Source: Phreatobacter aquaticus
GTDB lineage: Bacteria > Pseudomonadota > Alphaproteobacteria > Rhizobiales > Phreatobacteraceae
Direction of reading: 5' to 3'
DNA length: 64,000 bases
Assembly: GCF_005160265.1 (NCBI RefSeq)
Contig: NZ_CP039865.1
Coordinates: forward strand, 4,116,828-4,180,827
Below, piece by piece: positions 1 to 64,000 of the stretch. Below the pieces are notes generated by a model. The model was given only the letters and a program-made list of their open reading frames with translations, had not been told where the DNA came from and did not search any database. Each line of letters begins with the position of its first letter. Position 1 is the stretch's first letter. Made by a program: the position numbers and the translations under genes.

Positions 1-1
1 C

Positions 2-733
2 GACGGCGACCATTACGTGCTGAATGGCCGCAAGCTCTACATCACCAACGGTCCCGTCGCCGATGTCGTGCTGGTCTATGCCAAGACCGACAAGTCGAAG
101 GGCGCCAAGGGCATTTCCGCCTTCGTCGTCGAGAAGGGCACGCCCGGCTTCGCGGTCGCCCAGAAGCTCGACAAGATGGGCTTTCGCGGCTCCACTACAG
201 CCGAACTGACCTTCGACGATTGCCGCGTTCCCGCCGCCAACATGGTCGGCCCGGAGAATCGCGGCGTCGCCGTCGTCATGAGCGGCCTCGACCTGGAACG
301 CGCCATCGTCGCCATGATCAATGTCGGTATGGCCGAGCGCGCGCTCGATCTCGCCATCGACTATGCCAAGACCCGCCAGCAATTCGGCAAGGCGATCGGC
401 GAGTTCCAGCTGGTCCAGGGCAAGCTCGCGGAGATGTATGTCACCGTCGAGGCCATGAAGGCGCTCTGCTATCGCACGCTCGCTCAGTGCAACGACCTCG
501 CCGAGGGCGATGGCGGGCGCGGCGAGGTGCACAAGGTGACGGCCGCCGCCATCATGTTCGCGGCCGAGGGCTGCACCCGCGTCATTTCGGATGCGGTGCA
601 GATCTTCGGCGGCGCCGGCTACATGCGCGAAACCGAGGTCAATCGGCTCTATCGCGCCTCCAAGCTGCTGGAAATCGGCGCCGGCACCACCGAGATCCGC
701 AAGCTGATCATTGCCGGCGAACTGCTGCGCTGA
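2..733 (+). CDS. Acyl-CoA dehydrogenase, isovaleryl/citronellyl-CoA type (5' truncated by window edge)
   Basis: FAD-dependent acyl-CoA dehydrogenase that would introduce the alpha-beta double bond of a short or branched acyl-CoA. The frame is open back to base 2, so the N-terminus lies outside the window and about 243 residues remain. The C-terminal half shows the family signature RQQFGKAIGEFQLVQGK and QIFGGAGYMRETEVNRLY. The catalytic glutamate appears to sit in GLDLERA. The segment LLEIGAGTTEI has no Glu at the MCAD position, which is the arrangement of isovaleryl-CoA dehydrogenase. With an AtuA-family gene and a dienoyl-CoA-reductase-like SDR downstream, a citronellyl-CoA dehydrogenase (AtuD-like) role is plausible, but isovaleryl-CoA dehydrogenase is equally compatible. 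Family assignment is firm, substrate is inference. Confidence 0.92.
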   Translation, partial: DGDHYVLNGRKLYITNGPVADVVLVYAKTDKSKGAKGISAFVVEKGTPGFAVAQKLDKMGFRGSTTAELTFDDCRVPAANMVGPENRGVAVVMSGLDLERAIVAMINVGMAERALDLAIDYAKTRQQFGKAIGEFQLVQGKLAEMYVTVEAMKALCYRTLAQCNDLAEGDGGRGEVHKVTAAAIMFAAEGCTRVISDAVQIFGGAGYMRETEVNRLYRASKLLEIGAGTTEIRKLIIAGELLR

Positions 734-750
734 GCCCGGCAATGGCTGCC

Positions 751-1536
751 CTATGGCTCGAAACGCGCCGGCCGGCGCTCGATGAAGGCCGAAATGCCTT
801 CGCGGAAATCGGCGCTGCCGGCCCGCTCGATGAACGAGGCCTTCTCGGCGGCCAGCTGGTCGGCGAGCGTGCCCGTGGTGGCCAGGCCCACCAGCCGCTT
901 CACCGCGGCATTGGCGCCATTGGCACCGCCCGCGATGCGCGCAGCCAGCGCCAGGGCTTCAGCCTCGAGCTGGTCGGGCGCAACCACCTTGTTGACGAGA
1001 CCGAGGCGGAGCGCGGTCGCGGCATCCATGGGATCGTTGGTGAGCATCATTTCCATGGCGACGCGCGGTCCGAGCAGCCTCGTCAGCGACCAGGTCGTGC
1101 CACCATCCGGGCTCGTGCCGATCTTGGTATAGGCCGACAGGAAGGTGGCGTTGTCGGCGGCAATGGCCAGATCGCAGGCCATGGCGAGACCAAGCCCGCC
1201 ACCGGCGACCGGCCCCTGCAACGCCGCGATGATCGGCTGCGGCATCGCCCGCATCGCGCCAATGGCCTTGTGGAACAGGTCGATCAGCCGGGTCGCGGCC
1301 GCCGGTGCATTCATCAGGTCCTGATGGAACAGGGTGAGATCGCCGCCCGCCATGAACGACCGGCCGGCGCCGGCCAGAACGACAACCCGCACTTTTTTAT
1401 TGGCGGAAAGATCGCTCATCGCGGCGACCAGTCCCTCGCCCATCGCGACATCCAGCACGTTCAATTGCTTGGGGCGATTGAGCCGAACGGTCGCGACCGG
1501 TCCCTCCACGCTGACGACAACCACGTCCTCCGACAT
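751..1536 (-). CDS. Enoyl-CoA hydratase/isomerase (crotonase fold, PaaG-like)
   Basis: Crotonase-superfamily protein of 261 residues. The oxyanion-hole segments are visible as SFMAGGDL and GPVAGGGLGLAMACDLA. At the second catalytic position it reads IGTSPDGG, with Asp rather than the Glu of true hydratases, as in PaaG-type isomerases and dehalogenases, so isomerase chemistry is as likely as hydration. The start at 1536 is chosen because GGGAGG lies a few bases upstream; the longer open frame would extend into the divergent gene. It is convergent with the acyl-CoA dehydrogenase and divergent from another crotonase at 1622, with an 85-bp shared promoter region. Confidence 0.9.
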   Translation of the reverse strand: MSEDVVVVSVEGPVATVRLNRPKQLNVLDVAMGEGLVAAMSDLSANKKVRVVVLAGAGRSFMAGGDLTLFHQDLMNAPAAATRLIDLFHKAIGAMRAMPQPIIAALQGPVAGGGLGLAMACDLAIAADNATFLSAYTKIGTSPDGGTTWSLTRLLGPRVAMEMMLTNDPMDAATALRLGLVNKVVAPDQLEAEALALAARIAGGANGANAAVKRLVGLATTGTLADQLAAEKASFIERAGSADFREGISAFIERRPARFEP

Positions 1537-1621
1537 CGCATCCTCCCTGATCGCCCTGTGCGTCCGGGCGGTTGCCGCGAGGGTCACCCAAAAATGAATG
1601 AACTTCAACGGGGAGAAACCG

Positions 1622-2401
1622 ATGAGTGACGTGCGCGTCGACCAGCGCGGCCAGGCACTGTGGCTCACCATCGATCGCGAGGACAAGCGCAATGCGATGG
1701 ACGATGGCGTCCTTCAGGCGCTCCGCGAGGGCGTCGAGGAGGCCGGCCGCCGCCCCGGCATCCGTGCCGTCGTCATCACCGGCGCCGGAACCAAGGTGTT
1801 CTGCGCCGGCGGCAACCTCAAGCCGGACGCCGATGGCGATCCCTTCCGCGTCGATCCGAACCGGCTCGACAATCCGGTCGCCCTGCTCTTCAAGGCCCTC
1901 GACGAATGTCCGGTGGCGACCATCGCCCGCGTCAACGGCCATGCGCTCGGCGGCGGTTTCGGCCTCGTCTGCGCCTGCGACATGGCGATTGCGGCTGATC
2001 ACGCGAAGTTCGGCACGCCGGAAGCAACCCTCGGCCTGTTCCCGTTGATGATCCTGCCCGCCATGCTGCGTGTGCTGTCGCGCCGCGACGTGATGCGGCT
2101 CAGCATGACCGGCAAGCCGGTCTCGGCCAGCGAGGCGGTGGCGATCGGTGCGGTCAACGAGGCCGTGCCGTCGGCAGACCTCGATGCCGCCATCGACACG
2201 CTCGTGGAAGCGTTGGCAGGCGGCGCGCCGACCGCCATCCGCTTCGGCCGCCGTGCCCTCAACACCATTGCCGGCATGCCCTATCTCGACGGTATCGAAT
2301 ATGCCCAGCGTGTGCTGCCGCTGTTGGCCAAGACCGACGACGCGGTCGAGGGTTTCAAGGCCTTCAACGAGCGCCGCAAGCCGAACTGGGTTGTGACATG
2401 A
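1622..2401 (+). CDS. Enoyl-CoA hydratase/isomerase family protein (AtuE-like candidate)
   Basis: Crotonase-fold protein of 259 residues. Oxyanion-hole segments VFCAGGNL and GHALGGGFGLVCACDMA are intact, and PEATLGLFP supplies the expected glutamate. The ATG at 1622 has GGGGAG 7 bases upstream; the 24-nt longer reading frame has no better site. It overlaps the AtuA-family gene by 4 bases (ATGA), so the two are translationally coupled. In Atu pathways a hydratase of this fold (AtuE) acts on isohexenyl-glutaconyl-CoA; that role here is inferred from neighbours only. Confidence 0.9.
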   Translation: MSDVRVDQRGQALWLTIDREDKRNAMDDGVLQALREGVEEAGRRPGIRAVVITGAGTKVFCAGGNLKPDADGDPFRVDPNRLDNPVALLFKALDECPVATIARVNGHALGGGFGLVCACDMAIAADHAKFGTPEATLGLFPLMILPAMLRVLSRRDVMRLSMTGKPVSASEAVAIGAVNEAVPSADLDAAIDTLVEALAGGAPTAIRFGRRALNTIAGMPYLDGIEYAQRVLPLLAKTDDAVEGFKAFNERRKPNWVVT

Positions 2402-4209
2402 CGGGGAAATCCAGCATCCGCATCGGCTGCGCCTCTGGCTTCTGGGGCGATACCCCCCATGGCGCCCGGCAATTGGTCGAGCGTGGCGAGATCGACTACC
2501 TCGTCTTCGACTATCTCGCAGAGATCACCCTGGCGCTGCTGGCGCGCATCCGCGCCAAGAAGCCCAACCTCGGCTATGTCCCGGACTTCGTCGAGGGCCT
2601 GAGCCCGCTCCTGCCGGAAATTATGAAGCGCGGCATCCGCGTCGTCTCCAATGGCGGCGGCATGAACCCGGAAGCCGCTGCGGCCGAGTTGAGCAAACGC
2701 GCCCAAGCGCTTGGGCTGAATCCCAAAATCGCCGTCATCACCGGCGACGATCTTATCCCCAGGATCGAAGAGTTCCGTGCCACCGGCATCAGCGAGATGT
2801 TCACGGGCGAGCCGCTGCCGGAGCGGTTGACCAGCGCCAATGCCTATCTGGGAGCAACGCCCATCGCCCGCGCATTGGCGCTTGGCGCCGACATCGTGGT
2901 GACCGGCCGCTGCGTCGATTCCGCCGTCACGCTCGGCGCCCTGATGCAGGAGTTTTCCTGGAACAGGACGGAGTACGCGCTCCTGTCGGCGGGCAGCCTT
3001 GCCGGCCATCTGCTCGAATGCGGCGCGCAGGCAACCGGCGGCCTGTTCACCGACTGGGCCGAGGTTCCCGGCTGGGACGATATGGGTTTCCCCATTGCCG
3101 AATGCTATCCCGACGGCACCTTCGTCATCACCAAGCCGCCCGCAACCGGTGGGCTGATCTCGCCGCTCTCGGTGGGCGAGCAGATGCTCTACGAGATCGG
3201 CGATCCCGCCCGCTATCTCCTGCCCGATGTCGCCTGCGACTTCTCACGTGTCACCATGGTGCAGGACGGGCCGGACCGGGTGCGGGTCGAAGGCGCGCGC
3301 GGGAGTGCACCGACCGGCACGCTGAAGGTCAGCGCCACCTATCCTCAAGGGTTCCGCACCATCGGCACCGTCACCATTGGCGGCCGGGATGCCGCCCCCA
3401 AGGCGAAGCGGGCGGGCGAGGCCATCCTCAAGCGGGCGAGCCGGCTGGTCGAAGAGGCAGGCCTCGGGGCCTTCACCGAGACATCGATCGAAGTGCTCGG
3501 AGCTGAAGCGACCTATGGCGCTTCGGCGCGGATCGAGGCGACCCGCTCGCGCGAGGTCGTGCTGAAGATCGCGGCCCGCCATCCGTCCGAAGCAGCACTC
3601 GGCATGCTCGCCCGCGAGATTGCACCCGCCGCAACCGCCATGGCTCAGGGGCTGACAGGCTTCTATGCCGGCAGGCCGGGCGTCCAGCCGGTGATGAAGG
3701 GCTATTCGTTCCTGGTTCCGGCCGATGCCGTCCCGGCGACCCTGACGCTCGGCGACCATAGCGAGGTCATCGCCTCGCCCACCGGCACGCCCATGCCAGC
3801 CTCCGCGGCGGCGGCTCTTCCAGCCGGCGAGCCAGCCGCCACCGGCCCCTTGGCGCCGGTCCCACTGATCGCGCTTGCAGTCGGACGCAGCGGCGACAAG
3901 GGCAATTCGGCCAATATCGGCATCATCGCCCGCAAACCCACCTATCTCCAGCATATCAAGGCCGCCCTGACGCCGGACGCGATCCGCACGTTCTTCCGGC
4001 ACACCGGCGTCACCCGCGTCGAACGCTTCGACCTGCCCGGCATGAACGCGCTGAACTTCGTGCTGCACGATTGCCTCGGCGGCGGCGGCGTTGCCTCGTT
4101 GCGCATCGATCCGCAGGGCAAGGCCTTCGCCCAGATGCTGATGGACATGCCGATCCCGGTGCCCTCCGAGATCGCGGCAGGTCTCACCAAGGGAACCCGT
4201 CCGTCATGA
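2398..4209 (+). CDS. AtuA-family (DUF1446) acyclic terpene utilisation protein
   Basis: 603 residues. The N-terminal DUF1446/AtuA domain (about residues 5-450) begins with IRIGCASGFWGDT and contains VVTGRCVDSAVTLG and a conserved SNGGGMNPEA stretch. A C-terminal AtuA-like domain (about 490-590) begins VPLIALAVGRSGDKGNSANI and carries the HDCLGGGG motif, so this is the full fused form. AtuA is required for citronellol/geraniol degradation in pseudomonads but its reaction is not established. It overlaps the hydratase upstream and the SDR downstream by 4 bases each, forming a coupled operon. Related proteins occur in other CoA-ester pathways, so a terpene substrate is inference. Confidence 0.9.
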   Translation: MTGKSSIRIGCASGFWGDTPHGARQLVERGEIDYLVFDYLAEITLALLARIRAKKPNLGYVPDFVEGLSPLLPEIMKRGIRVVSNGGGMNPEAAAAELSKRAQALGLNPKIAVITGDDLIPRIEEFRATGISEMFTGEPLPERLTSANAYLGATPIARALALGADIVVTGRCVDSAVTLGALMQEFSWNRTEYALLSAGSLAGHLLECGAQATGGLFTDWAEVPGWDDMGFPIAECYPDGTFVITKPPATGGLISPLSVGEQMLYEIGDPARYLLPDVACDFSRVTMVQDGPDRVRVEGARGSAPTGTLKVSATYPQGFRTIGTVTIGGRDAAPKAKRAGEAILKRASRLVEEAGLGAFTETSIEVLGAEATYGASARIEATRSREVVLKIAARHPSEAALGMLAREIAPAATAMAQGLTGFYAGRPGVQPVMKGYSFLVPADAVPATLTLGDHSEVIASPTGTPMPASAAAALPAGEPAATGPLAPVPLIALAVGRSGDKGNSANIGIIARKPTYLQHIKAALTPDAIRTFFRHTGVTRVERFDLPGMNALNFVLHDCLGGGGVASLRIDPQGKAFAQMLMDMPIPVPSEIAAGLTKGTRPS

Positions 4210-5042
4210 CCGACCAAGACCTGCTCACCGCCCCCCTCACCTTTCGCGAAGACCTGCTGAAGGACCAGGTGGTTCTGGTCTCCGGCGCGGGCTCCGGCCT
4301 CGGCAAGGCGATCGCCATCCAATGCGCCAGGCTCGGCGCGAAGGTCGCGATCTGCGGCCGGCGGATCGAGCGGCTGGAAGTGACCGCCGAGCTCATCCGC
4401 TCCATCGGCGCCGAGGTCATGGTGCGCGCGGCCACCATCCGCGACGCCGAGGATGTCGACCGCCTCCACGGCGAGGTCTGGGACCGGTTCGGGCGCGTCG
4501 ACCATCTGGTCAACAATGCCGGCGGCCAGTTTCCGCAAGCGGCAATCGACTATTCGGTGAAGGGCTGGAACGCCGTCATCGACACCAATCTCAACGGCCC
4601 CTGGTACATGATGCAGGCCGCCGCGAAGCGCTGGCGCGACGCCAAGATGCCGGGCTCGATCATCAACATCGTCACTGTCATCTGGCGCGGCATGCCGGGC
4701 GTTGCCCATACCTGCGCGGCGCGTGCCGGCGTCGTCTATCTCTCCAAGACGCTCGCCATCGAATGGGCGCCGCTCGCCATCCGGGTCAATTGCGTGGCGC
4801 CGGGCGCCATCGCGACCGAGGGCATGGACGTCTATTCCGAGGAAGCGCAGCGCGACCTGCCCCGCTCCAACCTCATGCAGCGCTATGGCCAGGCCCGCGA
4901 TGTCGCCGATGCCGTGACCTATCTCGCCGGACCCTCCGGTGCCTTCGTCACCGGCGAGGTCATGGTCGTCGATGGCGGCAACCAGGTCTGGGGTGACCAG
5001 TGGACCATTCCCCGCCCCGACTATTTCAAGCGCGCGGACTGA
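4206..5042 (+). CDS. SDR oxidoreductase, 2,4-dienoyl-CoA-reductase-like (AtuB/AtuG-like candidate)
   Basis: 278-residue short-chain dehydrogenase. The cofactor loop is SGAGSGLGKAI and the adenine-side motif is NNAGGQ. At the catalytic site the classical YxxxK is absent: the segment reads VAHTCAARAGVVYLSK, close to the HxGxAKAG pattern of dienoyl-CoA reductases but with Arg in place of Lys. That makes a CoA-thioester reductase the best guess and leaves activity in some doubt. The start overlaps the AtuA stop (ATGA at 4206). Confidence 0.87.
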   Translation: MTDQDLLTAPLTFREDLLKDQVVLVSGAGSGLGKAIAIQCARLGAKVAICGRRIERLEVTAELIRSIGAEVMVRAATIRDAEDVDRLHGEVWDRFGRVDHLVNNAGGQFPQAAIDYSVKGWNAVIDTNLNGPWYMMQAAAKRWRDAKMPGSIINIVTVIWRGMPGVAHTCAARAGVVYLSKTLAIEWAPLAIRVNCVAPGAIATEGMDVYSEEAQRDLPRSNLMQRYGQARDVADAVTYLAGPSGAFVTGEVMVVDGGNQVWGDQWTIPRPDYFKRAD

Positions 5043-5161
5043 CGCGCGCTGAGACTGCATCAGGAACAGGAGAGCCGCCTCGGCGGTTAGGTCCCCTTGT
5101 GGTGCCAGGTGGCTCCGGTCACGATCCGGCTCCGACGACACGACGCAGCAGGAGGCACGAC

Positions 5162-5920
5162 ATGGCGGGCAAGGGTGCGATCTATCCCGATCTCGAGGGC
5201 AAATCGGTCATCGTGACCGGCGGCGGCTCCGGCATTGGCGCCGAGATTGTCCGCGCCTTCGCGCGCCAGAAGGCGAAAGTCGGCTTCATCGACATTGCGG
5301 AGGCGCCCTCCACCGCGCTCGCCGCCGAGCTCGGCAGCCATGTGCGTTTCGAGAAGGCCGATGTCACCGATATCGAGGCGCTGAGGCAGGCGATTGCCCG
5401 CATCCGCGAGGCCCACGGCCCGGTCGACATCCTGATCAACAACGCCGCCCATGACGATCGCCATCCGACGCCGGACGTGACGCCCGAGTACTTCGACGGC
5501 CGGATCGCGGTGAACCTGAAGCACCAGTTCTTCGCCTCCCAGGCCGTTCTGCCCGACATGGTCGCCAGGGGCGGCGGTGCCATCGTCAATTTCGGCTCGA
5601 TCTCCTGGATGTCGTCCACCGGCGGCATGGCGATCTATACCGCCGCGAAATCGGCGGTGCTCGGCCTCACCCGCTCGCTTGCCCGCGACTATGGCGTCCA
5701 CAACATCCGAGTGAACGCCATCGCGCCGGGATGGATTCTCACCGAGCGGCAGAAGGAAAAGTGGGTGACGCCGGAAGCCGAGGCGGAGCTCATGAAGGCT
5801 CAGTGCCTGAAGCGCTGGCTGAAGCCGGAAGAGATCGCCCGCTTCACGGTGTTCCTGGCCTCCGAGGAGGCCTCGGCCTGCACCAGCCAGCACTATGTCG
5901 TCGATGGCGGCTGGGTCTGA
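5162..5920 (+). CDS. Classical SDR family oxidoreductase
   Basis: 252-residue NAD(P)-dependent dehydrogenase with a complete classical active site: TGGGSGIGAEIV glycine loop, NNAAHDD, Ser in GSISWMSS and the YTAAK catalytic Tyr/Lys. It starts at 5162, where AGGAGG lies 6 bases upstream; the frame is open further but lacks a ribosome site. 119 bp separate it from the previous SDR. It runs 4 bp before an aldose-epimerase gene, which suggests a sugar or sugar-acid dehydrogenase rather than a CoA-ester enzyme. Substrate unknown. Confidence 0.9.
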   Translation: MAGKGAIYPDLEGKSVIVTGGGSGIGAEIVRAFARQKAKVGFIDIAEAPSTALAAELGSHVRFEKADVTDIEALRQAIARIREAHGPVDILINNAAHDDRHPTPDVTPEYFDGRIAVNLKHQFFASQAVLPDMVARGGGAIVNFGSISWMSSTGGMAIYTAAKSAVLGLTRSLARDYGVHNIRVNAIAPGWILTERQKEKWVTPEAEAELMKAQCLKRWLKPEEIARFTVFLASEEASACTSQHYVVDGGWV

Positions 5921-5924
5921 TCGC

Positions 5925-6902
5925 ATGACCCGTCCCTTCGGCGAGGTCCGCGGCCAGCCGGTTGTCGAGGCGCCGATCGGCGCCACCGGCATCGCGGCCA
6001 GCATCATCAGCTATGGCGCTATTCTCCGTGACCTCACAATCGAGACCGCCCGCGGCCCGGTCGGCGTGACCCTCGGCTATGCCGATGTCGGCTCCTATGT
6101 CACGGGACAGGGCTATGTCGGCGCCATTGCGGGCCGCTATGCCAACCGGATCGGCGGCGCCTGCTTCACGCTCGACGGCGAGACCCACCGGCCCGTGCCG
6201 AACGAGGGCGAAAACCAGCTCCATGGTGGTCCGGAAGGCTTTTCCAGCCGGGTCTGGCGGCTTGCCGAGGCCTTAGCCGACCGCGTGACGCTCGAGCTCG
6301 TCTCAGCCGACGGCGACATGGGCTTTCCCGGCGAGGTCCACGCCCGCGTCACCTACGAGGCGCCCGCGCCGATGATTTTGCGCATCACCACCGAGGCGAC
6401 GACCAGCAAGGCGACCCCGTTGAACCTCGTCTCGCACGCCTACTGGAATCTCGATGGTGGCGGCGACATCCTCGGCCACAGGCTGACCATGGCCGCCGAC
6501 CGGATCGTCGCGGTGGATTCCCACCTCATCCCCACCGGGGCACTGCCGGACGTGGCGGGCACGCCGTTCGATTTCCGCAAGCCCCGGCTGATTGGCGAGG
6601 CCGGAATCCATTACGACATCAACTATGCCCTAGACCGGCAGAGACCGGGCCTCGTCCAGGGCGCGGTGCTGCAGGGCCAGCGCTCCGGCATCCGGATGGA
6701 GGTCTGGACCACCGAGCCGGGCATCCAGCTCTATGACGGCAAGTTCCTCGGCGCGCCGTTCGGCCCCCATGGCGGGCTCTGCCTCGAATGCCAGCGCTTT
6801 CCCGATGCGCCGAACCAGCCGCAGTTCCCCAGCGCCATCCTGCGGCCCGGCGAAAGGTCGCGGCAGGTGACGGAGCTGCGTTTCTCCGCCGACGAGACCT
6901 GA
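5925..6902 (+). CDS. Aldose 1-epimerase (GalM family)
   Basis: 325 residues. Interconverts alpha and beta anomers of hexoses. Diagnostic segments are present: NEGENQLHGGPEGF, the catalytic histidine in NLVSHAYWNLDG and the catalytic glutamate in CLECQRFPDAPN. The start at ATG 5925 follows the SDR stop by 4 bp, so the pair is probably co-transcribed. After it comes about 235 bp without a recognisable gene before the next ORF. Confidence 0.92.
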   Translation: MTRPFGEVRGQPVVEAPIGATGIAASIISYGAILRDLTIETARGPVGVTLGYADVGSYVTGQGYVGAIAGRYANRIGGACFTLDGETHRPVPNEGENQLHGGPEGFSSRVWRLAEALADRVTLELVSADGDMGFPGEVHARVTYEAPAPMILRITTEATTSKATPLNLVSHAYWNLDGGGDILGHRLTMAADRIVAVDSHLIPTGALPDVAGTPFDFRKPRLIGEAGIHYDINYALDRQRPGLVQGAVLQGQRSGIRMEVWTTEPGIQLYDGKFLGAPFGPHGGLCLECQRFPDAPNQPQFPSAILRPGERSRQVTELRFSADET

Positions 6903-7137
6903 GCCATCCGTCCGTTCATCACGTCGCCAAGACCAGCGATGCCCACCCCCCGCCGTCCCGTCCCAGCTCTGCCCGACCGAGCCAGCAGCATCGGGATGCC
7001 GTGCGGGCTTATGGACGCGCCGCCGCACCGGGCCTCTGTTTCAGTTTGCGCATAGGTACTCCAATACAAATGCAACGGTGATCGGAAGGCTTCATTAAGC
7101 ATGTCCTCGCTACCTTGGCCGAGACAAGGATAGAGAC

Positions 7138-7389
7138 ATGACCATCATCCAGTTCCCGACGGCTCCCGCCCTCAATGCCAGCGAGCCCCATGATCTGCTG
7201 CTGGAAACGCTGCGAGCGGCAACCAATCAGCTGTCGCAGGCCGGCAAGGCGCTGGTCCAATGTGACTCGGAGCCGGCCGCCCGCGTCGAGGCAGCCAGCC
7301 ATCTTGTCTCCGCCGGACAGAGCATCGTCGCCGCCCTCAACGCCTATCAACGCGGGCTGCAGCACGCTTCCGACCAGGCTGCAGGCTGA
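7138..7389 (+). CDS. Small hypothetical protein
   Basis: 83 residues starting at ATG 7138 with AAGGA 7 bases upstream. The product is Ala/Gln/Ser-rich and probably helical, with no membrane segment or signal peptide and a single Cys. I recognise no family. It precedes the nucleotidyltransferase gene by 41 bp on the same strand and may be co-transcribed with it. Coding confidence rests on the ribosome site and the position in an otherwise empty stretch. Confidence 0.6.
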   Translation: MTIIQFPTAPALNASEPHDLLLETLRAATNQLSQAGKALVQCDSEPAARVEAASHLVSAGQSIVAALNAYQRGLQHASDQAAG

Positions 7390-7430
7390 GCCCCCTAGGT
7401 CCGGCTGCCATCACGGCCTAGACTGAGGCC

Positions 7431-8618
7431 ATGGAGCTTCTGCCGCCGACCATTGCCGATTCCGATTCGCTACGCCTGGCCTGCGAGATCCTGGCCCTCG
7501 ACCGCGCTCCGGCAGGCCGCATGGCGCTGCGCCTCCGGCTGATGCAGCCGGATGTCTCCTGGCCCGCCCTCATTGATCTCGCCAACCAGCAGGGTGTGCT
7601 GGTCCCGCTCATCCACGCGCTGAAACAGGACGGCCTGCTTCTGCCGGTGCGCGCCGCCGCCAGTCCCGCCGAGCGCGAAAACCATGTCACCACCCGCCTC
7701 GACCAGGCCTACCGGGACCATCTGACCCGGCGCGCCGATCTGACCGACCAGATCGAAGCCATCATCAGGGCTTTGGCGCCGCTCGGCATCGAGCCGCTGC
7801 TGCTCAAGGGCGCGCGCCACCTTGTGGCGCCACTGTCGCCCTGGTGCGCGGCGCGCTCCATGCGCGACCTCGACATCTGCGTGGCCCCGGATCGGCTGGA
7901 TGAGGCCGTCTCCACCCTCAGGACGCTTGGCTATGAGGCGATCGAGGAGGGAACGGCCTTTGATCATCATGCGCCCGCCATGGCCCTGACCGGTCGTCAT
8001 GGTGCCGTTGAACTGCATGTCGATGCCCTGGCGCTTGGCGGCCGCAAGGTGCTGACCACTACCGAGGCCTGGCAGCACAGCGAACAGATCGTCGCAACCT
8101 TCGGCACCTTCCGGGTGCTGCGCCCGCAATGGCACCTGCTCCATGGACTTCTGCACCACGAGATCGCCGAGCGGGGCCATCGCCGGCATATTCTGGCCCT
8201 CAAGGGCCTGTTCGAATTTGCCAGCCTCGGCGTCTCATTGCCCGCCGCCCACTGGCAGGAGCTTGCCGATCACATGGCGGCGCGCGGCCAGGCGGCGGCT
8301 TTCGGCAGCTGGGTGGCGCAGGCCGGCATGCTGTTCGGGCTGCCCCTCCCCGACGGCCCCGCCATCACCCCCGATGCCCGGCGCCACGCCGAGGCCACGC
8401 TGGCGCGGGCGAGCGATCCCTATTGGCGGCGGCGCATCGGCTTCATTGCCGACCAGCTGCGCTTTGCCTTCGCCCGCGAGACGCTGGCACATCGCTACCG
8501 GATGGACGAGCGCGACGTGACGGTTGCGACGGCGCTGTCACAGGCCGGATCGATCCTCGGCCGCTATGGCCTCGGCATCGTGTCGCGGATCGCCGGCCGG
8601 CAGGACCGGTCGTCCTAA
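7431..8618 (+). CDS. Nucleotidyltransferase family protein (PF14907-like)
   Basis: 395 residues. The central part carries LLLKGARHL followed by RSMRDLDICV, the metal-binding signature of the uncharacterised nucleotidyltransferase family often found in lasso-peptide and PqqD/HprK-related clusters. In the pseudomycoidin cluster a member of this type has been reported to decorate a phosphorylated C-terminus with hexose. Here it sits at the edge of a minus-strand cluster with two HprK-related proteins and seven small peptides, converging on the GT2 gene with a 4-base overlap. I infer it acts on the modified peptides, perhaps adding a sugar or nucleotide to a phosphate. Family call good, substrate speculative. 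Confidence 0.85.
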   Translation: MELLPPTIADSDSLRLACEILALDRAPAGRMALRLRLMQPDVSWPALIDLANQQGVLVPLIHALKQDGLLLPVRAAASPAERENHVTTRLDQAYRDHLTRRADLTDQIEAIIRALAPLGIEPLLLKGARHLVAPLSPWCAARSMRDLDICVAPDRLDEAVSTLRTLGYEAIEEGTAFDHHAPAMALTGRHGAVELHVDALALGGRKVLTTTEAWQHSEQIVATFGTFRVLRPQWHLLHGLLHHEIAERGHRRHILALKGLFEFASLGVSLPAAHWQELADHMAARGQAAAFGSWVAQAGMLFGLPLPDGPAITPDARRHAEATLARASDPYWRRRIGFIADQLRFAFARETLAHRYRMDERDVTVATALSQAGSILGRYGLGIVSRIAGRQDRSS

Positions 8619-9715
8619 AGCGAACCGGCCCTGGCCGACGCGAGCGACGCCTTGACCAGCATCTCCTGCCGGTTCGGTGCGGTCAGCGCCGCTTGCCGGT
8701 AATGGACCGCGGCATCCGCGAAACGCCCGCTGCGGAAGGCCGCCAGCGCCAGCGATTCCTGCGCCAGATGGGTGAAGATCGCCTTGTCATAGGCGAGGTC
8801 CTCGTCGTGGAAGGTCTCGGCGTCGATCGCCGCCAGCCGCTCGAACACCGGCAGGGCCTGGGCGATATCGCCCCGCTCGAGCGCGATTTTCGCCTCGATC
8901 CATTGCAGCGCGAGATGGCGGGGGAACCGCGCACGCGCCTCGGCCAGCAGGGCGTCCACCGCTTCGCCGCTCCCATGCAGATGCTGGATGAGTGAGAGAT
9001 AGGGCGTGCTTTCGCTGTCACGGATCGCGGAGGCCGGCAGGCGGGCAATGGCGGCAATGCCATTGCGCCAGGCCTCCACCGCGCCTTCATTGTCACCGGC
9101 CGTCTTCAGCTGATCGCCAAGATGCCACCAGCAATAGACGCGGTTCGGATCCTCGGCGAGATAGCGGCGCAGCAGCGGCAGGTTGCGCGGCACCTTGGCC
9201 GCCTGGTCGTCCTCGTAGCCGACATGGTCGAGTGCCACGTCGCACATCCCGACGTGAAGCCCGTCCGCGCGGCAGACAGCGTCCACCGTTCCATGGACAC
9301 GCTCATGCACCACGCCTTCGAAGCGGATGCGCGGATCCCTGCGGAACAGGCGGAGCTCGGAATAGGCAGTCCAGCCGACACGCGGATGCAGCCGCAGGCG
9401 GGCGGCCGCGATATCCGGCCGGTCGATCTGCTGGCGCCAGTCCGCGGTCAACGGACGGAACCGCTCGTCGGCATCGATATAGAGGATCCAGTCGCCGGTC
9501 GCCTGCTCCAGCGCCGCATTGCGGGCAGCGGAAAAGTCGTCGCACCAGGGGAAGAAGCCGAGCTTGACCGGATAGCGCCTGGCCCGCTCGACCGTATCGT
9601 CGGTCGAGCCCGTGTCGACCACGACGATTTCATCGACAATGCCGGCCAGCGACGACAGGCAATCCTCGATGAAGCGCGATTCGTTCTTGACGATGAGCGT
9701 TGCGGACAATCGCAT
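8615..9715 (-). CDS. Glycosyltransferase family 2, SunS-like, with TPR-like C-terminus
   Basis: 366 residues. The N-terminal GT-A domain (about 1-220) opens with LSATLIVKNESRFIEDCL, has VVDTGSTDDT and the metal-binding ILYIDADERF. The remainder (about 230-366) is helical with TPR-like pairs. This architecture matches the SunS/ThuS-type group that glycosylates peptides, although many relatives act on other substrates. ATG 9715 lies 71 bp beyond the last small peptide gene and reads in the same direction, so it could be expressed with the peptide array. Peptide glycosylation is therefore a reasonable but unproven role. Confidence 0.85.
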   Translation of the reverse strand: MRLSATLIVKNESRFIEDCLSSLAGIVDEIVVVDTGSTDDTVERARRYPVKLGFFPWCDDFSAARNAALEQATGDWILYIDADERFRPLTADWRQQIDRPDIAAARLRLHPRVGWTAYSELRLFRRDPRIRFEGVVHERVHGTVDAVCRADGLHVGMCDVALDHVGYEDDQAAKVPRNLPLLRRYLAEDPNRVYCWWHLGDQLKTAGDNEGAVEAWRNGIAAIARLPASAIRDSESTPYLSLIQHLHGSGEAVDALLAEARARFPRHLALQWIEAKIALERGDIAQALPVFERLAAIDAETFHDEDLAYDKAIFTHLAQESLALAAFRSGRFADAAVHYRQAALTAPNRQEMLVKASLASARAGSL

Positions 9716-9786
9716 GAGACAATCCGCAGCCTGTCACCAATCAGCAGCGGGACAGAAGACCACGCCGCAGGACCGGCGGGGCCTGG

Positions 9787-9969
9787 TCAGCCGGCGCCGA
9801 CACCCGAACCGTTGGCAACCTGCGCATAGGCCTTCGAGATGACCAGTCCGTCCATGGCGAAGGAGGCGACGACCGGAGCCGCGAAGGCAGCGCCCTTGAC
9901 CAGGCTGTCGAGCGTCGCTCGCTTGGAGCTGTCGACGGCTTCAAGGGCCTTACCGTTGTCGATCTTCAT
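9787..9969 (-). CDS. Modified-peptide precursor candidate, copy A (60 aa)
   Basis: Last of seven paralogous small genes. The 60-residue product has a short variable N-terminus (MKIDNGKALEA), a charged stretch DSSKRATLDSL, a hydrophobic core AAFAAPVVASFAMDG, then ISKAYAQVANGSGV and the private ending GAG. ATG 9969 is preferred over an upstream TTG because it gives exactly the length of the paralogues. The upstream 50 bp resemble those of copy B. Function inferred only from the cluster. Confidence 0.82.
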   Translation of the reverse strand: MKIDNGKALEAVDSSKRATLDSLVKGAAFAAPVVASFAMDGLVISKAYAQVANGSGVGAG

Positions 9970-10020
9970 GACGTGCCCCAACCCCGATTTCCGAATTCAG
10001 ACTCTGTAGGACCAACCCAG
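9970..10020 (-). promoter_or_regulatory. Duplicated leader upstream of peptide copy A
   Basis: About 50 bp immediately upstream of copy A (minus strand) match the leader of copy B at 10276-10322, sharing GGTTGGTC, AGAGTCT, AATTCG and ATCGGGGTTGG in the same order. The match includes the ribosome site region and may include a promoter or a translational element. I cannot assign a regulator. Confidence 0.5.
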
Positions 10021-10060
10021 GCGAAACACAATCGAGTCCATGCCAAGGCGCTGCCGATCC

Positions 10061-10081
10061 CCCGACAGGATACCCGTCGGG
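10061..10081 (-). other. Stem-loop between peptide copies B and A
   Basis: Perfect 6-bp arms CCCGAC/GTCGGG around a 9-base loop, just after the stop of copy B. There is no T tract, so it is not a clear intrinsic terminator; it could protect a processed mRNA end or attenuate transcription into copy A. Confidence 0.35.
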
Positions 10082-10089
10082 ACCGCTCG

Positions 10090-10275
10090 TCAGTCGGGGG
10101 TGACGCCCGACCCATTGGCGACCTGCGCCTGGGCCCGGGAGACGACCAGTGCGTCCATGGCGAAGGAGGCGACGACCGGTGTCGCGAAGGCAGCGCCCTT
10201 GACCAGCTTGTCCAGCGTTGCCCGCTTGGAGCTGTCGATGCCTTCCAGGGCCTTGCCAATCTCTGTGTTCGACAC
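10090..10275 (-). CDS. Modified-peptide precursor candidate, copy B (61 aa)
   Basis: Paralogue of copies A and C. The core reads AAFATPVVASFAMDALVVS, followed by RAQAQVANGSGV and the private ending TPD. I take the GTG at 10275 as the start: it sits at the same distance from a GGGGTTGG leader element as the ATG of copy A. An in-frame ATG at 10311 falls inside the duplicated leader and is not conserved in copy A, so it is less likely. Confidence 0.8.
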   Translation of the reverse strand: MSNTEIGKALEGIDSSKRATLDKLVKGAAFATPVVASFAMDALVVSRAQAQVANGSGVTPD

Positions 10276-10322
10276 GTGCACCAACCCCGATTGCGAATTG
10301 AGACTCTTCATGACCAACACAA
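10276..10322 (-). promoter_or_regulatory. Duplicated leader upstream of peptide copy B
   Basis: Partner of the copy A leader, with the same ordered blocks and small differences. The ATG present here at 10311 is not conserved in the copy A leader, which argues that the segment is untranslated and supports the GTG start of copy B. Confidence 0.5.
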
Positions 10323-10392
10323 GCGAAAGCGAAGCAATCCCCGCGTCAAGTCGCGGACAATTCCCCAAAACAACGCCTGACTGGACTATTCG

Positions 10393-10575
10393 TTAGTTGC
10401 CCCCGACGCCCGACCCATTGGCGGCCTGAGCCTGGGCCCGGGAGACGACCAGTGCGTCCATGGCGAAGGAGGCGACGACCGGGGTCGCGAAGGCAGCGCC
10501 CTTGACTAGCTTGTCCAGCGTCGCCCGCTTGGAACTGTCGATGCTCTCAAGGCCCTTGGCGTTGTCGTTCATCAT
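10393..10575 (-). CDS. Modified-peptide precursor candidate, copy C (60 aa)
   Basis: Closest to copy B through the core (DSSKRATLDKLVKGAAF, then PVVASFAMDAL), but with Ala instead of Val before ANGSGV and the private ending GGN. It starts at tandem ATGs (10575, 10572) with AGGA about 8 bases upstream. It has a TAA stop where I read TGA for copies A, D and E. About 120 bp of non-coding DNA lie on each side. Confidence 0.82.
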   Translation of the reverse strand: MMNDNAKGLESIDSSKRATLDKLVKGAAFATPVVASFAMDALVVSRAQAQAANGSGVGGN

Positions 10576-10695
10576 GCTGATTCCTGCGGTCCGGATGATC
10601 TGTCTGAAAGACCTAATACAAACTTCGCAGGACGACAATCACGCCAGTGTCGCAAGGCAGGGATTATCCACTAAACGCGGCCGAGACGAAATGCG

Positions 10696-10878
10696 TCAGA
10701 GACCAACGACGCCCGAGCCGTTGGCGACCTGCGCCTGGGCCTTCGAGATCTTCAGTCCGTCCATGGCGAAGGAAGCCACGATCGGGGTCGCGAAGGCCGC
10801 GCTCTTCACGAGCCGGTCGAGGGTCCCGCGCTTCGATGCGTCGATCTGGCCAACAGTCTTGTCGCTGAACTTCTTCAC
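10696..10878 (-). CDS. Modified-peptide precursor candidate, copy D (60 aa)
   Basis: Member of the tightly spaced D-E-F-G group. The N-terminus is VKKFSDKTVGQIDASKRG, followed by the shared core PIVASFAMDGLKISKAQAQ and ANGSGV with the private ending VGL. The GTG start at 10878 is 22 bp after copy E and matches the starts of E and F. The spacer's GGAGG is degraded to GGGGG, so translation may be weaker. Confidence 0.82.
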   Translation of the reverse strand: MKKFSDKTVGQIDASKRGTLDRLVKSAAFATPIVASFAMDGLKISKAQAQVANGSGVVGL

Positions 10879-10900
10879 GAGTGCCCCCAAGGCGAACGCG

Positions 10901-11083
10901 TCAAACGGGCACGACGCCCGAGCCGTTGGCGACCTGCGCCTGGGCCTTCGAAATCTTCAATCCGTCCATGGCAAAGGAGGCGACGATCGGGGTGGCGAAC
11001 GCCGCGCTCTTCACGAGCTTGTCCAGGGTCTCACGCTTCGACGCGTCGATCTGGCCGATGGTCTTGTCGCTGAATTCTTTCAC
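10901..11083 (-). CDS. Modified-peptide precursor candidate, copy E (60 aa)
   Basis: Near-identical to copies D and F through the core. GTG start at 11083 with a strong AGGAGG 6 bases upstream in a 22-bp spacer. It ends in NGSGV followed by the private VPV. The putative modification serine is residue 55 of 60. The hydrophobic core covers about residues 27-39, followed by ISKAQAQ, which resembles a signal-peptidase AxA site. Confidence 0.85.
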   Translation of the reverse strand: MKEFSDKTIGQIDASKRETLDKLVKSAAFATPIVASFAMDGLKISKAQAQVANGSGVVPV

Positions 11084-11105
11084 GGTGCCCTCCTGGGCGA
11101 ATGCA

Positions 11106-11288
11106 TCAGGTCGGCGCAACGCCCGAGCCGTTGGCGACCTGCGCCTGGGCCTTCGAGATCTTCAGTCCGTCCATGGCGAAGGACGCCACGATGGGGGTGG
11201 CGAAAGCCGCGCCCTTCGCGAGCCGATCCAGCGTCTCGCGCTTGGAAGCGTCGATCTGGCCGATGGTCTTGTCGTTGAGTTCTTTCAC
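11106..11288 (-). CDS. Modified-peptide precursor candidate, copy F (60 aa)
   Basis: Second gene of the tight group. It starts at GTG 11288 with GGAGG upstream, 22 bp after copy G. N-terminus VKELNDKTIGQIDASKRE, core with LAKGAAFATPIVASFAMDG, and a tail ANGSGV with the private ending APT. Same length and reading as copies D and E, consistent with recent tandem duplication. Confidence 0.85.
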   Translation of the reverse strand: MKELNDKTIGQIDASKRETLDRLAKGAAFATPIVASFAMDGLKISKAQAQVANGSGVAPT

Positions 11289-11310
11289 AGCGCCCTCCAG
11301 GTCGAATGCG

Positions 11311-11493
11311 TCAAGCGGGCACAACGCCCGAGCCGTTGGCGACCTGCGCCTGGGCCTTCGAGATATTCAGTCCATCCATGGCGAAGGATGCCACGATCGG
11401 GGCAACGAAAGCCGTGCCCTTGGCGAGCCGGTCGAGCGTCGCACGCTTCGCGGAGTCGATCTCCTCGAAACCTTTGCCGTTCCCATTAACCAT
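11311..11493 (-). CDS. Modified-peptide precursor candidate, copy G (60 aa)
   Basis: First gene of the array in transcription order, 119 bp after the HprK-related kinase gene. ATG 11493 is preceded by a GAGG ribosome site. The N-terminus (MVNGNGKGFEEIDSAKRA) resembles A and C more than D-F, while the core AFVAPIVASFAMDG and the ending NGSGVVPA place it with D-F. The upstream 119 bp may carry an internal promoter. Confidence 0.83.
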   Translation of the reverse strand: MVNGNGKGFEEIDSAKRATLDRLAKGTAFVAPIVASFAMDGLNISKAQAQVANGSGVVPA

Positions 11494-11612
11494 GGTGGAC
11501 CTCATACTCACGGATGCATGGACTGCACTAGTACTGACAAGTTCAATCCGAGACAACCGCCTTTACCCTGCGTCCCATGCGAAACAGCGTCGCGTGGTAA
11601 TTCTGTCACGCC

Positions 11613-12467
11613 TCAGCACATCGACGCTGTGATCGCCTCGACCAGGGCGATCGCTCCATCAAGATCGCCGAGCGACACATCGAAGCCGCGGCTCGCCGAA
11701 GCGAGGCGCGCGAGCGAGGCAAAAGCCGACACCCTGTCCTGTTTCTGCACGGCAATCTCCGCCATGAGGCCCCGGATCAGCGCCATGGATGGAATGTCGC
11801 GCGCCGTCGTCAGCCCACCATGGTTGGACCGGAGCAACAGGATCGCGTCGACCGGCCCCTCGGCGATCGACCAGGACACGCCCGCGCTGCGCGGGTCGAG
11901 ATTGAAGATCCGGGCGCCGCGGTAATCCACGATGAACGGCGAGCCTTCGATCACGTCGGCGATTCGCGGCAGCCACGGCAGGGATGATTCCTTGATCCGG
12001 CAGCCGCGGGGTCGGGCGACGATTCCGGCGCCCGTCACGAACAGGTTCTCGTCGCTCTCCAGGGTGAACCCGCTGAGGGCGAGCCTCAGCGTCAGGGTCG
12101 TCTTGCCGGCCCCCTTGCGTCCCACCAACAGGATGCGCCGGCCATTCCGGACCAGACTTGCGGCATGGAGGATCGGCGCGCTCGGCCGGTCGGAGAGCGA
12201 CAGGTCGAACAGCCGGCCGTGCAGTTCGGCCAGCGTATCGTCCACGCCCAGCGTCTCGATATCGGCACGCCCCTCTTCGACGATCCGCCAGTGCCGGCCG
12301 GACGGCAGCACTTCGACCAGCGAATCGCTGGGTTCCGGTCCTGCGACCTCGGGATCGCAGGCCAGGTAACCGAGTGTCGCCTGCATCGCCGGATCGGGCG
12401 ACACCAGTGTCAGCCGGTGCGTCAGCGTGCGCGAGATGGTCGCGCCGGATCTTTTCTCCCCGCTCAT
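11613..12467 (-). CDS. HPr-kinase-related ATP-binding protein (intact P-loop)
   Basis: 284 residues. A divergent N-terminal domain is followed by a C-terminal P-loop kinase domain with GRKGAGKTT (Lys122), then a DEN acidic motif in TLESDENLF, as in HPr kinase/phosphorylase folds. True HprK regulates the phosphotransferase system by phosphorylating a serine of HPr. HprK-related proteins in the lasso-peptide clusters paeninodin and pseudomycoidin phosphorylate the C-terminal serine of the precursor. It lies directly upstream of the seven small genes whose tails contain an invariant Ser, so peptide phosphorylation is the leading hypothesis. Start ATG 12467 overlaps the upstream glycosyltransferase stop (ATGA). 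Confidence 0.83.
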   Translation of the reverse strand: MSGEKRSGATISRTLTHRLTLVSPDPAMQATLGYLACDPEVAGPEPSDSLVEVLPSGRHWRIVEEGRADIETLGVDDTLAELHGRLFDLSLSDRPSAPILHAASLVRNGRRILLVGRKGAGKTTLTLRLALSGFTLESDENLFVTGAGIVARPRGCRIKESSLPWLPRIADVIEGSPFIVDYRGARIFNLDPRSAGVSWSIAEGPVDAILLLRSNHGGLTTARDIPSMALIRGLMAEIAVQKQDRVSAFASLARLASASRGFDVSLGDLDGAIALVEAITASMC

Positions 12468-13720
12468 GCCGACACCAGCGGCTGAACGAGCGACAGGATC
12501 CGCGTCCGGAGCAGCCTCGCATCGTGGTCCCGCCGCACGGCCTGGCGGGCATTGACGACCAGGCGGCGGGCGAGATCCGGGCGGTCGAGGACGGCGAGGC
12601 ACGCGCTGGCGAAATCCTGCGGCGTGTCGGCGATCAGGAGATCGCGGCCATGACGCAGGCCAAGACCTTCAGCCCCGATCCGCGTGGAGACCGCGGGGCG
12701 CCCATGGCCGGCAGCCTCCAGAAGCTTGATCCGGGTGCCGCCCCCTGCCCTCAGCGGCGCAACCACAAGGTCGGCGTCGCGATAGTACGGAGCGACATCG
12801 GGCACGGTTCCGGTGACGGTGACCCCGCTGAGGGCGGCGAGCCGGCGGACCGCATCGGGCGGCGACATGCCGACGATCACCAGCCTGACCGGCTGCCGGC
12901 TGCGGGCCTGGATGCGGGGCAGGATCTGGCGCGCGAACCAGATGATCCCCTCCGAATTGGGCAGATAGCTCATCGTGCCGACAGCGACGATCACCCGCTC
13001 TCGGCCCCGGTGCCGCGCATGCGGCCGCCCGGTCATCGCGGCCGGAGCCGGTGCCGGATTGCCGACGGTCTCGACCGGCACGCCTGGCAGGAACGCGCCG
13101 AGCCGCGTGGCCTCGCGCGCCGAGGCCGCGAAACACAGGCTGGCACTGGGCAGGTCGCGGCGCGCCTGCTTGTCGAACTGGACGGCTTCGGCCATCGACC
13201 ATTGCGCAGCGTGGTGCTTGCCGCTCCGCCGCTGGAGCCGGGCCAACGCCCGATGAACGGCGGATTCCGCCTCGTCGCAATCGACGACGATGGGGACTGG
13301 CCCGCCCGCAAGGGGCAGATCCGCGAGGCCCGCGAGGTAGGTCCGCGAGACATGGATCAGATCGTAGCGCTCGGAACCCGCGAAGGCCTTGACCGCATCG
13401 CGCACGGCGACAGTCAACGGGGCGATCATCGAGGGATTGGCATAGCCGGCAAAGGCCGCGAGGCGGTCGGCGGGTTGGCGCAGCGAGGCGATCAGGGAAA
13501 AATGGCTATCCACGGATGACAGTTCGACCAGCGTGCTGCGCCGGCACAGGCCGGCGGCGCGCGGATCGACCCGCGGCGCTCCACCGACCGGCACAACGGC
13601 GAGGTCGACGTCGAAGGCGCCGGCATAGGCCGACAGAAACAGGAAGATGCGCATGGCCAGGCCATTGCCATCGGGCGACGGCGACGTCGGCGCAAGGAAC
13701 AGGAGGCGTGGCCGTGTCAC
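12464..13720 (-). CDS. Glycosyltransferase, GT4-like (GT-B fold)
   Basis: 418 residues. The N-terminus RPRLLFLAPTSPSPDGNGLA is the start of a GT-B donor/acceptor domain. The C-terminal half has VVAPLRAGGGTRIKLLEAAG, the nucleotide-sugar binding region with its conserved Glu, and a typical final helix. The start is taken at GTG 13720, overlapping the upstream stop by 4 bases; the longer open frame would run over the neighbour. It sits between a GT71-like gene and the HprK-related gene in one minus-strand series. Likely adds sugar to the peptide or to a carrier. Confidence 0.85.
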   Translation of the reverse strand: MTRPRLLFLAPTSPSPDGNGLAMRIFLFLSAYAGAFDVDLAVVPVGGAPRVDPRAAGLCRRSTLVELSSVDSHFSLIASLRQPADRLAAFAGYANPSMIAPLTVAVRDAVKAFAGSERYDLIHVSRTYLAGLADLPLAGGPVPIVVDCDEAESAVHRALARLQRRSGKHHAAQWSMAEAVQFDKQARRDLPSASLCFAASAREATRLGAFLPGVPVETVGNPAPAPAAMTGRPHARHRGRERVIVAVGTMSYLPNSEGIIWFARQILPRIQARSRQPVRLVIVGMSPPDAVRRLAALSGVTVTGTVPDVAPYYRDADLVVAPLRAGGGTRIKLLEAAGHGRPAVSTRIGAEGLGLRHGRDLLIADTPQDFASACLAVLDRPDLARRLVVNARQAVRRDHDARLLRTRILSLVQPLVSA

Positions 13721-14886
13721 GGTGGCGCAACCGTCAGGCCGGGAGTGTCGGCTGCGGCGAGCCGCGCGGCAAATCCGGGCGGACCGCAGCTGGCGCCGCG
13801 CCAGGTTCCGTCCGCAAGACGACGGAACTCGATCGCCAGGCGGATGTCGGAATAGAACTGCAGCACCGGCTCGCCGTCGCGCTCGACAACCGCCCAATGC
13901 TGCTCGAATTCGGCGCGCCCCGCGCCGATCCGGCCGCCACGATGCAGCGTGAGCAACCGCCAGCGGGAATCGCCGGACTGGTAGACGAAGCGCCCGGTTG
14001 CGATGAGCGCATCCTGCTCGGCCACAGCGGCATCAGCCGGGGCCTGGAAGATCGCGCCGCTCCACTGCCGGCCGAGCTCGATCAGCGAGTCCCGGGCGGC
14101 CCGCGTGGACGCGTCATCCGGCGTTTCCCGGTCCTGGCCGCCAAGGTGCCATTTGGACGTGCGCCGGTGCTGCACCATGGCCTCGCCCTGGAGGTCGCGG
14201 TGAATGAGGTCCAGCTCGACGTCAAACGGCGTGTAAGGCGCCAGGCCAAAGGGGCGCCCGGCCGCGAGAGCCGCCAGCAGCAGGGCCGAGGCCGGCCGCT
14301 GGCCAGGCAGCGCCGCAGGCGTCAGCGCCCCCGCCAGCCGGATGGCTTGGGCGACCAGGTCGCGATGCCGCCTGCGGTCGATGACCACCAGACCCGGATC
14401 GACGGACGGCACGGAACGCGACGCCAGGCCCGCCAGTGGCCAGGCCGGATTGGCTTCGCCGATGTCGCCACGGCCGGGAAAAAGCAACAGGCCGAGCTCG
14501 GCGACACCCGGCCAATCGAACAGCACCGAAATGTCGGTCAATGGCGCGCAATCGGCATCGACATACAGCACCTCGTCGAAGGCGCTGGCGGCGATGGCGC
14601 CCAGGCGCAGCATCTCCGGCTGGCGGTCGATTCCCGGCGCGAACACTCCGGTTGCGTCACGGACGGTCACATCCTTGGCCGCGATGAGATCGGCCATTCC
14701 GGTGTCCAGTTCGGCCGGCCCGCGATGCCAGAACTCGATCGGCAACAGGCAGCCATGGTGGCGCAGCAGTGACACCAGCACCCAGGCACAGGTGAAATAG
14801 CGCTTGCCGCCGCCGCAGACCACGATGCCGCGCGAGATTTGGCCCGCTGCTGCCGGACCATCGGGTGTGGGATTGGACTGAATCAT
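13717..14886 (-). CDS. Putative mannosyltransferase, GT71/Mannosyl_trans3-like (copy 1)
   Basis: 389 residues. The N-terminal GT-A-like part has GIVVCGGGKRYFTCAWVLV, then LPIEFWHRGPAELD and a DAD motif in VLYVDADCAPL, the pattern of the Mannosyl_trans3 family best known from fungal MNN1 enzymes. A second region with QHRRTSKWHLGG follows. It is a paralogue of the gene at 16119. ATG 14886 begins 25 bp after the HprK-related gene. Sugar and acceptor are unknown; the peptide products are candidate acceptors. Family call is from motif memory. Confidence 0.75.
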   Translation of the reverse strand: MIQSNPTPDGPAAAGQISRGIVVCGGGKRYFTCAWVLVSLLRHHGCLLPIEFWHRGPAELDTGMADLIAAKDVTVRDATGVFAPGIDRQPEMLRLGAIAASAFDEVLYVDADCAPLTDISVLFDWPGVAELGLLLFPGRGDIGEANPAWPLAGLASRSVPSVDPGLVVIDRRRHRDLVAQAIRLAGALTPAALPGQRPASALLLAALAAGRPFGLAPYTPFDVELDLIHRDLQGEAMVQHRRTSKWHLGGQDRETPDDASTRAARDSLIELGRQWSGAIFQAPADAAVAEQDALIATGRFVYQSGDSRWRLLTLHRGGRIGAGRAEFEQHWAVVERDGEPVLQFYSDIRLAIEFRRLADGTWRGASCGPPGFAARLAAADTPGLTVAPP

Positions 14887-14911
14887 CGCGGACAGGGCCT
14901 CCGGGCGCTTC

Positions 14912-15745
14912 CTAGCATCGAAGGGCGGCGGTCGCCCGCTCAATATGCCAGGCCGCACCGTCAAGGTCGCCGAGCGACAGGAGGCCGGCCGGAACCGCCA
15001 TGACGAGCGCCCGCAGGCGTGCAACTGCCAGCGCCACTCCCTCGTCCGGCATCAGCGCCAGAGCCATCAGCCGCGCGAACATATTGTCCGGCGACAGGCG
15101 CCCGAGTACCGAGCGGCCGCCGGAGTTCAGCTCCAGAACGATCAGCCCGGCCACCGGTCCCTTCTGGATCCGCCAGGGTCTTCCGGGCAGGCTCGGATCG
15201 ATCGCCGCGGTCTCCTGGCCAGACCAGCCATATTGCTTCGGCGCCTTGACGAACAGCTCCCCGGCCGCCGGCACCAGCCGCGCCAGATCGGGGGCAGCGA
15301 ACATCCGCGAGGGCCGCATGATGATGCCGCCCCAGTCGATCAGCGCATGTTCATCGCCCTCGACCTGATAGCCGCGCATCAGCATGTGGAGGGCGAGCGT
15401 GGTGCGCCCGCACCTCTGGTCGCCAATCAGCAGAAAGCGTCCCTGCGGCCCGATGATCGACGCCGCGGGCAGGAAAGCGTGGCCGGGATGGCTGGCCCCG
15501 ATCTGGCGAAGCGCGAAGCGCCGCCATTCATTGACGGCCTGCTGCGCGGTGGCGCGGATGCGGTGACCGTCCGGCAGGTTGAGCGACAGGAATCCGTCGG
15601 CGCAATCGACCGTGATATCCACCGGGGCGAGCGCCGCGTCCGCGATGTCGGGACTGCATTCGATGGCGGCAAGGACGGCAAGGACGGCCGCCGAGGCGTG
15701 CAGCCGGTATTCGTGGGTCAGGCTGCGGGCGCGGAGGGGGGGCAA
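14912..15745 (-). CDS. HPr-kinase-related protein with altered P-loop
   Basis: 277 residues, distant paralogue of the protein at 11613. At the P-loop it reads GDQRCGRTT: the Walker A lysine is Arg114 (codon 15404-15406, CGC), which usually abolishes or strongly lowers ATP turnover. Downstream, VEGDEHALIDWGG retains the acidic loop. It may be a regulatory or peptide-recognition partner of the intact kinase. The TTG at 15745 is taken as start because GGAG lies 11 bases upstream; it overlaps the PqqD-like gene by 28 bases, and a CTG further in cannot be excluded. Confidence 0.75.
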   Translation of the reverse strand: MPPLRARSLTHEYRLHASAAVLAVLAAIECSPDIADAALAPVDITVDCADGFLSLNLPDGHRIRATAQQAVNEWRRFALRQIGASHPGHAFLPAASIIGPQGRFLLIGDQRCGRTTLALHMLMRGYQVEGDEHALIDWGGIIMRPSRMFAAPDLARLVPAAGELFVKAPKQYGWSGQETAAIDPSLPGRPWRIQKGPVAGLIVLELNSGGRSVLGRLSPDNMFARLMALALMPDEGVALAVARLRALVMAVPAGLLSLGDLDGAAWHIERATAALRC

Positions 15746-16017
15746 GGCCGGATCAGCTCCTCGGTCACCAGCATGGTGATGCAGTCGCGGACCATGTCCA
15801 CAGGCAGTTCCGGCAGGTCATAGGCGTCTTTCAGGTAGCGCTCGACCTCGGGGATCGCGACGCCCTCGGCACAGAGTTCATAGACGGCGACGGCAGTCGG
15901 ATTGAGGAAATGCACGCGGTCGCGGCGCACCTGGTAGATGACATAGCCGTCCGGAACCTGGCTGAGCTCCAGACCTTCCTCGCCGACGAAAACCTGATCG
16001 CGCTCAAACGAAGCCAT
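15718..16017 (-). CDS. PqqD-like peptide-binding protein
   Basis: 99 residues with a winged-helix PqqD/RRE-type arrangement: VGEEGLELSQ, the strand YVIYQVRRDRVHFLNPTA, then VYELCAEG and a C-terminal helical part DMVRDCITMLVTEELI. PqqD-like domains bind leader peptides and present them to modifying enzymes. Its place between two HprK-related/GT genes and upstream of the seven small genes marks this as a peptide-modification cluster, matching the so-called HPr-rel-A systems. ATG 16017 gives the usual family length; no strong ribosome site is visible. Confidence 0.85.
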   Translation of the reverse strand: MASFERDQVFVGEEGLELSQVPDGYVIYQVRRDRVHFLNPTAVAVYELCAEGVAIPEVERYLKDAYDLPELPVDMVRDCITMLVTEELIRPCPPSAPAA

Positions 16018-16118
16018 GGTGTGCCAATATCCGCATGCGTTGCTGCTGGTCCGGTGCGATCCATTAGCGGAACCTGTCCCGACAGCGCAAGATTTCTGGA
16101 TGCAAGGCGATCCCCCAC

Positions 16119-17597
16119 TCAGGCCGCACCGTCGCCATGCGCGACATAGCCCATGGTGAGCAGGTCGATCCGCTTGTCGACATCGCGCCGGCCCGGCAGC
16201 CGGGCATCGAGCCGATCGGCCAGCAAGGCCAGCCGCGAACCTTCCGGAAGGCTGAGCGCAAGACGCCGAAGCCTGGGCGCAACACCCGGCTCGACCCCGT
16301 CGAGCACGATCAGCAGGGCTTCCAGAGCCACATCGTCGCAGGCGGGAAAGCCGGCGGCGGCAAGAAATGCAGGGATCAGGCCTGGCCCCTCGATCGCCGG
16401 CAGTGACGCGCCGGCCGCCCTGAGTTCGGCCGCACATTCGGGCGGCCCCAGCTTGCGGCCGATCCAATGACCGGGCTCACCCTCGTTCAACAGGAGGGTC
16501 GGGCCAAATCCGCCCTCGATCACCAGGGAGAAGCGCGCCGCGCCGGGTGAGGACGTGCCGGAATCCATGGCATCGATGACCGCCCAGTTGCGCAGGACCG
16601 CATCGCGGCCAACACCGATCTCGCCATGGGCGAGCAATTGGAGCGGCAGCGTGCGATCCGCTGCCAGATGGAGATCAAACAGGCCGCCGGCGAGCTCCGC
16701 CTCGCGCGCCCGGGCTGCGGGCCCACGCGGCGGCCCGTGGAAGATGCGCCCGCTCCATAACTGCTCCAGCTCCTGGAGATAGCGCAGGCAATCGGCCTCG
16801 TGCTGGAAATTGGCAACCGCCACCTGTGCGTCCCCGAGGCTCCATTTGGCGCTGGTGCGATGCTGGAACAGCGGCCGTCCCTCGAGATCGCACTGGAACA
16901 GCACACGCGGATCGACGAAGGGCGCATGCGGCACACGCGCGAACGGCGCCTCCTCCAGAAGCCAGCCGATCAGGAACGTGTCCTTGTCGCCATAGATGAT
17001 CCCGTAGAACTGGTCGGCCTGCTCGTTCAGCCGCAACACCCGCTCAAGGGTGCCGGCGTGTCGGCGGCGGTCGACCAGCAGCTGGCCGCTTTCCAACGAC
17101 GGCATCTGGCGGGGCGGCAGGCCCACCAGCGCCCAGACCGGGTTGTCGGCACGCAGATCGACAATGTCGGGCCAGAACACCGCTCCGGTCTCCCGGTAGG
17201 CCGGCCAGTCGAACAGCGGGGCGGGATCGCGTACCGGCACCTGGTCGGCGTCGAGCATCAACACCTCGGCAAGCCCGGTTCGCGCCAGCGCGAAGGCCTT
17301 GAGCTGCCAGCCGTCCCGGATCAGCCCGCCCTCGGTGGCGATCATTGCGGAGGCATCGATCACCGTCACGCCATGCGCCGCCAGCAGCGCCGCCATGGCC
17401 GGCGACATCTCGGCCGCTCCCATGTGCCAGACCTCGATCGGCAGCGAGCAGCCAAGCGTGTCGCGCAGCACGCGGATCAGCACATAGGCATTGGTGAACA
17501 TGCGCGCGCCGCCGGCGCAGACCAGGATGCCCTGCCCGGTCCCGGTCATCGGGCTTTCAGGCGAGGCTTGGCCGATGCCGTCTGTCGGTACGCCCAT
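16119..17597 (-). CDS. Putative mannosyltransferase, GT71/Mannosyl_trans3-like (copy 2)
   Basis: 492 residues. It shares with copy 1 (13717) the segments GILVCAGGARMFTNAYVLI, LPIEVWHMGAAEM, VLMLDADQVPV and QHRTSAKWSLGD, so the pair are paralogues. It carries an extra C-terminal part of about 100 residues with Leu-rich helices. ATG 17597 has a GGAT just upstream. It is the first gene of the minus-strand cluster and divergent from the FkbM gene at 17704, so the 106 bp between them should hold the promoter. Acceptor unknown. Confidence 0.75.
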   Translation of the reverse strand: MGVPTDGIGQASPESPMTGTGQGILVCAGGARMFTNAYVLIRVLRDTLGCSLPIEVWHMGAAEMSPAMAALLAAHGVTVIDASAMIATEGGLIRDGWQLKAFALARTGLAEVLMLDADQVPVRDPAPLFDWPAYRETGAVFWPDIVDLRADNPVWALVGLPPRQMPSLESGQLLVDRRRHAGTLERVLRLNEQADQFYGIIYGDKDTFLIGWLLEEAPFARVPHAPFVDPRVLFQCDLEGRPLFQHRTSAKWSLGDAQVAVANFQHEADCLRYLQELEQLWSGRIFHGPPRGPAARAREAELAGGLFDLHLAADRTLPLQLLAHGEIGVGRDAVLRNWAVIDAMDSGTSSPGAARFSLVIEGGFGPTLLLNEGEPGHWIGRKLGPPECAAELRAAGASLPAIEGPGLIPAFLAAAGFPACDDVALEALLIVLDGVEPGVAPRLRRLALSLPEGSRLALLADRLDARLPGRRDVDKRIDLLTMGYVAHGDGAA

Positions 17598-17703
17598 GAT
17601 ATGCTGATATCCCCTGCCCGGCCGGATGATCCGGTGCCCATCCGGCTTGCGCAAGTCCCGGTCGCCTCGCACTATCCGCGCTTCATGCCGCAGGAGCTGC
17701 CGC

Positions 17704-18561
17704 TTGACCATCCGTTCATGGCTGCGGCGCGCGGCCAATGTCCTGCCCGTGCTCGGGCCGCTGCTCAAGGACCGGGCAAGGCTGGCGGCGGAACGGGACC
17801 GCTTCGCCTCGATTGCCGGCCACATGGCGCATCTGCATCACCGCGTGCTCGCCGAGCGGGCCGGCCTCAAGCTGCTGCTCGACACCCGCTCGCTGGTCGA
17901 TTGGCATGTCTTCATCGAGAATGCGTGGGAGCCCCGGCAGATCGACATGATGATGGCCGCCGCCCGCTCATTCAGCGGCGATCCCCGGCCCAAGATCTTC
18001 CTCGATATCGGCGCCTGCTGGGGGCTCTATGCGCTGAAAGCCCATGCCCTCGGCCTGTTCGACCGGATCATCTGTTTCGAGCCCGACCGGATGAACGCCG
18101 CTCAGCTGGAGGCGCAGCTGTTCCTCAACGAGGCGGGCTATACAATAGAGATTGACCGCCGCGCGGTGTCGAACCGCTCCGGCACGGCCAGGCTGGAACG
18201 CGCCGGCGACAGGGCCGACCACAACCGCGGCGCCGCTCACCTGACCACCGACGAGGCGGCCAGCGAACCGGTCGAAACCGTCGCGCTCGACGATCTGTTC
18301 GACATCCGCGACCATATCCTGTTCATCAAGCTCGACGTCGAACGCCACGAGGCCGAGGCGCTGGAAGGCATGGCCCGGCTGATCGCCAACAACCATGTCT
18401 ACCTGCAGGTCGAGATCTGGCCGGATCGGATCGACGCCATCTGGCCGCTCGTGCCACCGTCCCTCCGCCATCGGGCAAGCATCGACATGGACCATGTGTT
18501 CACCAGCTTCGATCCGCCCTCGGGCCTCTTCCCGCCTCTTGCATCCGACCTTGCCAGGTAG
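17704..18561 (+). CDS. FkbM-family methyltransferase
   Basis: About 285 residues. The SAM-binding motif FLDIGACWGLYALKA is followed by IICFEPDRMN and, further on, the FkbM-type VALDDLFDI...LFIKLDVERHEAEALEG. FkbM proteins methylate hydroxyl groups of sugars and natural products. The start is set at TTG 17704 because AGGAG lies 7 bases upstream; the ATG at 17626 would add 26 Arg/Ser-rich residues and has no ribosome site. It is followed 9 bp later by an Anp1-like glycosyltransferase, suggesting methylated sugar on the same product. Confidence 0.8.
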   Translation: MTIRSWLRRAANVLPVLGPLLKDRARLAAERDRFASIAGHMAHLHHRVLAERAGLKLLLDTRSLVDWHVFIENAWEPRQIDMMMAAARSFSGDPRPKIFLDIGACWGLYALKAHALGLFDRIICFEPDRMNAAQLEAQLFLNEAGYTIEIDRRAVSNRSGTARLERAGDRADHNRGAAHLTTDEAASEPVETVALDDLFDIRDHILFIKLDVERHEAEALEGMARLIANNHVYLQVEIWPDRIDAIWPLVPPSLRHRASIDMDHVFTSFDPPSGLFPPLASDLAR

Positions 18562-18570
18562 CCCCCCCGC

Positions 18571-19338
18571 ATGTCCGACAGCCTGCCCAACCTCCTCATT
18601 CTCACGCCGGTCAAGAACGCCGCGCGCCATCTTCCAGGCTATCTCGATCTGGTGGAACGCCTGACCGTTCCCCAGGAGCGGCTGGCCATCGGCTTTCTGG
18701 AAAGCGACAGCACCGATGGGACGTTCGAGGCGCTGGAAGCCGCCCGTCCTCGGCTGGAAGCGCGGTTCAACCGCATGACCCTCGTCAAGCGCGACTATGG
18801 GTTCCGCATGCCGGAGGGCGTGCCCCGCTGGGCCCCGGCCTATCAGCTGATCCGGCGCGCCAATCTGGCCCGCGCCCGCAATCAGCTGCTGTTCCGTGCA
18901 CTGCGCGACGAGGATTGGGTTCTGTGGCTGGATGTCGACGTGGTCGACTATCCCGCCGACCTGATCGAGCGGCTGCTCGCATACCAGCTGGACATCGTCC
19001 ATCCCCATTGCGTGATCGAGCCGGGCGGCAAGACCTTCGACCTCAATGCCTGGCGCGACAATGGCACCAGGACCATGCACGACCTGAGGGGCACCGGCCG
19101 CCCTGTCCGGCTCGATGCTGTCGGCGGCACGGTGCTGCTGGTGCGGGCTGATCTCCACCGCGACGGCCTGATCTTCCCGGCCTTCCGCTATGGCGCCGGC
19201 AGCCCGACCGCCCGCGACAAGCATCCGCTCTGGGGGCGTGGCGAGATCGAAACGGAAGGCTTCGGCGTGCTGGCCCACGATATGGGGTTGCAATGCTGGG
19301 GTCTGCCCGATCTCGAGGTACGGCACGCGCCCGAGTGA
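18571..19338 (+). CDS. Glycosyltransferase, Anp1/GT62-like
   Basis: 255 residues. It begins LLILTPVKNAARHLPGYL, has GFLESDSTDGTFEAL and the metal-binding DWVLWLDVDVVDYP, and later DAVGGTVLLVRADLHRDG. This order is that of the Anp1 (GT62) mannosyltransferases best known from yeast mannan polymerase, with bacterial relatives. ATG 18571 follows the FkbM stop by 9 bp. It converges on the molybdenum-hydroxylase gene. Likely part of the glycosylation set of the peptide cluster. Confidence 0.8.
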   Translation: MSDSLPNLLILTPVKNAARHLPGYLDLVERLTVPQERLAIGFLESDSTDGTFEALEAARPRLEARFNRMTLVKRDYGFRMPEGVPRWAPAYQLIRRANLARARNQLLFRALRDEDWVLWLDVDVVDYPADLIERLLAYQLDIVHPHCVIEPGGKTFDLNAWRDNGTRTMHDLRGTGRPVRLDAVGGTVLLVRADLHRDGLIFPAFRYGAGSPTARDKHPLWGRGEIETEGFGVLAHDMGLQCWGLPDLEVRHAPE

Positions 19339-19344
19339 GCCGCC

Positions 19345-21714
19345 TCAGCCGGCGGTTCCGTGCACCGCCCGCCACAGGCTTTCCGGCGTGAACGGTTGCT
19401 CTGAGACCCAGGCCCTGTCGGGCCCCAGCGCATCGTTGATGGCATTGGAGACCGCGCCGCTCGCCCCCATCACGCCGCCCTCCGACATGCCCTTCATACC
19501 GCCGGGCGTCAGTCGGTTCGGTCGGTTGAGCGGCACGACCTCGATATCAGGCAGGTCGGTGGCGCGCGCCACCGCATAGTCCATGAACGAGCCCGCGAGC
19601 ATCTGGCCATCGGCGCCATAGGCGCAGCGCTCCATCAAGGCACCTGACAGGCCCATGCCGACGGCGCCATGCACCTGCCCCTCGACGATGGCGGGATTGA
19701 TCTCGACGCCGCAATCATGGGCCACGACATAGCGCAGGATGCTCAAGGTGCCCGTGCTCGGCTCGATCTCGACCAGGCAGGCATGGGTGGCATTGGCATA
19801 GGTCATGGCCGGCGGATCGAAGGCTGCCGTCACATGCAGGCCCGGCTCCATGCCCTCGGGCAGGCTCAGCGGATCGAGATGCGCGCTGCGGGCGAGGCCG
19901 GCGAGCGTCTGGCCAGTCGCCGTCCATTGACCTTCGACCAGCCGCAGCACCGCGCCATCGGCGAGCGTCAGGCCTTCCGACCCGTTGAGATTCAGCTGAT
20001 GGGCGGCAATCGCCAGGAGCTTGTCGCGCAGCCGGCGCGCCGCGATCAGCACCACGCCACCACCCGCCGTGCCGCCCCGCGCCCCGCGGCTGCCCATGCC
20101 ATAGGGCGCGATATCGGTATGGCCGAGCTGGACGGCGATATCCTCGATCCGGGCGCCGAGGCCTTCCGCCGCGCATTGGGCGAGCGTCGTCTCGTAGCCC
20201 TGCCCCGACCCCATGATGCCGCAGGAGACGAAGACCGCCCCCGACGGCTCGACCCGCACCGTTGCGGTCTCGTGGCCGGAGCCTGCAATGCCGGCATTCT
20301 TGTAGAATTTCGAGCCATAGGTGGTGGGCTCGACCACCGTGCAGAAGCCGATGCCGGTCAGCCTTCCGGCGCGGCGGGCGCGCTTCTGTTCGGCCCTGAG
20401 ATCGGCATAGCCGATCGCGGCGACGGCGGACTCCAGCGTCTCGGCCGGCGTCACGTCGACATAGGTCTCGCCGGTGATCGTCACGAAGGGCAGATCGGCT
20501 GAGGTGATCGTGTTGCGGCGGCGCACCGTCACCGGATCCAGCCCGAGATCGCGGGCAATATGGTCCATCGTGCCCTCCATGATCCAGGAGGCGCTCGCCA
20601 TCGGCGCGCGCATCGGTCCGGAGGGGCACTTGTTGGACAGATAGACCTTCACGTCATAGCCATAGGCCGGCACGCGATAGGGCCCGGGCAGGATCAAGGC
20701 CACCACGCGCGCCATGTAATTGGCCGGGAAGAAGCAATAGGCGCCGACATCGGCCTCCATCCGCGCTTCCAGCCCGAGCAGTCGCCCGTCGCGGGTGACG
20801 GCCGCGCGCGTGACGATCGTCTCCTCGCGGGCATGCAGCGCCGCCATCAGGTTCTCGCCGCGCTCTTCCTGCCAGCGCACCGGGCGCTCCAGCGCCATGG
20901 CGAGCGCCGCGATGGTCAGTTCCTCGCGGAGCAGCGCGATCTTCTGGCCGAACCCGCCGCCCATGTCGGGCGAGATAACGGTCACCTGGCCCTCGCTGAG
21001 GCCAAGCCTGCCGGCCAGCGCCGAGCGCAGCGGATGTGGCGCCTGGTTGCCGGTCCGCACCGTCAGGTGGCGGCGGCCGGCATCCCATTCGGCGACAATG
21101 CCGCGCGGCTCCATCGGCACATGGGTCTGGCGCGCCTGCGAAAACCGCGCCTCGACGATACGGTCGGCCTTGGCGAAGGCCTGCGCCAGTTCGCCCTTTT
21201 CGAAGGTCTGGTGCGAGGCGAGATTGGTCGGCAGGGCCGGATCGACCGGTTCGCCGGTCTCCGCCATGCCGGCAGCCGCCGGGCGCTCGGCATAGTCGAT
21301 GACGACAGCCTCCGCCGCGTCGCGGGCGATGGCGAGCGTCTCGGCCACGACCACAGCCGCGAGATCACCGACGAAGCGCACCTTGTCGACCGGAAAGGGC
21401 GGCACGTCGACCGGCTTCAGCCCCTCGATCGGCGGCGCCATGCGCAAGGTCGAGGCGCGCGCCGCGACATCCCGGCCGGTCCACACCGCAACAACGCCCG
21501 GCATGGCCAGCGCCTCGGCCGCGTCGATGCTGACAATGTCGGCATGCGGATAGGGAGACCGGACGAAGACCGCATGCAGCGCGCGCGGCACCGCGATATC
21601 GGCGAGATAGCGGCCGCGGCCGGTGAGAAAGCGTTCGTCCTCGCTCCGCCGGACATCCGCGCCGATGCCGCCCGAGGATCGCGGCGTGCCATCGTCGGGG
21701 ATTGGCCCCCTCAT
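19345..21714 (-). CDS. Xanthine dehydrogenase/aldehyde oxidase family, molybdopterin-binding subunit
   Basis: 789 residues, the length of a stand-alone large subunit. The N-terminal a/b hammerhead domain (GRGRYLADIAVPRALHAVFV) and molybdopterin segments DMGGGFGQK and the C-terminal KGMSEGGVMGASGA, with the expected active-site Glu, are intact. The usual AYRGAGR loop is replaced by GPMRAPMASAS, so substrate specificity should differ from known CO, xanthine or isoquinoline enzymes. Neither the [2Fe-2S] nor the FAD subunit gene is in the window. Its start overlaps the sugar ABC ATPase stop (ATGA), so it is the last gene of that operon. Confidence 0.9.
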   Translation of the reverse strand: MRGPIPDDGTPRSSGGIGADVRRSEDERFLTGRGRYLADIAVPRALHAVFVRSPYPHADIVSIDAAEALAMPGVVAVWTGRDVAARASTLRMAPPIEGLKPVDVPPFPVDKVRFVGDLAAVVVAETLAIARDAAEAVVIDYAERPAAAGMAETGEPVDPALPTNLASHQTFEKGELAQAFAKADRIVEARFSQARQTHVPMEPRGIVAEWDAGRRHLTVRTGNQAPHPLRSALAGRLGLSEGQVTVISPDMGGGFGQKIALLREELTIAALAMALERPVRWQEERGENLMAALHAREETIVTRAAVTRDGRLLGLEARMEADVGAYCFFPANYMARVVALILPGPYRVPAYGYDVKVYLSNKCPSGPMRAPMASASWIMEGTMDHIARDLGLDPVTVRRRNTITSADLPFVTITGETYVDVTPAETLESAVAAIGYADLRAEQKRARRAGRLTGIGFCTVVEPTTYGSKFYKNAGIAGSGHETATVRVEPSGAVFVSCGIMGSGQGYETTLAQCAAEGLGARIEDIAVQLGHTDIAPYGMGSRGARGGTAGGGVVLIAARRLRDKLLAIAAHQLNLNGSEGLTLADGAVLRLVEGQWTATGQTLAGLARSAHLDPLSLPEGMEPGLHVTAAFDPPAMTYANATHACLVEIEPSTGTLSILRYVVAHDCGVEINPAIVEGQVHGAVGMGLSGALMERCAYGADGQMLAGSFMDYAVARATDLPDIEVVPLNRPNRLTPGGMKGMSEGGVMGASGAVSNAINDALGPDRAWVSEQPFTPESLWRAVHGTAG

Positions 21715-22793
21715 GATGCCGAGGCGAGCCGCTGCTCGCTCGTGGCGTCGAAGAGATGCAGCCGTGCCGGTTCGACCGCCAGCGACAGCCGGTCGCCGAT
21801 CGCAAGGCTCTGGTCCTTGGAGGCGCGCACGACCAGATCCACACCGGCCACCGAGAGGTCGATATGCTGCTCGGACCCGAGCGGCGAGACCAGTGTCACC
21901 GCGCCGGCAAGACCGGAGCCCTCGCCAGTGAGGATCGCATCCTCGGCACGCAGGCCCAGCACGACCTTCCGGCCACCCTGCCCGGCCGCCAAAGCCGGAT
22001 CGACCGCAAGCTGGAAATCGCCCCGCACGAATGTCGGCCCGCCGGGGTCGTCCACCAGTTCGCCCTCGACGAAGTTCATCTGCGGGCTGCCGAGGAAGCT
22101 CGCGACGAACCTGTTGGCGGGGCGGTTGTAGATCACATCCGGCGTATCGAGCTGCTGGACCACGCCATCGCGCATCACCGTGATCCGGTCGGCGAGCGTC
22201 AGCGCCTCGGCCTGATCATGGGTGACGTAGACGAAGGTCGTTCCCATCGAGAGGTGCAGCTTCTTGATCAGCGAGCGCATGGAGACGCGCAAGGCCGCAT
22301 CGAGGTTCGACAGGGGCTCGTCCATCAGGAAGACGCTCGGCTGGCGCACCAGCGCGCGCCCCAGCGCCACACGCTGGCGCTGGCCGCCCGACAGCTGATG
22401 CGGCTTCCGATCCAGAAGATGGGTGATTTCAAGCTGTTCGGCGGCAGCCTTCACCTTGGCATCGACGCTGGCCTGATCCTCGCCGCGCAGCCTCAGCCCG
22501 AAGGCGATGTTGTCGAACACGCTCTTCTGCGGATAGAGCGCATAGGACTGGAACACCATGGCGATTTCCCGCTTGTGCGGCGGGATGAAGGTGACCTTGC
22601 GGTCGTCGAACCAGATGTCGCCCTCGGAAATCTCCTCTAGGCCCGCAATGATGTTGAGTGTCGTGGTCTTGCCGCAGCCCGACGGCCCGAGAAACACCAT
22701 GAACTCGCGGTCGCGGATATCGAGGTCGAGCTTCTGGAGGGCGGTCACCGATCCATAGTTCTTGGTGACCCCGTCGAGCCGGATGCGCGCCAT
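21711..22793 (-). CDS. Sugar ABC transporter ATP-binding protein (MalK/UgpC family)
   Basis: 360 residues. Walker A GPSGCGKTTT, signature LSGGQRQRVALGRAL, Walker B VFLMDEPLSNLD and the H-loop THDQAEALTLADR are all present, followed by the C-terminal OB-fold (TOBE) region from about 240. This powers uptake with the two permeases immediately upstream. The start is 3 bp after the permease stop. Substrate unknown; MalK-like members serve di- and oligosaccharides or polyols. Confidence 0.95.
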   Translation of the reverse strand: MARIRLDGVTKNYGSVTALQKLDLDIRDREFMVFLGPSGCGKTTTLNIIAGLEEISEGDIWFDDRKVTFIPPHKREIAMVFQSYALYPQKSVFDNIAFGLRLRGEDQASVDAKVKAAAEQLEITHLLDRKPHQLSGGQRQRVALGRALVRQPSVFLMDEPLSNLDAALRVSMRSLIKKLHLSMGTTFVYVTHDQAEALTLADRITVMRDGVVQQLDTPDVIYNRPANRFVASFLGSPQMNFVEGELVDDPGGPTFVRGDFQLAVDPALAAGQGGRKVVLGLRAEDAILTGEGSGLAGAVTLVSPLGSEQHIDLSVAGVDLVVRASKDQSLAIGDRLSLAVEPARLHLFDATSEQRLASAS

Positions 22794-22796
22794 GGA

Positions 22797-23738
22797 TCAA
22801 CCCTTCACTGCGCCGGCGGTCAGGCCGGAAACGATATAGCGCTCGAACATCATGGCGAGCACGACCGGCGGCACGATGGCGATGACGCCCGCCGCATTGA
22901 CGAACGAGAAGCTCGTCGTGAAATCCATCACGAAGCCGGAAATGACGATCGGCAGCGTCTGCGACGTGATGTTCTGGGTCAGGATCAGCGCGAAGATGAA
23001 CTCGTTCCAGCTGGTGAGAAACGCAAACATCACGGAGGCCACCAGGGCTGGCAGCGACAGCGGCAGATAGACGTGGCGCAGCGCCTGGACATGCGAGCAG
23101 CCGTCCGCCCTGGCGGCGCGATAGAGATCGCGCGGGATCTGCTCGAAGTACGAGATGAGGATGAAGATCGTGAACGGCACGGTGACCGCGAGATAGGTGA
23201 CGATCAGCGCGAAGCGCGTGTTGACGAGGTCGAGGTTCCGCATGACCAGGAACAGCGGCACGATCAGCGCGATATCGGGGATCACCCGCGTCACAAGGAT
23301 CGTGTAGAGCGCCGCCTGCCGCCCCTTGAAGTGGATCACCGCAATCGCATAGGCGGCCGTGATCGACACGACGAGATTGAGGATCGCGACCCACATCCCG
23401 ACCGTGAAACTGTTCCACAGCGCCGGCAGGAGGTTTTCTGCGCCCGATGGGAGGAAGCTGCCCGTGGCGGGATCGCCCTGCCGGCGTGTCTCGTAGGTGA
23501 CCTCGCGGGTCTTGGTCGAGAAGATCGCCTCGAAATTGCCGAAGGTCACTTTCGGCGGCAGCCAGTTCGGCGGCACGGCCGTGATGTCGGCTTCCGATTG
23601 CAGCGAGGACGAGACGAGCCAGGCGACGGGTCCCGCGACATAGATCACCAGCAGCGCCGAGAACAGGGTGATCAGGATCCCCCTGCCCCAGCGCTTGGCG
23701 ATCATGGCCCTGCGGCCGTCATCGGTCGCCGCACTCAT
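22797..23738 (-). CDS. Carbohydrate ABC transporter permease (MalG family)
   Basis: 313 residues with a first membrane segment at about 20-40 and five further segments in the binding-protein-dependent permease domain. The EAA loop is YRAARADGCSHVQALRHVYLP. A long periplasmic insertion lies between the first two membrane segments. It starts at ATG 23738, overlapping the other permease by 4 bases. Confidence 0.93.
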   Translation of the reverse strand: MSAATDDGRRAMIAKRWGRGILITLFSALLVIYVAGPVAWLVSSSLQSEADITAVPPNWLPPKVTFGNFEAIFSTKTREVTYETRRQGDPATGSFLPSGAENLLPALWNSFTVGMWVAILNLVVSITAAYAIAVIHFKGRQAALYTILVTRVIPDIALIVPLFLVMRNLDLVNTRFALIVTYLAVTVPFTIFILISYFEQIPRDLYRAARADGCSHVQALRHVYLPLSLPALVASVMFAFLTSWNEFIFALILTQNITSQTLPIVISGFVMDFTTSFSFVNAAGVIAIVPPVVLAMMFERYIVSGLTAGAVKG

Positions 23739-24640
23739 GCCTTGCTCCCGAAGCCGCGGATGAACAGGTAGGACAGGATGAAGGTCGCCAGCGCCAGAAC
23801 ATAGGAGAGCGCCGCGCCGATGCCGAATTTCAGGTTGCGGAAGGTCTCCACATAAATCTGCCAGGACAGGGTGTAGGAGGCGTCCCCCGGCCCGCCCTGC
23901 GTCATGATCAGGAACAGGTCGAAATGGCGGATCGAGATCATGGTTTCATAAACGAGGACCAGCATCAGGCCGGGCTTCAGTGCCGGCAGAGTCACATGCA
24001 GGAACCGCTGGAACACATTGGCGCCGTCGACGGTCGCCGCGCGATAGAGATCGTTGGAAATCGACTTCATCGACACCAGCAGCAGGATGGCGGCGAGCGG
24101 CATCTGCTTCCAGATCGCGGCATTGGCGATCATGAACAGCGTCTTGTCGGGGTCCCCCAGCCAGACGATGTATTTCTCGAGCAGGCCCAGCTGGACGAGG
24201 ATGCCGTTCAACAGGCCGTAGCCGGGATCGTAGATCCACTTCCACATCAGGCCGTTGACAATGCTCGGCGTCGCCCAGGGCAAGAGGATCAGGGCCGAGA
24301 GCAGCCGCCGTCCCGGGAAGGCCTCGTTCAGCAGCAGGGCCACGAACAGCGCCATCACCGTGGTGATCGACACGGTGACGACGGTATAGACGGTCGTTCG
24401 CTGCACTGCCGTCCAGAACAGCGGATCGGCGAAGATCCGGGCATAATTGCCAAAGCCGACGAAGGGCCGCCGCCAGGGCCTGGTCAGCACGATGTCGAAC
24501 AGGCTCGTGTAGAACGAGTAGATGATCGGATAGACGGCAACCACCATCAGCACCGCGAAGACTGGCAAGACCAGCAACGCGGCGCTGCGCTCGTCATAGC
24601 CGAACTGGCGGCCGAGCCGCTCGAGCATGCTCGTGGCCAT
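23735..24640 (-). CDS. Carbohydrate ABC transporter permease (MalF family)
   Basis: 301 residues with six predicted membrane segments and the EAA loop YRAATVDGANVFQRFLHVTL. The ATG at 24640, 4 bp after the binding-protein stop, gives a normal N-terminus (MATSMLERLGRQFGYDERSA); the longer frame would overlap the upstream gene. Confidence 0.93.
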   Translation of the reverse strand: MATSMLERLGRQFGYDERSAALLVLPVFAVLMVVAVYPIIYSFYTSLFDIVLTRPWRRPFVGFGNYARIFADPLFWTAVQRTTVYTVVTVSITTVMALFVALLLNEAFPGRRLLSALILLPWATPSIVNGLMWKWIYDPGYGLLNGILVQLGLLEKYIVWLGDPDKTLFMIANAAIWKQMPLAAILLLVSMKSISNDLYRAATVDGANVFQRFLHVTLPALKPGLMLVLVYETMISIRHFDLFLIMTQGGPGDASYTLSWQIYVETFRNLKFGIGAALSYVLALATFILSYLFIRGFGSKA

Positions 24641-24644
24641 GGGA

Positions 24645-25979
24645 TCAGCTGCCGCGCAGCTCTTTCCACTTGGCAGCCATGGAGGCGGCAGCCGCCTGCG
24701 GCGTGGCACGATTGAGGAAGATCGACTGCCAGGCAGCATTGGCGGTCTCGTTCCACTCGCCGAACCAGGGCGCGATGACGTCCTTTTTGACGGCGGTCGC
24801 CGCCTGCTGGGCGATCACGTCGCCGCCGCCGGCCCAGCGCGTCCAGAACGCCTTGACCTCGGCATCGTTGGAGAGCGGCGTGGTGCAGAACGGCAGGCCG
24901 ACATCGGTCAAGAGCAGCTTCTGCAGCGTGTAATTGCCGCCGGTGTCCTTGCCGCCGAAGAACTCCATGAACTTCACCGCATTGGCGCGTCGCGTCGCAT
25001 TGGCCTTGGCGCCGGGCGTCATGCCGTAGAAGCGGATCCAGCCGCAGGTGGCGCTGGCCGTCGCGTTCGGTCCCTTGGGCATCAGCGTGGGCCTGAGCTT
25101 GCCGGCGGCGGGCGCCTGGGTCGGATCGTTCAGCGCGCGCAGGCGATAGGTCGGCACGATGGAGAAGGCGTGCTGTCCCGCGCCCAGCGCCTTCAGCGCA
25201 TTGATCTCGGAGGTCTCGATGGCCCCCGGCGCGACGATCTTGTGGGTATGGATCGCTTCACGGATCCAGGTGGCGGATTCGATCACGCCCTTGCCGGGCT
25301 CCGCCATGATGGCGGCACCCGCCGCATCAACGAAGCGGCCGCCATGGGAGAACACCATCGCGCTCATGAACTCGATCAGCCAGGTGTCGATGGCGAGCGC
25401 CATCAGCATCGGATATTCGACGACGCCCGCCTGCTTGATCTTCAGCGACTGCTGGACCACCTCGGCCCATGTCGTCGGCGGCGTGGTGATGCCAGCCTTG
25501 GCGAGGATCTCGGTGTTGTAGACGAAGGACATGTGGTCGCCGTAATAGGCCAGACCATATTGCTTGCCCTTGTAGAGCATGGACTGGGTGCAGAACGGCG
25601 CCGCCTCGGCATTGTACTTGGTCAGTTCCGGCATGTCGTCGATAGTGGCCAGCCAGCCGGCCTCGGCGAATTCCGGCAACCAGGCATCGCTCACCCACAG
25701 CACATCCATCGGCGCATTGCCGACGAGCCGGGTGACCACCGAGGTGCGGTACTGAGCCCAGGGGAAGTTCTCGTAATTGACCTTGAGATTGGTCGCCTTC
25801 TCGAAGGCCGAGATATGGCTCTTCACCTGATCGACGGCGGCCGACCACGAAGTGAAGTTGACGCCCGCCGCCTGGCCCCATGCGCCGCCCGGCAAGCCGG
25901 CGGCTGCAATGGCCGCGCCGGATGCGCCAGCCTGCAGGAAACCGCGACGCGACAATTTCGACGAGCGTACAACCGTCAT
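24645..25979 (-). CDS. Extracellular sugar-binding protein (ABC, family 1), Tat-exported
   Basis: 444 residues. The N-terminus has a twin-arginine signal, SKLSRRGFLQAGASGAAIA, ending near GGAWGQA, then the solute-binding fold (NFTSWSAAVDQVK, KGVIESATWIREA). I place the start at ATG 25979, with GGGGAT 6 bases upstream. An ATG at 25991 is only 5 bases from the palindromic operator and lacks a usable ribosome site. It is the first gene of a five-gene operon running to the Mo-hydroxylase. Confidence 0.9.
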   Translation of the reverse strand: MTVVRSSKLSRRGFLQAGASGAAIAAAGLPGGAWGQAAGVNFTSWSAAVDQVKSHISAFEKATNLKVNYENFPWAQYRTSVVTRLVGNAPMDVLWVSDAWLPEFAEAGWLATIDDMPELTKYNAEAAPFCTQSMLYKGKQYGLAYYGDHMSFVYNTEILAKAGITTPPTTWAEVVQQSLKIKQAGVVEYPMLMALAIDTWLIEFMSAMVFSHGGRFVDAAGAAIMAEPGKGVIESATWIREAIHTHKIVAPGAIETSEINALKALGAGQHAFSIVPTYRLRALNDPTQAPAAGKLRPTLMPKGPNATASATCGWIRFYGMTPGAKANATRRANAVKFMEFFGGKDTGGNYTLQKLLLTDVGLPFCTTPLSNDAEVKAFWTRWAGGGDVIAQQAATAVKKDVIAPWFGEWNETANAAWQSIFLNRATPQAAAASMAAKWKELRGS

Positions 25980-25996
25980 GACAATCCCCATACCTT

Positions 25997-26010
25997 TGCA
26001 ACCGGTTGCA
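25997..26010. promoter_or_regulatory. LacI-family operator (TGCAACCGGTTGCA)
   Basis: Perfect 14-bp palindrome with the central CCGG of LacI/GalR-type operators, 18 bp upstream of the sugar-binding protein start. In alphaproteobacteria such sites repress sugar-transport operons until the sugar is present. No LacI-family gene is in the window. The site predicts sugar-dependent control of all five downstream genes, including the molybdenum hydroxylase. Confidence 0.75.
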
Positions 26011-26118
26011 TGAGACTATCGACGCGGCTCGCGCCAGCGCAATCGTTAATTTCGCAGGGCAAGGATGGCGGCATTCCGGTCCTTCGGGGAAGGAACATCT
26101 CCCGCATCCCAGGACGCG

Positions 26119-27087
26119 CTAGCCATAGACCCGGAAATGGTCGATCCGCAGATGGGCCAGCCGATGTTCCGGCAGAAGTGGCCGTGGATAGGGTTCGTCG
26201 TCGCGCAGAGCCAGGGTCAGAAGCGGCCAGAAGACATCGCCGTTTCGGTCCAGTTCGGCAGCTCGCCCGATCGTCCAGACCACCGGGCGGCTGGTTTTCG
26301 GATCAAGCACCGCCTTGCGGTTGAAATAGAGCGCGCAATGCGCGCCATCCACCAGCATGCCGTAGAGATTGTACCCCAGCGTCACATCGACCCCGGTCGG
26401 GACGCCGATGCCCTCGTGGTGTTCGCCGGGTTGTCCCCACTCATGGAGGTAGGCGCCGTAGAGGGTTGGCTCCTTGCCCTTGTGCTCGACGATATCGAGC
26501 TCGACGCTGGTCTGGGGGTGCAGGATGCTGCGCCCATTCATCATCCAGAAGCCCGGCCAGGTCAGCGGATGGCGCGGCATCCACATCCGTGCCTCGAAAT
26601 AGCCCTGCCGCCAGCCCTTGAGGATCGTTCCGTCCGAGCGCGCCGTCTGGATATTGCCGGAAACCCACTGATATTCGGGCAGGCCATTGCCGTAATAGGC
26701 ATAGACATTCATCGGCCGGCCGATATGGCGCACCGATATCTGCAGGGCCTTGCCGTCATCGGCCTTGGCGTCGTCGACGATCGCATAGGGATTGAAGCCC
26801 TCCTCGCCGGTAATCCGCGCGAAGGCCGCGCGGCCATAATGGCCGGCATCGAAGGTTGTCGCCTTCCGCCCGGCATTCCAGATCGCCGGATCCAGCCGAT
26901 GGAACGGTTCGTCGAAGATCAGCGAGCGGCCGGCAGTCGGATCATTCGGCGGGGTGAAGGCACTCGCGGGACGCACCGACGGAAGCGCCGCCGCCGTTAT
27001 CATGACTGCCGCACTTTTCAGCAGATTGCGGCGAGTGGCCCGCCCACGCCGATCAAAAGCGCTTCGAAACCACGCTGTCCGGATCAT
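26119..27087 (-). CDS. Glycoside hydrolase family 16
   Basis: 322 residues. The catalytic ExDxxE motif is intact as ELDIVE (Glu196, Asp198, Glu201), with WPGFWMMNG upstream, typical of family 16 beta-glucanases/galactanases. An N-terminal Tat-like signal (ATRRNLLKSAAVMI, ending near RPASA) suggests export. It begins at ATG 27087, overlapping the FkbM stop (ATGA). At the edge of the exopolysaccharide locus it probably trims or releases the polymer, as ExoK-type enzymes do. Confidence 0.9.
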   Translation of the reverse strand: MIRTAWFRSAFDRRGRATRRNLLKSAAVMITAAALPSVRPASAFTPPNDPTAGRSLIFDEPFHRLDPAIWNAGRKATTFDAGHYGRAAFARITGEEGFNPYAIVDDAKADDGKALQISVRHIGRPMNVYAYYGNGLPEYQWVSGNIQTARSDGTILKGWRQGYFEARMWMPRHPLTWPGFWMMNGRSILHPQTSVELDIVEHKGKEPTLYGAYLHEWGQPGEHHEGIGVPTGVDVTLGYNLYGMLVDGAHCALYFNRKAVLDPKTSRPVVWTIGRAAELDRNGDVFWPLLTLALRDDEPYPRPLLPEHRLAHLRIDHFRVYG

Positions 27088-27881
27088 GACGGCTTGCGGA
27101 CATACCATCCGTCCCACTGCGAAAACTCCGGGAAGCGTCGCTCATAGCCCTTCTCCGCCATGAGCTGGTCGATCTTCGCCTCGTTCGCGGTGAAGTTGTG
27201 CTCGATGGAGAACAGGGTCACGCGATAGCGCTCGAAGTCGAACGCCCGGAGGATTTCCAGCTCGCTGCCCTCGGTATCGACTGACATATAGTCGATGACC
27301 GGGGGCGCCTTGTGGGCTTCCAGCAGGTCGTTGAGCGACACAGTCTGGACATCGAAGGCAGCACCCTCGGCCCGGCGCGCGGCGTTGTGGTCATGATCCG
27401 CCTCGACCGACAAGCCGCTCAGTTCGGGATCATCCGCCGCCATGAATGTCAGCGTATCGCCGGTGGTGGCATAGACGCAGCGCGTTTCGATGGCGCAGCG
27501 CCGATTGGCCCGCAATGCGTCATGCCAGACCGGATTGGGCTCGGCGAGGATGCCCGACCAGCCATAGCCGGTCTCCAGAAGCCACGTATTGCTGTTGACC
27601 AGGCCATTGGTCGCGCCGAACTCGACGAAAAAGCCCTCCCGCTTGGCCGAAAGCTCGAAGACGACCCAGAGATCCTGCACGATCTGCGACTTCGACTGGG
27701 GCAGATCGCTGAACACCCGCGACAGGAAGCGCATCTCGTCCATGTCGCGGATAGCTGTCACCTCGGGACGTCGCAGCCGCATGGTGTTGAACATGAAGCG
27801 CCGCGCCGACGGCCGGCGGACAATGAGCCCGGCGATGGTCCAGACAAGACGCTTGAAACCGTCCTTGATCAGATAACGCAT
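27084..27881 (-). CDS. FkbM-family methyltransferase
   Basis: 265 residues. FFVEFGATNGLVNSNTWLLE is the SAM site with FGA in place of the usual GA(N/F). ILAEPNPVWHDAL and MSVDTEGSELEILRAFDFER complete the FkbM signature. ATG 27881 has GGAAG upstream; the open frame continues without one. It is translationally coupled to the GH16 gene. It is expected to O-methylate a sugar of the polysaccharide. Confidence 0.87.
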   Translation of the reverse strand: MRYLIKDGFKRLVWTIAGLIVRRPSARRFMFNTMRLRRPEVTAIRDMDEMRFLSRVFSDLPQSKSQIVQDLWVVFELSAKREGFFVEFGATNGLVNSNTWLLETGYGWSGILAEPNPVWHDALRANRRCAIETRCVYATTGDTLTFMAADDPELSGLSVEADHDHNAARRAEGAAFDVQTVSLNDLLEAHKAPPVIDYMSVDTEGSELEILRAFDFERYRVTLFSIEHNFTANEAKIDQLMAEKGYERRFPEFSQWDGWYVRKPS

Positions 27882-28184
27882 TACTCTTCCTTCTTGGCGG
27901 TCCCCGGAACGGACGTGCTCTGAGCGAGCAGCCGGCAAACCGGTGTGAAGCCATCGGATACGGCGGAATTGAACACCTGCCCAATCCTCGCGACTGCAAT
28001 TGGCCCGAATCTCGCTTGTCTCTCCAGGCGGCCCGATCGTCCGGGGCGCTGGATCAATTGCAGTGCATCGCCAAACCTCCCCAGTGCTCGCTTCAGCACA
28101 GGAGAGCAATATTCATACCTTTTCCTCGGCCGCCTCTTCGCGAGGCGGAGCTGCCGCTAAGGCATGACAAGTGGATGGTTGCGT

Positions 28185-28877
28185 ATGCAGGAGATTTATC
28201 AGGGCGACACCTACGCCAACAAGAACCCCACGTGGCACGAGGAAGACGCACCGTGGAAGGCGAAGCATATCGAGACGATCCTGAAGTCCAACGCGATCGC
28301 CCCGACGACCATCTGTGAGGTCGGCTGCGGCACCGGCGACATTCTTCTGAACCTGTCCAGCGCCTTTCCGGCTGCGAAACTCTCGGGCTACGAGATTTCG
28401 CCGCATGCCTATGAGCGCGCCAAAGTGAAGGAGACAGAGGCGGTCCGCTTTCACTTCGGCGACCTGCTCGAGGAGAAGGATCTCCGGTTCGATGTGCTGG
28501 TGATTGCCGACGTGATCGAGCATGTCGAGGACTACGTCAAATTCATCAAGGCCCTGAAGCCTTTGAGCCAGTACAAGGTGTTTCACATCCCGCTCGACCT
28601 GTCCGTACAGTCCGTCTTCCGGGCCTGGCCGATCATGAATCTCCGCGAGGGCGTGGGGCATCTCCACTACTTCTTCAAGGACACGGCCCTCGCCACGCTG
28701 AAGGATTGCGGCTACCGCGTCGTCGACTACCGCTACACGGCAAGCCGACTGGAATTGCCCAACCAGGCCTTCAGCAGCCGGGTGATGCGCCTGCCACGCC
28801 GGCTCATGTATGCGATGAATGCCGATTTCGCGGTGCGCCTGCTCGGCGGCTATTCACTGATGGTCCTGGCGGAATGA
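28185..28877 (+). CDS. Class I SAM-dependent methyltransferase
   Basis: 230 residues from ATG 28185 (237 from ATG 28164, which has a poorer ribosome site). The family start NKNPTWHEEDAPWKAKHI is followed by motif I CEVGCGTGDILLNL, the acidic FHFGDLLEE and DVLVIADVIEHVEDY. Such proteins are common in polysaccharide clusters and act on sugars or lipid carriers. The 280 bp upstream are shared with the divergent FkbM gene and should contain both promoters. Confidence 0.85.
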   Translation: MQEIYQGDTYANKNPTWHEEDAPWKAKHIETILKSNAIAPTTICEVGCGTGDILLNLSSAFPAAKLSGYEISPHAYERAKVKETEAVRFHFGDLLEEKDLRFDVLVIADVIEHVEDYVKFIKALKPLSQYKVFHIPLDLSVQSVFRAWPIMNLREGVGHLHYFFKDTALATLKDCGYRVVDYRYTASRLELPNQAFSSRVMRLPRRLMYAMNADFAVRLLGGYSLMVLAE

Positions 28878-28929
28878 CCCCGGTCGCAACCAGGGGGCCG
28901 CACGGACCAGTTCGTCGAGGGCCTGCGCC

Positions 28930-30327
28930 ATGAGCGTCGAGCCGATCGGCCTTGTGACGCTGCTGATCGGGCTGGTGTGCCTGTTGCTCGGCTATCGCGT
29001 CGCGGCCACTACGCTGGTGGCGGCCGGTCTGTTCGGCTCGGCCGCTGCCTTCATCATCGGTTCCGCCAATATCCAGCCGGGGCACATGTTCCTGGCCTTC
29101 GTGGCACTGGCAACGCTGACGCGGCGGCGCGAGGCGCTGGCAGCGATGCGGGCCTTGTCGCCCAGCGAACCCGGGTTCTGGTTTGCCTGCCTTGTCCTCT
29201 ACGGACTGCTCACCGCCTACCTCCTGCCGCGCATCCTGGCCGGTGCCACCCAGATCATCCCGCTAGGGTCCACGGCATTCGAAGACACCGGGTTCACGGT
29301 GCCACTGAGCCCGGTCTCCAGCAACTTCACGCAGAGCGTCTATATGGGCGCCAATCTGCTGTGCTTCGCCATGACCGTCGCGATCGCCTCCACTGCATCC
29401 GGGTTCCGCGCCATTCTGACCGGTCTGATGGCGTTTTCGGTGGGCAACATCATCTTCGCCCTCCTCGATCTCGGCACCTATGCGACCGGCACGCAGGATC
29501 TGCTCGGGTTCATGCGCAACGCCCAGTACACACTTCATACCGACGTCGAAGTCAGCGGCATGAAGCGCATCGTCGGCTCGTTCACCGAGGCCTCGTCCTT
29601 TGCCCGCTCCACCCTCGGCATCCTCGGGCTGACGGGTACCCTCTGGCTTTGCGCCTACAAGCCCGTGTGGACCGGCACCATAGCGCTGGTCTCGCTGGCC
29701 TTGCTCATCCTGTCGACCTCGTCCACCGGCCTCGTCGGCGCTCCCATCGTGCTGCTTCTGCTCTACTGGACGGCGCTGGGGCGATCCGGCGTGAAAAGTG
29801 GCGGCCGGTACAGCAGCCTGGCCGTGCTCTGCGCCCCGCCGCTGGCGGTCGCATTGGCCCTCATCCTGTTCATCGATCCGACCACCTCGGCCATGATCAT
29901 CGACTATGTAAATCTGGCCGTCCTGGACAAGGCGACCTCGGACTCGGGCGTCGAGCGCAGCTCCTGGAATGCCGTGGCGTTGCAGAATTTCCTCGACACC
30001 TGGGGCATCGGCGTTGGCCTCGGCACGGTCAGGGCGTCCAGCTTCCTCCTGGCGCTGCTCGCCAATGTCGGCCTGCCAGGAGCGATCTTCTACGGCGTGT
30101 TCGCCGCGACCGCGCTGCTGCGCAGCCGGGGCCATACCCGCAGCTTTCCCGCTGATATCCGCCTCGCCGCCCGCAACGCCTGCTTCGGCCTGATCCTTGG
30201 CGACCTGCTGGTCAGCCCGGTCATCGACCAGGGCCTGTTCTTCTACGTGCTCGCCGGCATCGCCTCCGCCATGCCGGAGCGCCAGGCCTCCAACGACCGC
30301 TTCGCGCCAGTGGGAGCTGCGGCATGA
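28930..30327 (+). CDS. Wzy-like polysaccharide polymerase / O-antigen-ligase-family membrane protein
   Basis: 465 residues, almost entirely hydrophobic, with about 10-12 membrane segments and a larger loop between residues 110 and 140. There is no sequence motif I can name, but topology, size and position next to glycosyltransferases and a co-polymerase fit a Wzy polymerase. It overlaps the next gene by 4 bases. Ligase rather than polymerase remains possible. Confidence 0.78.
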   Translation: MSVEPIGLVTLLIGLVCLLLGYRVAATTLVAAGLFGSAAAFIIGSANIQPGHMFLAFVALATLTRRREALAAMRALSPSEPGFWFACLVLYGLLTAYLLPRILAGATQIIPLGSTAFEDTGFTVPLSPVSSNFTQSVYMGANLLCFAMTVAIASTASGFRAILTGLMAFSVGNIIFALLDLGTYATGTQDLLGFMRNAQYTLHTDVEVSGMKRIVGSFTEASSFARSTLGILGLTGTLWLCAYKPVWTGTIALVSLALLILSTSSTGLVGAPIVLLLLYWTALGRSGVKSGGRYSSLAVLCAPPLAVALALILFIDPTTSAMIIDYVNLAVLDKATSDSGVERSSWNAVALQNFLDTWGIGVGLGTVRASSFLLALLANVGLPGAIFYGVFAATALLRSRGHTRSFPADIRLAARNACFGLILGDLLVSPVIDQGLFFYVLAGIASAMPERQASNDRFAPVGAAA

Positions 30328-32336
30328 ATGCAGGCGCAAACTTTGGGATCAATGGGCGCTTCCTCACCCAGCCCGTCACCGGCGTCCAGCGCTATGCGCG
30401 CAACGTCGTCGAGGCCATGGACCGCTCTCTCGCAACGGCTCGGGCGTCAGCGGAGCTCCTTGTGCCGGCCGGCACGGCCGATCCGCATTACGCCGCGATC
30501 TCCCGCCGCGAACTCGGCCCGTTGAACGGCCATGCCTGGGAGCAACTGACCCTGGCGATGCGATGGCCGGATCGCCTGCTCAGCCTCTGCAATACCGGCC
30601 CGGTCGCGAAGGCGGACCAGATCGTCTGCATTCACGATGCCAATGTCTTTACCGCGCCGGAGAGCTACGGCCGCGCCTTCCGCACCTTCTATGGCTTGCT
30701 GCAGCCGCAACTCGCCCGCCGCGCCGCGCGGGTCGCAACGGTCTCCAACGCCTCCGCCCGCCAGATCGCCCGCTACCTGTCGCTCGACAGCGCCGACATT
30801 GCCGTTCTGCCCAATGGCCACGAGCACGCGCTCGCCTGGGACCCTTCATTGGCTGAACTGGCGCCATCGGTGATCGAAGACGGATCCCACCCGCGCCGCT
30901 TTGTCCTCGCCATCGGATCGCGCGCGCGCCACAAGAACATGCAGCTTCTGGTCGATATCGCCCCCGATCTTGCCGCCATGGGGATCGATGTGGTGATCGC
31001 CGGCGGGGATGCCGGCATCTTTGCGCCCGAAACCCTGAAATCCGCGCCCAATGTGACGGTGATCGGCCGGATCAGCGACCATGATCTGGCCTATCTGATG
31101 GATCGCGCCCTTTGCCTGGCCTTTCCGTCCTGGACCGAGGGCTTCGGCCTTCCAATCGTTGAAGCGATGGCGCGCGGCTGCGCCGTCATCTCATCCGATC
31201 GGGCAAGCATGCCGGAAATCTGCGGCGACGCGGCGCTGATGGCCTCGCCCGCCGAGCCCGCGGCCTGGATCCGGCAGGTGCGCACGCTCGCCGAGAGCGC
31301 GCAATTGCGCGACGATATGGTTGGCCGGGGCCGCGAGCGGGTCAGGCTGTTCTCCTGGGACACAACAGCCAATGGCTATATCAGCCTGATGCAGGATCCC
31401 CGGCGTTCCATGGCGCGGCGAGCTGAACCCGCCTCGCCGCTTGCAGAACCTCGCATTGCCGCAGTTGTTGCAACGCTCGGGCGCCCCGAGGTGGTGAGCC
31501 GCACGGTTCGCCACCTGCTCGCGACCCAGGCGCTCAAACCCTCGACCGTGATCGTGTCGTGTGCAGACGTCTCTGACGCGGGCGACCTCGCCGACCTCGC
31601 CGGTGTCACCATCCTGACGGGCCCGACGGGCCTGCCCCGCCAGCGCAACACGGCGCTCGACGCCCTGCCCGCCGACACCGACATCGTCGCCTTCTTCGAC
31701 GACGATTTCGTTGCCGATGCGGATTGGCTGGCTGCAGCGGCGCGCACCTTCCACGACGAACCAACCGTCGTTGGGTTTACCGGGCACGTGCTGGCCGACG
31801 GCATCAAGGGGCCCGGCATCGCCTTCGACGAGGCCGCGCGGATCGTCGCGACGGCCGATCCGAAGAGCGACTGGACCTGGATCGAGCCCTACAGCCCCTA
31901 TGGCTGCAACATGGCGTTCCGGGCCAGCAGCATCGGCGACCTGCGCTTCGACGGTCGGCTTGTCCTCTATGGATGGCTGGAAGACCGCGACTTTGCCGCA
32001 GCGCTGGCCCGCAAGGGTGGACGACTGGTCAAGTGTGCAGACGCGCGGGGTGTCCATATGGGCGTCAAGGGTGGCCGCGTGCGCGGGGAACGGCTTGGTT
32101 ATTCCCAGGTCGCAAATCCCGTCTACATGCTGCGCAAGGGCACGATGAGCATCCCTCAGGTTGCCGATCACATCTTCCGCAACCTTGCGAGCAATGTCGC
32201 GAAAGCGCCTTGGCCGGAGCCATTCATTGATCGGCGCGGACGTCTGCGGGGCAATGTCCTTGCCCTGGCTGACGTGCTGCGCGGTCGCATCGAGCCTGAG
32301 CGCGCAGCCAGACTTCAACCGAAGACGGGGACCTGA
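30324..32336 (+). CDS. Two-domain glycosyltransferase, GT4 fused to GT2
   Basis: 670 residues. Residues about 5-360 form a GT4 enzyme (FGINGRFLTQPVTGVQRYAR; EGFGLPIVEAMARGCAVI near 275). Residues about 375-640 form a GT2-like domain with VVATLGRPEVVSRTVRHLL, GLPRQRNTALDAL and the DDDF metal site in VAFFDDDFVAD. The domains are joined by a Pro/Ala linker near 365-375. Fusion implies two consecutive sugar additions on the same carrier-linked repeat unit. Coupled by overlap to the Wzy-like gene and followed at 2 bp by the co-polymerase gene. Confidence 0.88.
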   Translation: MNAGANFGINGRFLTQPVTGVQRYARNVVEAMDRSLATARASAELLVPAGTADPHYAAISRRELGPLNGHAWEQLTLAMRWPDRLLSLCNTGPVAKADQIVCIHDANVFTAPESYGRAFRTFYGLLQPQLARRAARVATVSNASARQIARYLSLDSADIAVLPNGHEHALAWDPSLAELAPSVIEDGSHPRRFVLAIGSRARHKNMQLLVDIAPDLAAMGIDVVIAGGDAGIFAPETLKSAPNVTVIGRISDHDLAYLMDRALCLAFPSWTEGFGLPIVEAMARGCAVISSDRASMPEICGDAALMASPAEPAAWIRQVRTLAESAQLRDDMVGRGRERVRLFSWDTTANGYISLMQDPRRSMARRAEPASPLAEPRIAAVVATLGRPEVVSRTVRHLLATQALKPSTVIVSCADVSDAGDLADLAGVTILTGPTGLPRQRNTALDALPADTDIVAFFDDDFVADADWLAAAARTFHDEPTVVGFTGHVLADGIKGPGIAFDEAARIVATADPKSDWTWIEPYSPYGCNMAFRASSIGDLRFDGRLVLYGWLEDRDFAAALARKGGRLVKCADARGVHMGVKGGRVRGERLGYSQVANPVYMLRKGTMSIPQVADHIFRNLASNVAKAPWPEPFIDRRGRLRGNVLALADVLRGRIEPERAARLQPKTGT

Positions 32337-32338
32337 CG

Positions 32339-34045
32339 ATGGACGCGATGCGCGGATCTGACAGTCGATCGATCCGGCTCTGGCCGATCCCCGACGCACA
32401 GGAAGACGCCCCCGACGATGGGCCGATCGCGCTCCTGCGCTCGGTGCTTGAGGCGGTCGGCCTGCACAAGTGGAAACTGGCACTGTGGACGGCGCTCTGC
32501 CTGGCGATAGCCTTTGCCTATGTGAGCGCGACGCCCTCCACCTATACCGCCACCTCGACAATCCTGCTCGAACCGCGCCGGCAGATCGCGGCCTCAGGGC
32601 GCGAGACCGCGCCGACGCCGTCCCTCGACCTCAATCGCGCCGATAGCGAGCTGCAGGTCATTCGATCCGAACGCCTGTTGACCCAGGTCTTCGACAGTCT
32701 TGACCTGGCAAACCAGGCGGAGCTGAAGCCAAGGCCGCCGGGTTTCGTTCGTCGGGTCATCGGCACCGTCCGGGCGTTCCTGTCCGACCCGCTCGGCACC
32801 ATCGAAACGATGCGGCGCCCCACGGGTGCGCCCACTGACACGCGCGCAGCGACTGCCGCCAGCGCGGATCGGCAGTCGGCCTTCGCGGCCTTCGCGCAGC
32901 GCTTCTCGGCGCGGCGTGTCGGCCAGTCCTATGTGGTCGAGATGTCCTATTCCTCATCGGACCCCGACCTCGCCGCACGCGTGGCCAATGCCGCCGCCTC
33001 GGCCTATCTCCTGCAATCCGTGGCGTTCAAGGCCGACGCGGCCCGCAGCGGCGTCGAATTCGTCCAGGGCCGTGTCGATGCCCTGGGCGCTCAGGCGCGC
33101 GCCGCAGCCGCCGCAGTCAAAGCAGGCACCCTCCCCGACGTGCCCATCCCTGACGCCGACGCGCGGGTCATTGGCGCGGCTCTGAAGCCTCTCGGCCCCT
33201 CGGCACCCCGATCCACCCTCATTCTGGCACTGGGCGGCGCCCTTGGCCTCATGAGTGGACTTTTTGGAATCGCGCTCGCCAGTTCGCTCGATCGGCGCGT
33301 GCGCAATGCCGCAACCCTGACGCGGGAAACCGGGTTGCCCTGTCTCGCCGTCGTGCCCGCAATCGCCGACAGGTCCGGTGTCTTTCGACGCAACGCGATG
33401 GAAGTGGACCCCATCGCGGCCTTCGAGCCCGGCAGCCGCTTCGCAAGCGCGATATCCAACCTGCGCATGTCCATCAAGATGTCAGCGATGCTGCCAACGA
33501 GCAGCGAGAACCACACCATCGCGCTGGTGTCATGGGCCCCGGATACGGGCTGCAGCCTGCTCTGCCTGACTCTGGCGGAACTCACTCGAAGGCTGGGCAA
33601 GCCGGTCACCGTGGTCGACGCGGATGTGCAGGGTGCCCATCTGAGCCCGTCCTGGGGCGATACGCATGGCGGCAGTTCGCTGGTCGGTGTGCTCGCCAGC
33701 CATACGCCGCTCCATGCCATCCAGTTCCAGAACCGCGATGGCGTGGCCGTCCTGCCGGCGCTGACGCCCGACGATCGGCCAGATGCCTCCGTCGATTTCG
33801 GCGACCGGAGCGTTGGCCACTTGCTGGACCAACTCCGCGCACGCGGCGATGTGCTCCTCGCATTGCCGCCGGTGGCCGATACCGCCGATGCCGCAGCCCT
33901 GGCGCGGCATGCCGATGCGGTGATCATCGTCGTCGCGGCCGGACGGACGACCATCGACGAGGTCAAGGACGCGGCACGCGCCCTGCGCAGCGTTGGCGCC
34001 CATGTGATCGGCGCCGTCATCAACGGCGCACAGACACGCTCATGA
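32339..34045 (+). CDS. Polysaccharide co-polymerase (Wzc/ExoP-like) with degenerate kinase domain
   Basis: 568 residues. Membrane segments at about 45-63 and 293-315 bracket a periplasmic chain-length domain. A cytoplasmic BY-kinase-like domain follows. Its P-loop reads WAPDTGCS (residues 399-406): the lysine is Cys405, and no tyrosine cluster is present at the C-terminus, though VVDADVQ resembles Walker A'. It therefore probably regulates chain length without autophosphorylation. ATG 32339; an alternative ATG lies three codons in. Confidence 0.87.
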   Translation: MDAMRGSDSRSIRLWPIPDAQEDAPDDGPIALLRSVLEAVGLHKWKLALWTALCLAIAFAYVSATPSTYTATSTILLEPRRQIAASGRETAPTPSLDLNRADSELQVIRSERLLTQVFDSLDLANQAELKPRPPGFVRRVIGTVRAFLSDPLGTIETMRRPTGAPTDTRAATAASADRQSAFAAFAQRFSARRVGQSYVVEMSYSSSDPDLAARVANAAASAYLLQSVAFKADAARSGVEFVQGRVDALGAQARAAAAAVKAGTLPDVPIPDADARVIGAALKPLGPSAPRSTLILALGGALGLMSGLFGIALASSLDRRVRNAATLTRETGLPCLAVVPAIADRSGVFRRNAMEVDPIAAFEPGSRFASAISNLRMSIKMSAMLPTSSENHTIALVSWAPDTGCSLLCLTLAELTRRLGKPVTVVDADVQGAHLSPSWGDTHGGSSLVGVLASHTPLHAIQFQNRDGVAVLPALTPDDRPDASVDFGDRSVGHLLDQLRARGDVLLALPPVADTADAAALARHADAVIIVVAAGRTTIDEVKDAARALRSVGAHVIGAVINGAQTRS

Positions 34046-34091
34046 GCGCGCTCGCGTCGCGCTTTAGCCCCCTCGAATAGTCGGATTTCTT

Positions 34092-35153
34092 GTGCGCATC
34101 CTGCACCTTCTCAACCACACCCGTCGCCTCAACGGCCACGTCCACGCGGCGGTCGACCTCGCCTGCGCCCAGAGCGCACTCGGCCATGATGTGATGATCG
34201 CCAGCGAAGGCGGTGACTTTGACGACCTGCTGGCGCGCAAGGGGATCGAGACGTCCGTCATTTCGCACCAGCGCAAACCGCTGGCCGTGGCACGATCGCT
34301 CAACGCCGCGCGCCGGCTCGTAAGGTCCTGGCGCGCTGATCTGGTCCACGCGCACATGATGACGAGCGCGGTCCTGGCCTGGCCGGCCTGCAAGCTGGCC
34401 GGCATTCCTCTCGTGACCACCGTCCACAACGAGTTCGAGCGCAGCGCCATCCTGATGGGGCTTGGCACGCGGGTGATCGCGGTCAGCGAGGCGGTCAGTC
34501 AATCCATGCAGAAGCGCGGAATTTCAGCAGCGCGGCTGCGCGTCGTGCTGAACGGCACCATTGGCTCGGCGCGGTTTGAGGGCCGCAGCCGTGTGCCGCA
34601 AGAGCTCGCCTCCCCGTCCATCCTGTTCGTCGGCGGGCAGCATCCGCGCAAAGGCCTCCCGGATCTGTTCGAAGCCTTTGCGATCGTGCATGCACGCCAT
34701 CCCGCGGCCCGGCTCTATATCGTCGGCGAAGGACCCTATCTCGACGCCTATCGCGAGATGGTCAGCAAGATGGACTGTGCTGATGCCGTGACATTTGCCG
34801 GCGCACAGGAAGACCCGTTCCAATGGATGGCAGGCGCCGACATCTTCGTTCTACCCTCGCACGCCGATCCGGCACCGCTCGTTCTGTCGGAAGCGCGTGA
34901 GGCCGGTTGCGCGGTGATCGGCACGACAGTCGACGGCATTCCGCAACTGCTTGAACAGGGCGAAGCGGGAATATTGGTGCCGGCCAAGGATCCGGCACGG
35001 CTCGCAGACGCCCTGATCGACCTTGTTGCCAAGCCGGCACATCTTCAACTCTGGCGGGACAGGAGCCAGACCAATATCGGCCATTTGACGATCGAGCGCG
35101 TCGCTCGTGAGACGCTGGACGTCTACGCATCGGCCCTCACCAAGGGCCGATGA
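34092..35153 (+). CDS. Glycosyltransferase family 4
   Basis: 353 residues from GTG 34092. GT-B fold: RILHLLNHTRRLNGHVHAAV at the start, ILFVGGQHPRKGLPDLFEAF opening the donor domain, and DPAPLVLSEAREAGCAVIG with the conserved glutamates. It is 46 bp beyond the co-polymerase gene and converges on a GT2 gene 10 bp away. Confidence 0.9.
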   Translation: MRILHLLNHTRRLNGHVHAAVDLACAQSALGHDVMIASEGGDFDDLLARKGIETSVISHQRKPLAVARSLNAARRLVRSWRADLVHAHMMTSAVLAWPACKLAGIPLVTTVHNEFERSAILMGLGTRVIAVSEAVSQSMQKRGISAARLRVVLNGTIGSARFEGRSRVPQELASPSILFVGGQHPRKGLPDLFEAFAIVHARHPAARLYIVGEGPYLDAYREMVSKMDCADAVTFAGAQEDPFQWMAGADIFVLPSHADPAPLVLSEAREAGCAVIGTTVDGIPQLLEQGEAGILVPAKDPARLADALIDLVAKPAHLQLWRDRSQTNIGHLTIERVARETLDVYASALTKGR

Positions 35154-35163
35154 GGCGCTCGCG

Positions 35164-36246
35164 TCAGGGGCGATCGCTGACGCTGGAGCGTGATTCAATC
35201 CGCGGCCCGGCCGAAACCGGCTCGCGCGCGAAGGGCAGCCTGCACAACCCGAGTGTGACATCCTTTGCCAGCATCGCATTGTCGAGATCGCTGGCTTGCT
35301 CGCCCCGATAGGTGCCAAGACGCACCAGCCGGTTGAGGGCTGCCCGCCGCTCGGCAAAGGTCGGGGCACGATAGAGCCGCGTGCGTAGCGCGTAGATATC
35401 GCTCACCCGGCGCCAGTGCGCCGCCGCCGCAAGTGCCCTGTCGGTCAACGGCCCATTCGGGCGCTCGAGCGCCAGGGTCGTCATAAGATGTGACCGCAAC
35501 AGCGCCGCGGCCCGGCGCCCTTCCAGAAGCTCGCCGGCCCGCACCGCATTGCCGCGCGCCCGCTGCCAGATCGCCGGGAGCCTGGGCCCGGCAGCATTGG
35601 TGTCATGGCGCCTGTGGCGCACCAATGGCTGTGACAGCGTCACGACTTGGCCCAAGCTCTGGGCCAGGAAGTAGATCCAGAGATCATGGCCCAGCTGAAC
35701 GCCTGCATCCCGGATATCGGGGCCCCGCCACTTGCTGTCGATCCACGACAAGATCTCGCGCCGGAACACCATGGTCATGCCGAGAAACCCCTCCCAGGCC
35801 GGCAGCGTCAGGGGCTCAAAAGTCCTGGAGCGGTCGATCCCCTGGGCGAAATAGCCGACATATTGGGACGCCGGGTCGATCAAGGTCGCGGTGTGGGCGC
35901 AGAGCACGGCATTCTCGCGCTGCATGGCCGCAACACAGCGTTCCAGCTTTTCCGGGTGCCAGTCGTCGTCCTGATCGCAGAAGGCAATGAACTCCCCTTC
36001 GCAAAGCGTCGTGCCGCTCAGGAAATTCTCGCCATAGCCGACCCGCTCCGTGTTGAGCCTGATCCTGACCGGAAAATGGGCGCGCTCTGCAAAATTTGAG
36101 ACAAGACGCAGGGTGCCATCCGTCGAACCATCATCCGTAACCCAGAGCTCGGCCGGCGCAACAGTCTGACGGCGAATGCTCTCAAGCTGGGCCTCGATGA
36201 ATCGTGCACCATTGTAGGTCGCCAGGAGCACTGAAATCTTAGCCAT
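35164..36246 (-). CDS. Glycosyltransferase family 2
   Basis: 360 residues. GT-A signature ISVLLATYNGARFIEAQLES, DDGSTDGT and the DQDDDWHP metal motif, followed by RHRRHDTNAAG of WbbL/rhamnosyltransferase-like members. The C-terminus is an Ala/Arg-rich helical tail. It is the only minus-strand gene in this part of the locus, with its promoter expected in the large gap upstream of 36246. Confidence 0.9.
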   Translation of the reverse strand: MAKISVLLATYNGARFIEAQLESIRRQTVAPAELWVTDDGSTDGTLRLVSNFAERAHFPVRIRLNTERVGYGENFLSGTTLCEGEFIAFCDQDDDWHPEKLERCVAAMQRENAVLCAHTATLIDPASQYVGYFAQGIDRSRTFEPLTLPAWEGFLGMTMVFRREILSWIDSKWRGPDIRDAGVQLGHDLWIYFLAQSLGQVVTLSQPLVRHRRHDTNAAGPRLPAIWQRARGNAVRAGELLEGRRAAALLRSHLMTTLALERPNGPLTDRALAAAAHWRRVSDIYALRTRLYRAPTFAERRAALNRLVRLGTYRGEQASDLDNAMLAKDVTLGLCRLPFAREPVSAGPRIESRSSVSDRP

Positions 36247-36562
36247 CGTGGATCCTCTTACGCATACGACTTGTCATATTTGATGCTAGTCGACCATCTT
36301 CAGAATGGTCGAACGATGATCGCGTTCCAATTGCTTCTCGACCTCTCCCTGTGGAGCGGATTACTGGATTTGAATTGCCATCCGCGACGCCCGGCCCGGC
36401 GGTGGCGATCGCAACGGTGCAGCTGGTGAAAACCCCACCCGAACGGATCGCGCAACATGATGGGATGGTCCGTGTTCGGCGATATCTCCATGTCTCAACA
36501 GGCGCTCGACCAGGTCGATGCCATTCCAAAGGAGCCGCCGCGCATTTTATACAGCAAGCATC

Positions 36563-36576
36563 ATGCCAGATGGCAT
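36563..36576. promoter_or_regulatory. Short inverted repeat (ATGCCA-GA-TGGCAT)
   Basis: Perfect 6-bp arms with a 2-bp centre, compatible with a dimeric regulator site about 317 bp upstream of the GT2 start. The regulator is not identifiable. Chance occurrence is possible. Confidence 0.3.
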
Positions 36577-36785
36577 TTGGCTGACTGCCTCCACTGCCCC
36601 GTCGGGGCACGACAGCTGCGTCACATGGGCAGAGAGACAACCGGATCAGCCTTGTCTTCTTCAATCAACATCACGTCTCTGTGAAGATCGACACGACTGT
36701 TCGCGCGTGAACTGCCGACGCGACAGCCGGTCCTGGCAACTCACCATGGCTCTTACACGGAGCCATGATTTCATGCGGACATGAC

Positions 36786-36814
36786 GACTCAAAAACCTTA
36801 CGGGCTACGTAAGG
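36786..36814 (-). terminator. Possible intrinsic terminator on the minus strand
   Basis: On the minus strand a 7-bp stem CCTTACG/CGTAAGG with loop TAGCC is followed directly by TTTTTGAG. No annotated minus-strand gene lies upstream between here and 37070, so it would end an unannotated transcript, or serve instead as an operator. Confidence 0.4.
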
Positions 36815-36988
36815 TCAGGGGCCGCGCATCAGGATTGCTGCACCGCGTCCACGCCTGACCGTGCAGCGAATGCTTTGCCGACCAAGATGACACGTCAATG
36901 ACCGCTCGATTTTCGGGCACGACTGGCATCGCGTTGACCATTTTTGAGCCAACGCACTATTTGCAACCCCTGCGACGAACAAACTTTG

Positions 36989-37021
36989 TGCACCGCATCA
37001 AAGGCCGCTTGATGCAGTGCA
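36989..37021. promoter_or_regulatory. 13-position inverted repeat upstream of the ExoY-like gene
   Basis: Arms TGCACCGCATCAA and TTGATGCAGTGCA pair at 12 of 13 positions around a 7-base centre (AGGCCGC). It ends 50 bp before the ATG at 37071. It could form a leader hairpin or be a large regulator operator controlling exopolysaccharide initiation. Confidence 0.5.
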
Positions 37022-37070
37022 AATCCGTGGTTAACACTAGGTAAACCGGCTCTGCGAGGACCTGCGTTCC

Positions 37071-37763
37071 ATGTCTAAGTCGCTGCCTAACCATGATATC
37101 GCGCTTGCCTTCCCAGCCGCACGCACCGGCGGGTCGGTCATTTCCAATCTGGCATGCACGGGTTGCAAGAGCGTCGTTGATTTCCTCGGTGCGCTCGTTG
37201 CCTTCTTGATGCTGTGGCCGTTGCTGCTCGGCATCGCGATTGCCATCCGGATGTCGGATGGTGGGCCGGCGATCTTCTCGCAGACCCGCATCGGCAAGAA
37301 CGGCCGCCCGTTCAAATGCTTCAAGTTCCGCTCGATGGTTCTCAATGCCGAGCAAGCTCTCAAGGACCATCTGGCCAGTTCACCCCAGGCGCAGGCTGAA
37401 TGGGCCGAGCATCAGAAGCTGTCATCCGACCCCCGCATCACCAGCTTCGGCCGTTTCCTCCGCAAGACCAGCCTCGACGAGCTGCCCCAAGTGTTCAACA
37501 TCCTCATGGGGCAGATGAGCTTCGTGGGCCCCCGCCCGATCGTTCCCGACGAAATCCCGCGTTACGGCGAGTCGTTCGCCCACTGCTTTTCCGTCCCGCC
37601 CGGTCTGACAGGCTTGTGGCAGATCAGCGGCCGCAGCGATTGCGGCTATCAGAACCGGGTTGCTCTCGACTGCCGCTACGCGAGCGACTGGAATCTTTGG
37701 CTGGATGCCGAGATCGTCGTGAAGACCATTCCGGCCGTGCTCATGCAGCGGGGGAGCCGATAG
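37071..37763 (+). CDS. Undecaprenyl-phosphate sugar transferase (ExoY/WcaJ-like)
   Basis: 230 residues, the short single-domain form. One membrane hairpin (about 33-60) is followed by the conserved [43 protein letters not shown] and [14 protein letters not shown]. It transfers a sugar-1-phosphate to the lipid carrier, the first step of repeat-unit assembly. GAGGA lies about 10 bases before the ATG. Which sugar (galactose or glucose) cannot be read from sequence. Confidence 0.93.
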
Positions 37764-37794
37764 GCCATAGCATTCGAACCCGGGATCGCGGCCG

Positions 37795-38967
37795 TTGAAC
37801 GCCCTGACGCGCACAATCCTCGCGAGTGACCGGTCGGATATTGCCCCCCCGCCCAGGGTTGCGATCATCCACTATTGGCTCATCGGCATGCGTGGCGGCG
37901 AGAAGGTGATCGAGGCTCTGTGCCGCCTCTATCCCGATGCCGACATCTTCACCCACGTCTATGTGCCGGAGAAGACCTCGGCGGCGTTGAGGGCGCATCG
38001 CATCGCAACGAGCTTCATCAGTCGGTTGCCCTGGGCGCCGAAATTCTACCAGCGCTATCTGCCTCTGATGCCGCTCGCCCTCGAGCAACTGGACCTGCGC
38101 GGATACGACCTGATCATCAGCAGCGAGTCCGGACCTGCCAAGGGGATCATTCCGCCGCCTGGCTCGCTCCACATCTGCTATTGCCACTCGCCGATGCGCT
38201 ATATCTGGAACATGTTCCACGAGTATCGCGACCGTGCCGGCTTTGTCACCCGGCTGATCATGCCGCTCCTGGCCCACTACATCCGCAACTGGGACGCCAT
38301 CTCCGCCAGCCGCGTCGACTATTTCGTCGCCAATTCCCAGACCGTGGCCGCCCGCATCCGGCGCTATTATCGGCGCGATGCCGAGGTGATCTTCCCACCC
38401 GTCGACGTCGATGCCTTCGACCGGCTGCCATCGGACAAGATCGGCGACTTCCATCTGATGGCCGGCGAACTGGTGCGCTACAAGCGGCCGGAGCTCGCCG
38501 TCGAAGCCTTCAATGCCAGCGGCGAGAAGCTGGTCGTCATCGGCGGCGGCGAGATGCTTGCCCATCTGCGCAAGATCGCCAAGCCCAATGTCACCATCAT
38601 GGGACCGCAGCCCTTCTCGGTCCTGAAAGACCATTATGCACGATGCCGGGCACTGATCTTCCCCGGCGAAGAGGATTTCGGCATCGTCCCCGTCGAGGCC
38701 ATGGCCTCCGGTCGTCCGGTGATCGCCTACGGCCGAGGCGGGGCAACCGAAACGGTCATTGACGGCGTGACGGGCGTGTTCTTCGCCGAGCAGACATCGG
38801 ATGCCATCCGCGACGCTGTCAGCAGGCTCGACGGCCTGACCCTCGATTCCGAGGCAATTGCCGCCCATGCGCGCAATTTCTCGTCGGCGCTGTTCGAGGA
38901 ACGGATGCGGGCCCATGTGGCACGCCTCATGAAGGCCGAGGCCGAGGCCGATCTGGGCCGCGGCTAG
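37795..38967 (+). CDS. Glycosyltransferase family 4 (WbaZ-like)
   Basis: 390 residues from TTG 37795, a weak start with no clearly better option before the conserved RVAIIHYWLIGMRGGEKVIE. Features are HICYCHSPMRYIWNMF, AGELVRYKRPELAVEAF and FPGEEDFGIVPVEAMASGRP. These match GT4 enzymes that add mannose or similar sugars in O-antigen and exopolysaccharide synthesis. It is 31 bp after the ExoY-like gene and is probably in its operon. Confidence 0.88.
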   Translation: MNALTRTILASDRSDIAPPPRVAIIHYWLIGMRGGEKVIEALCRLYPDADIFTHVYVPEKTSAALRAHRIATSFISRLPWAPKFYQRYLPLMPLALEQLDLRGYDLIISSESGPAKGIIPPPGSLHICYCHSPMRYIWNMFHEYRDRAGFVTRLIMPLLAHYIRNWDAISASRVDYFVANSQTVAARIRRYYRRDAEVIFPPVDVDAFDRLPSDKIGDFHLMAGELVRYKRPELAVEAFNASGEKLVVIGGGEMLAHLRKIAKPNVTIMGPQPFSVLKDHYARCRALIFPGEEDFGIVPVEAMASGRPVIAYGRGGATETVIDGVTGVFFAEQTSDAIRDAVSRLDGLTLDSEAIAAHARNFSSALFEERMRAHVARLMKAEAEADLGRG

Positions 38968-39054
38968 CGGCACATTCGCCCGGTCGAGAAAACCGCGTTG
39001 GCGTCGATCCCTCTAAAGTCCCCTTAACGTCCCACTGCTAAAGTGTCATAGAGA

Positions 39055-39074
39055 GGTCCCCCTGACGGGGGACC
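39055..39074. other. GC-rich stem-loop after the GT4 gene
   Basis: Perfect 8-bp arms GGTCCCCC/GGGGGACC with a TGAC loop, 88 bp after the glycosyltransferase stop. No T tract on either strand, so it may stabilise an mRNA end or act with a factor rather than as a classical terminator. Confidence 0.45.
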
Positions 39075-39208
39075 GCTCCTGAGCGCAATCATGTTGCTCT
39101 GAAGTGGCAAGAGCCTTCGCAATGGCATCGATTGCCAAAAGGCCAGCGGGACGGGATTTCCCAGTTCGGCAACGTGGGAATGACCGGCCAGGGGATGAAT
39201 GAAGCGCG

Positions 39209-39436
39209 ATGATTGTTGTCCTGCTCCTTGCATCGATCGCGATCGGAATCGCCACAGCGGCGCTCCTGTGGTCGCATGGTATCCTGCTGGCCCTGCTCGT
39301 TGCGCCGGTTGTCACGAGCGTTCTTGTTTTCGCCGGCGCCGTGCTGATCGCCTATCGCCAGCCCAACCAATCCGCTGAATCCAGCCCGCTGAGCCAGGCC
39401 GTCAACGAGGTTCTGACCAAGCTTCACTGGCGCTGA
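39209..39436 (+). CDS. Small hypothetical membrane protein
   Basis: 75 residues with two membrane segments (about 2-22 and 25-48) and a short hydrophilic tail. No family recognised. It lies inside the exopolysaccharide locus on the same strand, so a minor accessory role in the membrane assembly is possible. Confidence 0.6.
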   Translation: MIVVLLLASIAIGIATAALLWSHGILLALLVAPVVTSVLVFAGAVLIAYRQPNQSAESSPLSQAVNEVLTKLHWR

Positions 39437-39512
39437 CGCCGCCTTCGCTGGGACAATCCTGGGCACGCCCCTTGCTTGGCAACGTCTATCGACGTTTCCC
39501 GGGGATCGGCCA

Positions 39513-39899
39513 TTGACCCTCTTCGCGCGCTTACGATTGACTGACAGACACCTTCGATTCCGTTCCGGAGATCGCGACGGCAAGACCGATCAGGCCAGGC
39601 TGGAGGCTGTACGGGCCGCCATCGACGAGGCGATCGGATCCATTGACCGGGAGGCGGCAGGCGTCAGCCGCCGTCTCGCTGAGGCAACCCAGAAGGCTGC
39701 CGGCCTGTCCGGCAACGAGGAAGCGCTTGACGGTGAGCGCGACGCCGCCGACGAGAAGCTTCTCTGCGAAGCCGAACGGCAGCTCATGGGCGCCACCCGC
39801 CGGCTCGAGGCGCTGAGAGCCCACCGGCAGCATTTCGAACATCTCCTGCGGCAGGTCGCAGGCGACACGGCCGGCCCACGCCCGGTGGCGGCCAACTGA
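39513..39899 (+). CDS. Hypothetical coiled-coil protein
   Basis: 128 residues from TTG 39513 with GGGGAT about 9 bases upstream. Almost wholly helical with heptad-like Leu/Ala spacing and strong charge (RLEAVRAAIDEAIGSIDRE), no Cys and no membrane segment. Not recognised. Because the start is a TTG and the residue content is simple, coding status is probable but not certain. Confidence 0.5.
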   Translation: MTLFARLRLTDRHLRFRSGDRDGKTDQARLEAVRAAIDEAIGSIDREAAGVSRRLAEATQKAAGLSGNEEALDGERDAADEKLLCEAERQLMGATRRLEALRAHRQHFEHLLRQVAGDTAGPRPVAAN

Positions 39900-40065
39900 G
39901 GCGCTCCGAAGCCGGCGGCACGCTTCGTGCCTTGCAGAACTCAGCGATGCCTTGGCTCTCGGCCAATCGCCGGAACAGTCGTTCAAATGTGCAGTGCCTA
40001 GGGAGCCGAGCCCAAGCCGGCACCGAAACCTGATTTGCCACTTCAGACGCGAGCGGAGCCTGCCC

Positions 40066-41481
40066 ATGGCACAACCCTTGATCGTTCCCGTCATCCTTGC
40101 GGCAGAGTCGACGCAACACCTCTGGCCGCTGGCTCGCGACACGATGCCGATGCCGTTCATGCCGTTGCTCGACGACGGCCGCTCGACGTTCCAGGCAACA
40201 CTCGGATTGCTGGCAAGGGGCGATTTCGACCGCCCCGTCGTCGTCACCAGCAACGATTCCCGCTTCATTGCCGCAGAGCAGATGCAGGCCATGGGCATCA
40301 GCGGCGATATCGTGCTCGCGCCTGAGCAGGGAAAGCCGGCGGCCGAGACGGCGATCGGCGCCATGATTGCCGGCGACCGGGCGGCCGATGCGATCTGCCT
40401 GGTGCTGCCATCCAGCCACTGGATCGGCGATGACACGGCTTTTTCTGCCGATTGTCAGGCAGCCGTCGACCGGGCTCGGGCCGGCGAGATCGTATCTGTC
40501 GGGCTGCCACCCCAGTCGGGTCGCGCAGCGGGCGCCCAGATGGCCGTCGATCCATCCGACCGCTCGGGCTTTGCCGCCCTCAGGGAATATCTCGAGAGGC
40601 CCAATTCCTTGGCAGTCGCTGACGGCGAACTCGGCACCAGACTTGCCGATAGCGGCAGCCTGGTCTTCGGCGCCAGCAAGTTCCAGCGCGAGCTTGCCGC
40701 ACTGGCCCCCGACATGGCCACGGCAAGCCGAGCCGCGCTTGCCGGCGCCTGCCGGGATCTCGACTTCATCCGGCTGGACAGCGAAGCCTATCGGCGTGCG
40801 GGCACGGCATCGCTCCTCTCGCTTCTCGTTCGGCGTACGACACCGATCCTGGTCCAAAGTCCCACTGCCGCGTGGCAGGCGGTCGATGCCTGGGGCGCCA
40901 TCCACGCCGTGAGGAAAAAGGACGGCCAGGCCAATGTCCTGGAAGGTCCCGTCGTTACCCAGGGCTGCTCCGGCTCCGTCGTCATGAGCGACGACATCCT
41001 GACGGCTGCCATCGGCCTGACCGACATGATCGTGGTGACCACCCGGGATGCCGTCCTGGTGGCGCCTCGCTCGGAGGCCGCCAATGTCGAGGCCCTCGTT
41101 GCCAGGCTCAGGCACGATGGCCGGCGCGAAGCGTCCGAGCATCTGCGGGTCTATCGACCCTGGGGGTGGTACCAGCGCATCGATATCGGCACGCGCTTCC
41201 AGGTGAAGCGGATCAGCGTGAAGCCTGGCGGCCTGCTCAGCCTGCAGCGCCATTTCCATCGCGCCGAACACTGGGTCGTAGTGACCGGTACGGCGGAGGT
41301 GACGGTCGATGGCACCGTCTCGATTGTCCACGAGAACCAGTCGGTCCACTTGCCCATCGGTTGCGTCCACCGCCTGACCAATCCCGGCAAGATTCCGCTC
41401 GAACTGATCGAGGTCCAGGTCGGCAGCTATACCGGCGAGGACGATATCGTGAGGCTTGAGGACATTTATGCCCGCGCCTGA
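40066..41481 (+). CDS. ManC/XanB-type mannose-1-phosphate guanylyltransferase/mannose-6-phosphate isomerase, nucleotidyltransferase half eroded
   Basis: 471 residues. The C-terminal cupin isomerase domain (about 360-465) is intact, with RPWGWYQRIDIGTRFQVKRI and LQRHFHRAEHWVVVTGTA. In the N-terminal domain the hallmark GGxGxRLWPLSR loop reads AAESTQHLWPLAR, the PKQF segment reads MPMPFM, and the usual EKP reads ERP. The GDP-mannose-forming activity is therefore doubtful, while phosphomannose isomerisation may persist. Start ATG 40066 has GGAG 7 bases upstream. Confidence 0.85.
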   Translation: MAQPLIVPVILAAESTQHLWPLARDTMPMPFMPLLDDGRSTFQATLGLLARGDFDRPVVVTSNDSRFIAAEQMQAMGISGDIVLAPEQGKPAAETAIGAMIAGDRAADAICLVLPSSHWIGDDTAFSADCQAAVDRARAGEIVSVGLPPQSGRAAGAQMAVDPSDRSGFAALREYLERPNSLAVADGELGTRLADSGSLVFGASKFQRELAALAPDMATASRAALAGACRDLDFIRLDSEAYRRAGTASLLSLLVRRTTPILVQSPTAAWQAVDAWGAIHAVRKKDGQANVLEGPVVTQGCSGSVVMSDDILTAAIGLTDMIVVTTRDAVLVAPRSEAANVEALVARLRHDGRREASEHLRVYRPWGWYQRIDIGTRFQVKRISVKPGGLLSLQRHFHRAEHWVVVTGTAEVTVDGTVSIVHENQSVHLPIGCVHRLTNPGKIPLELIEVQVGSYTGEDDIVRLEDIYARA

Positions 41482-41534
41482 TCGCCAGCGCCCACCCCGG
41501 TCACCTGCCCTGGTCCCGTCTCGACCGGAGCAGA

Positions 41535-42926
41535 TTGTCGCCGGCTCAAGGACCGCACCTCATTTCCCCCAAGCGCCCGGATATCGTGATGCAGGATCTT
41601 GAGCCCGCGGAGACCATCAATCCCGAGGTGGACGGGTCTTACGACGCCATCGTGCTGGGCGCCGGGATTACCGGCCTCGTCTCCGCATCGATCCTGCTTC
41701 AACAAGGCTGCCAGCGGGTTGTGATTGCCGATCAATATGCGCATGTCGGCGGCAATCACATCGACGTGGCGGTGGGCGGCTACACATTCGATGTCGGCAG
41801 CTTCATCTTCCAGGACGATTCCCCCCTGCTGCGGCACTTTCCCGAGCTGTTGGCCCTGTACGAGCCGATCTATCCGACCTGGGGGCGCCTGAACCCTCAG
41901 GGAAAGGTCACGGCCTATCCCATCTCGATCCGGGACGACATCATCGCGGCCGGGCCCGTGGGGATGCTGAGGATCTTCGGCTCGGCAGCCTATGCCCGCC
42001 TGTTCCAGCGCCGGATGACCAATGCGCGGGAATTCGCCCGATACTGGATCGGCGGCCATCTGCTGTTCCGGTCAGGATTGGAAACCTACATGGAGCGGTT
42101 CTACGGGGTCTCGCCCGACAGGATCGATATCGAACTGGCGCAGAAGCGCATGCTGTGGATCAGCGAGCACGCCTCCATCGCCAACCTTGTCCGCCGCCTC
42201 CTCCGCCCTGCCCCATCAGGCCCGGCGAACCAGCAGATGGCGCGGCCGAAGGCCGGCTTCGCCCATCTCTATCAGGCGGCGCGCGAGAGGCTTGAACGGC
42301 GCGGCGCAACCTTCCTGCTCGGTGACAAGCTCAGCGCGCTCGGCAAGCAGGACGGCCAGTTCCAGCTCAGGATCGGCGACCGGACGGTGAGCGCACCGAG
42401 GGCTGTTTCGACGATTCCGCTCAACCATGCGACCGAGCTTTGCGGCCACAAGTCGCCCGCACCGCTTCAGAGCATCACGCTGGTCAGCCTCTTTTTCAGC
42501 TTTGCCGGGAGACGCGGCTTCGACCAGTCGGTGCTCTACAATTTCTCGCATCAGGGCGCCTGGAAGCGCATCACGGTCTATTCGGACTTCTATGGCCGGA
42601 CCAACGACCGCGAATATTTCACGGTCGAAGTCATCGGCAAGCCCCAGGACAATTCCATTCCGGATGAGGAAGCGGCGTTCAGGGCCCATGTCCTCGCCAA
42701 CAACCTGTTTGTCGGCGACCTTAAGCTCGAGGGCAGCTTCATCCTCGACAATGCCTATCCGATCTACGCCAAGGGCTCGAGCGAGCAGGCGGCGGCAGCG
42801 ATCCGCAGCCTCAAGGCCATGGGCATTGAATCCTTCGGACGCCAGGGCGGGTTCGACTATCAGCCGACCGCGCGTGTCTCCACGCAGGAAGCGGAATCGG
42901 CGCTCGGAATGAAGCGGCTGCCATGA
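41535..42926 (+). CDS. FAD-dependent oxidoreductase, UDP-galactopyranose-mutase-like
   Basis: 463 residues from TTG 41535 (GGAG 4 bases before), or 445 from ATG 41589. The FAD site DAIVLGAGITGLVSASILL and the ADQYAHVGGNHIDV segment are clear. A mixed alpha/beta region follows with FDVGSFIFQDDSPLLRHFP, as in UGM and protoporphyrinogen-oxidase-like amine oxidases. UGM in exopolysaccharide clusters makes UDP-galactofuranose, but closest relatives may have other roles. Confidence 0.78.
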   Translation: MSPAQGPHLISPKRPDIVMQDLEPAETINPEVDGSYDAIVLGAGITGLVSASILLQQGCQRVVIADQYAHVGGNHIDVAVGGYTFDVGSFIFQDDSPLLRHFPELLALYEPIYPTWGRLNPQGKVTAYPISIRDDIIAAGPVGMLRIFGSAAYARLFQRRMTNAREFARYWIGGHLLFRSGLETYMERFYGVSPDRIDIELAQKRMLWISEHASIANLVRRLLRPAPSGPANQQMARPKAGFAHLYQAARERLERRGATFLLGDKLSALGKQDGQFQLRIGDRTVSAPRAVSTIPLNHATELCGHKSPAPLQSITLVSLFFSFAGRRGFDQSVLYNFSHQGAWKRITVYSDFYGRTNDREYFTVEVIGKPQDNSIPDEEAAFRAHVLANNLFVGDLKLEGSFILDNAYPIYAKGSSEQAAAAIRSLKAMGIESFGRQGGFDYQPTARVSTQEAESALGMKRLP

Positions 42927-42972
42927 TGACCGCTCCCGGCCACGCGATGTGCCGGCAAGGACCGGGCACACC

Positions 42973-44049
42973 ATGGTGACAGGTTCCGACGCTCCCAGCG
43001 CCGCTCCCCTTGTGTCGGAGCAATCCGGTGCTGCCTCGCATCCCAAGCTCGCCATCGTCATCACCTGCTTCAACTACGAAGCCTATGTCGAGCGGGCCAT
43101 TGCCAGTGTCCTGATGCAGGGGCGCGGTGATTGGGAGCTGGTCGTCATCGACGACGGCTCGACCGATGGCTCCTGGGCCGCCATCACCCGAACCGGCGCG
43201 AAGGCCTTCCGGATCGAGAATGGCGGCCAGAGGGCGGCCTGCCTGTTCGGTTTCGACCAGACCAGCGCCCCCTTCGTGCTGTTCCTCGATGCCGATGATG
43301 AGCTGAAGCCGGGAGCGCTGGCCACGATCATGGCCAGCCTCGACCCCGATGTCGCGAAACTGCAGTTTCCCCTGACACGCATCGACGGCGCTGGCGCGAT
43401 CATCAGCGGGGCCGTGCCGCCGCTCGATGACTTCCGCACGCGCGCCGACCTCGCAACACGGGTGCTGAGGACCGGCGTCTACACGACGCCTCCAACCTCG
43501 GGCAATGTGTTCCGCCGCGACCTCTGCGAGGTGCTGCGCGAAGCAACCTACGACAAGGCGGTCGACGGCATCATTCTCTTCGCTGCGCCGTTTCTGGGCG
43601 ATGTGGTCAGCCTGTCGGAAGAACTCGGCCTCTACCGCATCCATGGCCGCAATGATTCAGGCCTCGGACGGCCAGCCGACCCCATTTCGCTCAATCGCGA
43701 CATCCAGCGCTTTGTCGAACGGCTGGAACACCTGCGGTCGTTCCTCGTCCGCTTCGGGCTCGCCAGCCAGCTGGTCGCAGCCAACGACTCGTTCTTCTTC
43801 CTCGAGCGTCACTTCGCCCTCGATATCGCGTCCGGTCGGCGGCCGCGCCTGCGCGGGCTGCCTCACCTCATTCGGTGCCTCTGGCTGGAATATTTTCCAA
43901 CCCGCACCAAGGCTGTCGTCACTGTGTTCTTCATCATCGCCGCGCTCCTGCCCAATGCGCGCGCGCAGCGATTGATGGCCTATCGGTTCAATGTCGGTCG
44001 AAGATCGGCACGTGATTTGCTGAGAGCTCTGGTGGGGCGTGACGCTTGA
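42973..44049 (+). CDS. Glycosyltransferase family 2
   Basis: 358 residues from ATG 42973; a GTG at 42949 is also possible. The GT-A region has LAIVITCFNYEAYVERAIAS, DDGSTDGS and VLFLDADDELKPGAL. The C-terminus has a hydrophobic helix around 305-325, so the enzyme may be membrane-associated. It precedes the Wza/ExoF-like gene by 28 bp. Confidence 0.9.
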   Translation: MVTGSDAPSAAPLVSEQSGAASHPKLAIVITCFNYEAYVERAIASVLMQGRGDWELVVIDDGSTDGSWAAITRTGAKAFRIENGGQRAACLFGFDQTSAPFVLFLDADDELKPGALATIMASLDPDVAKLQFPLTRIDGAGAIISGAVPPLDDFRTRADLATRVLRTGVYTTPPTSGNVFRRDLCEVLREATYDKAVDGIILFAAPFLGDVVSLSEELGLYRIHGRNDSGLGRPADPISLNRDIQRFVERLEHLRSFLVRFGLASQLVAANDSFFFLERHFALDIASGRRPRLRGLPHLIRCLWLEYFPTRTKAVVTVFFIIAALLPNARAQRLMAYRFNVGRRSARDLLRALVGRDA

Positions 44050-44077
44050 GCCCAGGTCATCGGCAGGAGACAAGCGC

Positions 44078-45337
44078 ATGAAACAGGTTGGATTGCTGGC
44101 TCTGGCGCTGGCCATGGCTGTGCCCGGCGAGACCTATGCCGCCGAAGGCACCCAGACCCGCTACCTGCTCGGGCCGCAGGATCGGCTGATGATCCGTGTG
44201 CATTCGCTGCGCCGGAGCATGGGCGAGGCGGTGCCATGGGTCCCGCTCAACGGTGAATTCTCGATCGGCGCAGATGGCAGCGTGTCCATTCCGATCGTTG
44301 GCCAGCTCAGGGCCGCCGGCGGCACCACGAGCGATCTCGCCGAGGCAATCAGCCAGAAGCTGCGCGAGGCCGCCAACCTCTCCGAGGTTCCGTCCGCGTC
44401 GGTGGAAGTGATCAAGTACCGCCCCTTCTACGTGCTGGGCGCCGTTCAGCAGCCGGGCAAATACGAGTTCCAGCCGGGCTTGACCGTCCTGCAGGCGCTG
44501 AGCACGGCGCAGGGGCTTGCCCGTGCAAGCGAGATGTCGAGCACCGAACGCGAGATGCTGTCGGCTGGCGGCGACATCCGCACGTTGGAGGCCGAGAGGA
44601 TCTCGCTTGAGGCGCGCATGGCGCGGCTGGCTGCCGAGATATCGGATGCCACCGCACCCATCTTCTCCGAGTTCCTGACGAGCCGCGCATCCGATCCGCG
44701 CGTCGCCAAGGCGATGCAGGAAGAGACGCTCCGCTTCACCACCCGTCGGGCCAATCTGCTGGCGGAACTCGAAGCGATCGAGGCATCGAAGGTTCTCCTC
44801 CAGCAGGAACTGAGGTCGCTGGACGAGAAAGGCCGTTCGCTCGACCGGCAGATCGAGGCCAACAAGCGCGAACTGCGCCTCGTCGGCGACCTGCTTGCCC
44901 GCGGCCTGACGGTCTCGCCCCGGCAGATCGCCGCCGAGAACACCCAGGTTCAGGTCGAAAGCAACCGGCTGGACGTGCAGGTTGCCAGCCTCAGGGCAAA
45001 CCAGAGCCTTGCCAGGGCGAGCCGCGACCTGATCGAACTGCGCGCGCGGTATCGCCGCGAAGCGCTGGATGATTCCGCGGCGACCCGCTCCCTGCTCGAC
45101 CAGAACGCTGCGCGCGCCCGCACCGCCGAATTGCTGCTGCAGAATGCCGAGGCGCGCTCCCCCGCATCCGTCGTCGACAGCGAGGAGGTCATACCGACCT
45201 ACAGGCTGACGCGGTCCTTGCCGACCGGGTCTGCCACCTGGGTGGCAACCGAAGACACCGCCCTGGAGGCCGGCGACGTGCTCCAGGTGACCGTGCCGAG
45301 AGCGCAGCGACGCGGACAAGGCGTGCCTGGCCAGTAA
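44078..45337 (+). CDS. Polysaccharide export protein (Wza/ExoF-like)
   Basis: 419 residues. Signal peptide MKQVGLLALALAMAVPGETYA with an AxA-like cut; there is no lipobox Cys, unlike E. coli Wza. A Poly_export domain (YLLGPQDRLMIRVHSLRRS, FSIGADGSVSIPIVGQL) is followed by a SLBB-like segment PFYVLGAVQQPGKYEFQP, then a long coiled coil (about 165-370). This matches ExoF-type export proteins in rhizobia. ATG 44078 has AGGAG 9 bases upstream. Confidence 0.9.
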   Translation: MKQVGLLALALAMAVPGETYAAEGTQTRYLLGPQDRLMIRVHSLRRSMGEAVPWVPLNGEFSIGADGSVSIPIVGQLRAAGGTTSDLAEAISQKLREAANLSEVPSASVEVIKYRPFYVLGAVQQPGKYEFQPGLTVLQALSTAQGLARASEMSSTEREMLSAGGDIRTLEAERISLEARMARLAAEISDATAPIFSEFLTSRASDPRVAKAMQEETLRFTTRRANLLAELEAIEASKVLLQQELRSLDEKGRSLDRQIEANKRELRLVGDLLARGLTVSPRQIAAENTQVQVESNRLDVQVASLRANQSLARASRDLIELRARYRREALDDSAATRSLLDQNAARARTAELLLQNAEARSPASVVDSEEVIPTYRLTRSLPTGSATWVATEDTALEAGDVLQVTVPRAQRRGQGVPGQ

Positions 45338-45398
45338 GACGGGAAAGGCACATCGGCAGCATCGTCCGCCAGGGGCCGATGATGGTCGATGGCGGAGA

Positions 45399-46838
45399 TC
45401 ACCAGCGGTCGACCCATTCGAGCCTGCGCGATCCGATGATCAGCCGGACGCCGCAGCCATAGAGTGTCGCCGCATAGACGGCGGCCCCATAGGCGGCCAG
45501 CAGCACCAGTTCGACGATCACAGGCAGCATCACAGGCGCGACGGCTGCCCGCAGCAGCATCACGCAGCCGGCCATCGCCGCGGAGGCGACTCCAATCTTC
45601 CAGATATTCTTGATTTGCGCCCTGAGGCCGACACCAGCGAGCATCCGGGCAAAGATCATGTAGCAGCCGAACATCGCAACCGAGGTCAGCAGCCGGGCGA
45701 TGATCGTGCCGGTAACCGAGAAGAGGTAGAGGCCGAGCGAGACGAAGACGACGCGGATGGCGAGATCGAACAGGTTGATGCGGAAAATGGCCACCGGCCG
45801 GTCGATCGCCAGCGCGAACGAATAGAGCGCCTGGAAATAGGGAATCGTGACGACCGACAGCGCCAGCAGCCGCAGGAACTCACCGGTCTCCTGCCATTTC
45901 GCCCCGAGCAGCAGCACGATGACCAGATCGCCTGTGAGGGCGAGCCCGATGCAGATCGGTGCCGAGATCAGCATGGCAAAGCGCGCGGCCTTGAGGAAGG
46001 CTAGCTTCAGGCGCTCGGGATCGTCCGAGATGTTGGAGAACGCGGCCATGACAGGCTGCATGGCCGGACCGATCAGGCTCTGGGTCGGCAACACCGCGAG
46101 ATCGCTTGCGACCGTGTAGCGACCGAGCATTGTCTTGTCGACGAAGGCGCCGAGCAGCACGCGATCGAACTGCCAGTTGAGCGCCGAGACGATCTGCGCG
46201 GAACTGAACCATCCAACGAAGCTGGAGAACTGGTTGAATCGGGCAAGCGACAGGGATGGCCGATAGGGTGCAAGCACATAGGACGCGACAGTCGCGGCCA
46301 TCGGCGCCATGACGAAATTGGCGACGATCGCCCAATAGCCGCCGCCCGCCATGACCACGCCGATCGCGGAGGCGAATGCGGCGAGCTTGCCGATGAATTC
46401 GGAAATGAACGCCTGCCGGAAGCTGAGCTCGCGTACGAAATGCACCATGGCGGGGCTGTAGAGGCCGCGCGCGATCGGGCCGGCGGCCAGTGCGATCACC
46501 AGCAGGATCAGAGCGCGATCATTGTAGATGAGCGAGAAGGGCCAGGCGGCTGCGACGATCACCGCCGAGATCACCAGGCCGCGCAGAAAACCGAGCGTGA
46601 ACCCGGTATCGAGATGCGATTTGTCGATGGCCGACAACCGCGTCAACGCCTGGGTCACCGGAACCTCGAGCACGGTGTCGACGACGACGACAAGGGTCAG
46701 GGCCAGCGCCACCACGCCGAAATCCGCCGGCATCAGCACGCGCGCCAGGATCAGCAGCGTGAAGAAATCGATGAAACGGCCCAGAAAGCGCGAGAAGACC
46801 AGCCATCCGGCGCCGCGAACGGCTTTCATGGTCAGCAT
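45399..46838 (-). CDS. Wzx-like flippase (polysaccharide transporter, MOP superfamily)
   Basis: 479 residues with about 12 membrane segments. N-terminus GAGWLVFSRFLGRFIDFFTL and the conserved RVLMPADFGVVALALTLV loop are typical of lipopolysaccharide/exopolysaccharide flippases. It would translocate the undecaprenyl-linked repeat unit. Start ATG 46838 with AAGG 7 bases upstream; convergent with the ExoF-like gene at 61 bp. Confidence 0.9.
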   Translation of the reverse strand: MLTMKAVRGAGWLVFSRFLGRFIDFFTLLILARVLMPADFGVVALALTLVVVVDTVLEVPVTQALTRLSAIDKSHLDTGFTLGFLRGLVISAVIVAAAWPFSLIYNDRALILLVIALAAGPIARGLYSPAMVHFVRELSFRQAFISEFIGKLAAFASAIGVVMAGGGYWAIVANFVMAPMAATVASYVLAPYRPSLSLARFNQFSSFVGWFSSAQIVSALNWQFDRVLLGAFVDKTMLGRYTVASDLAVLPTQSLIGPAMQPVMAAFSNISDDPERLKLAFLKAARFAMLISAPICIGLALTGDLVIVLLLGAKWQETGEFLRLLALSVVTIPYFQALYSFALAIDRPVAIFRINLFDLAIRVVFVSLGLYLFSVTGTIIARLLTSVAMFGCYMIFARMLAGVGLRAQIKNIWKIGVASAAMAGCVMLLRAAVAPVMLPVIVELVLLAAYGAAVYAATLYGCGVRLIIGSRRLEWVDRW

Positions 46839-46935
46839 GCCATCACCTTGACGTCGTCAGCACCTTTGACCCTGCGCGGGCAAGGCTGCGGCCAGGCCAT
46901 TGGCGGGGTGCAAGTCGAAGTGCCGGAGGGCTTCG

Positions 46936-48105
46936 TCACGGGGAGACCGTCATGCGCAACGATCGGGCCAGATCCCGGTAAAGCGTCGTCGTGTCGAAGC
47001 GGCGACGCACCGTCTCGGCAGCCCTGGCGCCTCTGGCCTGCCGGTTCTCCCAGGCATCGAGGATGGCAGAGGCGAGCGCGGCCGGGTCCCCCACGGACAC
47101 CAGACGACCATCGACCCCATCCTCGACCAGGCTTTCAAAGGCCCGGATCCGGCTCAGCACGACAGATGCGCCCGACCCCATGGCCTCCAGCGCGGCAATC
47201 GCCACCGCCTCGTTGGAGGACGGCATCGCATAGACCCCGCATGTCTGAAGGTGGCGCTGCACCTCGTCACGCCCGACGAAACCATGGAAGGCCACGCGAC
47301 CCGCAACGCCCAGTTCCACCGTGAGCTGCTTGAGCATGTCCATGTCAGGCCCGGCCCCGACAATGTCCAATGTCCAGTCGTCAGGCAGCAACGCCATGGC
47401 GCGGATGAGATCGCTGGTGCGCTTCTGCTTGTTGGTGAGACGGGCGACTGTCAGCACGGACTTGCGTCGTTCCACGCCGCTATTGGGCAGGAACTGCGTT
47501 GTATCGCACCCGTTGGGCTGCAGTTTCACCGGCGCGCCATATTGCCGAGCCACATCGCACTCATCCGGTGTCTGGCAATAGATGACGGCGGCTTTGGCAA
47601 AGGCGCGCCGCTTGAACCACTTCACGACACCCTTCGCCAGGCCGCCATGGTCGGCAGCGACCACGGGCACGCCGACCCGGTGAACGATGTGGTCGAACCG
47701 GCCGCTCCAATATTCCTGCACATAGAGAACACCGATCTCATCCTGCACCAGTCCCTGTTCCAGCGGCGCCATGAAGGCCAGGGTGTTGCAGCGCTCGTCG
47801 GCATAGAGCGAGAAGCGCGTCGCCCGGCTGAGGCGCTTCAGCAATGGCCTCTTCTCGATGGGCTGATACCAGGCGGCGAGCGGCAGGAAGCGCACGTCGA
47901 TGCCGGCATCGGTCTGATAGCGGCCGCTTTCGACCAGCGAGGGGATGTAGAGGATGGGCTTGATGCCGTTCTGCAGCAGGCCTGCCGCATAATACCAGGA
48001 CCAGTCGCCCCGATAGGATGCGAGATAGCTCTCCCGCGTCTGGCCGAGGACACGGCCGAAAAAGCCTTCGAACGACCCGCAGCTCAGCAGGATTGCGACA
48101 TTCAT
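46936..48105 (-). CDS. Glycosyltransferase family 4
   Basis: 389 residues. GT-B fold with AILLSCGSFEGFFGRVLGQT at the start, QPNGCDTTQFLPN at the domain junction, VLTVARLTNKQKRTSDLIRA and SNEAVAIAALEAMGSGASVV with the conserved Glu. ATG 48105 is supported by family length. It runs 97 bp before the flippase gene and 25 bp after the HAD gene on the same strand. Confidence 0.9.
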   Translation of the reverse strand: MNVAILLSCGSFEGFFGRVLGQTRESYLASYRGDWSWYYAAGLLQNGIKPILYIPSLVESGRYQTDAGIDVRFLPLAAWYQPIEKRPLLKRLSRATRFSLYADERCNTLAFMAPLEQGLVQDEIGVLYVQEYWSGRFDHIVHRVGVPVVAADHGGLAKGVVKWFKRRAFAKAAVIYCQTPDECDVARQYGAPVKLQPNGCDTTQFLPNSGVERRKSVLTVARLTNKQKRTSDLIRAMALLPDDWTLDIVGAGPDMDMLKQLTVELGVAGRVAFHGFVGRDEVQRHLQTCGVYAMPSSNEAVAIAALEAMGSGASVVLSRIRAFESLVEDGVDGRLVSVGDPAALASAILDAWENRQARGARAAETVRRRFDTTTLYRDLARSLRMTVSP

Positions 48106-48130
48106 GATGGTGCCCCGGCATGGATCGGCA

Positions 48131-50095
48131 TCAGCGCTGGAGCCTCGCCGATAGCCCGCGCAGGGCATGCAAGGTCTCCAGCAGCGCCAGTAGCGCTGGC
48201 CTGGTCATTGGAAATTCGCGGACAATCGCGCCTTCCCGCCAGAGCTGGGCCTTGATGGAGGCAAGGCGCGCGCCGATCCCAGCCCGGCTGCCCGTTTCCA
48301 CCACCCGGACCGTGCCTGACCGGCCAAAATCCACCGATCTCTCGCCAACCTCGAGGCAAGCGACCTCCTGGTGGCTTGGCCGCGTGATCGCCTTCTGCAA
48401 GCGCCGCCATGCGATCTCCGCATCGCGCAGCACGGTTGCGCCGCCGCCCTGCGGCAGGCCATCGATATAGGCGAGCGCTCCCGCCAGCAGATCATTGGCG
48501 GCAGCCGGATCGACGGCGCCATAGGCCAGGTTGCCGCTATTGGCGCGAACCTCGCCATCGGCCTCCGCGTGGAACAGCTTGACCGACGGCACGGCGGGCT
48601 CGAACAGGCTCTCCACCAGATGCCAGTAGCGCAGCACCGCGGTTTCCGGCTTCAGGGGATTGTAGAGATTCTGCTGGACCACGAGGCCGGCGACGCGGGG
48701 AAAATGCGCCTCGCTGTGGCCCTTGTAATTGGCCCTTGCGAACTGGATCGTCTCGATCGCCAGATCGGGGAAACCAGCTGCCAGAAGGCGCTGGGTACTG
48801 CCATAAAGACCCGTGTCACAGAGGATGATCCGGCGCGCGCCGGCAGCGCACTCCGCGAAATGGCGCGTGAACAAGCGGTTCTGCGTCTCGATATCGGCCA
48901 GAACCGCAAGGCCGGTCTCGCCAAAGAGCAGGTCGAACAGGATATCCGCGGCAAAGGGCTCATGCCAGGACGGCGCAAGCTGATAATCACCGCCGCCAAG
49001 TGCCCTCGCGACATCGGCGAAGCTGCTGCCGCGAAACTCGCGCGAAAGCTCTTCCAGAGCCGCCGGGCTGCGCGCCAGCACGGCGGACCGCGCAGCCACC
49101 AGCCGGGAGACCATCAGCGTCTCCCGTCCGACCGCCAGCGGCAGGTCGAGCTTCGCCAGAACCCGTTCGAAAGCCTCGCGTATGCCGACGCCCCCGCGGG
49201 CACAGAACATGAGGCGCGCATCGCCATCGGACCCCGCCTGATCGGCATAGAGCCAGATCAACAGACTGAATTGCGCGACGATGGGCCCGAGAATGTCACG
49301 CCCGAAGCCATGGCGGTCAGCCGCTGGCGGCATGCCCCTGGCCGAACTGCGCAGGCGGCGGCGCAGCCGACGCGCCATCTCGGTCGCTCCCCCATGGGCG
49401 CGCCGCACCGCATGGCCCAATCGGCTCCGCGGCAGATGCAATGTCTGGAGGCCCTGCCCGGCTGCGGCCTTCACATCGGCCAATGCGTCATCACCAATGT
49501 GGAGCATGAGGCGCGGCGCCACATCCTCCAGACGGGCGACCGTTGGAAACAGGTCGCCACGGCGCTTGGTCTCGCCCTGATCCGCGCTGGAATAGACCTG
49601 GTCGATCAGATGGTCGCCGTGGAAATGGCGAATGAGCTCGGCGACATGCCGGGCCGGCAGCGTCGTGTCGCTGACCGCCACGATCCTGAGCCCCGCCAGC
49701 TTCTGAGTGCGGAGCGCATCCGCCAGGGCCCGATTGGCCGAGAGCGAAGCCTTTTCGATCTCGATCTCGATGGCGAGCCGGGCCTCGACCAGGTCCTGAG
49801 GCAGGCCAAGAACCCGAAGCTGGCGGGCGACGATATCGGTCAGCCGCACTTCGCCGCGATCGTCGACATTCATCGCCCGGAACGCCAGCTTCTGGATCTC
49901 GATCCGCAGGTCGACCAACAAGTCTGGCGAGACGGTGAAGCCGCGTTCCCCCAGCAGGCTGGCGAAACGGCGCTCGGCTGCGATGATCCGCGATCGCTCC
50001 GATCTCTCGTCGCGGAGCAGAAGCGTATCGAAGACATCGCAGGATATGACCCTGATGTCGCTCAGCGGAGCGCCAAGGCGGTCAAGCGGAGGCAA
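48131..50095 (-). CDS. Large HAD-superfamily protein
   Basis: 654 residues. The N-terminal HAD domain (about 10-235) contains motif I CDVFDTLLLR with the two catalytic Asp, motif II VSDTTLPA, a conserved Lys in ETKRRGDLF and motif IV HIGDDALAD. The rest (about 260-650) is a separate domain I do not recognise, with LMFCARGG and ILCDTGLYGSTQ. Proteins of this length occur in capsule and O-antigen loci, possibly as phosphatase/transferase fusions. TTG 50095 is preferred as start since GGGAGG lies upstream. Confidence 0.8.
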   Translation of the reverse strand: MPPLDRLGAPLSDIRVISCDVFDTLLLRDERSERSRIIAAERRFASLLGERGFTVSPDLLVDLRIEIQKLAFRAMNVDDRGEVRLTDIVARQLRVLGLPQDLVEARLAIEIEIEKASLSANRALADALRTQKLAGLRIVAVSDTTLPARHVAELIRHFHGDHLIDQVYSSADQGETKRRGDLFPTVARLEDVAPRLMLHIGDDALADVKAAAGQGLQTLHLPRSRLGHAVRRAHGGATEMARRLRRRLRSSARGMPPAADRHGFGRDILGPIVAQFSLLIWLYADQAGSDGDARLMFCARGGVGIREAFERVLAKLDLPLAVGRETLMVSRLVAARSAVLARSPAALEELSREFRGSSFADVARALGGGDYQLAPSWHEPFAADILFDLLFGETGLAVLADIETQNRLFTRHFAECAAGARRIILCDTGLYGSTQRLLAAGFPDLAIETIQFARANYKGHSEAHFPRVAGLVVQQNLYNPLKPETAVLRYWHLVESLFEPAVPSVKLFHAEADGEVRANSGNLAYGAVDPAAANDLLAGALAYIDGLPQGGGATVLRDAEIAWRRLQKAITRPSHQEVACLEVGERSVDFGRSGTVRVVETGSRAGIGARLASIKAQLWREGAIVREFPMTRPALLALLETLHALRGLSARLQR

Positions 50096-50462
50096 TGGCG
50101 AGCCCCTCCCTCTTGCGACTTTGCGACGCCACCGGCCACACCATCGTCTACCAACTCCTCCAGCGGGTTGGACCTTCAGCGCCCATCAGGCGCCGGTCAG
50201 CACCCAGATCAGCCCTGCAAAGGTCCGGATTCAGCATCCCGCAGGTTGTATTTGGAGCAAGCAACATTCGGGCCGCATTGCGCTATGGCCTGATCCGCCA
50301 GGATCGGCCGCGGGCAGGCTTTCGCCATTTGTGTGATCGACCGGCGGCCAGGGATATCGCAGCAAGGAACCCAGACCGGATGTACCGGAGGGTCATGCCG
50401 CGTCTGCAGACTTGCGGCCATGAGAGCCAGGATCTGGCAGGCACCTGCCGCCGGAGCGACCA
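50096..50462. other. 367-bp region between the HAD and EamA genes
   Basis: Nothing convincing is visible. Both neighbours are on the minus strand, so this is the promoter region of the HAD gene and the 3' region of the transporter gene. A plus-strand frame across it runs into the transporter gene and has no family signal. No strong terminator hairpin was found. Confidence 0.5.
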
Positions 50463-51353
50463 TCAATCCGACCGTGTGGCGCCCCGTCGTGCCGAGGTGA
50501 CGATCAGCAGGATGCCGGCCAGGGCGACGATCGCGCTGCCGATCAGCGTCGTCAGGGTCGGCACCTCGCCGAAGACGAGCAGGCCGATGCTGGCCGCCCA
50601 GATGATCTGGCTGTAGCTCATCGGCGACACGACGGCGGCCGGCGCGTGGGTGAAGGCCCAGACCAGCATGATGTGCGAGGCAACCCCGCATAGCCCTGAG
50701 ATCACCAGCAGCCCGAAGCCATAGGCACTCGGCAGACCGGGGAAGAACAGGGCCCCGATCCCGGAGGCCACCAGCGCCCAGAAACTCGCATGGAACAGCA
50801 GGACCGTCATCGGATCGGTGCGGCCGGTATGGCGGGTCAGCACCTGGTAGATCGCGTTGAGGCCAGCAAGGGCGAGCGGAAACAGCAGCGCCAGCGACAG
50901 GAACGGCGCGCCGGGATCGAGCGCGATCAGCACCCCGGCAAAGCCCATGGCGATGAACAACCATTGCAGCGGCTTGGTCGGCTCGCCGAGCGCCGGTCCG
51001 GCAATGGCGGTGGCGAGCAGCGGCGCGGACAGCGCGATCGCATAGGTCTGCGACAAGGTGAGATGCATCAGCGCCAGCACGGCGAAGACCGTCGTTCCGG
51101 CAAGGCACAGGCCCCGGACGATCTGCAGCCAGGGATGGCGCGTGACGACAAAGCGCTTCCAGTCGGTCGCCAGCGCCCAGATGACGAGGGCCGCCACCTG
51201 GACCGCGTTGCGCACGAAGACCACAACGGCGACCGAGGCCTCGCGGGCGACCACCCGCATCAGCGAATCCATGATGACGAAGACCAGAACGGCTGTTGTC
51301 ATCGCGATTGCGGCGAGCACGACAGTGCGCCGCTCCGTGCGGGGAGCGTTCAC
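50463..51353 (-). CDS. EamA/DMT-family transporter
   Basis: 296 residues with ten membrane segments in two EamA repeats (VFVRNAVQVAALVIWAL; SPMSYSQIIWAASIGLLVFGE near the C-terminus). Drug/metabolite transporter superfamily, usually an exporter. GTG 51353 overlaps the amidohydrolase stop, with AAGGTGG 7 bases upstream. Its place in an amino-acid catabolic set suggests export of a metabolite, but the substrate is unknown. Confidence 0.88.
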   Translation of the reverse strand: MNAPRTERRTVVLAAIAMTTAVLVFVIMDSLMRVVAREASVAVVVFVRNAVQVAALVIWALATDWKRFVVTRHPWLQIVRGLCLAGTTVFAVLALMHLTLSQTYAIALSAPLLATAIAGPALGEPTKPLQWLFIAMGFAGVLIALDPGAPFLSLALLFPLALAGLNAIYQVLTRHTGRTDPMTVLLFHASFWALVASGIGALFFPGLPSAYGFGLLVISGLCGVASHIMLVWAFTHAPAAVVSPMSYSQIIWAASIGLLVFGEVPTLTTLIGSAIVALAGILLIVTSARRGATRSD

Positions 51354-52258
51354 GCCGCCACCTTGAACAACCGGGCGGGATTGTCGCTGATCATCCGCCG
51401 GAGATCGTTTGGTCCGATCCCCTGCTCCGCGAGAAGCCGGAGGAACAGCCGAAGACCTTCGACAGGCCTCGGCAGGATGCCGACGCCGCAATCGCTCGAG
51501 ACGATCAGGTTCGCCGCGCCATGGCGCCGGATGATCGCGGCCATGCGCTGGATGCTGACGCCGGCAATGACATGAGCTTCGGCATCCACATGGGTCAGAG
51601 GCACATCGGCGGCTGGCGAGGCAAAGAAATAGGAAAGCTCTGCCACCGCGCCACCCCCGATCACCGCCGCAATCGCCTGGTCGTCATAGTGCGAGGCCGG
51701 CACGAGAATGCGTTGGACACCGCGCGCCTTCGCCTCGCCCACCAGTCGCACCGCCTCGGACGCCGCGACATGGCCGGTATTGAACACCACATCGGCGGCG
51801 GCGACCCGGTCGAGGATCTCCGGCAGGGGATCGGGCAGCGGCCCCGTCTCCGGCACTTCGAAACAGGCCTCGACATAGAGCGGCGAGCGCCCCTCGCCGC
51901 GCGCCACATGGCGCGTGTGATGGGTCGGCAGCGAGATAAACCGGGCACCAGTCCCCGGCCCGTAGCCATAGCCAAGCGCGATGGCCACCGCCTCGGCCGA
52001 GACACCACCGGCCGGCGGCTCCATGATCAGCCCGCCCCAGATGTCGAGCGCGACCGGCCCGAGCACGCGCCTCGCGAGCGCCGCGTAGCCGGATGAATTG
52101 GCGAAATTGTCCATCAGGCCGAGGCCCGTCATGCCGGCGGCCAGCGCCTCACGCGCCGCCTCGATCACGTCGAGCGAGCGGGCATTGATATGGGGGCAGG
52201 CATGGACATGGCAGTCGACGGCGCCGACGATGAGGTCGTCCTCGATCAGGGCGCTCAC
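51350..52258 (-). CDS. DUF6282-like amidohydrolase-fold protein
   Basis: 302 residues. A metal site of the TIM-barrel hydrolase type is suggested by VDCHVHACPH near residue 15 and SLPTHHTRH near 110, with NTGHVAASEA, VPASHY and SSDCGVG later. This is the DUF6282 pattern as I remember it; activity is uncharacterised. GTG 52258 has GAGG 7 bases upstream. It lies directly after the ABC ATPase gene and before the EamA gene. Confidence 0.75.
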   Translation of the reverse strand: MSALIEDDLIVGAVDCHVHACPHINARSLDVIEAAREALAAGMTGLGLMDNFANSSGYAALARRVLGPVALDIWGGLIMEPPAGGVSAEAVAIALGYGYGPGTGARFISLPTHHTRHVARGEGRSPLYVEACFEVPETGPLPDPLPEILDRVAAADVVFNTGHVAASEAVRLVGEAKARGVQRILVPASHYDDQAIAAVIGGGAVAELSYFFASPAADVPLTHVDAEAHVIAGVSIQRMAAIIRRHGAANLIVSSDCGVGILPRPVEGLRLFLRLLAEQGIGPNDLRRMISDNPARLFKVAA

Positions 52259-52259
52259 C

Positions 52260-52997
52260 TCAATGCCTCAGGATCTTGGCCGTGAAATCCTTGAGGCGCT
52301 CGGTCTCCGGCGCATCGAAGATGCGATCAGGCTTGCCGATCTCGACGATCTTGCCCTGATCCATGAAGGCGACCCGGCTCGCCACCTCGCGCACGAAGCC
52401 CATTTCATGGCTGACGATGATCATGGTCATGCCTTCGCGGCCAAGCGCGCGAATCGTGTCCAGCACTTCCGTCACCAATTCCGGATCGAGCGCGGAGGTC
52501 ACCTCGTCGAGCAGCAGCACATCCGGCTTCAGGGCGAGCGCCCGGGCAATCGCCACGCGCTGCTGCTGGCCACCGGACAGCTCGTCCGGATAGGCACCAA
52601 CCTTGGCGGACAGGCCGACCTTGGCAAGGAGGTCGCGCGCTTCCGTCTCCACATCGCCGCGCGCCCTGCCCTTCACGATGGTGGGCGCGATGGTGACATT
52701 GCGCAGCGCCGTCATGTTCTGGAATAGGTTGTACTGCTGGAACACGATGGCGAACCGGTCGCGCGCCCGCTTCAGCGAGGCCTTCGACCCATAGTCGATC
52801 CGCTCCTCGTCCAGAACGACATGGCCGGCATGCGGGCGGATCAGCCCGACCAGGGTGCGCAGGAGCGTCGATTTGCCGGAGCCGGAGGGGCCGATCAGCG
52901 CGAGAATCTCGCCGCGCGCGATCGACAGATCGATGCCGGAGAGCACATCGATGGTCCCATAACGGGCGGCAAGCCCCTGAACTGTCAGAAAAGTCAA
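52260..52997 (-). CDS. Polar amino acid ABC transporter ATP-binding protein (GlnQ family)
   Basis: 245 residues. Walker A GPSGSGKSTLLRTL, signature LSGGQQQRVAIARAL, Walker B VLLLDEVTSALD and the H-loop VSHEMGFVREVASR. It probably forms the transporter with the divergent binding protein at 53145 and permeases at 54046 and 54714, although it is on the opposite strand. Confidence 0.94.
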   Translation of the reverse strand: MTFLTVQGLAARYGTIDVLSGIDLSIARGEILALIGPSGSGKSTLLRTLVGLIRPHAGHVVLDEERIDYGSKASLKRARDRFAIVFQQYNLFQNMTALRNVTIAPTIVKGRARGDVETEARDLLAKVGLSAKVGAYPDELSGGQQQRVAIARALALKPDVLLLDEVTSALDPELVTEVLDTIRALGREGMTMIIVSHEMGFVREVASRVAFMDQGKIVEIGKPDRIFDAPETERLKDFTAKILRH

Positions 52998-53144
52998 GTC
53001 AATGTCTCCTGCATGCCCTGCAAAGACGCCGCATGGGCGTGCCTCCTTAACAGGCTTGCTACTGTTTCGAGCAGCACGCTAGCCTGCCCGAAGGTCAAGG
53101 GTCCGGCAAGGCAAGGCCCACCACAGACTGAAGGGAACGACGAC

Positions 53145-53990
53145 ATGACTGATCTGCCGAAGGGTTCGATCTCCCGCCGCCAGGCCTTGAGCCTCGCAGC
53201 CGGTGCCGCAACGCTTGCAACCCTGGGCGGTGACGGCGCCAGCGCATTGCCGCTCGACAAGGTGCTGTCCGCCAAGAAGCTGCGCGCCGGCATCAACCCC
53301 ACGCTCCCGCCCTTCGGCGTGTTCAATGCCCAGAATCAGATCGACGGCTTCGACGCCGATATCGCCCGCGAACTGGCGCGCCAGATGAAGATCGAGCTGG
53401 AAATCGTCCAGGTCGGCTCGCCCGACCGCATTCCCTTCCTGCAGGCCGACCGCATCGACATCGTGCTGGGTGCCATCACCCGCACCGTCGAGCGCGCGCT
53501 GGTCATCGACTACACGGTGCCTCTGCACACCCAGAGCGTGGTTGTGCTGACCAAGGACGGCGGCACCTCGGTGCCGATCGCCAAGCCCGCCGACCTCAAC
53601 AATCCGCAGGTCAAGCTCGTCCAGGTGCGCGGCACGGTCGGCATTCCGTGGATCCAGGCCAATGCGCCGCAGGCCCAGGTCACCCTGCTCGACAATTACC
53701 CGGACACGTTCCGCGCCCTCCAGCAGGGCCGCGCCGACGCCATGGTCGACGTGCTCGAATCGATCGTCATCCCCATGCGCAATGTCCAGGGCGTGAAGTG
53801 GAAGGTGCTCGACGAGGTTCTGGGCTCGACCTGGGTCGGCATCGGCGTGCAGAAGGGCAACACGACGCTGCGCGACGTGCTGAACGTCGTGCTGTTCGAG
53901 ATGCATCGCTCCGGCTTCGTCGCCAAGACCTGGGAAAAGTGGTTCGGCGTGCCGATGAAGACGCCGGTGCCGGTCAACCCGATGTTCTGA
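53145..53990 (+). CDS. Amino acid ABC transporter substrate-binding protein
   Basis: 281 residues. A twin-arginine-like start (GSISRRQALSLAAGAATLA) is followed by the SBP family 3 fold with FGVFNAQNQIDGFDADIARE and ERALVIDYTVPL. ATG 53145 has GGGA about 8 bases upstream. It is divergent from the ATPase gene over 147 bp, where the promoters should lie, and is followed by the two permeases. Confidence 0.92.
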   Translation: MTDLPKGSISRRQALSLAAGAATLATLGGDGASALPLDKVLSAKKLRAGINPTLPPFGVFNAQNQIDGFDADIARELARQMKIELEIVQVGSPDRIPFLQADRIDIVLGAITRTVERALVIDYTVPLHTQSVVVLTKDGGTSVPIAKPADLNNPQVKLVQVRGTVGIPWIQANAPQAQVTLLDNYPDTFRALQQGRADAMVDVLESIVIPMRNVQGVKWKVLDEVLGSTWVGIGVQKGNTTLRDVLNVVLFEMHRSGFVAKTWEKWFGVPMKTPVPVNPMF

Positions 53991-54045
53991 TGCCCTCCGG
54001 CCGGGGCCAGCCCCCGGCCGCCTTTCCTCTCGCGAGCATGCCCCG

Positions 54046-54714
54046 ATGAGCCTCCAATACGGCCAGGTGATCGCCTATCTGCCGGACTTCCTGGCCGGCG
54101 CCTGGCTTTCCCTGCAGATCGCTTCGCTCGCCTTCGTCATGGGGCTGGTGATCGGGCTTTTCGGCGCGGCCGTCCTGACCTATGGCGGCCCGCTCGCCCG
54201 TGCGCCCATCCGCGCCTATGTCAGCTTCTGCACCAACACGCCGCAGCTGGTGCAGATCTTCTTCCTGTTCTTCGCCCTGCCCGACATGGGGATCATCCTC
54301 TCGCCCTATGTCGCGGTGCTGATCGGCATGACGCTGAACGCGGGCGCCTATCTGACCGAGATCCAGCGCGCCGGCTTCCAGTCGATCCAGCGCGCTGAGA
54401 TCGATGCGGCGGAGACTCTGGGCTTCTCCAGGCTCCAGCTGGTCCGCTACGTCGTGGCGCCGCACATCATCCGCACGCTCTATCCGGGCCTGTCCAACCA
54501 GTACATCATCATGATGCTCGGCACCTCGATGGCTGCGATCTTCGGCGTCGAAGAACTCACCGCCCGCGCGCTCAACGCCAATGCGGTCACCTTCCGCTCC
54601 ATCGAGATCTTCTCGCTGACGGCGCTCATCTATATCGGGCTGACCATCATCGCCTCCGCCCTGCTCTATGCGCTGGGGCGGGTCTTGTTCCGGGTCAAGG
54701 CGAGGGCCTTCTGA
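54046..54714 (+). CDS. Amino acid ABC transporter permease (HisM/GlnP family), first
   Basis: 222 residues, about five membrane segments. The EAA loop YLTEIQRAGFQSIQRAEIDA and the LGFSRLQLVRYVVAPH continuation are typical. It shares one base with the next permease start. Confidence 0.93.
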   Translation: MSLQYGQVIAYLPDFLAGAWLSLQIASLAFVMGLVIGLFGAAVLTYGGPLARAPIRAYVSFCTNTPQLVQIFFLFFALPDMGIILSPYVAVLIGMTLNAGAYLTEIQRAGFQSIQRAEIDAAETLGFSRLQLVRYVVAPHIIRTLYPGLSNQYIIMMLGTSMAAIFGVEELTARALNANAVTFRSIEIFSLTALIYIGLTIIASALLYALGRVLFRVKARAF

Positions 54715-55433
54715 TGGGCATCATCGCAGGCTTGATGGAGGAAGCGCCGCGCTTCTTCACCTATTGGAACATGCTGTTCCTGGCCAATGCGGCGCTCAAC
54801 ACGCTCTTGGTCTCGTTCATCGGCTGCCTCGCCGGCTATGCGCTGGGCTTCACCATTGCCACCTTCCGCCTGCCGCAGATTACGCCGGTCGCGCCGGTGC
54901 GCGGCGCGCTCATCCTCTATGTCGAGGCGATCCGGCGCATCCCCTTCCTCGTGCTGCTGATGTGCGTGTTCTTCGGCTTCCAACTCTCCGGCGTGCAGGC
55001 GAGCCTGTTCCTCATCGCCGTGACGGCGGTGGCGCTGCGCATGTCGGCGCTCTCCGCCGAGAATGTCCGCGCCGGCTATGAGGCCGTCCACGAGCGCCAG
55101 TGGGACGCCGCGCTCACCATGAACATCCCGCCGCTGACGGCGCTCTTCCGCATCGTGCTGCCGCAGTCCTGGCGGGTCATCCTGCCGCCCTCCACGATCC
55201 ATACGGTGAGCATGATCAAGGAGACCTCGCTGGTCAGCCAGATCGGCTTTCTGGAACTCACCTTCTCGGCGCGCATGCTGACCCAGCGCGGCTTCTCCGC
55301 GCTCATCTGCTACGGCACGGTCCTGGTGCTCTATTTCGTCATTTCCTATGCCTTCTCGGCGGCCGGCCGCTATGCCGAGCGCAAGCTCGTCCATCAGGCC
55401 CGCGCCGTGCGCACCCCGGTTCTGCCGGCATGA
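54714..55433 (+). CDS. Amino acid ABC transporter permease (HisM/GlnP family), second
   Basis: 239 residues with five membrane segments. A degenerate EAA region is visible at VRAGYEAVHERQWDAALTMN followed by VLPQSWRVILPPSTIHTV. It forms the heterodimer with the previous permease and overlaps the next gene by 4 bases. Confidence 0.92.
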   Translation: MGIIAGLMEEAPRFFTYWNMLFLANAALNTLLVSFIGCLAGYALGFTIATFRLPQITPVAPVRGALILYVEAIRRIPFLVLLMCVFFGFQLSGVQASLFLIAVTAVALRMSALSAENVRAGYEAVHERQWDAALTMNIPPLTALFRIVLPQSWRVILPPSTIHTVSMIKETSLVSQIGFLELTFSARMLTQRGFSALICYGTVLVLYFVISYAFSAAGRYAERKLVHQARAVRTPVLPA

Positions 55434-55720
55434 GCCTCGTGCGCGTGACGAACGGTGTGACGCGGCCTGCCGCCGTCACCTTCGATGTGGATGGCGTAAG
55501 CGTCAGCGCGCCGGCCGGCGAACCGCTGGCGACGGCTCTCGCCGTGGCTGGCCTGCTGACCTTGCGCGACAGCCCGCGCAATGGCGCGCCACGTGGCGCC
55601 TTCTGCCATATGGGCCTCTGCCAGGAATGCGTCGTCTCGGTCGATGGCCGCACCGTCCAGGCCTGCCTGACGCCGGTTCGCGACGGCATGACAGTGAATC
55701 TCGGGGGAACGCTGAAGTGA
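55430..55720 (+). CDS. [2Fe-2S]-binding small subunit of a heteromeric dehydrogenase (HcnA/OoxA-like)
   Basis: 96 residues. Ferredoxin-like fold with the cluster ligands in CHMGLCQECVVSVDGRTVQ and a further Cys two residues later, the pattern of the small subunit of opine oxidase, hydrogen cyanide synthase and hydroxyproline dehydrogenase. ATG 55430 overlaps the permease stop; the longer open frame in this phase is a shadow of the permease. It precedes the FAD subunits with 4-base overlaps. Confidence 0.88.
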   Translation: MSLVRVTNGVTRPAAVTFDVDGVSVSAPAGEPLATALAVAGLLTLRDSPRNGAPRGAFCHMGLCQECVVSVDGRTVQACLTPVRDGMTVNLGGTLK

Positions 55721-57144
55721 CCCGGCAGGCCGATCTTCTCGTGCTCGGAGCCGGTCCCGCCGGCACCGAAGCGGCGCTGGCCGCCTCCGAAGCGGGCCTC
55801 GATGTCGTGCTGATCGACGAACAGGCCGATGCCGGCGGCCAGGGCTGGCGCGCACCCCTGTCCGGTCTGACCCTTCCGCGCAAAGGTCCGGACGCCGAAG
55901 CGGGCGACGCTCTGCGGGCTCGGCTCGCGGCCTCGCGCGTCGATCGGCGGTTTGGCCGGCGCGTCTGGTCGATCGGCGGCGCCTTCCGGCTCGACGCCGC
56001 AGGGCCAGACGGCCCGGAAGCTTATCAGGCGCCGCGCCTGATCGCGGCGACCGGCGCCCATGAGCGCGTCGTGCCCTTTCCCGGCTGGACCCTGCCCGGT
56101 GTCATTGGCCTTGCCGGGGCCACCGTGCTGTTGAAGGCTCAGGCTGTCCTGCCCGGCCGCCGTGTGGTGGTGGCGGGCTCAGGTCCGCTTTTGTTTGCCG
56201 TCGCAGCCGGTATCATCGCGAAGGGCGGCGAGGTCGCGGCCATTGTCGACATGGACAACCGTCTCGCCTGGGCGAAGCGCCTGCCCGGCCTTGCCCGCCG
56301 CTTCGATCTCCTCAAGGAGGGCCTCGGCTGGACCTGGTCGATCCTTGGTGCCCGCGTGCCGTTCCTGGCCGGCTACGGGGTACGGCGGGCGACCGGCGAG
56401 ACGGAGCTCTCCTCGGTCATTGTCGGCCCGGTCGATGCCAATGGCGCACCCGCTGACGGGACGGAGCGCAGTTTCGACTGCGATGCCCTGGCGGTCGGCC
56501 ACGGCCTGGTGCCCGGCGGCGAAGTGCCGAAGATCCTGCGCGCCGATCACTTCTACGACCGGCTGCGTGGCGGGTTCATCCCGGAACTCGACCCCTTCGG
56601 CCGCACCACGATCGAGAATCTCTATGCCTGCGGCGACGGCACGGGCATTCGCGGCGCGCGCCCCTCGGCCGCCGCCGGCAGGCTTGCGGGTCTCGCCGCC
56701 GCCTATGATGCAGAACGGCTCGACGAGCGTACATTCGACGCCCTCGCCGCATTGTCGCTCAAGGCGCTCGCCGACTACCGCCCCTTCGCTGACACGGTGG
56801 CCGCCGCCATGGCGCTCCGTCCCGCGCAGGTCGCTGCCATCACGCCCGAGACCATCGTCTGTCGCTGCGAGGACGTCACCCGTGCCGAGATCGACGCCGC
56901 CGTCGATGCGGGCGCCGGCGACATCAACCAGATGAAGCACTTCACCCGCTGCGGCATGGGGCCCTGCCAGGGTCGCATGTGCGGCGACGTCGCCGCCGAG
57001 CTGGTGGCACAGCGGCGCGGCGTGCCGCGCGACGAAGTCGGATTCTGGACCCAGCGCGTGCCGCTGCGGCCCGTGCCCTTCGACACGATGATCGGCACCT
57101 TCGACTATGCCGACATCCCCATTCCGCCCCCGGCGCCGCTATGA
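55717..57144 (+). CDS. FAD/NAD(P)-binding subunit with C-terminal [2Fe-2S] domain (HcnB/OoxA-like)
   Basis: 475 residues from GTG 55717. FAD site LLVLGAGPAGTEAALAAS, second dinucleotide site VVVAGSGPLLFAVAAG, and a C-terminal BFD-like cluster region with CRCEDVTRAEIDAA and RCGMGPCQGRMC. This matches the large electron-transfer subunit of opine/hydroxyproline-type dehydrogenases. Overlaps by 4 bases with both neighbours. Confidence 0.88.
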   Translation: MTRQADLLVLGAGPAGTEAALAASEAGLDVVLIDEQADAGGQGWRAPLSGLTLPRKGPDAEAGDALRARLAASRVDRRFGRRVWSIGGAFRLDAAGPDGPEAYQAPRLIAATGAHERVVPFPGWTLPGVIGLAGATVLLKAQAVLPGRRVVVAGSGPLLFAVAAGIIAKGGEVAAIVDMDNRLAWAKRLPGLARRFDLLKEGLGWTWSILGARVPFLAGYGVRRATGETELSSVIVGPVDANGAPADGTERSFDCDALAVGHGLVPGGEVPKILRADHFYDRLRGGFIPELDPFGRTTIENLYACGDGTGIRGARPSAAAGRLAGLAAAYDAERLDERTFDALAALSLKALADYRPFADTVAAAMALRPAQVAAITPETIVCRCEDVTRAEIDAAVDAGAGDINQMKHFTRCGMGPCQGRMCGDVAAELVAQRRGVPRDEVGFWTQRVPLRPVPFDTMIGTFDYADIPIPPPAPL

Positions 57145-58259
57145 GTACGGCCCCCACCTACGATCTCGGGGTGATCGGCGGCGGCGTGGTCGGCTCCACG
57201 CTCGCGCTCTTCGCCCAGCGCGGTGGCTTAAAGACAGCGATCATCGACCGCGGGCCGCTCTGCCGCGAGGCCTCGGGCGTCAATGCCGGCACGCTGACCC
57301 TGCAGATGACGCGCGTGGCGCTCATTCCCCATGCGATGCGCGCCCATGCCATGTGGGCCTCGGCCCGCGAGTGGCTGGGCCACGATGTCGGGGTCGTCGT
57401 CTGCGATGGCCTGTCGCTGGCCTTCACCGAGCGCGAGGCGGCCCTGCTGGAAGAGCGCGCCGGCAAGCGCCGCGCCGCCGGTGCGCCGATTACCATTGTC
57501 AGCCGCGACGAGGCGCTGCGCGTCGAACCCGGCATTTCCGACAAGATCCTGATGGCCGGCCATTGCGTCGTCGATGGCTATGCCAATGCCTATCTGACCG
57601 GCCAGGCCTTCCGGGCCGCCCTGATCGAGGCCGGCGTGGCCGTGATGGAGAACCGCCCGGTTAAGGGCCTTGAGCGCACGGACAAGGGCTTCGTGGCCGA
57701 GACGGCTGAAGGCCCGGTCACCTTCCGCCGGGTCGTGCTCGCCGGCGGCGTCTGGATCGAGCCCATGATGGCCTGGCTCGGCGTGCACCTGCCGATCAAG
57801 GTGCTGGTCAACCAGCTCACGGTGACGGAGCGCATCCGCCCGGTGATGCGCACAGTGGTCGGCATTGCCTCGGGCCTCTTGTCCTTGAAGCAATATCCCC
57901 ATGGCACGGTGGTGATCGGCGGCGGCTGGCAGGGCCTTGGCGACCGCGAACGCGGCGGTGTCGAACTGGTGCCAGAGCGCCTCGTCGGCAATATCCGGCT
58001 CGCCTGCCACGCCATTCCCGAGTTGGCCGGAGCCCGGCTGGCGCGCGGCTGGGCGGGTCTGGAGGCAGAGACCGCCGATGCGCTGCCCGCCGCCGGCCCC
58101 ATTCCCGGCATTCCCGATGCCTATGTCTGCGGCTCGATCCATTCCGGCTATACGAGCGGTCCCTCGATTGCCCGTTCGCTCGCCGATGTCATTCTGGGCC
58201 GCGAGCCGGACCTGCCGCTCTTTCCCATCGACCGCCTCCTGAAGGCCGCCACGCCATGA
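57141..58259 (+). CDS. FAD-dependent amine dehydrogenase subunit (DAO family, HcnC/OoxB-like)
   Basis: 372 residues. The FAD motif YDLGVIGGGVVGSTLALFAQ and the DAO-type C-terminus (AGLEAETADALPAAGPIPGI, then GYTSGPSIARSLAD) place it with glycine/D-amino-acid oxidases. As the catalytic subunit it would oxidise the C-N bond of an imino acid, opine or D-hydroxyproline. ATG 57141 overlaps the preceding stop. Confidence 0.88.
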   Translation: MSTAPTYDLGVIGGGVVGSTLALFAQRGGLKTAIIDRGPLCREASGVNAGTLTLQMTRVALIPHAMRAHAMWASAREWLGHDVGVVVCDGLSLAFTEREAALLEERAGKRRAAGAPITIVSRDEALRVEPGISDKILMAGHCVVDGYANAYLTGQAFRAALIEAGVAVMENRPVKGLERTDKGFVAETAEGPVTFRRVVLAGGVWIEPMMAWLGVHLPIKVLVNQLTVTERIRPVMRTVVGIASGLLSLKQYPHGTVVIGGGWQGLGDRERGGVELVPERLVGNIRLACHAIPELAGARLARGWAGLEAETADALPAAGPIPGIPDAYVCGSIHSGYTSGPSIARSLADVILGREPDLPLFPIDRLLKAATP

Positions 58260-59185
58260 CCCACCCGCTTAGCCCCCGCCTCACCGGCATCCATGCCGCC
58301 ACCATCGTGCCGATGCGCGCCGATTTCTCCGTCGATGAGGAAGCGCTCGCCACCCATATCGGCGCGGTTGCGAACCGGCCGGGCATTCGCGGCCTCCTCG
58401 TCAACGGCCATGCCGGCGAGAACTTCGTGCTCGATGCCGCCGAGAAGCGCCGGGTGATCGAGATTGCCCGAAAGGTCTCGCCCGCCGATTGCGTGATCTG
58501 TTCCGGCATCAATGCGGAATCGAGCCTTCAGGCAGCCCGCGACGCCGCCGACGCCGAGACGGCCGGCGCCGATATCCTGCTGGTCTTCCCGCCGAATTCC
58601 TGGGCGCTCGGCCATGACGAGCGCGTGGTCGACATCCACCACGCCCATGTCGCGGACGCCTCCAGCCTGCCGATCATGCTCTATGCCGCGCCTGTCGGCG
58701 CGGGACGCATGCCCTATTCGGCCGAGACGCTGACCCGGCTTGCCGCCAATGAGCGGATCATCGCGGTCAAGGAAGGCAGCTGGGAAGTCGCCGCCTATGA
58801 GGCGAACAAGCGGCTTCTGGAGGGCCTGAGGCCGGATTTCGTCGTCATGGGCTCAGGCGACGAGCATCTCCTGACCAGCGCCATCATCGGTTCGGCCGGG
58901 GCACAGGTATCGCTCGCCGCCCTCGTGCCCGACCTCTTGGTGGAGTTCTTCGCCGCCACCGCCAGCGGCGACTGGACGACAGCCCGCCGCTTGCACGACA
59001 GCATCTATCCCCTCGCCGTCGCGATCTACCGCGATGCACCGGGCGGCCGCGCCACCGCCCGCCTGAAGCTTGCGTTGGCGGAACAAGGCATGATCCCCTC
59101 CGACATCGTGCGCCCGCCTCAGCCCGCCCCGAGCGAGGCCGAGCGCCGCGCCGTGATCGCCGCCATGCGCGCCGCCGGCCTCTGA
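58256..59185 (+). CDS. DapA-family lyase (dihydrodipicolinate synthase/N-acetylneuraminate lyase fold)
   Basis: 309 residues. The Schiff-base lysine is in RIIAVKEGSWE, the catalytic Tyr is in MLYAAPVGAGR, and the substrate loop NGHAGENFVL takes the place of the usual GTTGE. In hydroxyproline catabolism a member of this family deaminates pyrroline-4-hydroxy-2-carboxylate, which would fit the preceding dehydrogenase; other 2-oxo-acid aldolases or dehydratases are possible. ATG 58256 overlaps the previous stop. Confidence 0.88.
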   Translation: MTHPLSPRLTGIHAATIVPMRADFSVDEEALATHIGAVANRPGIRGLLVNGHAGENFVLDAAEKRRVIEIARKVSPADCVICSGINAESSLQAARDAADAETAGADILLVFPPNSWALGHDERVVDIHHAHVADASSLPIMLYAAPVGAGRMPYSAETLTRLAANERIIAVKEGSWEVAAYEANKRLLEGLRPDFVVMGSGDEHLLTSAIIGSAGAQVSLAALVPDLLVEFFAATASGDWTTARRLHDSIYPLAVAIYRDAPGGRATARLKLALAEQGMIPSDIVRPPQPAPSEAERRAVIAAMRAAGL

Positions 59186-59214
59186 CGGACGCCATCTTCA
59201 ACCCGGGAGACGCT

Positions 59215-59853
59215 ATGCCTGTCATCATCGTCACCGGCGCCGCCGGCAATGTCGGCAGCGCCATCGTCAAGGTGCTGGGTGACGGCGGATCAACCGTGAT
59301 CGCAGTCGATCGCGGAACCGGCATCGACCTGATGGACCCCGCCTCCTGCGAGAAGCTGGTGGCCGACACGCTTGCCCGCCATGGCCGGATCGACGGCGTC
59401 ATCCACACCGTCGGCGGCTTCGCCTGGGCACCGATTGCCGACAGCGCGCCCGAGCTCTGGGAGAAGATGTTCCGGCTCAACACGCTGACCACGCTCAACA
59501 TCTTCCGCGCGGCAATCGTCCCCATGCGGGCGGCAGGGCGCGGCAGCCTGGCGGCGATCGCTGCCGGTGCAGGCCTCAAGGCCGGCAGCGGCATGGCGGC
59601 CTATGCCGCGTCGAAAGCCGGTGTGATCCGTATGGTCGAGAGCTTCGCCGAGGAGCTGAAGCCGGAGGGCATCCGGGTCAATGCCATCCTGCCCGGCACG
59701 ATCGACACGCCGCAAAACCGCGCCGACATGCCCGATGCGGATGTGTCGAAATGGGTGCAGCCAGCCGAGGTAGCGGAAGCCGTCGCCTACCTGCTGAGCG
59801 ACCGCGCCAGCGGCATCACCGGGGCCGCCCTCCCCGTTAGCGGCCGGGGCTAG
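59215..59853 (+). CDS. SDR family oxidoreductase
   Basis: 212 residues, short. TGAAGNVGSAI glycine loop, HTVGGF and the YAASK Tyr/Lys pair are present. At the expected catalytic Ser position (13 residues before Tyr) the sequence is Ala (AIAAGAGLK), so activity is uncertain. ATG 59215 has GGGAG upstream, and the gene is 29 bp after the DapA-family gene. Converges on the alpha/beta hydrolase gene with a 4-base stop overlap. Confidence 0.82.
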   Translation: MPVIIVTGAAGNVGSAIVKVLGDGGSTVIAVDRGTGIDLMDPASCEKLVADTLARHGRIDGVIHTVGGFAWAPIADSAPELWEKMFRLNTLTTLNIFRAAIVPMRAAGRGSLAAIAAGAGLKAGSGMAAYAASKAGVIRMVESFAEELKPEGIRVNAILPGTIDTPQNRADMPDADVSKWVQPAEVAEAVAYLLSDRASGITGAALPVSGRG

Positions 59854-61421
59854 GCCGCGCCGTCGAGGAACCGGGTGTAGATCGCAATCGTCTCGGCGCG
59901 GGCCTCCGCCGGCTGGTTCGGATACCAGACGGTCGCAGGCGTGGAGGCAACCTCGACACAGGCCGGCGCGATGTCCCTGAGCTTGGCGAGCCCCTCAGCC
60001 AGCATGTCGGCCGGGCCCGCCGTGATCAGCGCCGGAACAGTCAGATGCGGCAGGCGCTCGGCGGTGTGGTACTCGAAGGCCGCGCGATAGGACCGGTCAT
60101 AGGTGCGCCCGCTCTTCAGGAGCCCGATGGTCCAGTCATGCAGGAACCGGGCATCCGGAAGGCCGAGCGGCCGCAGCGCCGCCCTCTGATGGTTGTACCA
60201 GGGCCAGAACAGGAACATGTCTCGGCGCATGTTCCAGGCCTGCTGGAGGTGCAGCCCCCAGCGGTCGGGCCGGATCGGCGGCAGGTAATTGTCGAGGATA
60301 TCGGCGGTGAAGGCCGCCGGCAGGATGGGCGGCGCTTCCATCACCATGCGGCCGATGCGCTCAGGCGCGATCAGCGCCATTTCCAGCGCCACCACCGCGC
60401 CGGTATGGGTGCCCCAGAGATCGAGCTCATCGAACCCCATCGCATCGGCTGCCGCCAGCATGGAGCGGGCGAGCGATGCGATGTCGACCTTGCCGTCAGG
60501 TTTCGAGGAATCCCCGTTGCCGGGATAGTCGGGCGCCACCACATGACGGATCTGGCCAAGCCCCTCGATCACCTCGGCGAGCGGCGCGGTCGAGCCCGGC
60601 GCCGATTGCAGGATCATCAGCGGGCGAACGGCGGTGCCGCAGTGGCGGACATGCAGGCGGGCATTCGCGATATCGGCATGGTCGCACCAGATGCCGCTCG
60701 GCAGGGGTGCGGTCGCTGGCAAGGACCCGGCAGCGGGGCGGTTTGGCAGCGCGCCGATAGCCGCAACGGCCTCGGCCATGGTCGCCGTTCGGACCGGAGC
60801 GAGGTCTCCGTCCTGTTCCACGACGGCTCCGGCCAGAATGTCCCACAGGCGGGCATAGGCCGGCCCATCGACGGAGGCCGAAATCACAGCCAGATCAAGC
60901 TCTTCAGGTGTCGCCAGCGGACCTCCGGTGAAATCCGGTCGCACCGGATCAGCCGGATCGAGCAGGCAGGAGTTCCGCAGATGCGCCCAGAGCGCCGTCA
61001 GATGCGTCCCGTCGCCGCGTGGCGTGAGATCGCCGGGGGCAAAACCCCTTCCCGCCCAGGCCTTTGCCCGCGGTTCCTGAATCAGAAGCCAAGCCTGGCC
61101 CTTGCTGGCCAGCACGCGGGCAACAGGAGCAGCGAGATCGATGGCGATCCCCGGCGCATCGCCGAGCCCGAGAGCGTCGATAGCCGCGCCAATCAGAGCC
61201 GAAACCTGCCTGATCGTGGAGACTTGCAGCCCGGCTGAGCCGCCGATCCCCGGCCATTCCAGCGCCGTGATGGCGTGGCCCGGCAGGACCGCAGCCACCC
61301 TGTCGGCGGCGGTGGCAGCCGCCTCGGTGAGCCCCGGCAGAACGACGACGGCAGGCCCCTCGCCGGCACGCCAGACACGCATCTGGCCGGTCGGCAGCGT
61401 CAGATAGTGCGGGATGGCCAC
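59850..61421 (-). CDS. Tandem alpha/beta-hydrolase-fold protein lacking nucleophile serines
   Basis: 523 residues. The C-terminal domain (about 265-520) is a full alpha/beta hydrolase with PDYPGNGDSSKP and LDLWGTHTGAVVALEMAL: the nucleophile elbow has His339 instead of Ser. The N-terminal part (about 20-200) looks like a shortened second copy (VVLPGLTEAAATAADRVA, EWPGIGGSAG) whose elbow region APGIAIDLAAP also has no Ser. A decarboxylase-, lyase- or binding-type role is possible. It is the only gene between the SDR and the Liv operon and lies 13 bp upstream of no other gene on its strand. Confidence 0.75.
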   Translation of the reverse strand: MAIPHYLTLPTGQMRVWRAGEGPAVVVLPGLTEAAATAADRVAAVLPGHAITALEWPGIGGSAGLQVSTIRQVSALIGAAIDALGLGDAPGIAIDLAAPVARVLASKGQAWLLIQEPRAKAWAGRGFAPGDLTPRGDGTHLTALWAHLRNSCLLDPADPVRPDFTGGPLATPEELDLAVISASVDGPAYARLWDILAGAVVEQDGDLAPVRTATMAEAVAAIGALPNRPAAGSLPATAPLPSGIWCDHADIANARLHVRHCGTAVRPLMILQSAPGSTAPLAEVIEGLGQIRHVVAPDYPGNGDSSKPDGKVDIASLARSMLAAADAMGFDELDLWGTHTGAVVALEMALIAPERIGRMVMEAPPILPAAFTADILDNYLPPIRPDRWGLHLQQAWNMRRDMFLFWPWYNHQRAALRPLGLPDARFLHDWTIGLLKSGRTYDRSYRAAFEYHTAERLPHLTVPALITAGPADMLAEGLAKLRDIAPACVEVASTPATVWYPNQPAEARAETIAIYTRFLDGAA

Positions 61422-61434
61422 GGCGTTCTCCGAA

Positions 61435-62142
61435 CTAGATCCCGAGGAACGCCGCCTTGATGCCGGGATCGGCCAGCAGCGTCTTGGCGTCGCCGGTCAT
61501 CACCACCGAGCCCGTCTGCATGACATAGCCCCGGTCGGCAAGCGCCAGCGCGAGGTCCACGCGCTGCTCCACGATCAACAGCGTGATGCCACTGCGATGC
61601 AGCTTGGTGATGGCATCCGACAACTGGTCGATCATGACCGGGGCCAGGCCCAGCGTCGGCTCGTCCAGCATCAGGAAGCGTGGCGCCGCCATCATGGCGC
61701 GGGCAAAGGCCAGCATCTGCTGCTGCCCGCCGCTGAGCGAGCCGCCCTTCTGCGCCTGCCGTTCGGCAAGGATCGGGAACAGCTCGAAGACCTCGTTGAG
61801 CCGGTCCGCGATTGGTGGCGCATCGGGTCTGGCCCGGATCGCGCCGAGATCGAGATGCTCGCGCACCGACATGTCCGGGAACAGAAGCCGCCCCTCGGGC
61901 ACATGGACAATGCCGCTCTCGATGATCTTGTGCGGCGCCTGGGCTGCAATCGATTGACCTTCCAGGCGAATATCGCCGGAGGCCGGCTGCAGCAGGCCGG
62001 ATATGGTCTTCAAGAGCGTCGTCTTGCCGGCGCCGTTCGAGCCGATCAGCGTGACGATCTCGCCCTTGGCAACGGTGAGCGATACGCCGTGCAGCACGGC
62101 CTTGCGGCCATAGCGCACGTGGAGGTCAGTGATCTCAAGCAT
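61435..62142 (-). CDS. livF: Branched-chain amino acid type ABC transporter ATP-binding protein LivF
   Basis: 235 residues. Walker A GSNGAGKTTLLKT, signature LSGGQQQMLAFARAM, Walker B LMLDEPTLGLAP and the LivF-type VEQRVDLALALADR. ATG 62142 overlaps the LivG stop by 8 bases. LivF/G pairs serve amino acids but also aromatic acids and amides, so the substrate is open. Confidence 0.93.
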   Translation of the reverse strand: MLEITDLHVRYGRKAVLHGVSLTVAKGEIVTLIGSNGAGKTTLLKTISGLLQPASGDIRLEGQSIAAQAPHKIIESGIVHVPEGRLLFPDMSVREHLDLGAIRARPDAPPIADRLNEVFELFPILAERQAQKGGSLSGGQQQMLAFARAMMAAPRFLMLDEPTLGLAPVMIDQLSDAITKLHRSGITLLIVEQRVDLALALADRGYVMQTGSVVMTGDAKTLLADPGIKAAFLGI

Positions 62143-62914
62143 GGGCGGCCTCCCGGCCGAGATAGACCCGGATCACCTCCGGATTGGCCGCAACCTCGGC
62201 CGGCGCGCCTTCGGCGATCCTGGTCCCATGGTCGAGCACGACAATGCGGTCGCAGACCCCCATCACCACCCGCATGTGATGCTCCACGAGAAGCACGGTG
62301 ACGCCGCTCTGACGCACCTTCTGGATCATCGCGACGAGGCGCTGGCCCTCTTCCGGATTGAGGCCGGCGGCCGGCTCATCGAGCAGCAGGAGGCGCGGCT
62401 TGGTGGCGAGCGCGATCGCCACTTCCAGGCGCCGCTGCGCACCATAGGAGAGCGCCTCGCCCTTGACCTCGGCCCTGTCGGCTAGATCGCAGAACGCCAT
62501 GATCTCTTCCGCCGAGGCGGCCGCGGAGGCTTCCTCGTCACGCCAGGCCTTGGTGCGGAAGAAGGATCCGAGCCAGCCGGTGCGATAGGCCCGGTAGGTC
62601 GCAGCCTCGACATTCTCCCGAACCGTCAGGGCCGGGAAGATACTGGTGATCTGGAAGGTGCGGGCAATGCCGAGGCGCGCCCGGTCGTGCGGTTCCATGC
62701 CGGTGACATCGGCGCCGTCGAAGCGGATCGTGCCGCTGGTCGGCTCCATCGAGCCGGCGAGCATGTTGAACACGGTCGTCTTGCCCGCGCCATTCGGCCC
62801 GATCAGGCCGACGATCTCGCCCTCGGCGACGCTGAAGGTCACGGAATTGACCGCGACGAGGCCGCCAAAGGCGCGCGTGAGCGCCTGGGCCTCGAGAAGC
62901 AGGGGCGCGCTCAT
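62135..62914 (-). CDS. livG: Branched-chain amino acid type ABC transporter ATP-binding protein LivG
   Basis: 259 residues. Walker A GPNGAGKTTVFNML, signature LSYGAQRRLEVAIAL, Walker B LLLDEPAAGLNPEE and VEHHMRVVMGVCDR, all characteristic of LivG. ATG 62914 overlaps the LivM stop (ATGA). The longer open frame in this phase upstream is a shadow of livM. Confidence 0.93.
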   Translation of the reverse strand: MSAPLLLEAQALTRAFGGLVAVNSVTFSVAEGEIVGLIGPNGAGKTTVFNMLAGSMEPTSGTIRFDGADVTGMEPHDRARLGIARTFQITSIFPALTVRENVEAATYRAYRTGWLGSFFRTKAWRDEEASAAASAEEIMAFCDLADRAEVKGEALSYGAQRRLEVAIALATKPRLLLLDEPAAGLNPEEGQRLVAMIQKVRQSGVTVLLVEHHMRVVMGVCDRIVVLDHGTRIAEGAPAEVAANPEVIRVYLGREAAHA

Positions 62915-63861
62915 GGCTGGGCCTCCCCGCTGGGTTTGGTTCGCACCCGTTGCCAGAGCGAGACGATGCCGTCGGGCAGGAAGATCACCGAGAAGGTGAG
63001 CAGGCCCGCGAAGATGACGAGGCGCAGCGTCCCGAAGCTGCGCAGCAGTTCGAGCAGCACCACATAGATCAGTGCGCCGAGGATCGGCCCCACGATTGTG
63101 CCGCGCCCGCCGACGATAACCATGATAATGAGGGCCGCCACATAGTGCAGGCTCATCAGTTCCGGCGTGATGACGCGCAGATAATGGGCGTAGAAGCCGC
63201 CGGCGATGCCGGCAACCGCGGTCGCCACCACGAAGCCGAGCAGCTTCATCATGAACACGTTGATGCCGATGGAGGCGGCCAGCGGCGCGTTCTCGCGCGC
63301 GGCGAGGAATGCGCGGCCGGTGCGGCTCGCCATCAGCGCGTGGCAGGCATAGCAGAGCGCCGCCACCACGATGAGCATGAGGTAGAAGACCTCGCGCGCC
63401 TCGGTGAGCTCGCCATAGCCCGGCACATGGATGCGCGGGATGTTGGCGATCCCCATCGGGCCGCGGGTGAGATCCACCCAGTAATTGGTCACCGTGTAGA
63501 TGATCGAGCCGAAGCCGAGCGTCAGGATGGCAAACTGCGGCCCGACGATCCTGAGCGACACATAGCCGATGGCAAAGCCGAGCAGGCCCGCGATCAGAGC
63601 CGCCACCACGAGCCCGATCAGGATCGGCGCGCCGGCCTGCATGGTGATCAGCGTGGACGCATAGGCGCCCACCCCGAAGAAGGCGGCATGGGCGAAGCTG
63701 AGCTCGCCGAGATAGCCGATGATGATGTTGAGGCTCAGCGCCAGCAGCGAGAACATCAGCCACATCACCATGACATGGTGGAAATAGGTGTTGCTGGTCA
63801 GAAGCGGCAGGACCGCGAGGCCGCCCGCGGCGACCGCAATGATGACAGGACGGGAGTTCAT
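62911..63861 (-). CDS. livM: Branched-chain amino acid type ABC transporter permease LivM
   Basis: 316 residues with nine or so membrane segments; the hallmark LALSLNIIIGYLGELSFAHA and VVGGRGTIVGPILGALIYV are present. Start at ATG 63861, overlapping the LivH stop; the 15-residue longer frame has no ribosome site. Forms the translocation pore with LivH. Confidence 0.93.
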   Translation of the reverse strand: MNSRPVIIAVAAGGLAVLPLLTSNTYFHHVMVMWLMFSLLALSLNIIIGYLGELSFAHAAFFGVGAYASTLITMQAGAPILIGLVVAALIAGLLGFAIGYVSLRIVGPQFAILTLGFGSIIYTVTNYWVDLTRGPMGIANIPRIHVPGYGELTEAREVFYLMLIVVAALCYACHALMASRTGRAFLAARENAPLAASIGINVFMMKLLGFVVATAVAGIAGGFYAHYLRVITPELMSLHYVAALIIMVIVGGRGTIVGPILGALIYVVLLELLRSFGTLRLVIFAGLLTFSVIFLPDGIVSLWQRVRTKPSGEAQP

Positions 63862-64000
63862 CGACCCACTCCCTGAGCCTGGCCGAACAACCCCTGTGGC
63901 CGCCACAGCAGCACCAGGATGATGGTCGCGTAGCCCACCGCCTCCATGAAGCCGAGCGAGATGTAGCCGCCAGCCAGCGCCTCGACGACGCCGAGCGCCA
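63858..64000 (-). CDS. livH: Branched-chain amino acid type ABC transporter permease LivH (C-terminal part only)
   Basis: The last 46 codons before the TGA at 63858 read through to the window edge. The product GGYISLGFMEAVGYATIILV followed by LLWRPQGLFG is the characteristic LivH C-terminus. The N-terminus and probably the binding protein gene are beyond 64000. Confidence 0.85.
   Translation of the reverse strand, partial: ALGVVEALAGGYISLGFMEAVGYATIILVLLWRPQGLFGQAQGVGR

Follow-up and report, generated by a model that had tools for sequence, protein, structure and literature searches.

A rare bacterial gene set linking putative precursor peptides, a PqqD-like protein and a SunS-like glycosyltransferase in Phreatobacter aquaticus: a candidate system for leader-guided peptide glycosylation

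What is made from seven small paralogous peptides encoded among genes for a PqqD-like protein, two HprK-like proteins and several glycosyltransferases is the question raised by a locus in a 64,000-nucleotide stretch of Phreatobacter aquaticus DNA, hereafter the window. The bacterial gene set is rare, and we regard as its probable, though by no means assured, function a RiPP-like, RRE-guided glycosylation of peptides, usually accompanied by phosphorylation. If this reading holds, the locus represents a little-known bacterial route to sugar-coated peptides and brings together RRE-guided peptide modification, bacterial protein glycosylation and Tat export, usually separate fields.

Window proteins were scanned with Pfam and NCBIfam models to assign families. 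The locus is built around a run of minus-strand genes encoding a GT71-like (PF11051) glycosyltransferase (GT71a, 16119 to ~17597, start uncertain; 5.9e-29), a PqqD-like protein (15718..16017), the HprK-like paralogue HprKa (14912..15745), a second GT71-like (PF11051) enzyme (GT71b, 13717..14886; 1.2e-15), a GT4 glycosyltransferase (12464..13720; PF13692, 4.1e-28), the HprK-like kinase HprKb (11613..12467), the seven peptides and a SunS-like GT2 with TPR (8615..9715; Pfam GT2, 1.4e-18). With the preferred starts, two gene pairs, GT71b/GT4 and GT4/HprKb, each share 4 bases. The run is flanked on the plus strand by genes for an NTP_transf_5 (PF14907) nucleotidyltransferase-like protein (7431..8618; Pfam, 1.5e-24), an FkbM methyltransferase (17626..18561; 2e-10), a probable member of the cassette, and an Anp1-like (GT62) glycosyltransferase (18571..19338; 4.1e-46). 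Every gene named in a first-pass annotation of this DNA is present on the strand given there, and the combination of multiple glycosyltransferases that it described is real. It had also reported the absence of a cyclase, a radical SAM enzyme and a B2-type protease, and none of these families was matched among the 20 window proteins scanned. A PADLOC scan returned weak matches only (AbiEii at 2.5e-5 on the nucleotidyltransferase, two others at 0.0014 and 0.0034), and a defence system was rejected on these grounds.

A related cassette was found at 15 further loci in Alphaproteobacteria and Actinomycetota, giving 16 loci with the window. The PqqD-like protein, the SunS-like GT2 and a precursor occur together in all 16, nine of which were located via the GT2, so that its co-occurrence there is not independent. 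An HprK was detected at 13 loci and went undetected, within the stretches examined, at three, all of them from Actinomycetota. The core is accompanied by GT4 at 12 of the 16 loci (undetected at four), by an Anp1-like enzyme at 12, by GT71 at 11 and by NTP_transf_5 at eight; FkbM is a separate gene at only two, is also kept in a Phreatobacter metagenome-assembled genome (MAG), and is fused to PqqD at locus L043. Recurrence at 15 further loci, together with purifying selection on the paralogues, argues that the cassette is not a chance assembly. The block from NTP_transf_5 to Anp1 is intact in two Phreatobacter genomes, in the second of which the two flanking genes tested do not adjoin the cassette; these genes are not conserved together across the genus and no empty insertion site was readable, and a tblastx comparison of the flanks against L015 gave scattered short matches only. 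Plasmid carriage was rejected after a search of 72,556 records returned no GT2 match at E 1e-30.

The seven precursors are 59-61 residues long, with 66-75% identity to the first and 30 invariant columns, and a search of the complete genome returned no further paralogues at E <= 1. They are encoded on the minus strand at 9787..9969 (precursor 1, 60 aa), 10090..10275 (precursor 2, 61 aa), 10393..10572 (precursor 3, 59-60 aa), 10696..10878, 10901..11083, 11106..11288 and 11311..11493 (precursors 4 to 7, 60 aa each), with GTG starts in precursors 2, 4, 5 and 6. Among 289 genomes of the class only the window's own yields a match to the window peptide profile. All ten matches of this profile in six genomes fall inside cassettes with PqqD and GT2 genes; with the conserved trio of genes, this makes the seven peptides likely substrates, as the first-pass annotation had supposed. 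A leader motif, [YF]xxPx[VI]x[ST]F, is present in 27 of 28 precursors, with Phe as its aromatic residue in 19 and Tyr in eight, and occurs elsewhere once in 668,852 six-frame codons.

The most constrained segment of the peptide is its QVANGSGV tail (pN/pS 0.05 vs 0.28 for the leader, in ten Phreatobacter paralogues), and the last three residues are free to vary (pN/pS 1.0 among the window's seven). Across loci the tails are short, Thr-rich (L028, L040 and L043) or terminate in Peptidase_S74. Asn is found in 27 of 27 scored tails, of which the long ones hold Asn easily, and the chance estimate of 5.7e-7 for eight short tails assumes independence of homologous loci and is not a true probability. 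N-x-S/T occurs in 21 of the 27 scored precursor tails and at 11 of 15 scored loci (L043 left out), and is missing from L027, L028, L029 and L041; an N-glycosylation sequon was consequently rejected as a rule and kept as a hint. The Peptidase_S74 domain, known from endosialidase chaperones, closes the L017 and L018 precursors at the C-terminus and is there fused to a leader with an RRE-like motif and a short core; in the available parts of the literature searched, Peptidase_S74 and RiPPs appeared together in unrelated works only.

The PqqD-like protein scores below the cut-off of PF05402 (20.0 vs 23.4 bits; 9e-4) and of TIGR04353 (22.7 vs 35 bits; 1.4e-4), and the best PDB matches of a 16-sequence profile are weak (lasso RRE TfuB1, 0.0037; PqqC/D, 0.0039). 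Its candidate role as a leader-binding RRE draws on the likeness of the leader motif to the [Y/W]xxP that the RREs of lasso peptides and of linear polyphosphorylated peptides (LPPs) recognise, according to the accessible part of PMC13381572. The same source indicates that LPP leader binding uses the motif Tyr and that lasso and LPP leaders carry Tyr or Trp; the aromatic residue is Phe in all seven window precursors, which counts against the analogy. The pairing of an HprK-related kinase with a PqqD-related chaperone also resembles the HPr-rel-A system (TIGR04352/TIGR04353), but the window proteins fall below the cut-offs of both models.

The nearest NCBIfam model to the GT2 is SunS (78.3 bits vs a cut-off of 350), its closest PDB sequences are GmaR (1.1e-23), ThuS (5.4e-18) and SunS (1.7e-17), and Foldseek places its predicted model (pLDDT 94.2) nearest to SunS and ThuS (4.6e-18 to 1.1e-16, TM 0.59-0.66 by query; next match 1.3e-8). 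By sequence comparison and predicted fold, the GT2 is thus nearest to polypeptide glycosyltransferases. This likeness extends to the glycocins, whose cores contain Cys and disulfides and from which the window differs in having signal-like precursors, none of the seven with a Cys, and a separate PqqD beside a GT2 far below the SunS cut-off.

In the scheme that we infer from these observations, the PqqD protein would grip the precursor through the leader motif and offer its tail to the SunS-like GT2, which would then attach a first sugar to one of the tail's residues. The glycan would be lengthened by GT4, both GT71 enzymes and the Anp1-like enzyme and might be methylated by FkbM, and the intact HprK would phosphorylate tail or glycan, with NTP_transf_5 altering the added phosphate as proposed for PsmN in pseudomycoidin. 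The leader, with its K/R-R, moderately hydrophobic stretch and AxA, could be used again as a Tat-type signal peptide, and the exported glycopeptide might be cut to about ten residues or left anchored. Seven precursor copies would serve dose, not diversity. Because the tails of homologues differ greatly while the leader stays the same, the acceptor residue lends itself to direct testing, and a short transferable leader directing multi-step cytoplasmic glycosylation followed by export would serve glycopeptide engineering.

A broader, more tentative reading takes the cassette as a bacterial analogue of yeast-like protein mannosylation in which a RiPP leader supplies the address. This leader would be read twice, by the RRE, delivering the tail to cytoplasmic glycosyltransferases, and then by the Tat machinery, exporting the completed glyco-(phospho)peptide. 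Tails would be interchangeable (a short sequon-like core, a Thr tract of mucin-like character or a core that an S74 domain trims), and the cassette would therefore be a general maker of surface glycopeptides, possibly a mannan primer.

The strongest rival, which we consider rather unlikely, is a phosphopeptide system of the LPP or paeninodin kind, in which HprK phosphorylates a tail serine, NTP_transf_5 then decorates the phosphate with a hexose or nucleotide, and the remaining glycosyltransferases are part of an adjacent polysaccharide locus. Its enzymes, which the favoured scheme also employs, are frequent, with HprK at 13 and NTP_transf_5 at eight of the 16 loci. HprKb is similar to the HprK-related kinase model TIGR04352 at 52.8 bits (3.1e-14), below the cut-off of 200; the HprK family profile matches HPr kinase 1ko7 at 5.6e-7, with RecA constructs scoring higher on the P-loop, and the HprKb model (pLDDT 93.5) matches PEPCK at 3.2e-9 and HprK at 2.6e-4 in Foldseek. 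HprKa has no HprK family match by itself and was aligned with the other HprKs through an iterated profile. The first-pass annotation had correctly called one HprK altered and the other intact, the Walker A motif reading GDQRCGRTT in HprKa and GRKGAGKTT in HprKb; the Walker lysine is likewise missing from the HprKa counterpart in the Phreatobacter MAG, and HprKa is probably not a kinase, judging by its sequence. NTP_transf_5 had no match at 0.1 among PDB sequences and keeps a D-L-D resembling the one in the nucleotidyltransferase motif.

Precedent for this rival comes from LppK, which targets a serine (PMC13381572, available part), and from PadeK and PsmK, which target a C-terminal serine, and PsmN, which targets the phosphate (PMC9266682, available part). 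The first-pass annotation had proposed in the same vein that the seven peptides are co-modified at an invariant tail serine. In Bradyrhizobium, however, Thr takes the place of the N-x-S serine (NGT), and further relatives also lack this serine (GNAG, GNT, TNIP), whereas Asn is retained; nor does modification at the C-terminus as in paeninodin fit, the paralogues ending in G, D, N, L, V, T and A, with no C-terminal serine. That annotation had itself named peptide homologues lacking HprK and PqqD neighbours as evidence against it, and part of this is borne out, HprK being undetected at three loci in the stretches examined. Phosphorylation therefore cannot define the system, and tail-serine phosphorylation was rejected as its defining step; the GT2, of a peptide-modifying type, is moreover the more constant enzyme (16 of 16 loci vs 13, nine of them GT2-found).

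The closest known kinds are the LPPs, paeninodin and the glycocins. The LPP family, which joins an RRE, an HprK and an NTP transferase acting on linear peptides and has poly-phosphoserine in its products, was reported in May 2026 from Bacillota (PMC13381572, seen in part). The first-pass annotation did not know such a combination as described; this related family has been published, and the LPP core listed in the accessible part of that report lacks a SunS-like GT2 (PMC13381572). The same portion of the report describes a patchily distributed family with a discrete RRE, an HprK-like kinase and an NTP transferase, whose linear precursors have variable C-termini and a conserved YxxPxV leader that a signal-peptidase-type enzyme removes (PMC13381572). 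The likeness of the window cassette to it is partial: PqqD is at all 16 loci, but Phe outnumbers Tyr in the motif, and both enzymes are in the window but at 13 and eight of the 16 loci. It differs in that LPPs are reported from Bacillota only, in that the LPP leader reads YxxPxVLxHQxIxFETxxS and the window's FxxPxVASFAM, and in that neither the SipW-like peptidase nor the MsbA-like transporter of the LPP core was matched among the 20 window proteins scanned (PMC13381572, available part). The HQxIxFET extension was not seen by eye in 28 precursors, and the only ABC ATPase close by (21714-22793) has MalK-type domains. If the favoured reading holds, LPP-type logic would reach beyond Bacillota, to Alphaproteobacteria and Actinomycetota. 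Paeninodin and pseudomycoidin share a leader-binding B1 protein, an HprK-type kinase and nucleotidyltransferase-type phosphate decoration (PMC9266682, available part). The window differs in its several glycosyltransferases, its unconserved C-terminal residue and the lack of a match to the macrolactam cyclase and B2 peptidase of lasso clusters. No account pairing an HprK-related kinase with PqqD was found in the literature searched, in whose available parts PqqD, glycosyltransferase, HPr kinase and precursor peptide came together only in rumen lasso peptide work; within that literature, the cassette is not described.

Glycosyltransferases other than the GT2 could belong to a separate polysaccharide. 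Somewhat less likely than the phosphopeptide system is a peptide acting as primer or anchor of a mannan-like polysaccharide, whose chain the GT2 would start and the GT4, GT71 and GT62 enzymes would build into a long, peptide-linked surface glycan. The GT71 (PF11051) and Anp1 (GT62) families, familiar chiefly from mannan synthesis in yeast and the latter present at 12 of 16 loci, and the Thr-rich tails accord with it, as does the frequent location of LPPs and paeninodins within capsule loci (PMC13381572, available part); against it, the 20 window proteins scanned matched neither a polysaccharide polymerase nor a flippase family, and sequence cannot tell glycan length.

For export, the view that no dedicated exporter is visible held for the genes, and no exporter or peptidase shared by the loci was found among 20 neighbouring ORFs of relatives scanned, but the precursors themselves are signal-like. 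By sequence pattern, those of 13 of 16 loci (one truncated) resemble Tat-type signal peptides: 24 of the 28 precursors have [KR]R, and 24 of the 27 scored have AxA beyond the motif, some of these AxA matches being doubtful (L028, L044); an NCBIfam scan of ten precursors gave no signal-family match. A Tat-type signal is a possible export route under the glycosylation reading, and not a general one, since the L027, L029 and L041 precursors have the motif but lack K/R-R, AxA and any hydrophobic stretch. That the precursors are ordinary unmodified Tat-signal membrane peptides beside an unrelated glycan locus would suit this signal-like character but is very improbable, given profile matches confined to cassettes, a motif kept at three loci without a signal-like stretch, and a tail that is the most constrained part of the peptide.

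In the window, the minus strand carries, from 17.6 down to 8.6 kb, GT71a, PqqD, HprKa, GT71b, GT4, HprKb, seven peptides and GT2, while the plus-strand flanks contribute NTP_transf_5 on one side and FkbM and Anp1 on the other. If the preferred starts are right, GT71b/GT4 and GT4/HprKb overlap by four bases, an arrangement that would resemble a translationally coupled operon. The outside neighbours scanned encode ordinary metabolism (enoyl-CoA hydratases, AtuA, SDRs, an aldose epimerase, a molybdopterin oxidase and a sugar-type ABC transporter). An 83-residue ORF without a Pfam match (7138-7389, plus strand) separates the epimerase gene from NTP_transf_5.

Iterated profile search of 16 loci (the window and related loci L015-L020, L027-L029, L032 and L040-L044 from other genomes) identified GT2 and PqqD in all 16, HprK in 13, GT4 and Anp1 in 12 each, GT71 in 11 (counting one fragment, in L041), NTP_transf_5 in eight and a separate FkbM in two. 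The GT2 count is partly so by construction, nine of the 15 added loci having been found through GT2, which is not the case for PqqD and the precursor. HprK went undetected by profile search in the locus stretches of L032, L043 and L044 (a 5.9 kb contig); L042 starts at a contig end. L043, from an Actinomycetota genome, has two PqqD copies: one is in frame with GT4, and the other shares its frame with an FkbM methyltransferase domain (6047-7588, adjoining the GT2 gene), an arrangement that ties FkbM to leader binding. RRE-glycosyltransferase fusions are noted in the accessible parts of two studies mining RREs, or leader-binding domains (PMC12710340, PMC7470986). A sulfotransferase lies close to the L028 cassette, and an integrase-core (rve_3) gene (14846-15724) close to the L041 precursor.

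The precursors (n=28) share a leader motif, [YF]xxPx[VI]x[ST]F, in 27 cases (Phe in 19, Tyr in eight), the L043 precursor having VVTIPTVVSYSL in its place; elsewhere, the strict motif matched once in 668,852 six-frame codons (334 kb). It resembles the [Y/W]xxPx[L/V/I...] motif that discrete RREs read in lasso and linear polyphosphorylated peptide (LPP) systems, but Phe lacks the hydroxyl used in LPP binding, according to the available text of PMC13381572. The best PDB matches of the PqqD profile, both weak, are the lasso RRE TfuB1 (0.0037) and PqqC/D (0.0039). Precursors in 13 of the 16 loci are signal-peptide-like, with KR or RR, a 19-residue stretch (hydropathy 1.15-1.90) and then usually AxA, with the provisos that the L044 N-terminus is missing, the AxA matches in L028 and L044 are doubtful and L043 has none. 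GRRTFLRR in L020 is close to the Tat consensus. Signal-like features are missing from L027, L029 and L041 (hydropathy 0.35-0.90), yet the motif is kept there (YEAPKVVSF, YEPPKVISF and YEPPKVATF), so it has a function apart from export.

Precursor tails are diverse: QVANGSGV (window, L015), NGTGS (L016, L017), QQTNSSN (L019), Y[VL]TN (L042), GNAG/GNSY/GNT (L027, L029, L041), Thr-rich (L028, L040, L043), GGSNTTD repeats (L044) or a larger protein (L020, L032). In L017 (9953-10411; 1.1e-7) and L018 (9202-10068; 6.2e-8) the leader is fused to a Peptidase_S74 (endosialidase chaperone) domain directly after a short core. The S74 domain starts at SDRRLK, the known self-cleavage position of the family, and cleavage at S|D would leave a core similar in size to the short precursors. 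L043 encodes a mucin-like precursor of about 262 residues (8680-9700, minus strand), containing GGGGNT repeats as well as a long TTAAP tract. As for candidate acceptors, Asn is the most conserved tail residue, present in 27 of 27 scored tails and in 8 of 8 short tails tested apart, and three tails are Thr-rich; Ser/Thr are the acceptors expected of SunS-like and GmaR enzymes once Cys is absent.

Across the seven window paralogues, pN/pS (descriptive values, as sequence pairs are not independent) was 0.22 in the leader, 0.64 in the hinge, 0.05 in QVANGSGV and 1.0 in the last three residues; adding three L015 copies gave 0.28, 0.38 and 0.05 for the first three regions. Since tail pS is 0.47, indicating ample synonymous change, selection holds the QVANGSGV tail but not the C-terminus.

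The nearest solved relatives of GT2, namely SunS, ThuS and GmaR, all act on polypeptides. By sequence GT2 matches GmaR (1.1e-23), ThuS and SunS; with its structural model (pLDDT 94.2), Foldseek ranks SunS and ThuS best (4.6e-18 to 1.1e-16; TM 0.59-0.66 by query, with a different domain arrangement), and the next class follows at 1.3e-8. The HprK family profile matches HPr kinase 1ko7 (5.6e-7), with RecA constructs scoring higher (1.1e-9) and ABC ATPases also scoring, through the P-loop; the HprK model (pLDDT 93.5) matches PEPCK (3.2e-9) and HprK (2.6e-4), which have a common fold. HprKb has an intact Walker A. Both Phreatobacter genomes retain a paralogue, HprKa (window 14912-15745; L015 5314-6126), in which the Walker lysine has been lost, so that it is probably a scaffold and perhaps a non-catalytic partner. 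The sole HprK of L041 has GWQD versus GDE in most.

We propose that glycosylation of the precursor would be guided by the PqqD RRE, with GT2 starting a glycan that GT4, GT71 and Anp1 may extend, phosphorylation being added where HprK is present. Tat-type export would follow in most loci, a route that would fit a bulky, already modified substrate. The cassette has an RRE, a kinase, an NTP transferase and a linear precursor in common with LPP systems, but these, in the accessible part of PMC13381572, are reported as Bacillota-restricted, use a SipW-like peptidase and an MsbA-like transporter, and have a listed core without GT2. Pseudomycoidin offers a precedent for a phosphate-hexose step (PMC9266682, as far as its available text goes). 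Targeted literature searches found no published description of the cassette.

In the GT2 tree, loci cluster by precursor type: L027, L029 and L041 form a group (89/93), as do seven NTP_transf_5 loci, including the window (100/99). The S74-tailed precursors fall in separate sub-clades, beside short-tailed or Thr-tailed ones, and this scatter suggests tail exchange.

The distribution of the cassette is rare and patchy. Scanning GTDB species contigs by pattern yielded six loci beyond the window. GT2 searches (protein or alignment queries; overlapping genome sets, with each centre genome counted) returned 1/385 genomes in the class (1e-40), 3/81 among relatives (1e-30), including 2/12 of the window's genus, 1/200 in the window's phylum, 2/195 in Bradyrhizobium (genus of G386), 3/276 in the family of genome G388, and 2/121 and 3/246 in the order and phylum of G390, a Solirubrobacterales MAG whose own GT2 was the order-level query; in the large searches, scoring was limited to the top 5 to 16 candidates from each genome, and some cases may have been missed. 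The window genome is complete (4.97 Mb) and shares its genus with a second cassette-bearing genome, G400; the name of that genus depends on equating G400 with the Phreatobacter MAG of L015, as the match in contig (C35) and position indicates. The NTP_transf_5-to-Anp1 block is intact in both; in the second genome the flanking oxidase lies on a different contig and the epimerase had no match. In two genomes the cassette is present twice, and the precursor tails differ between the two copies: G386 on contigs C1 and C8 (L016, L028) and G892 on C121 and C191 (L040, L042).
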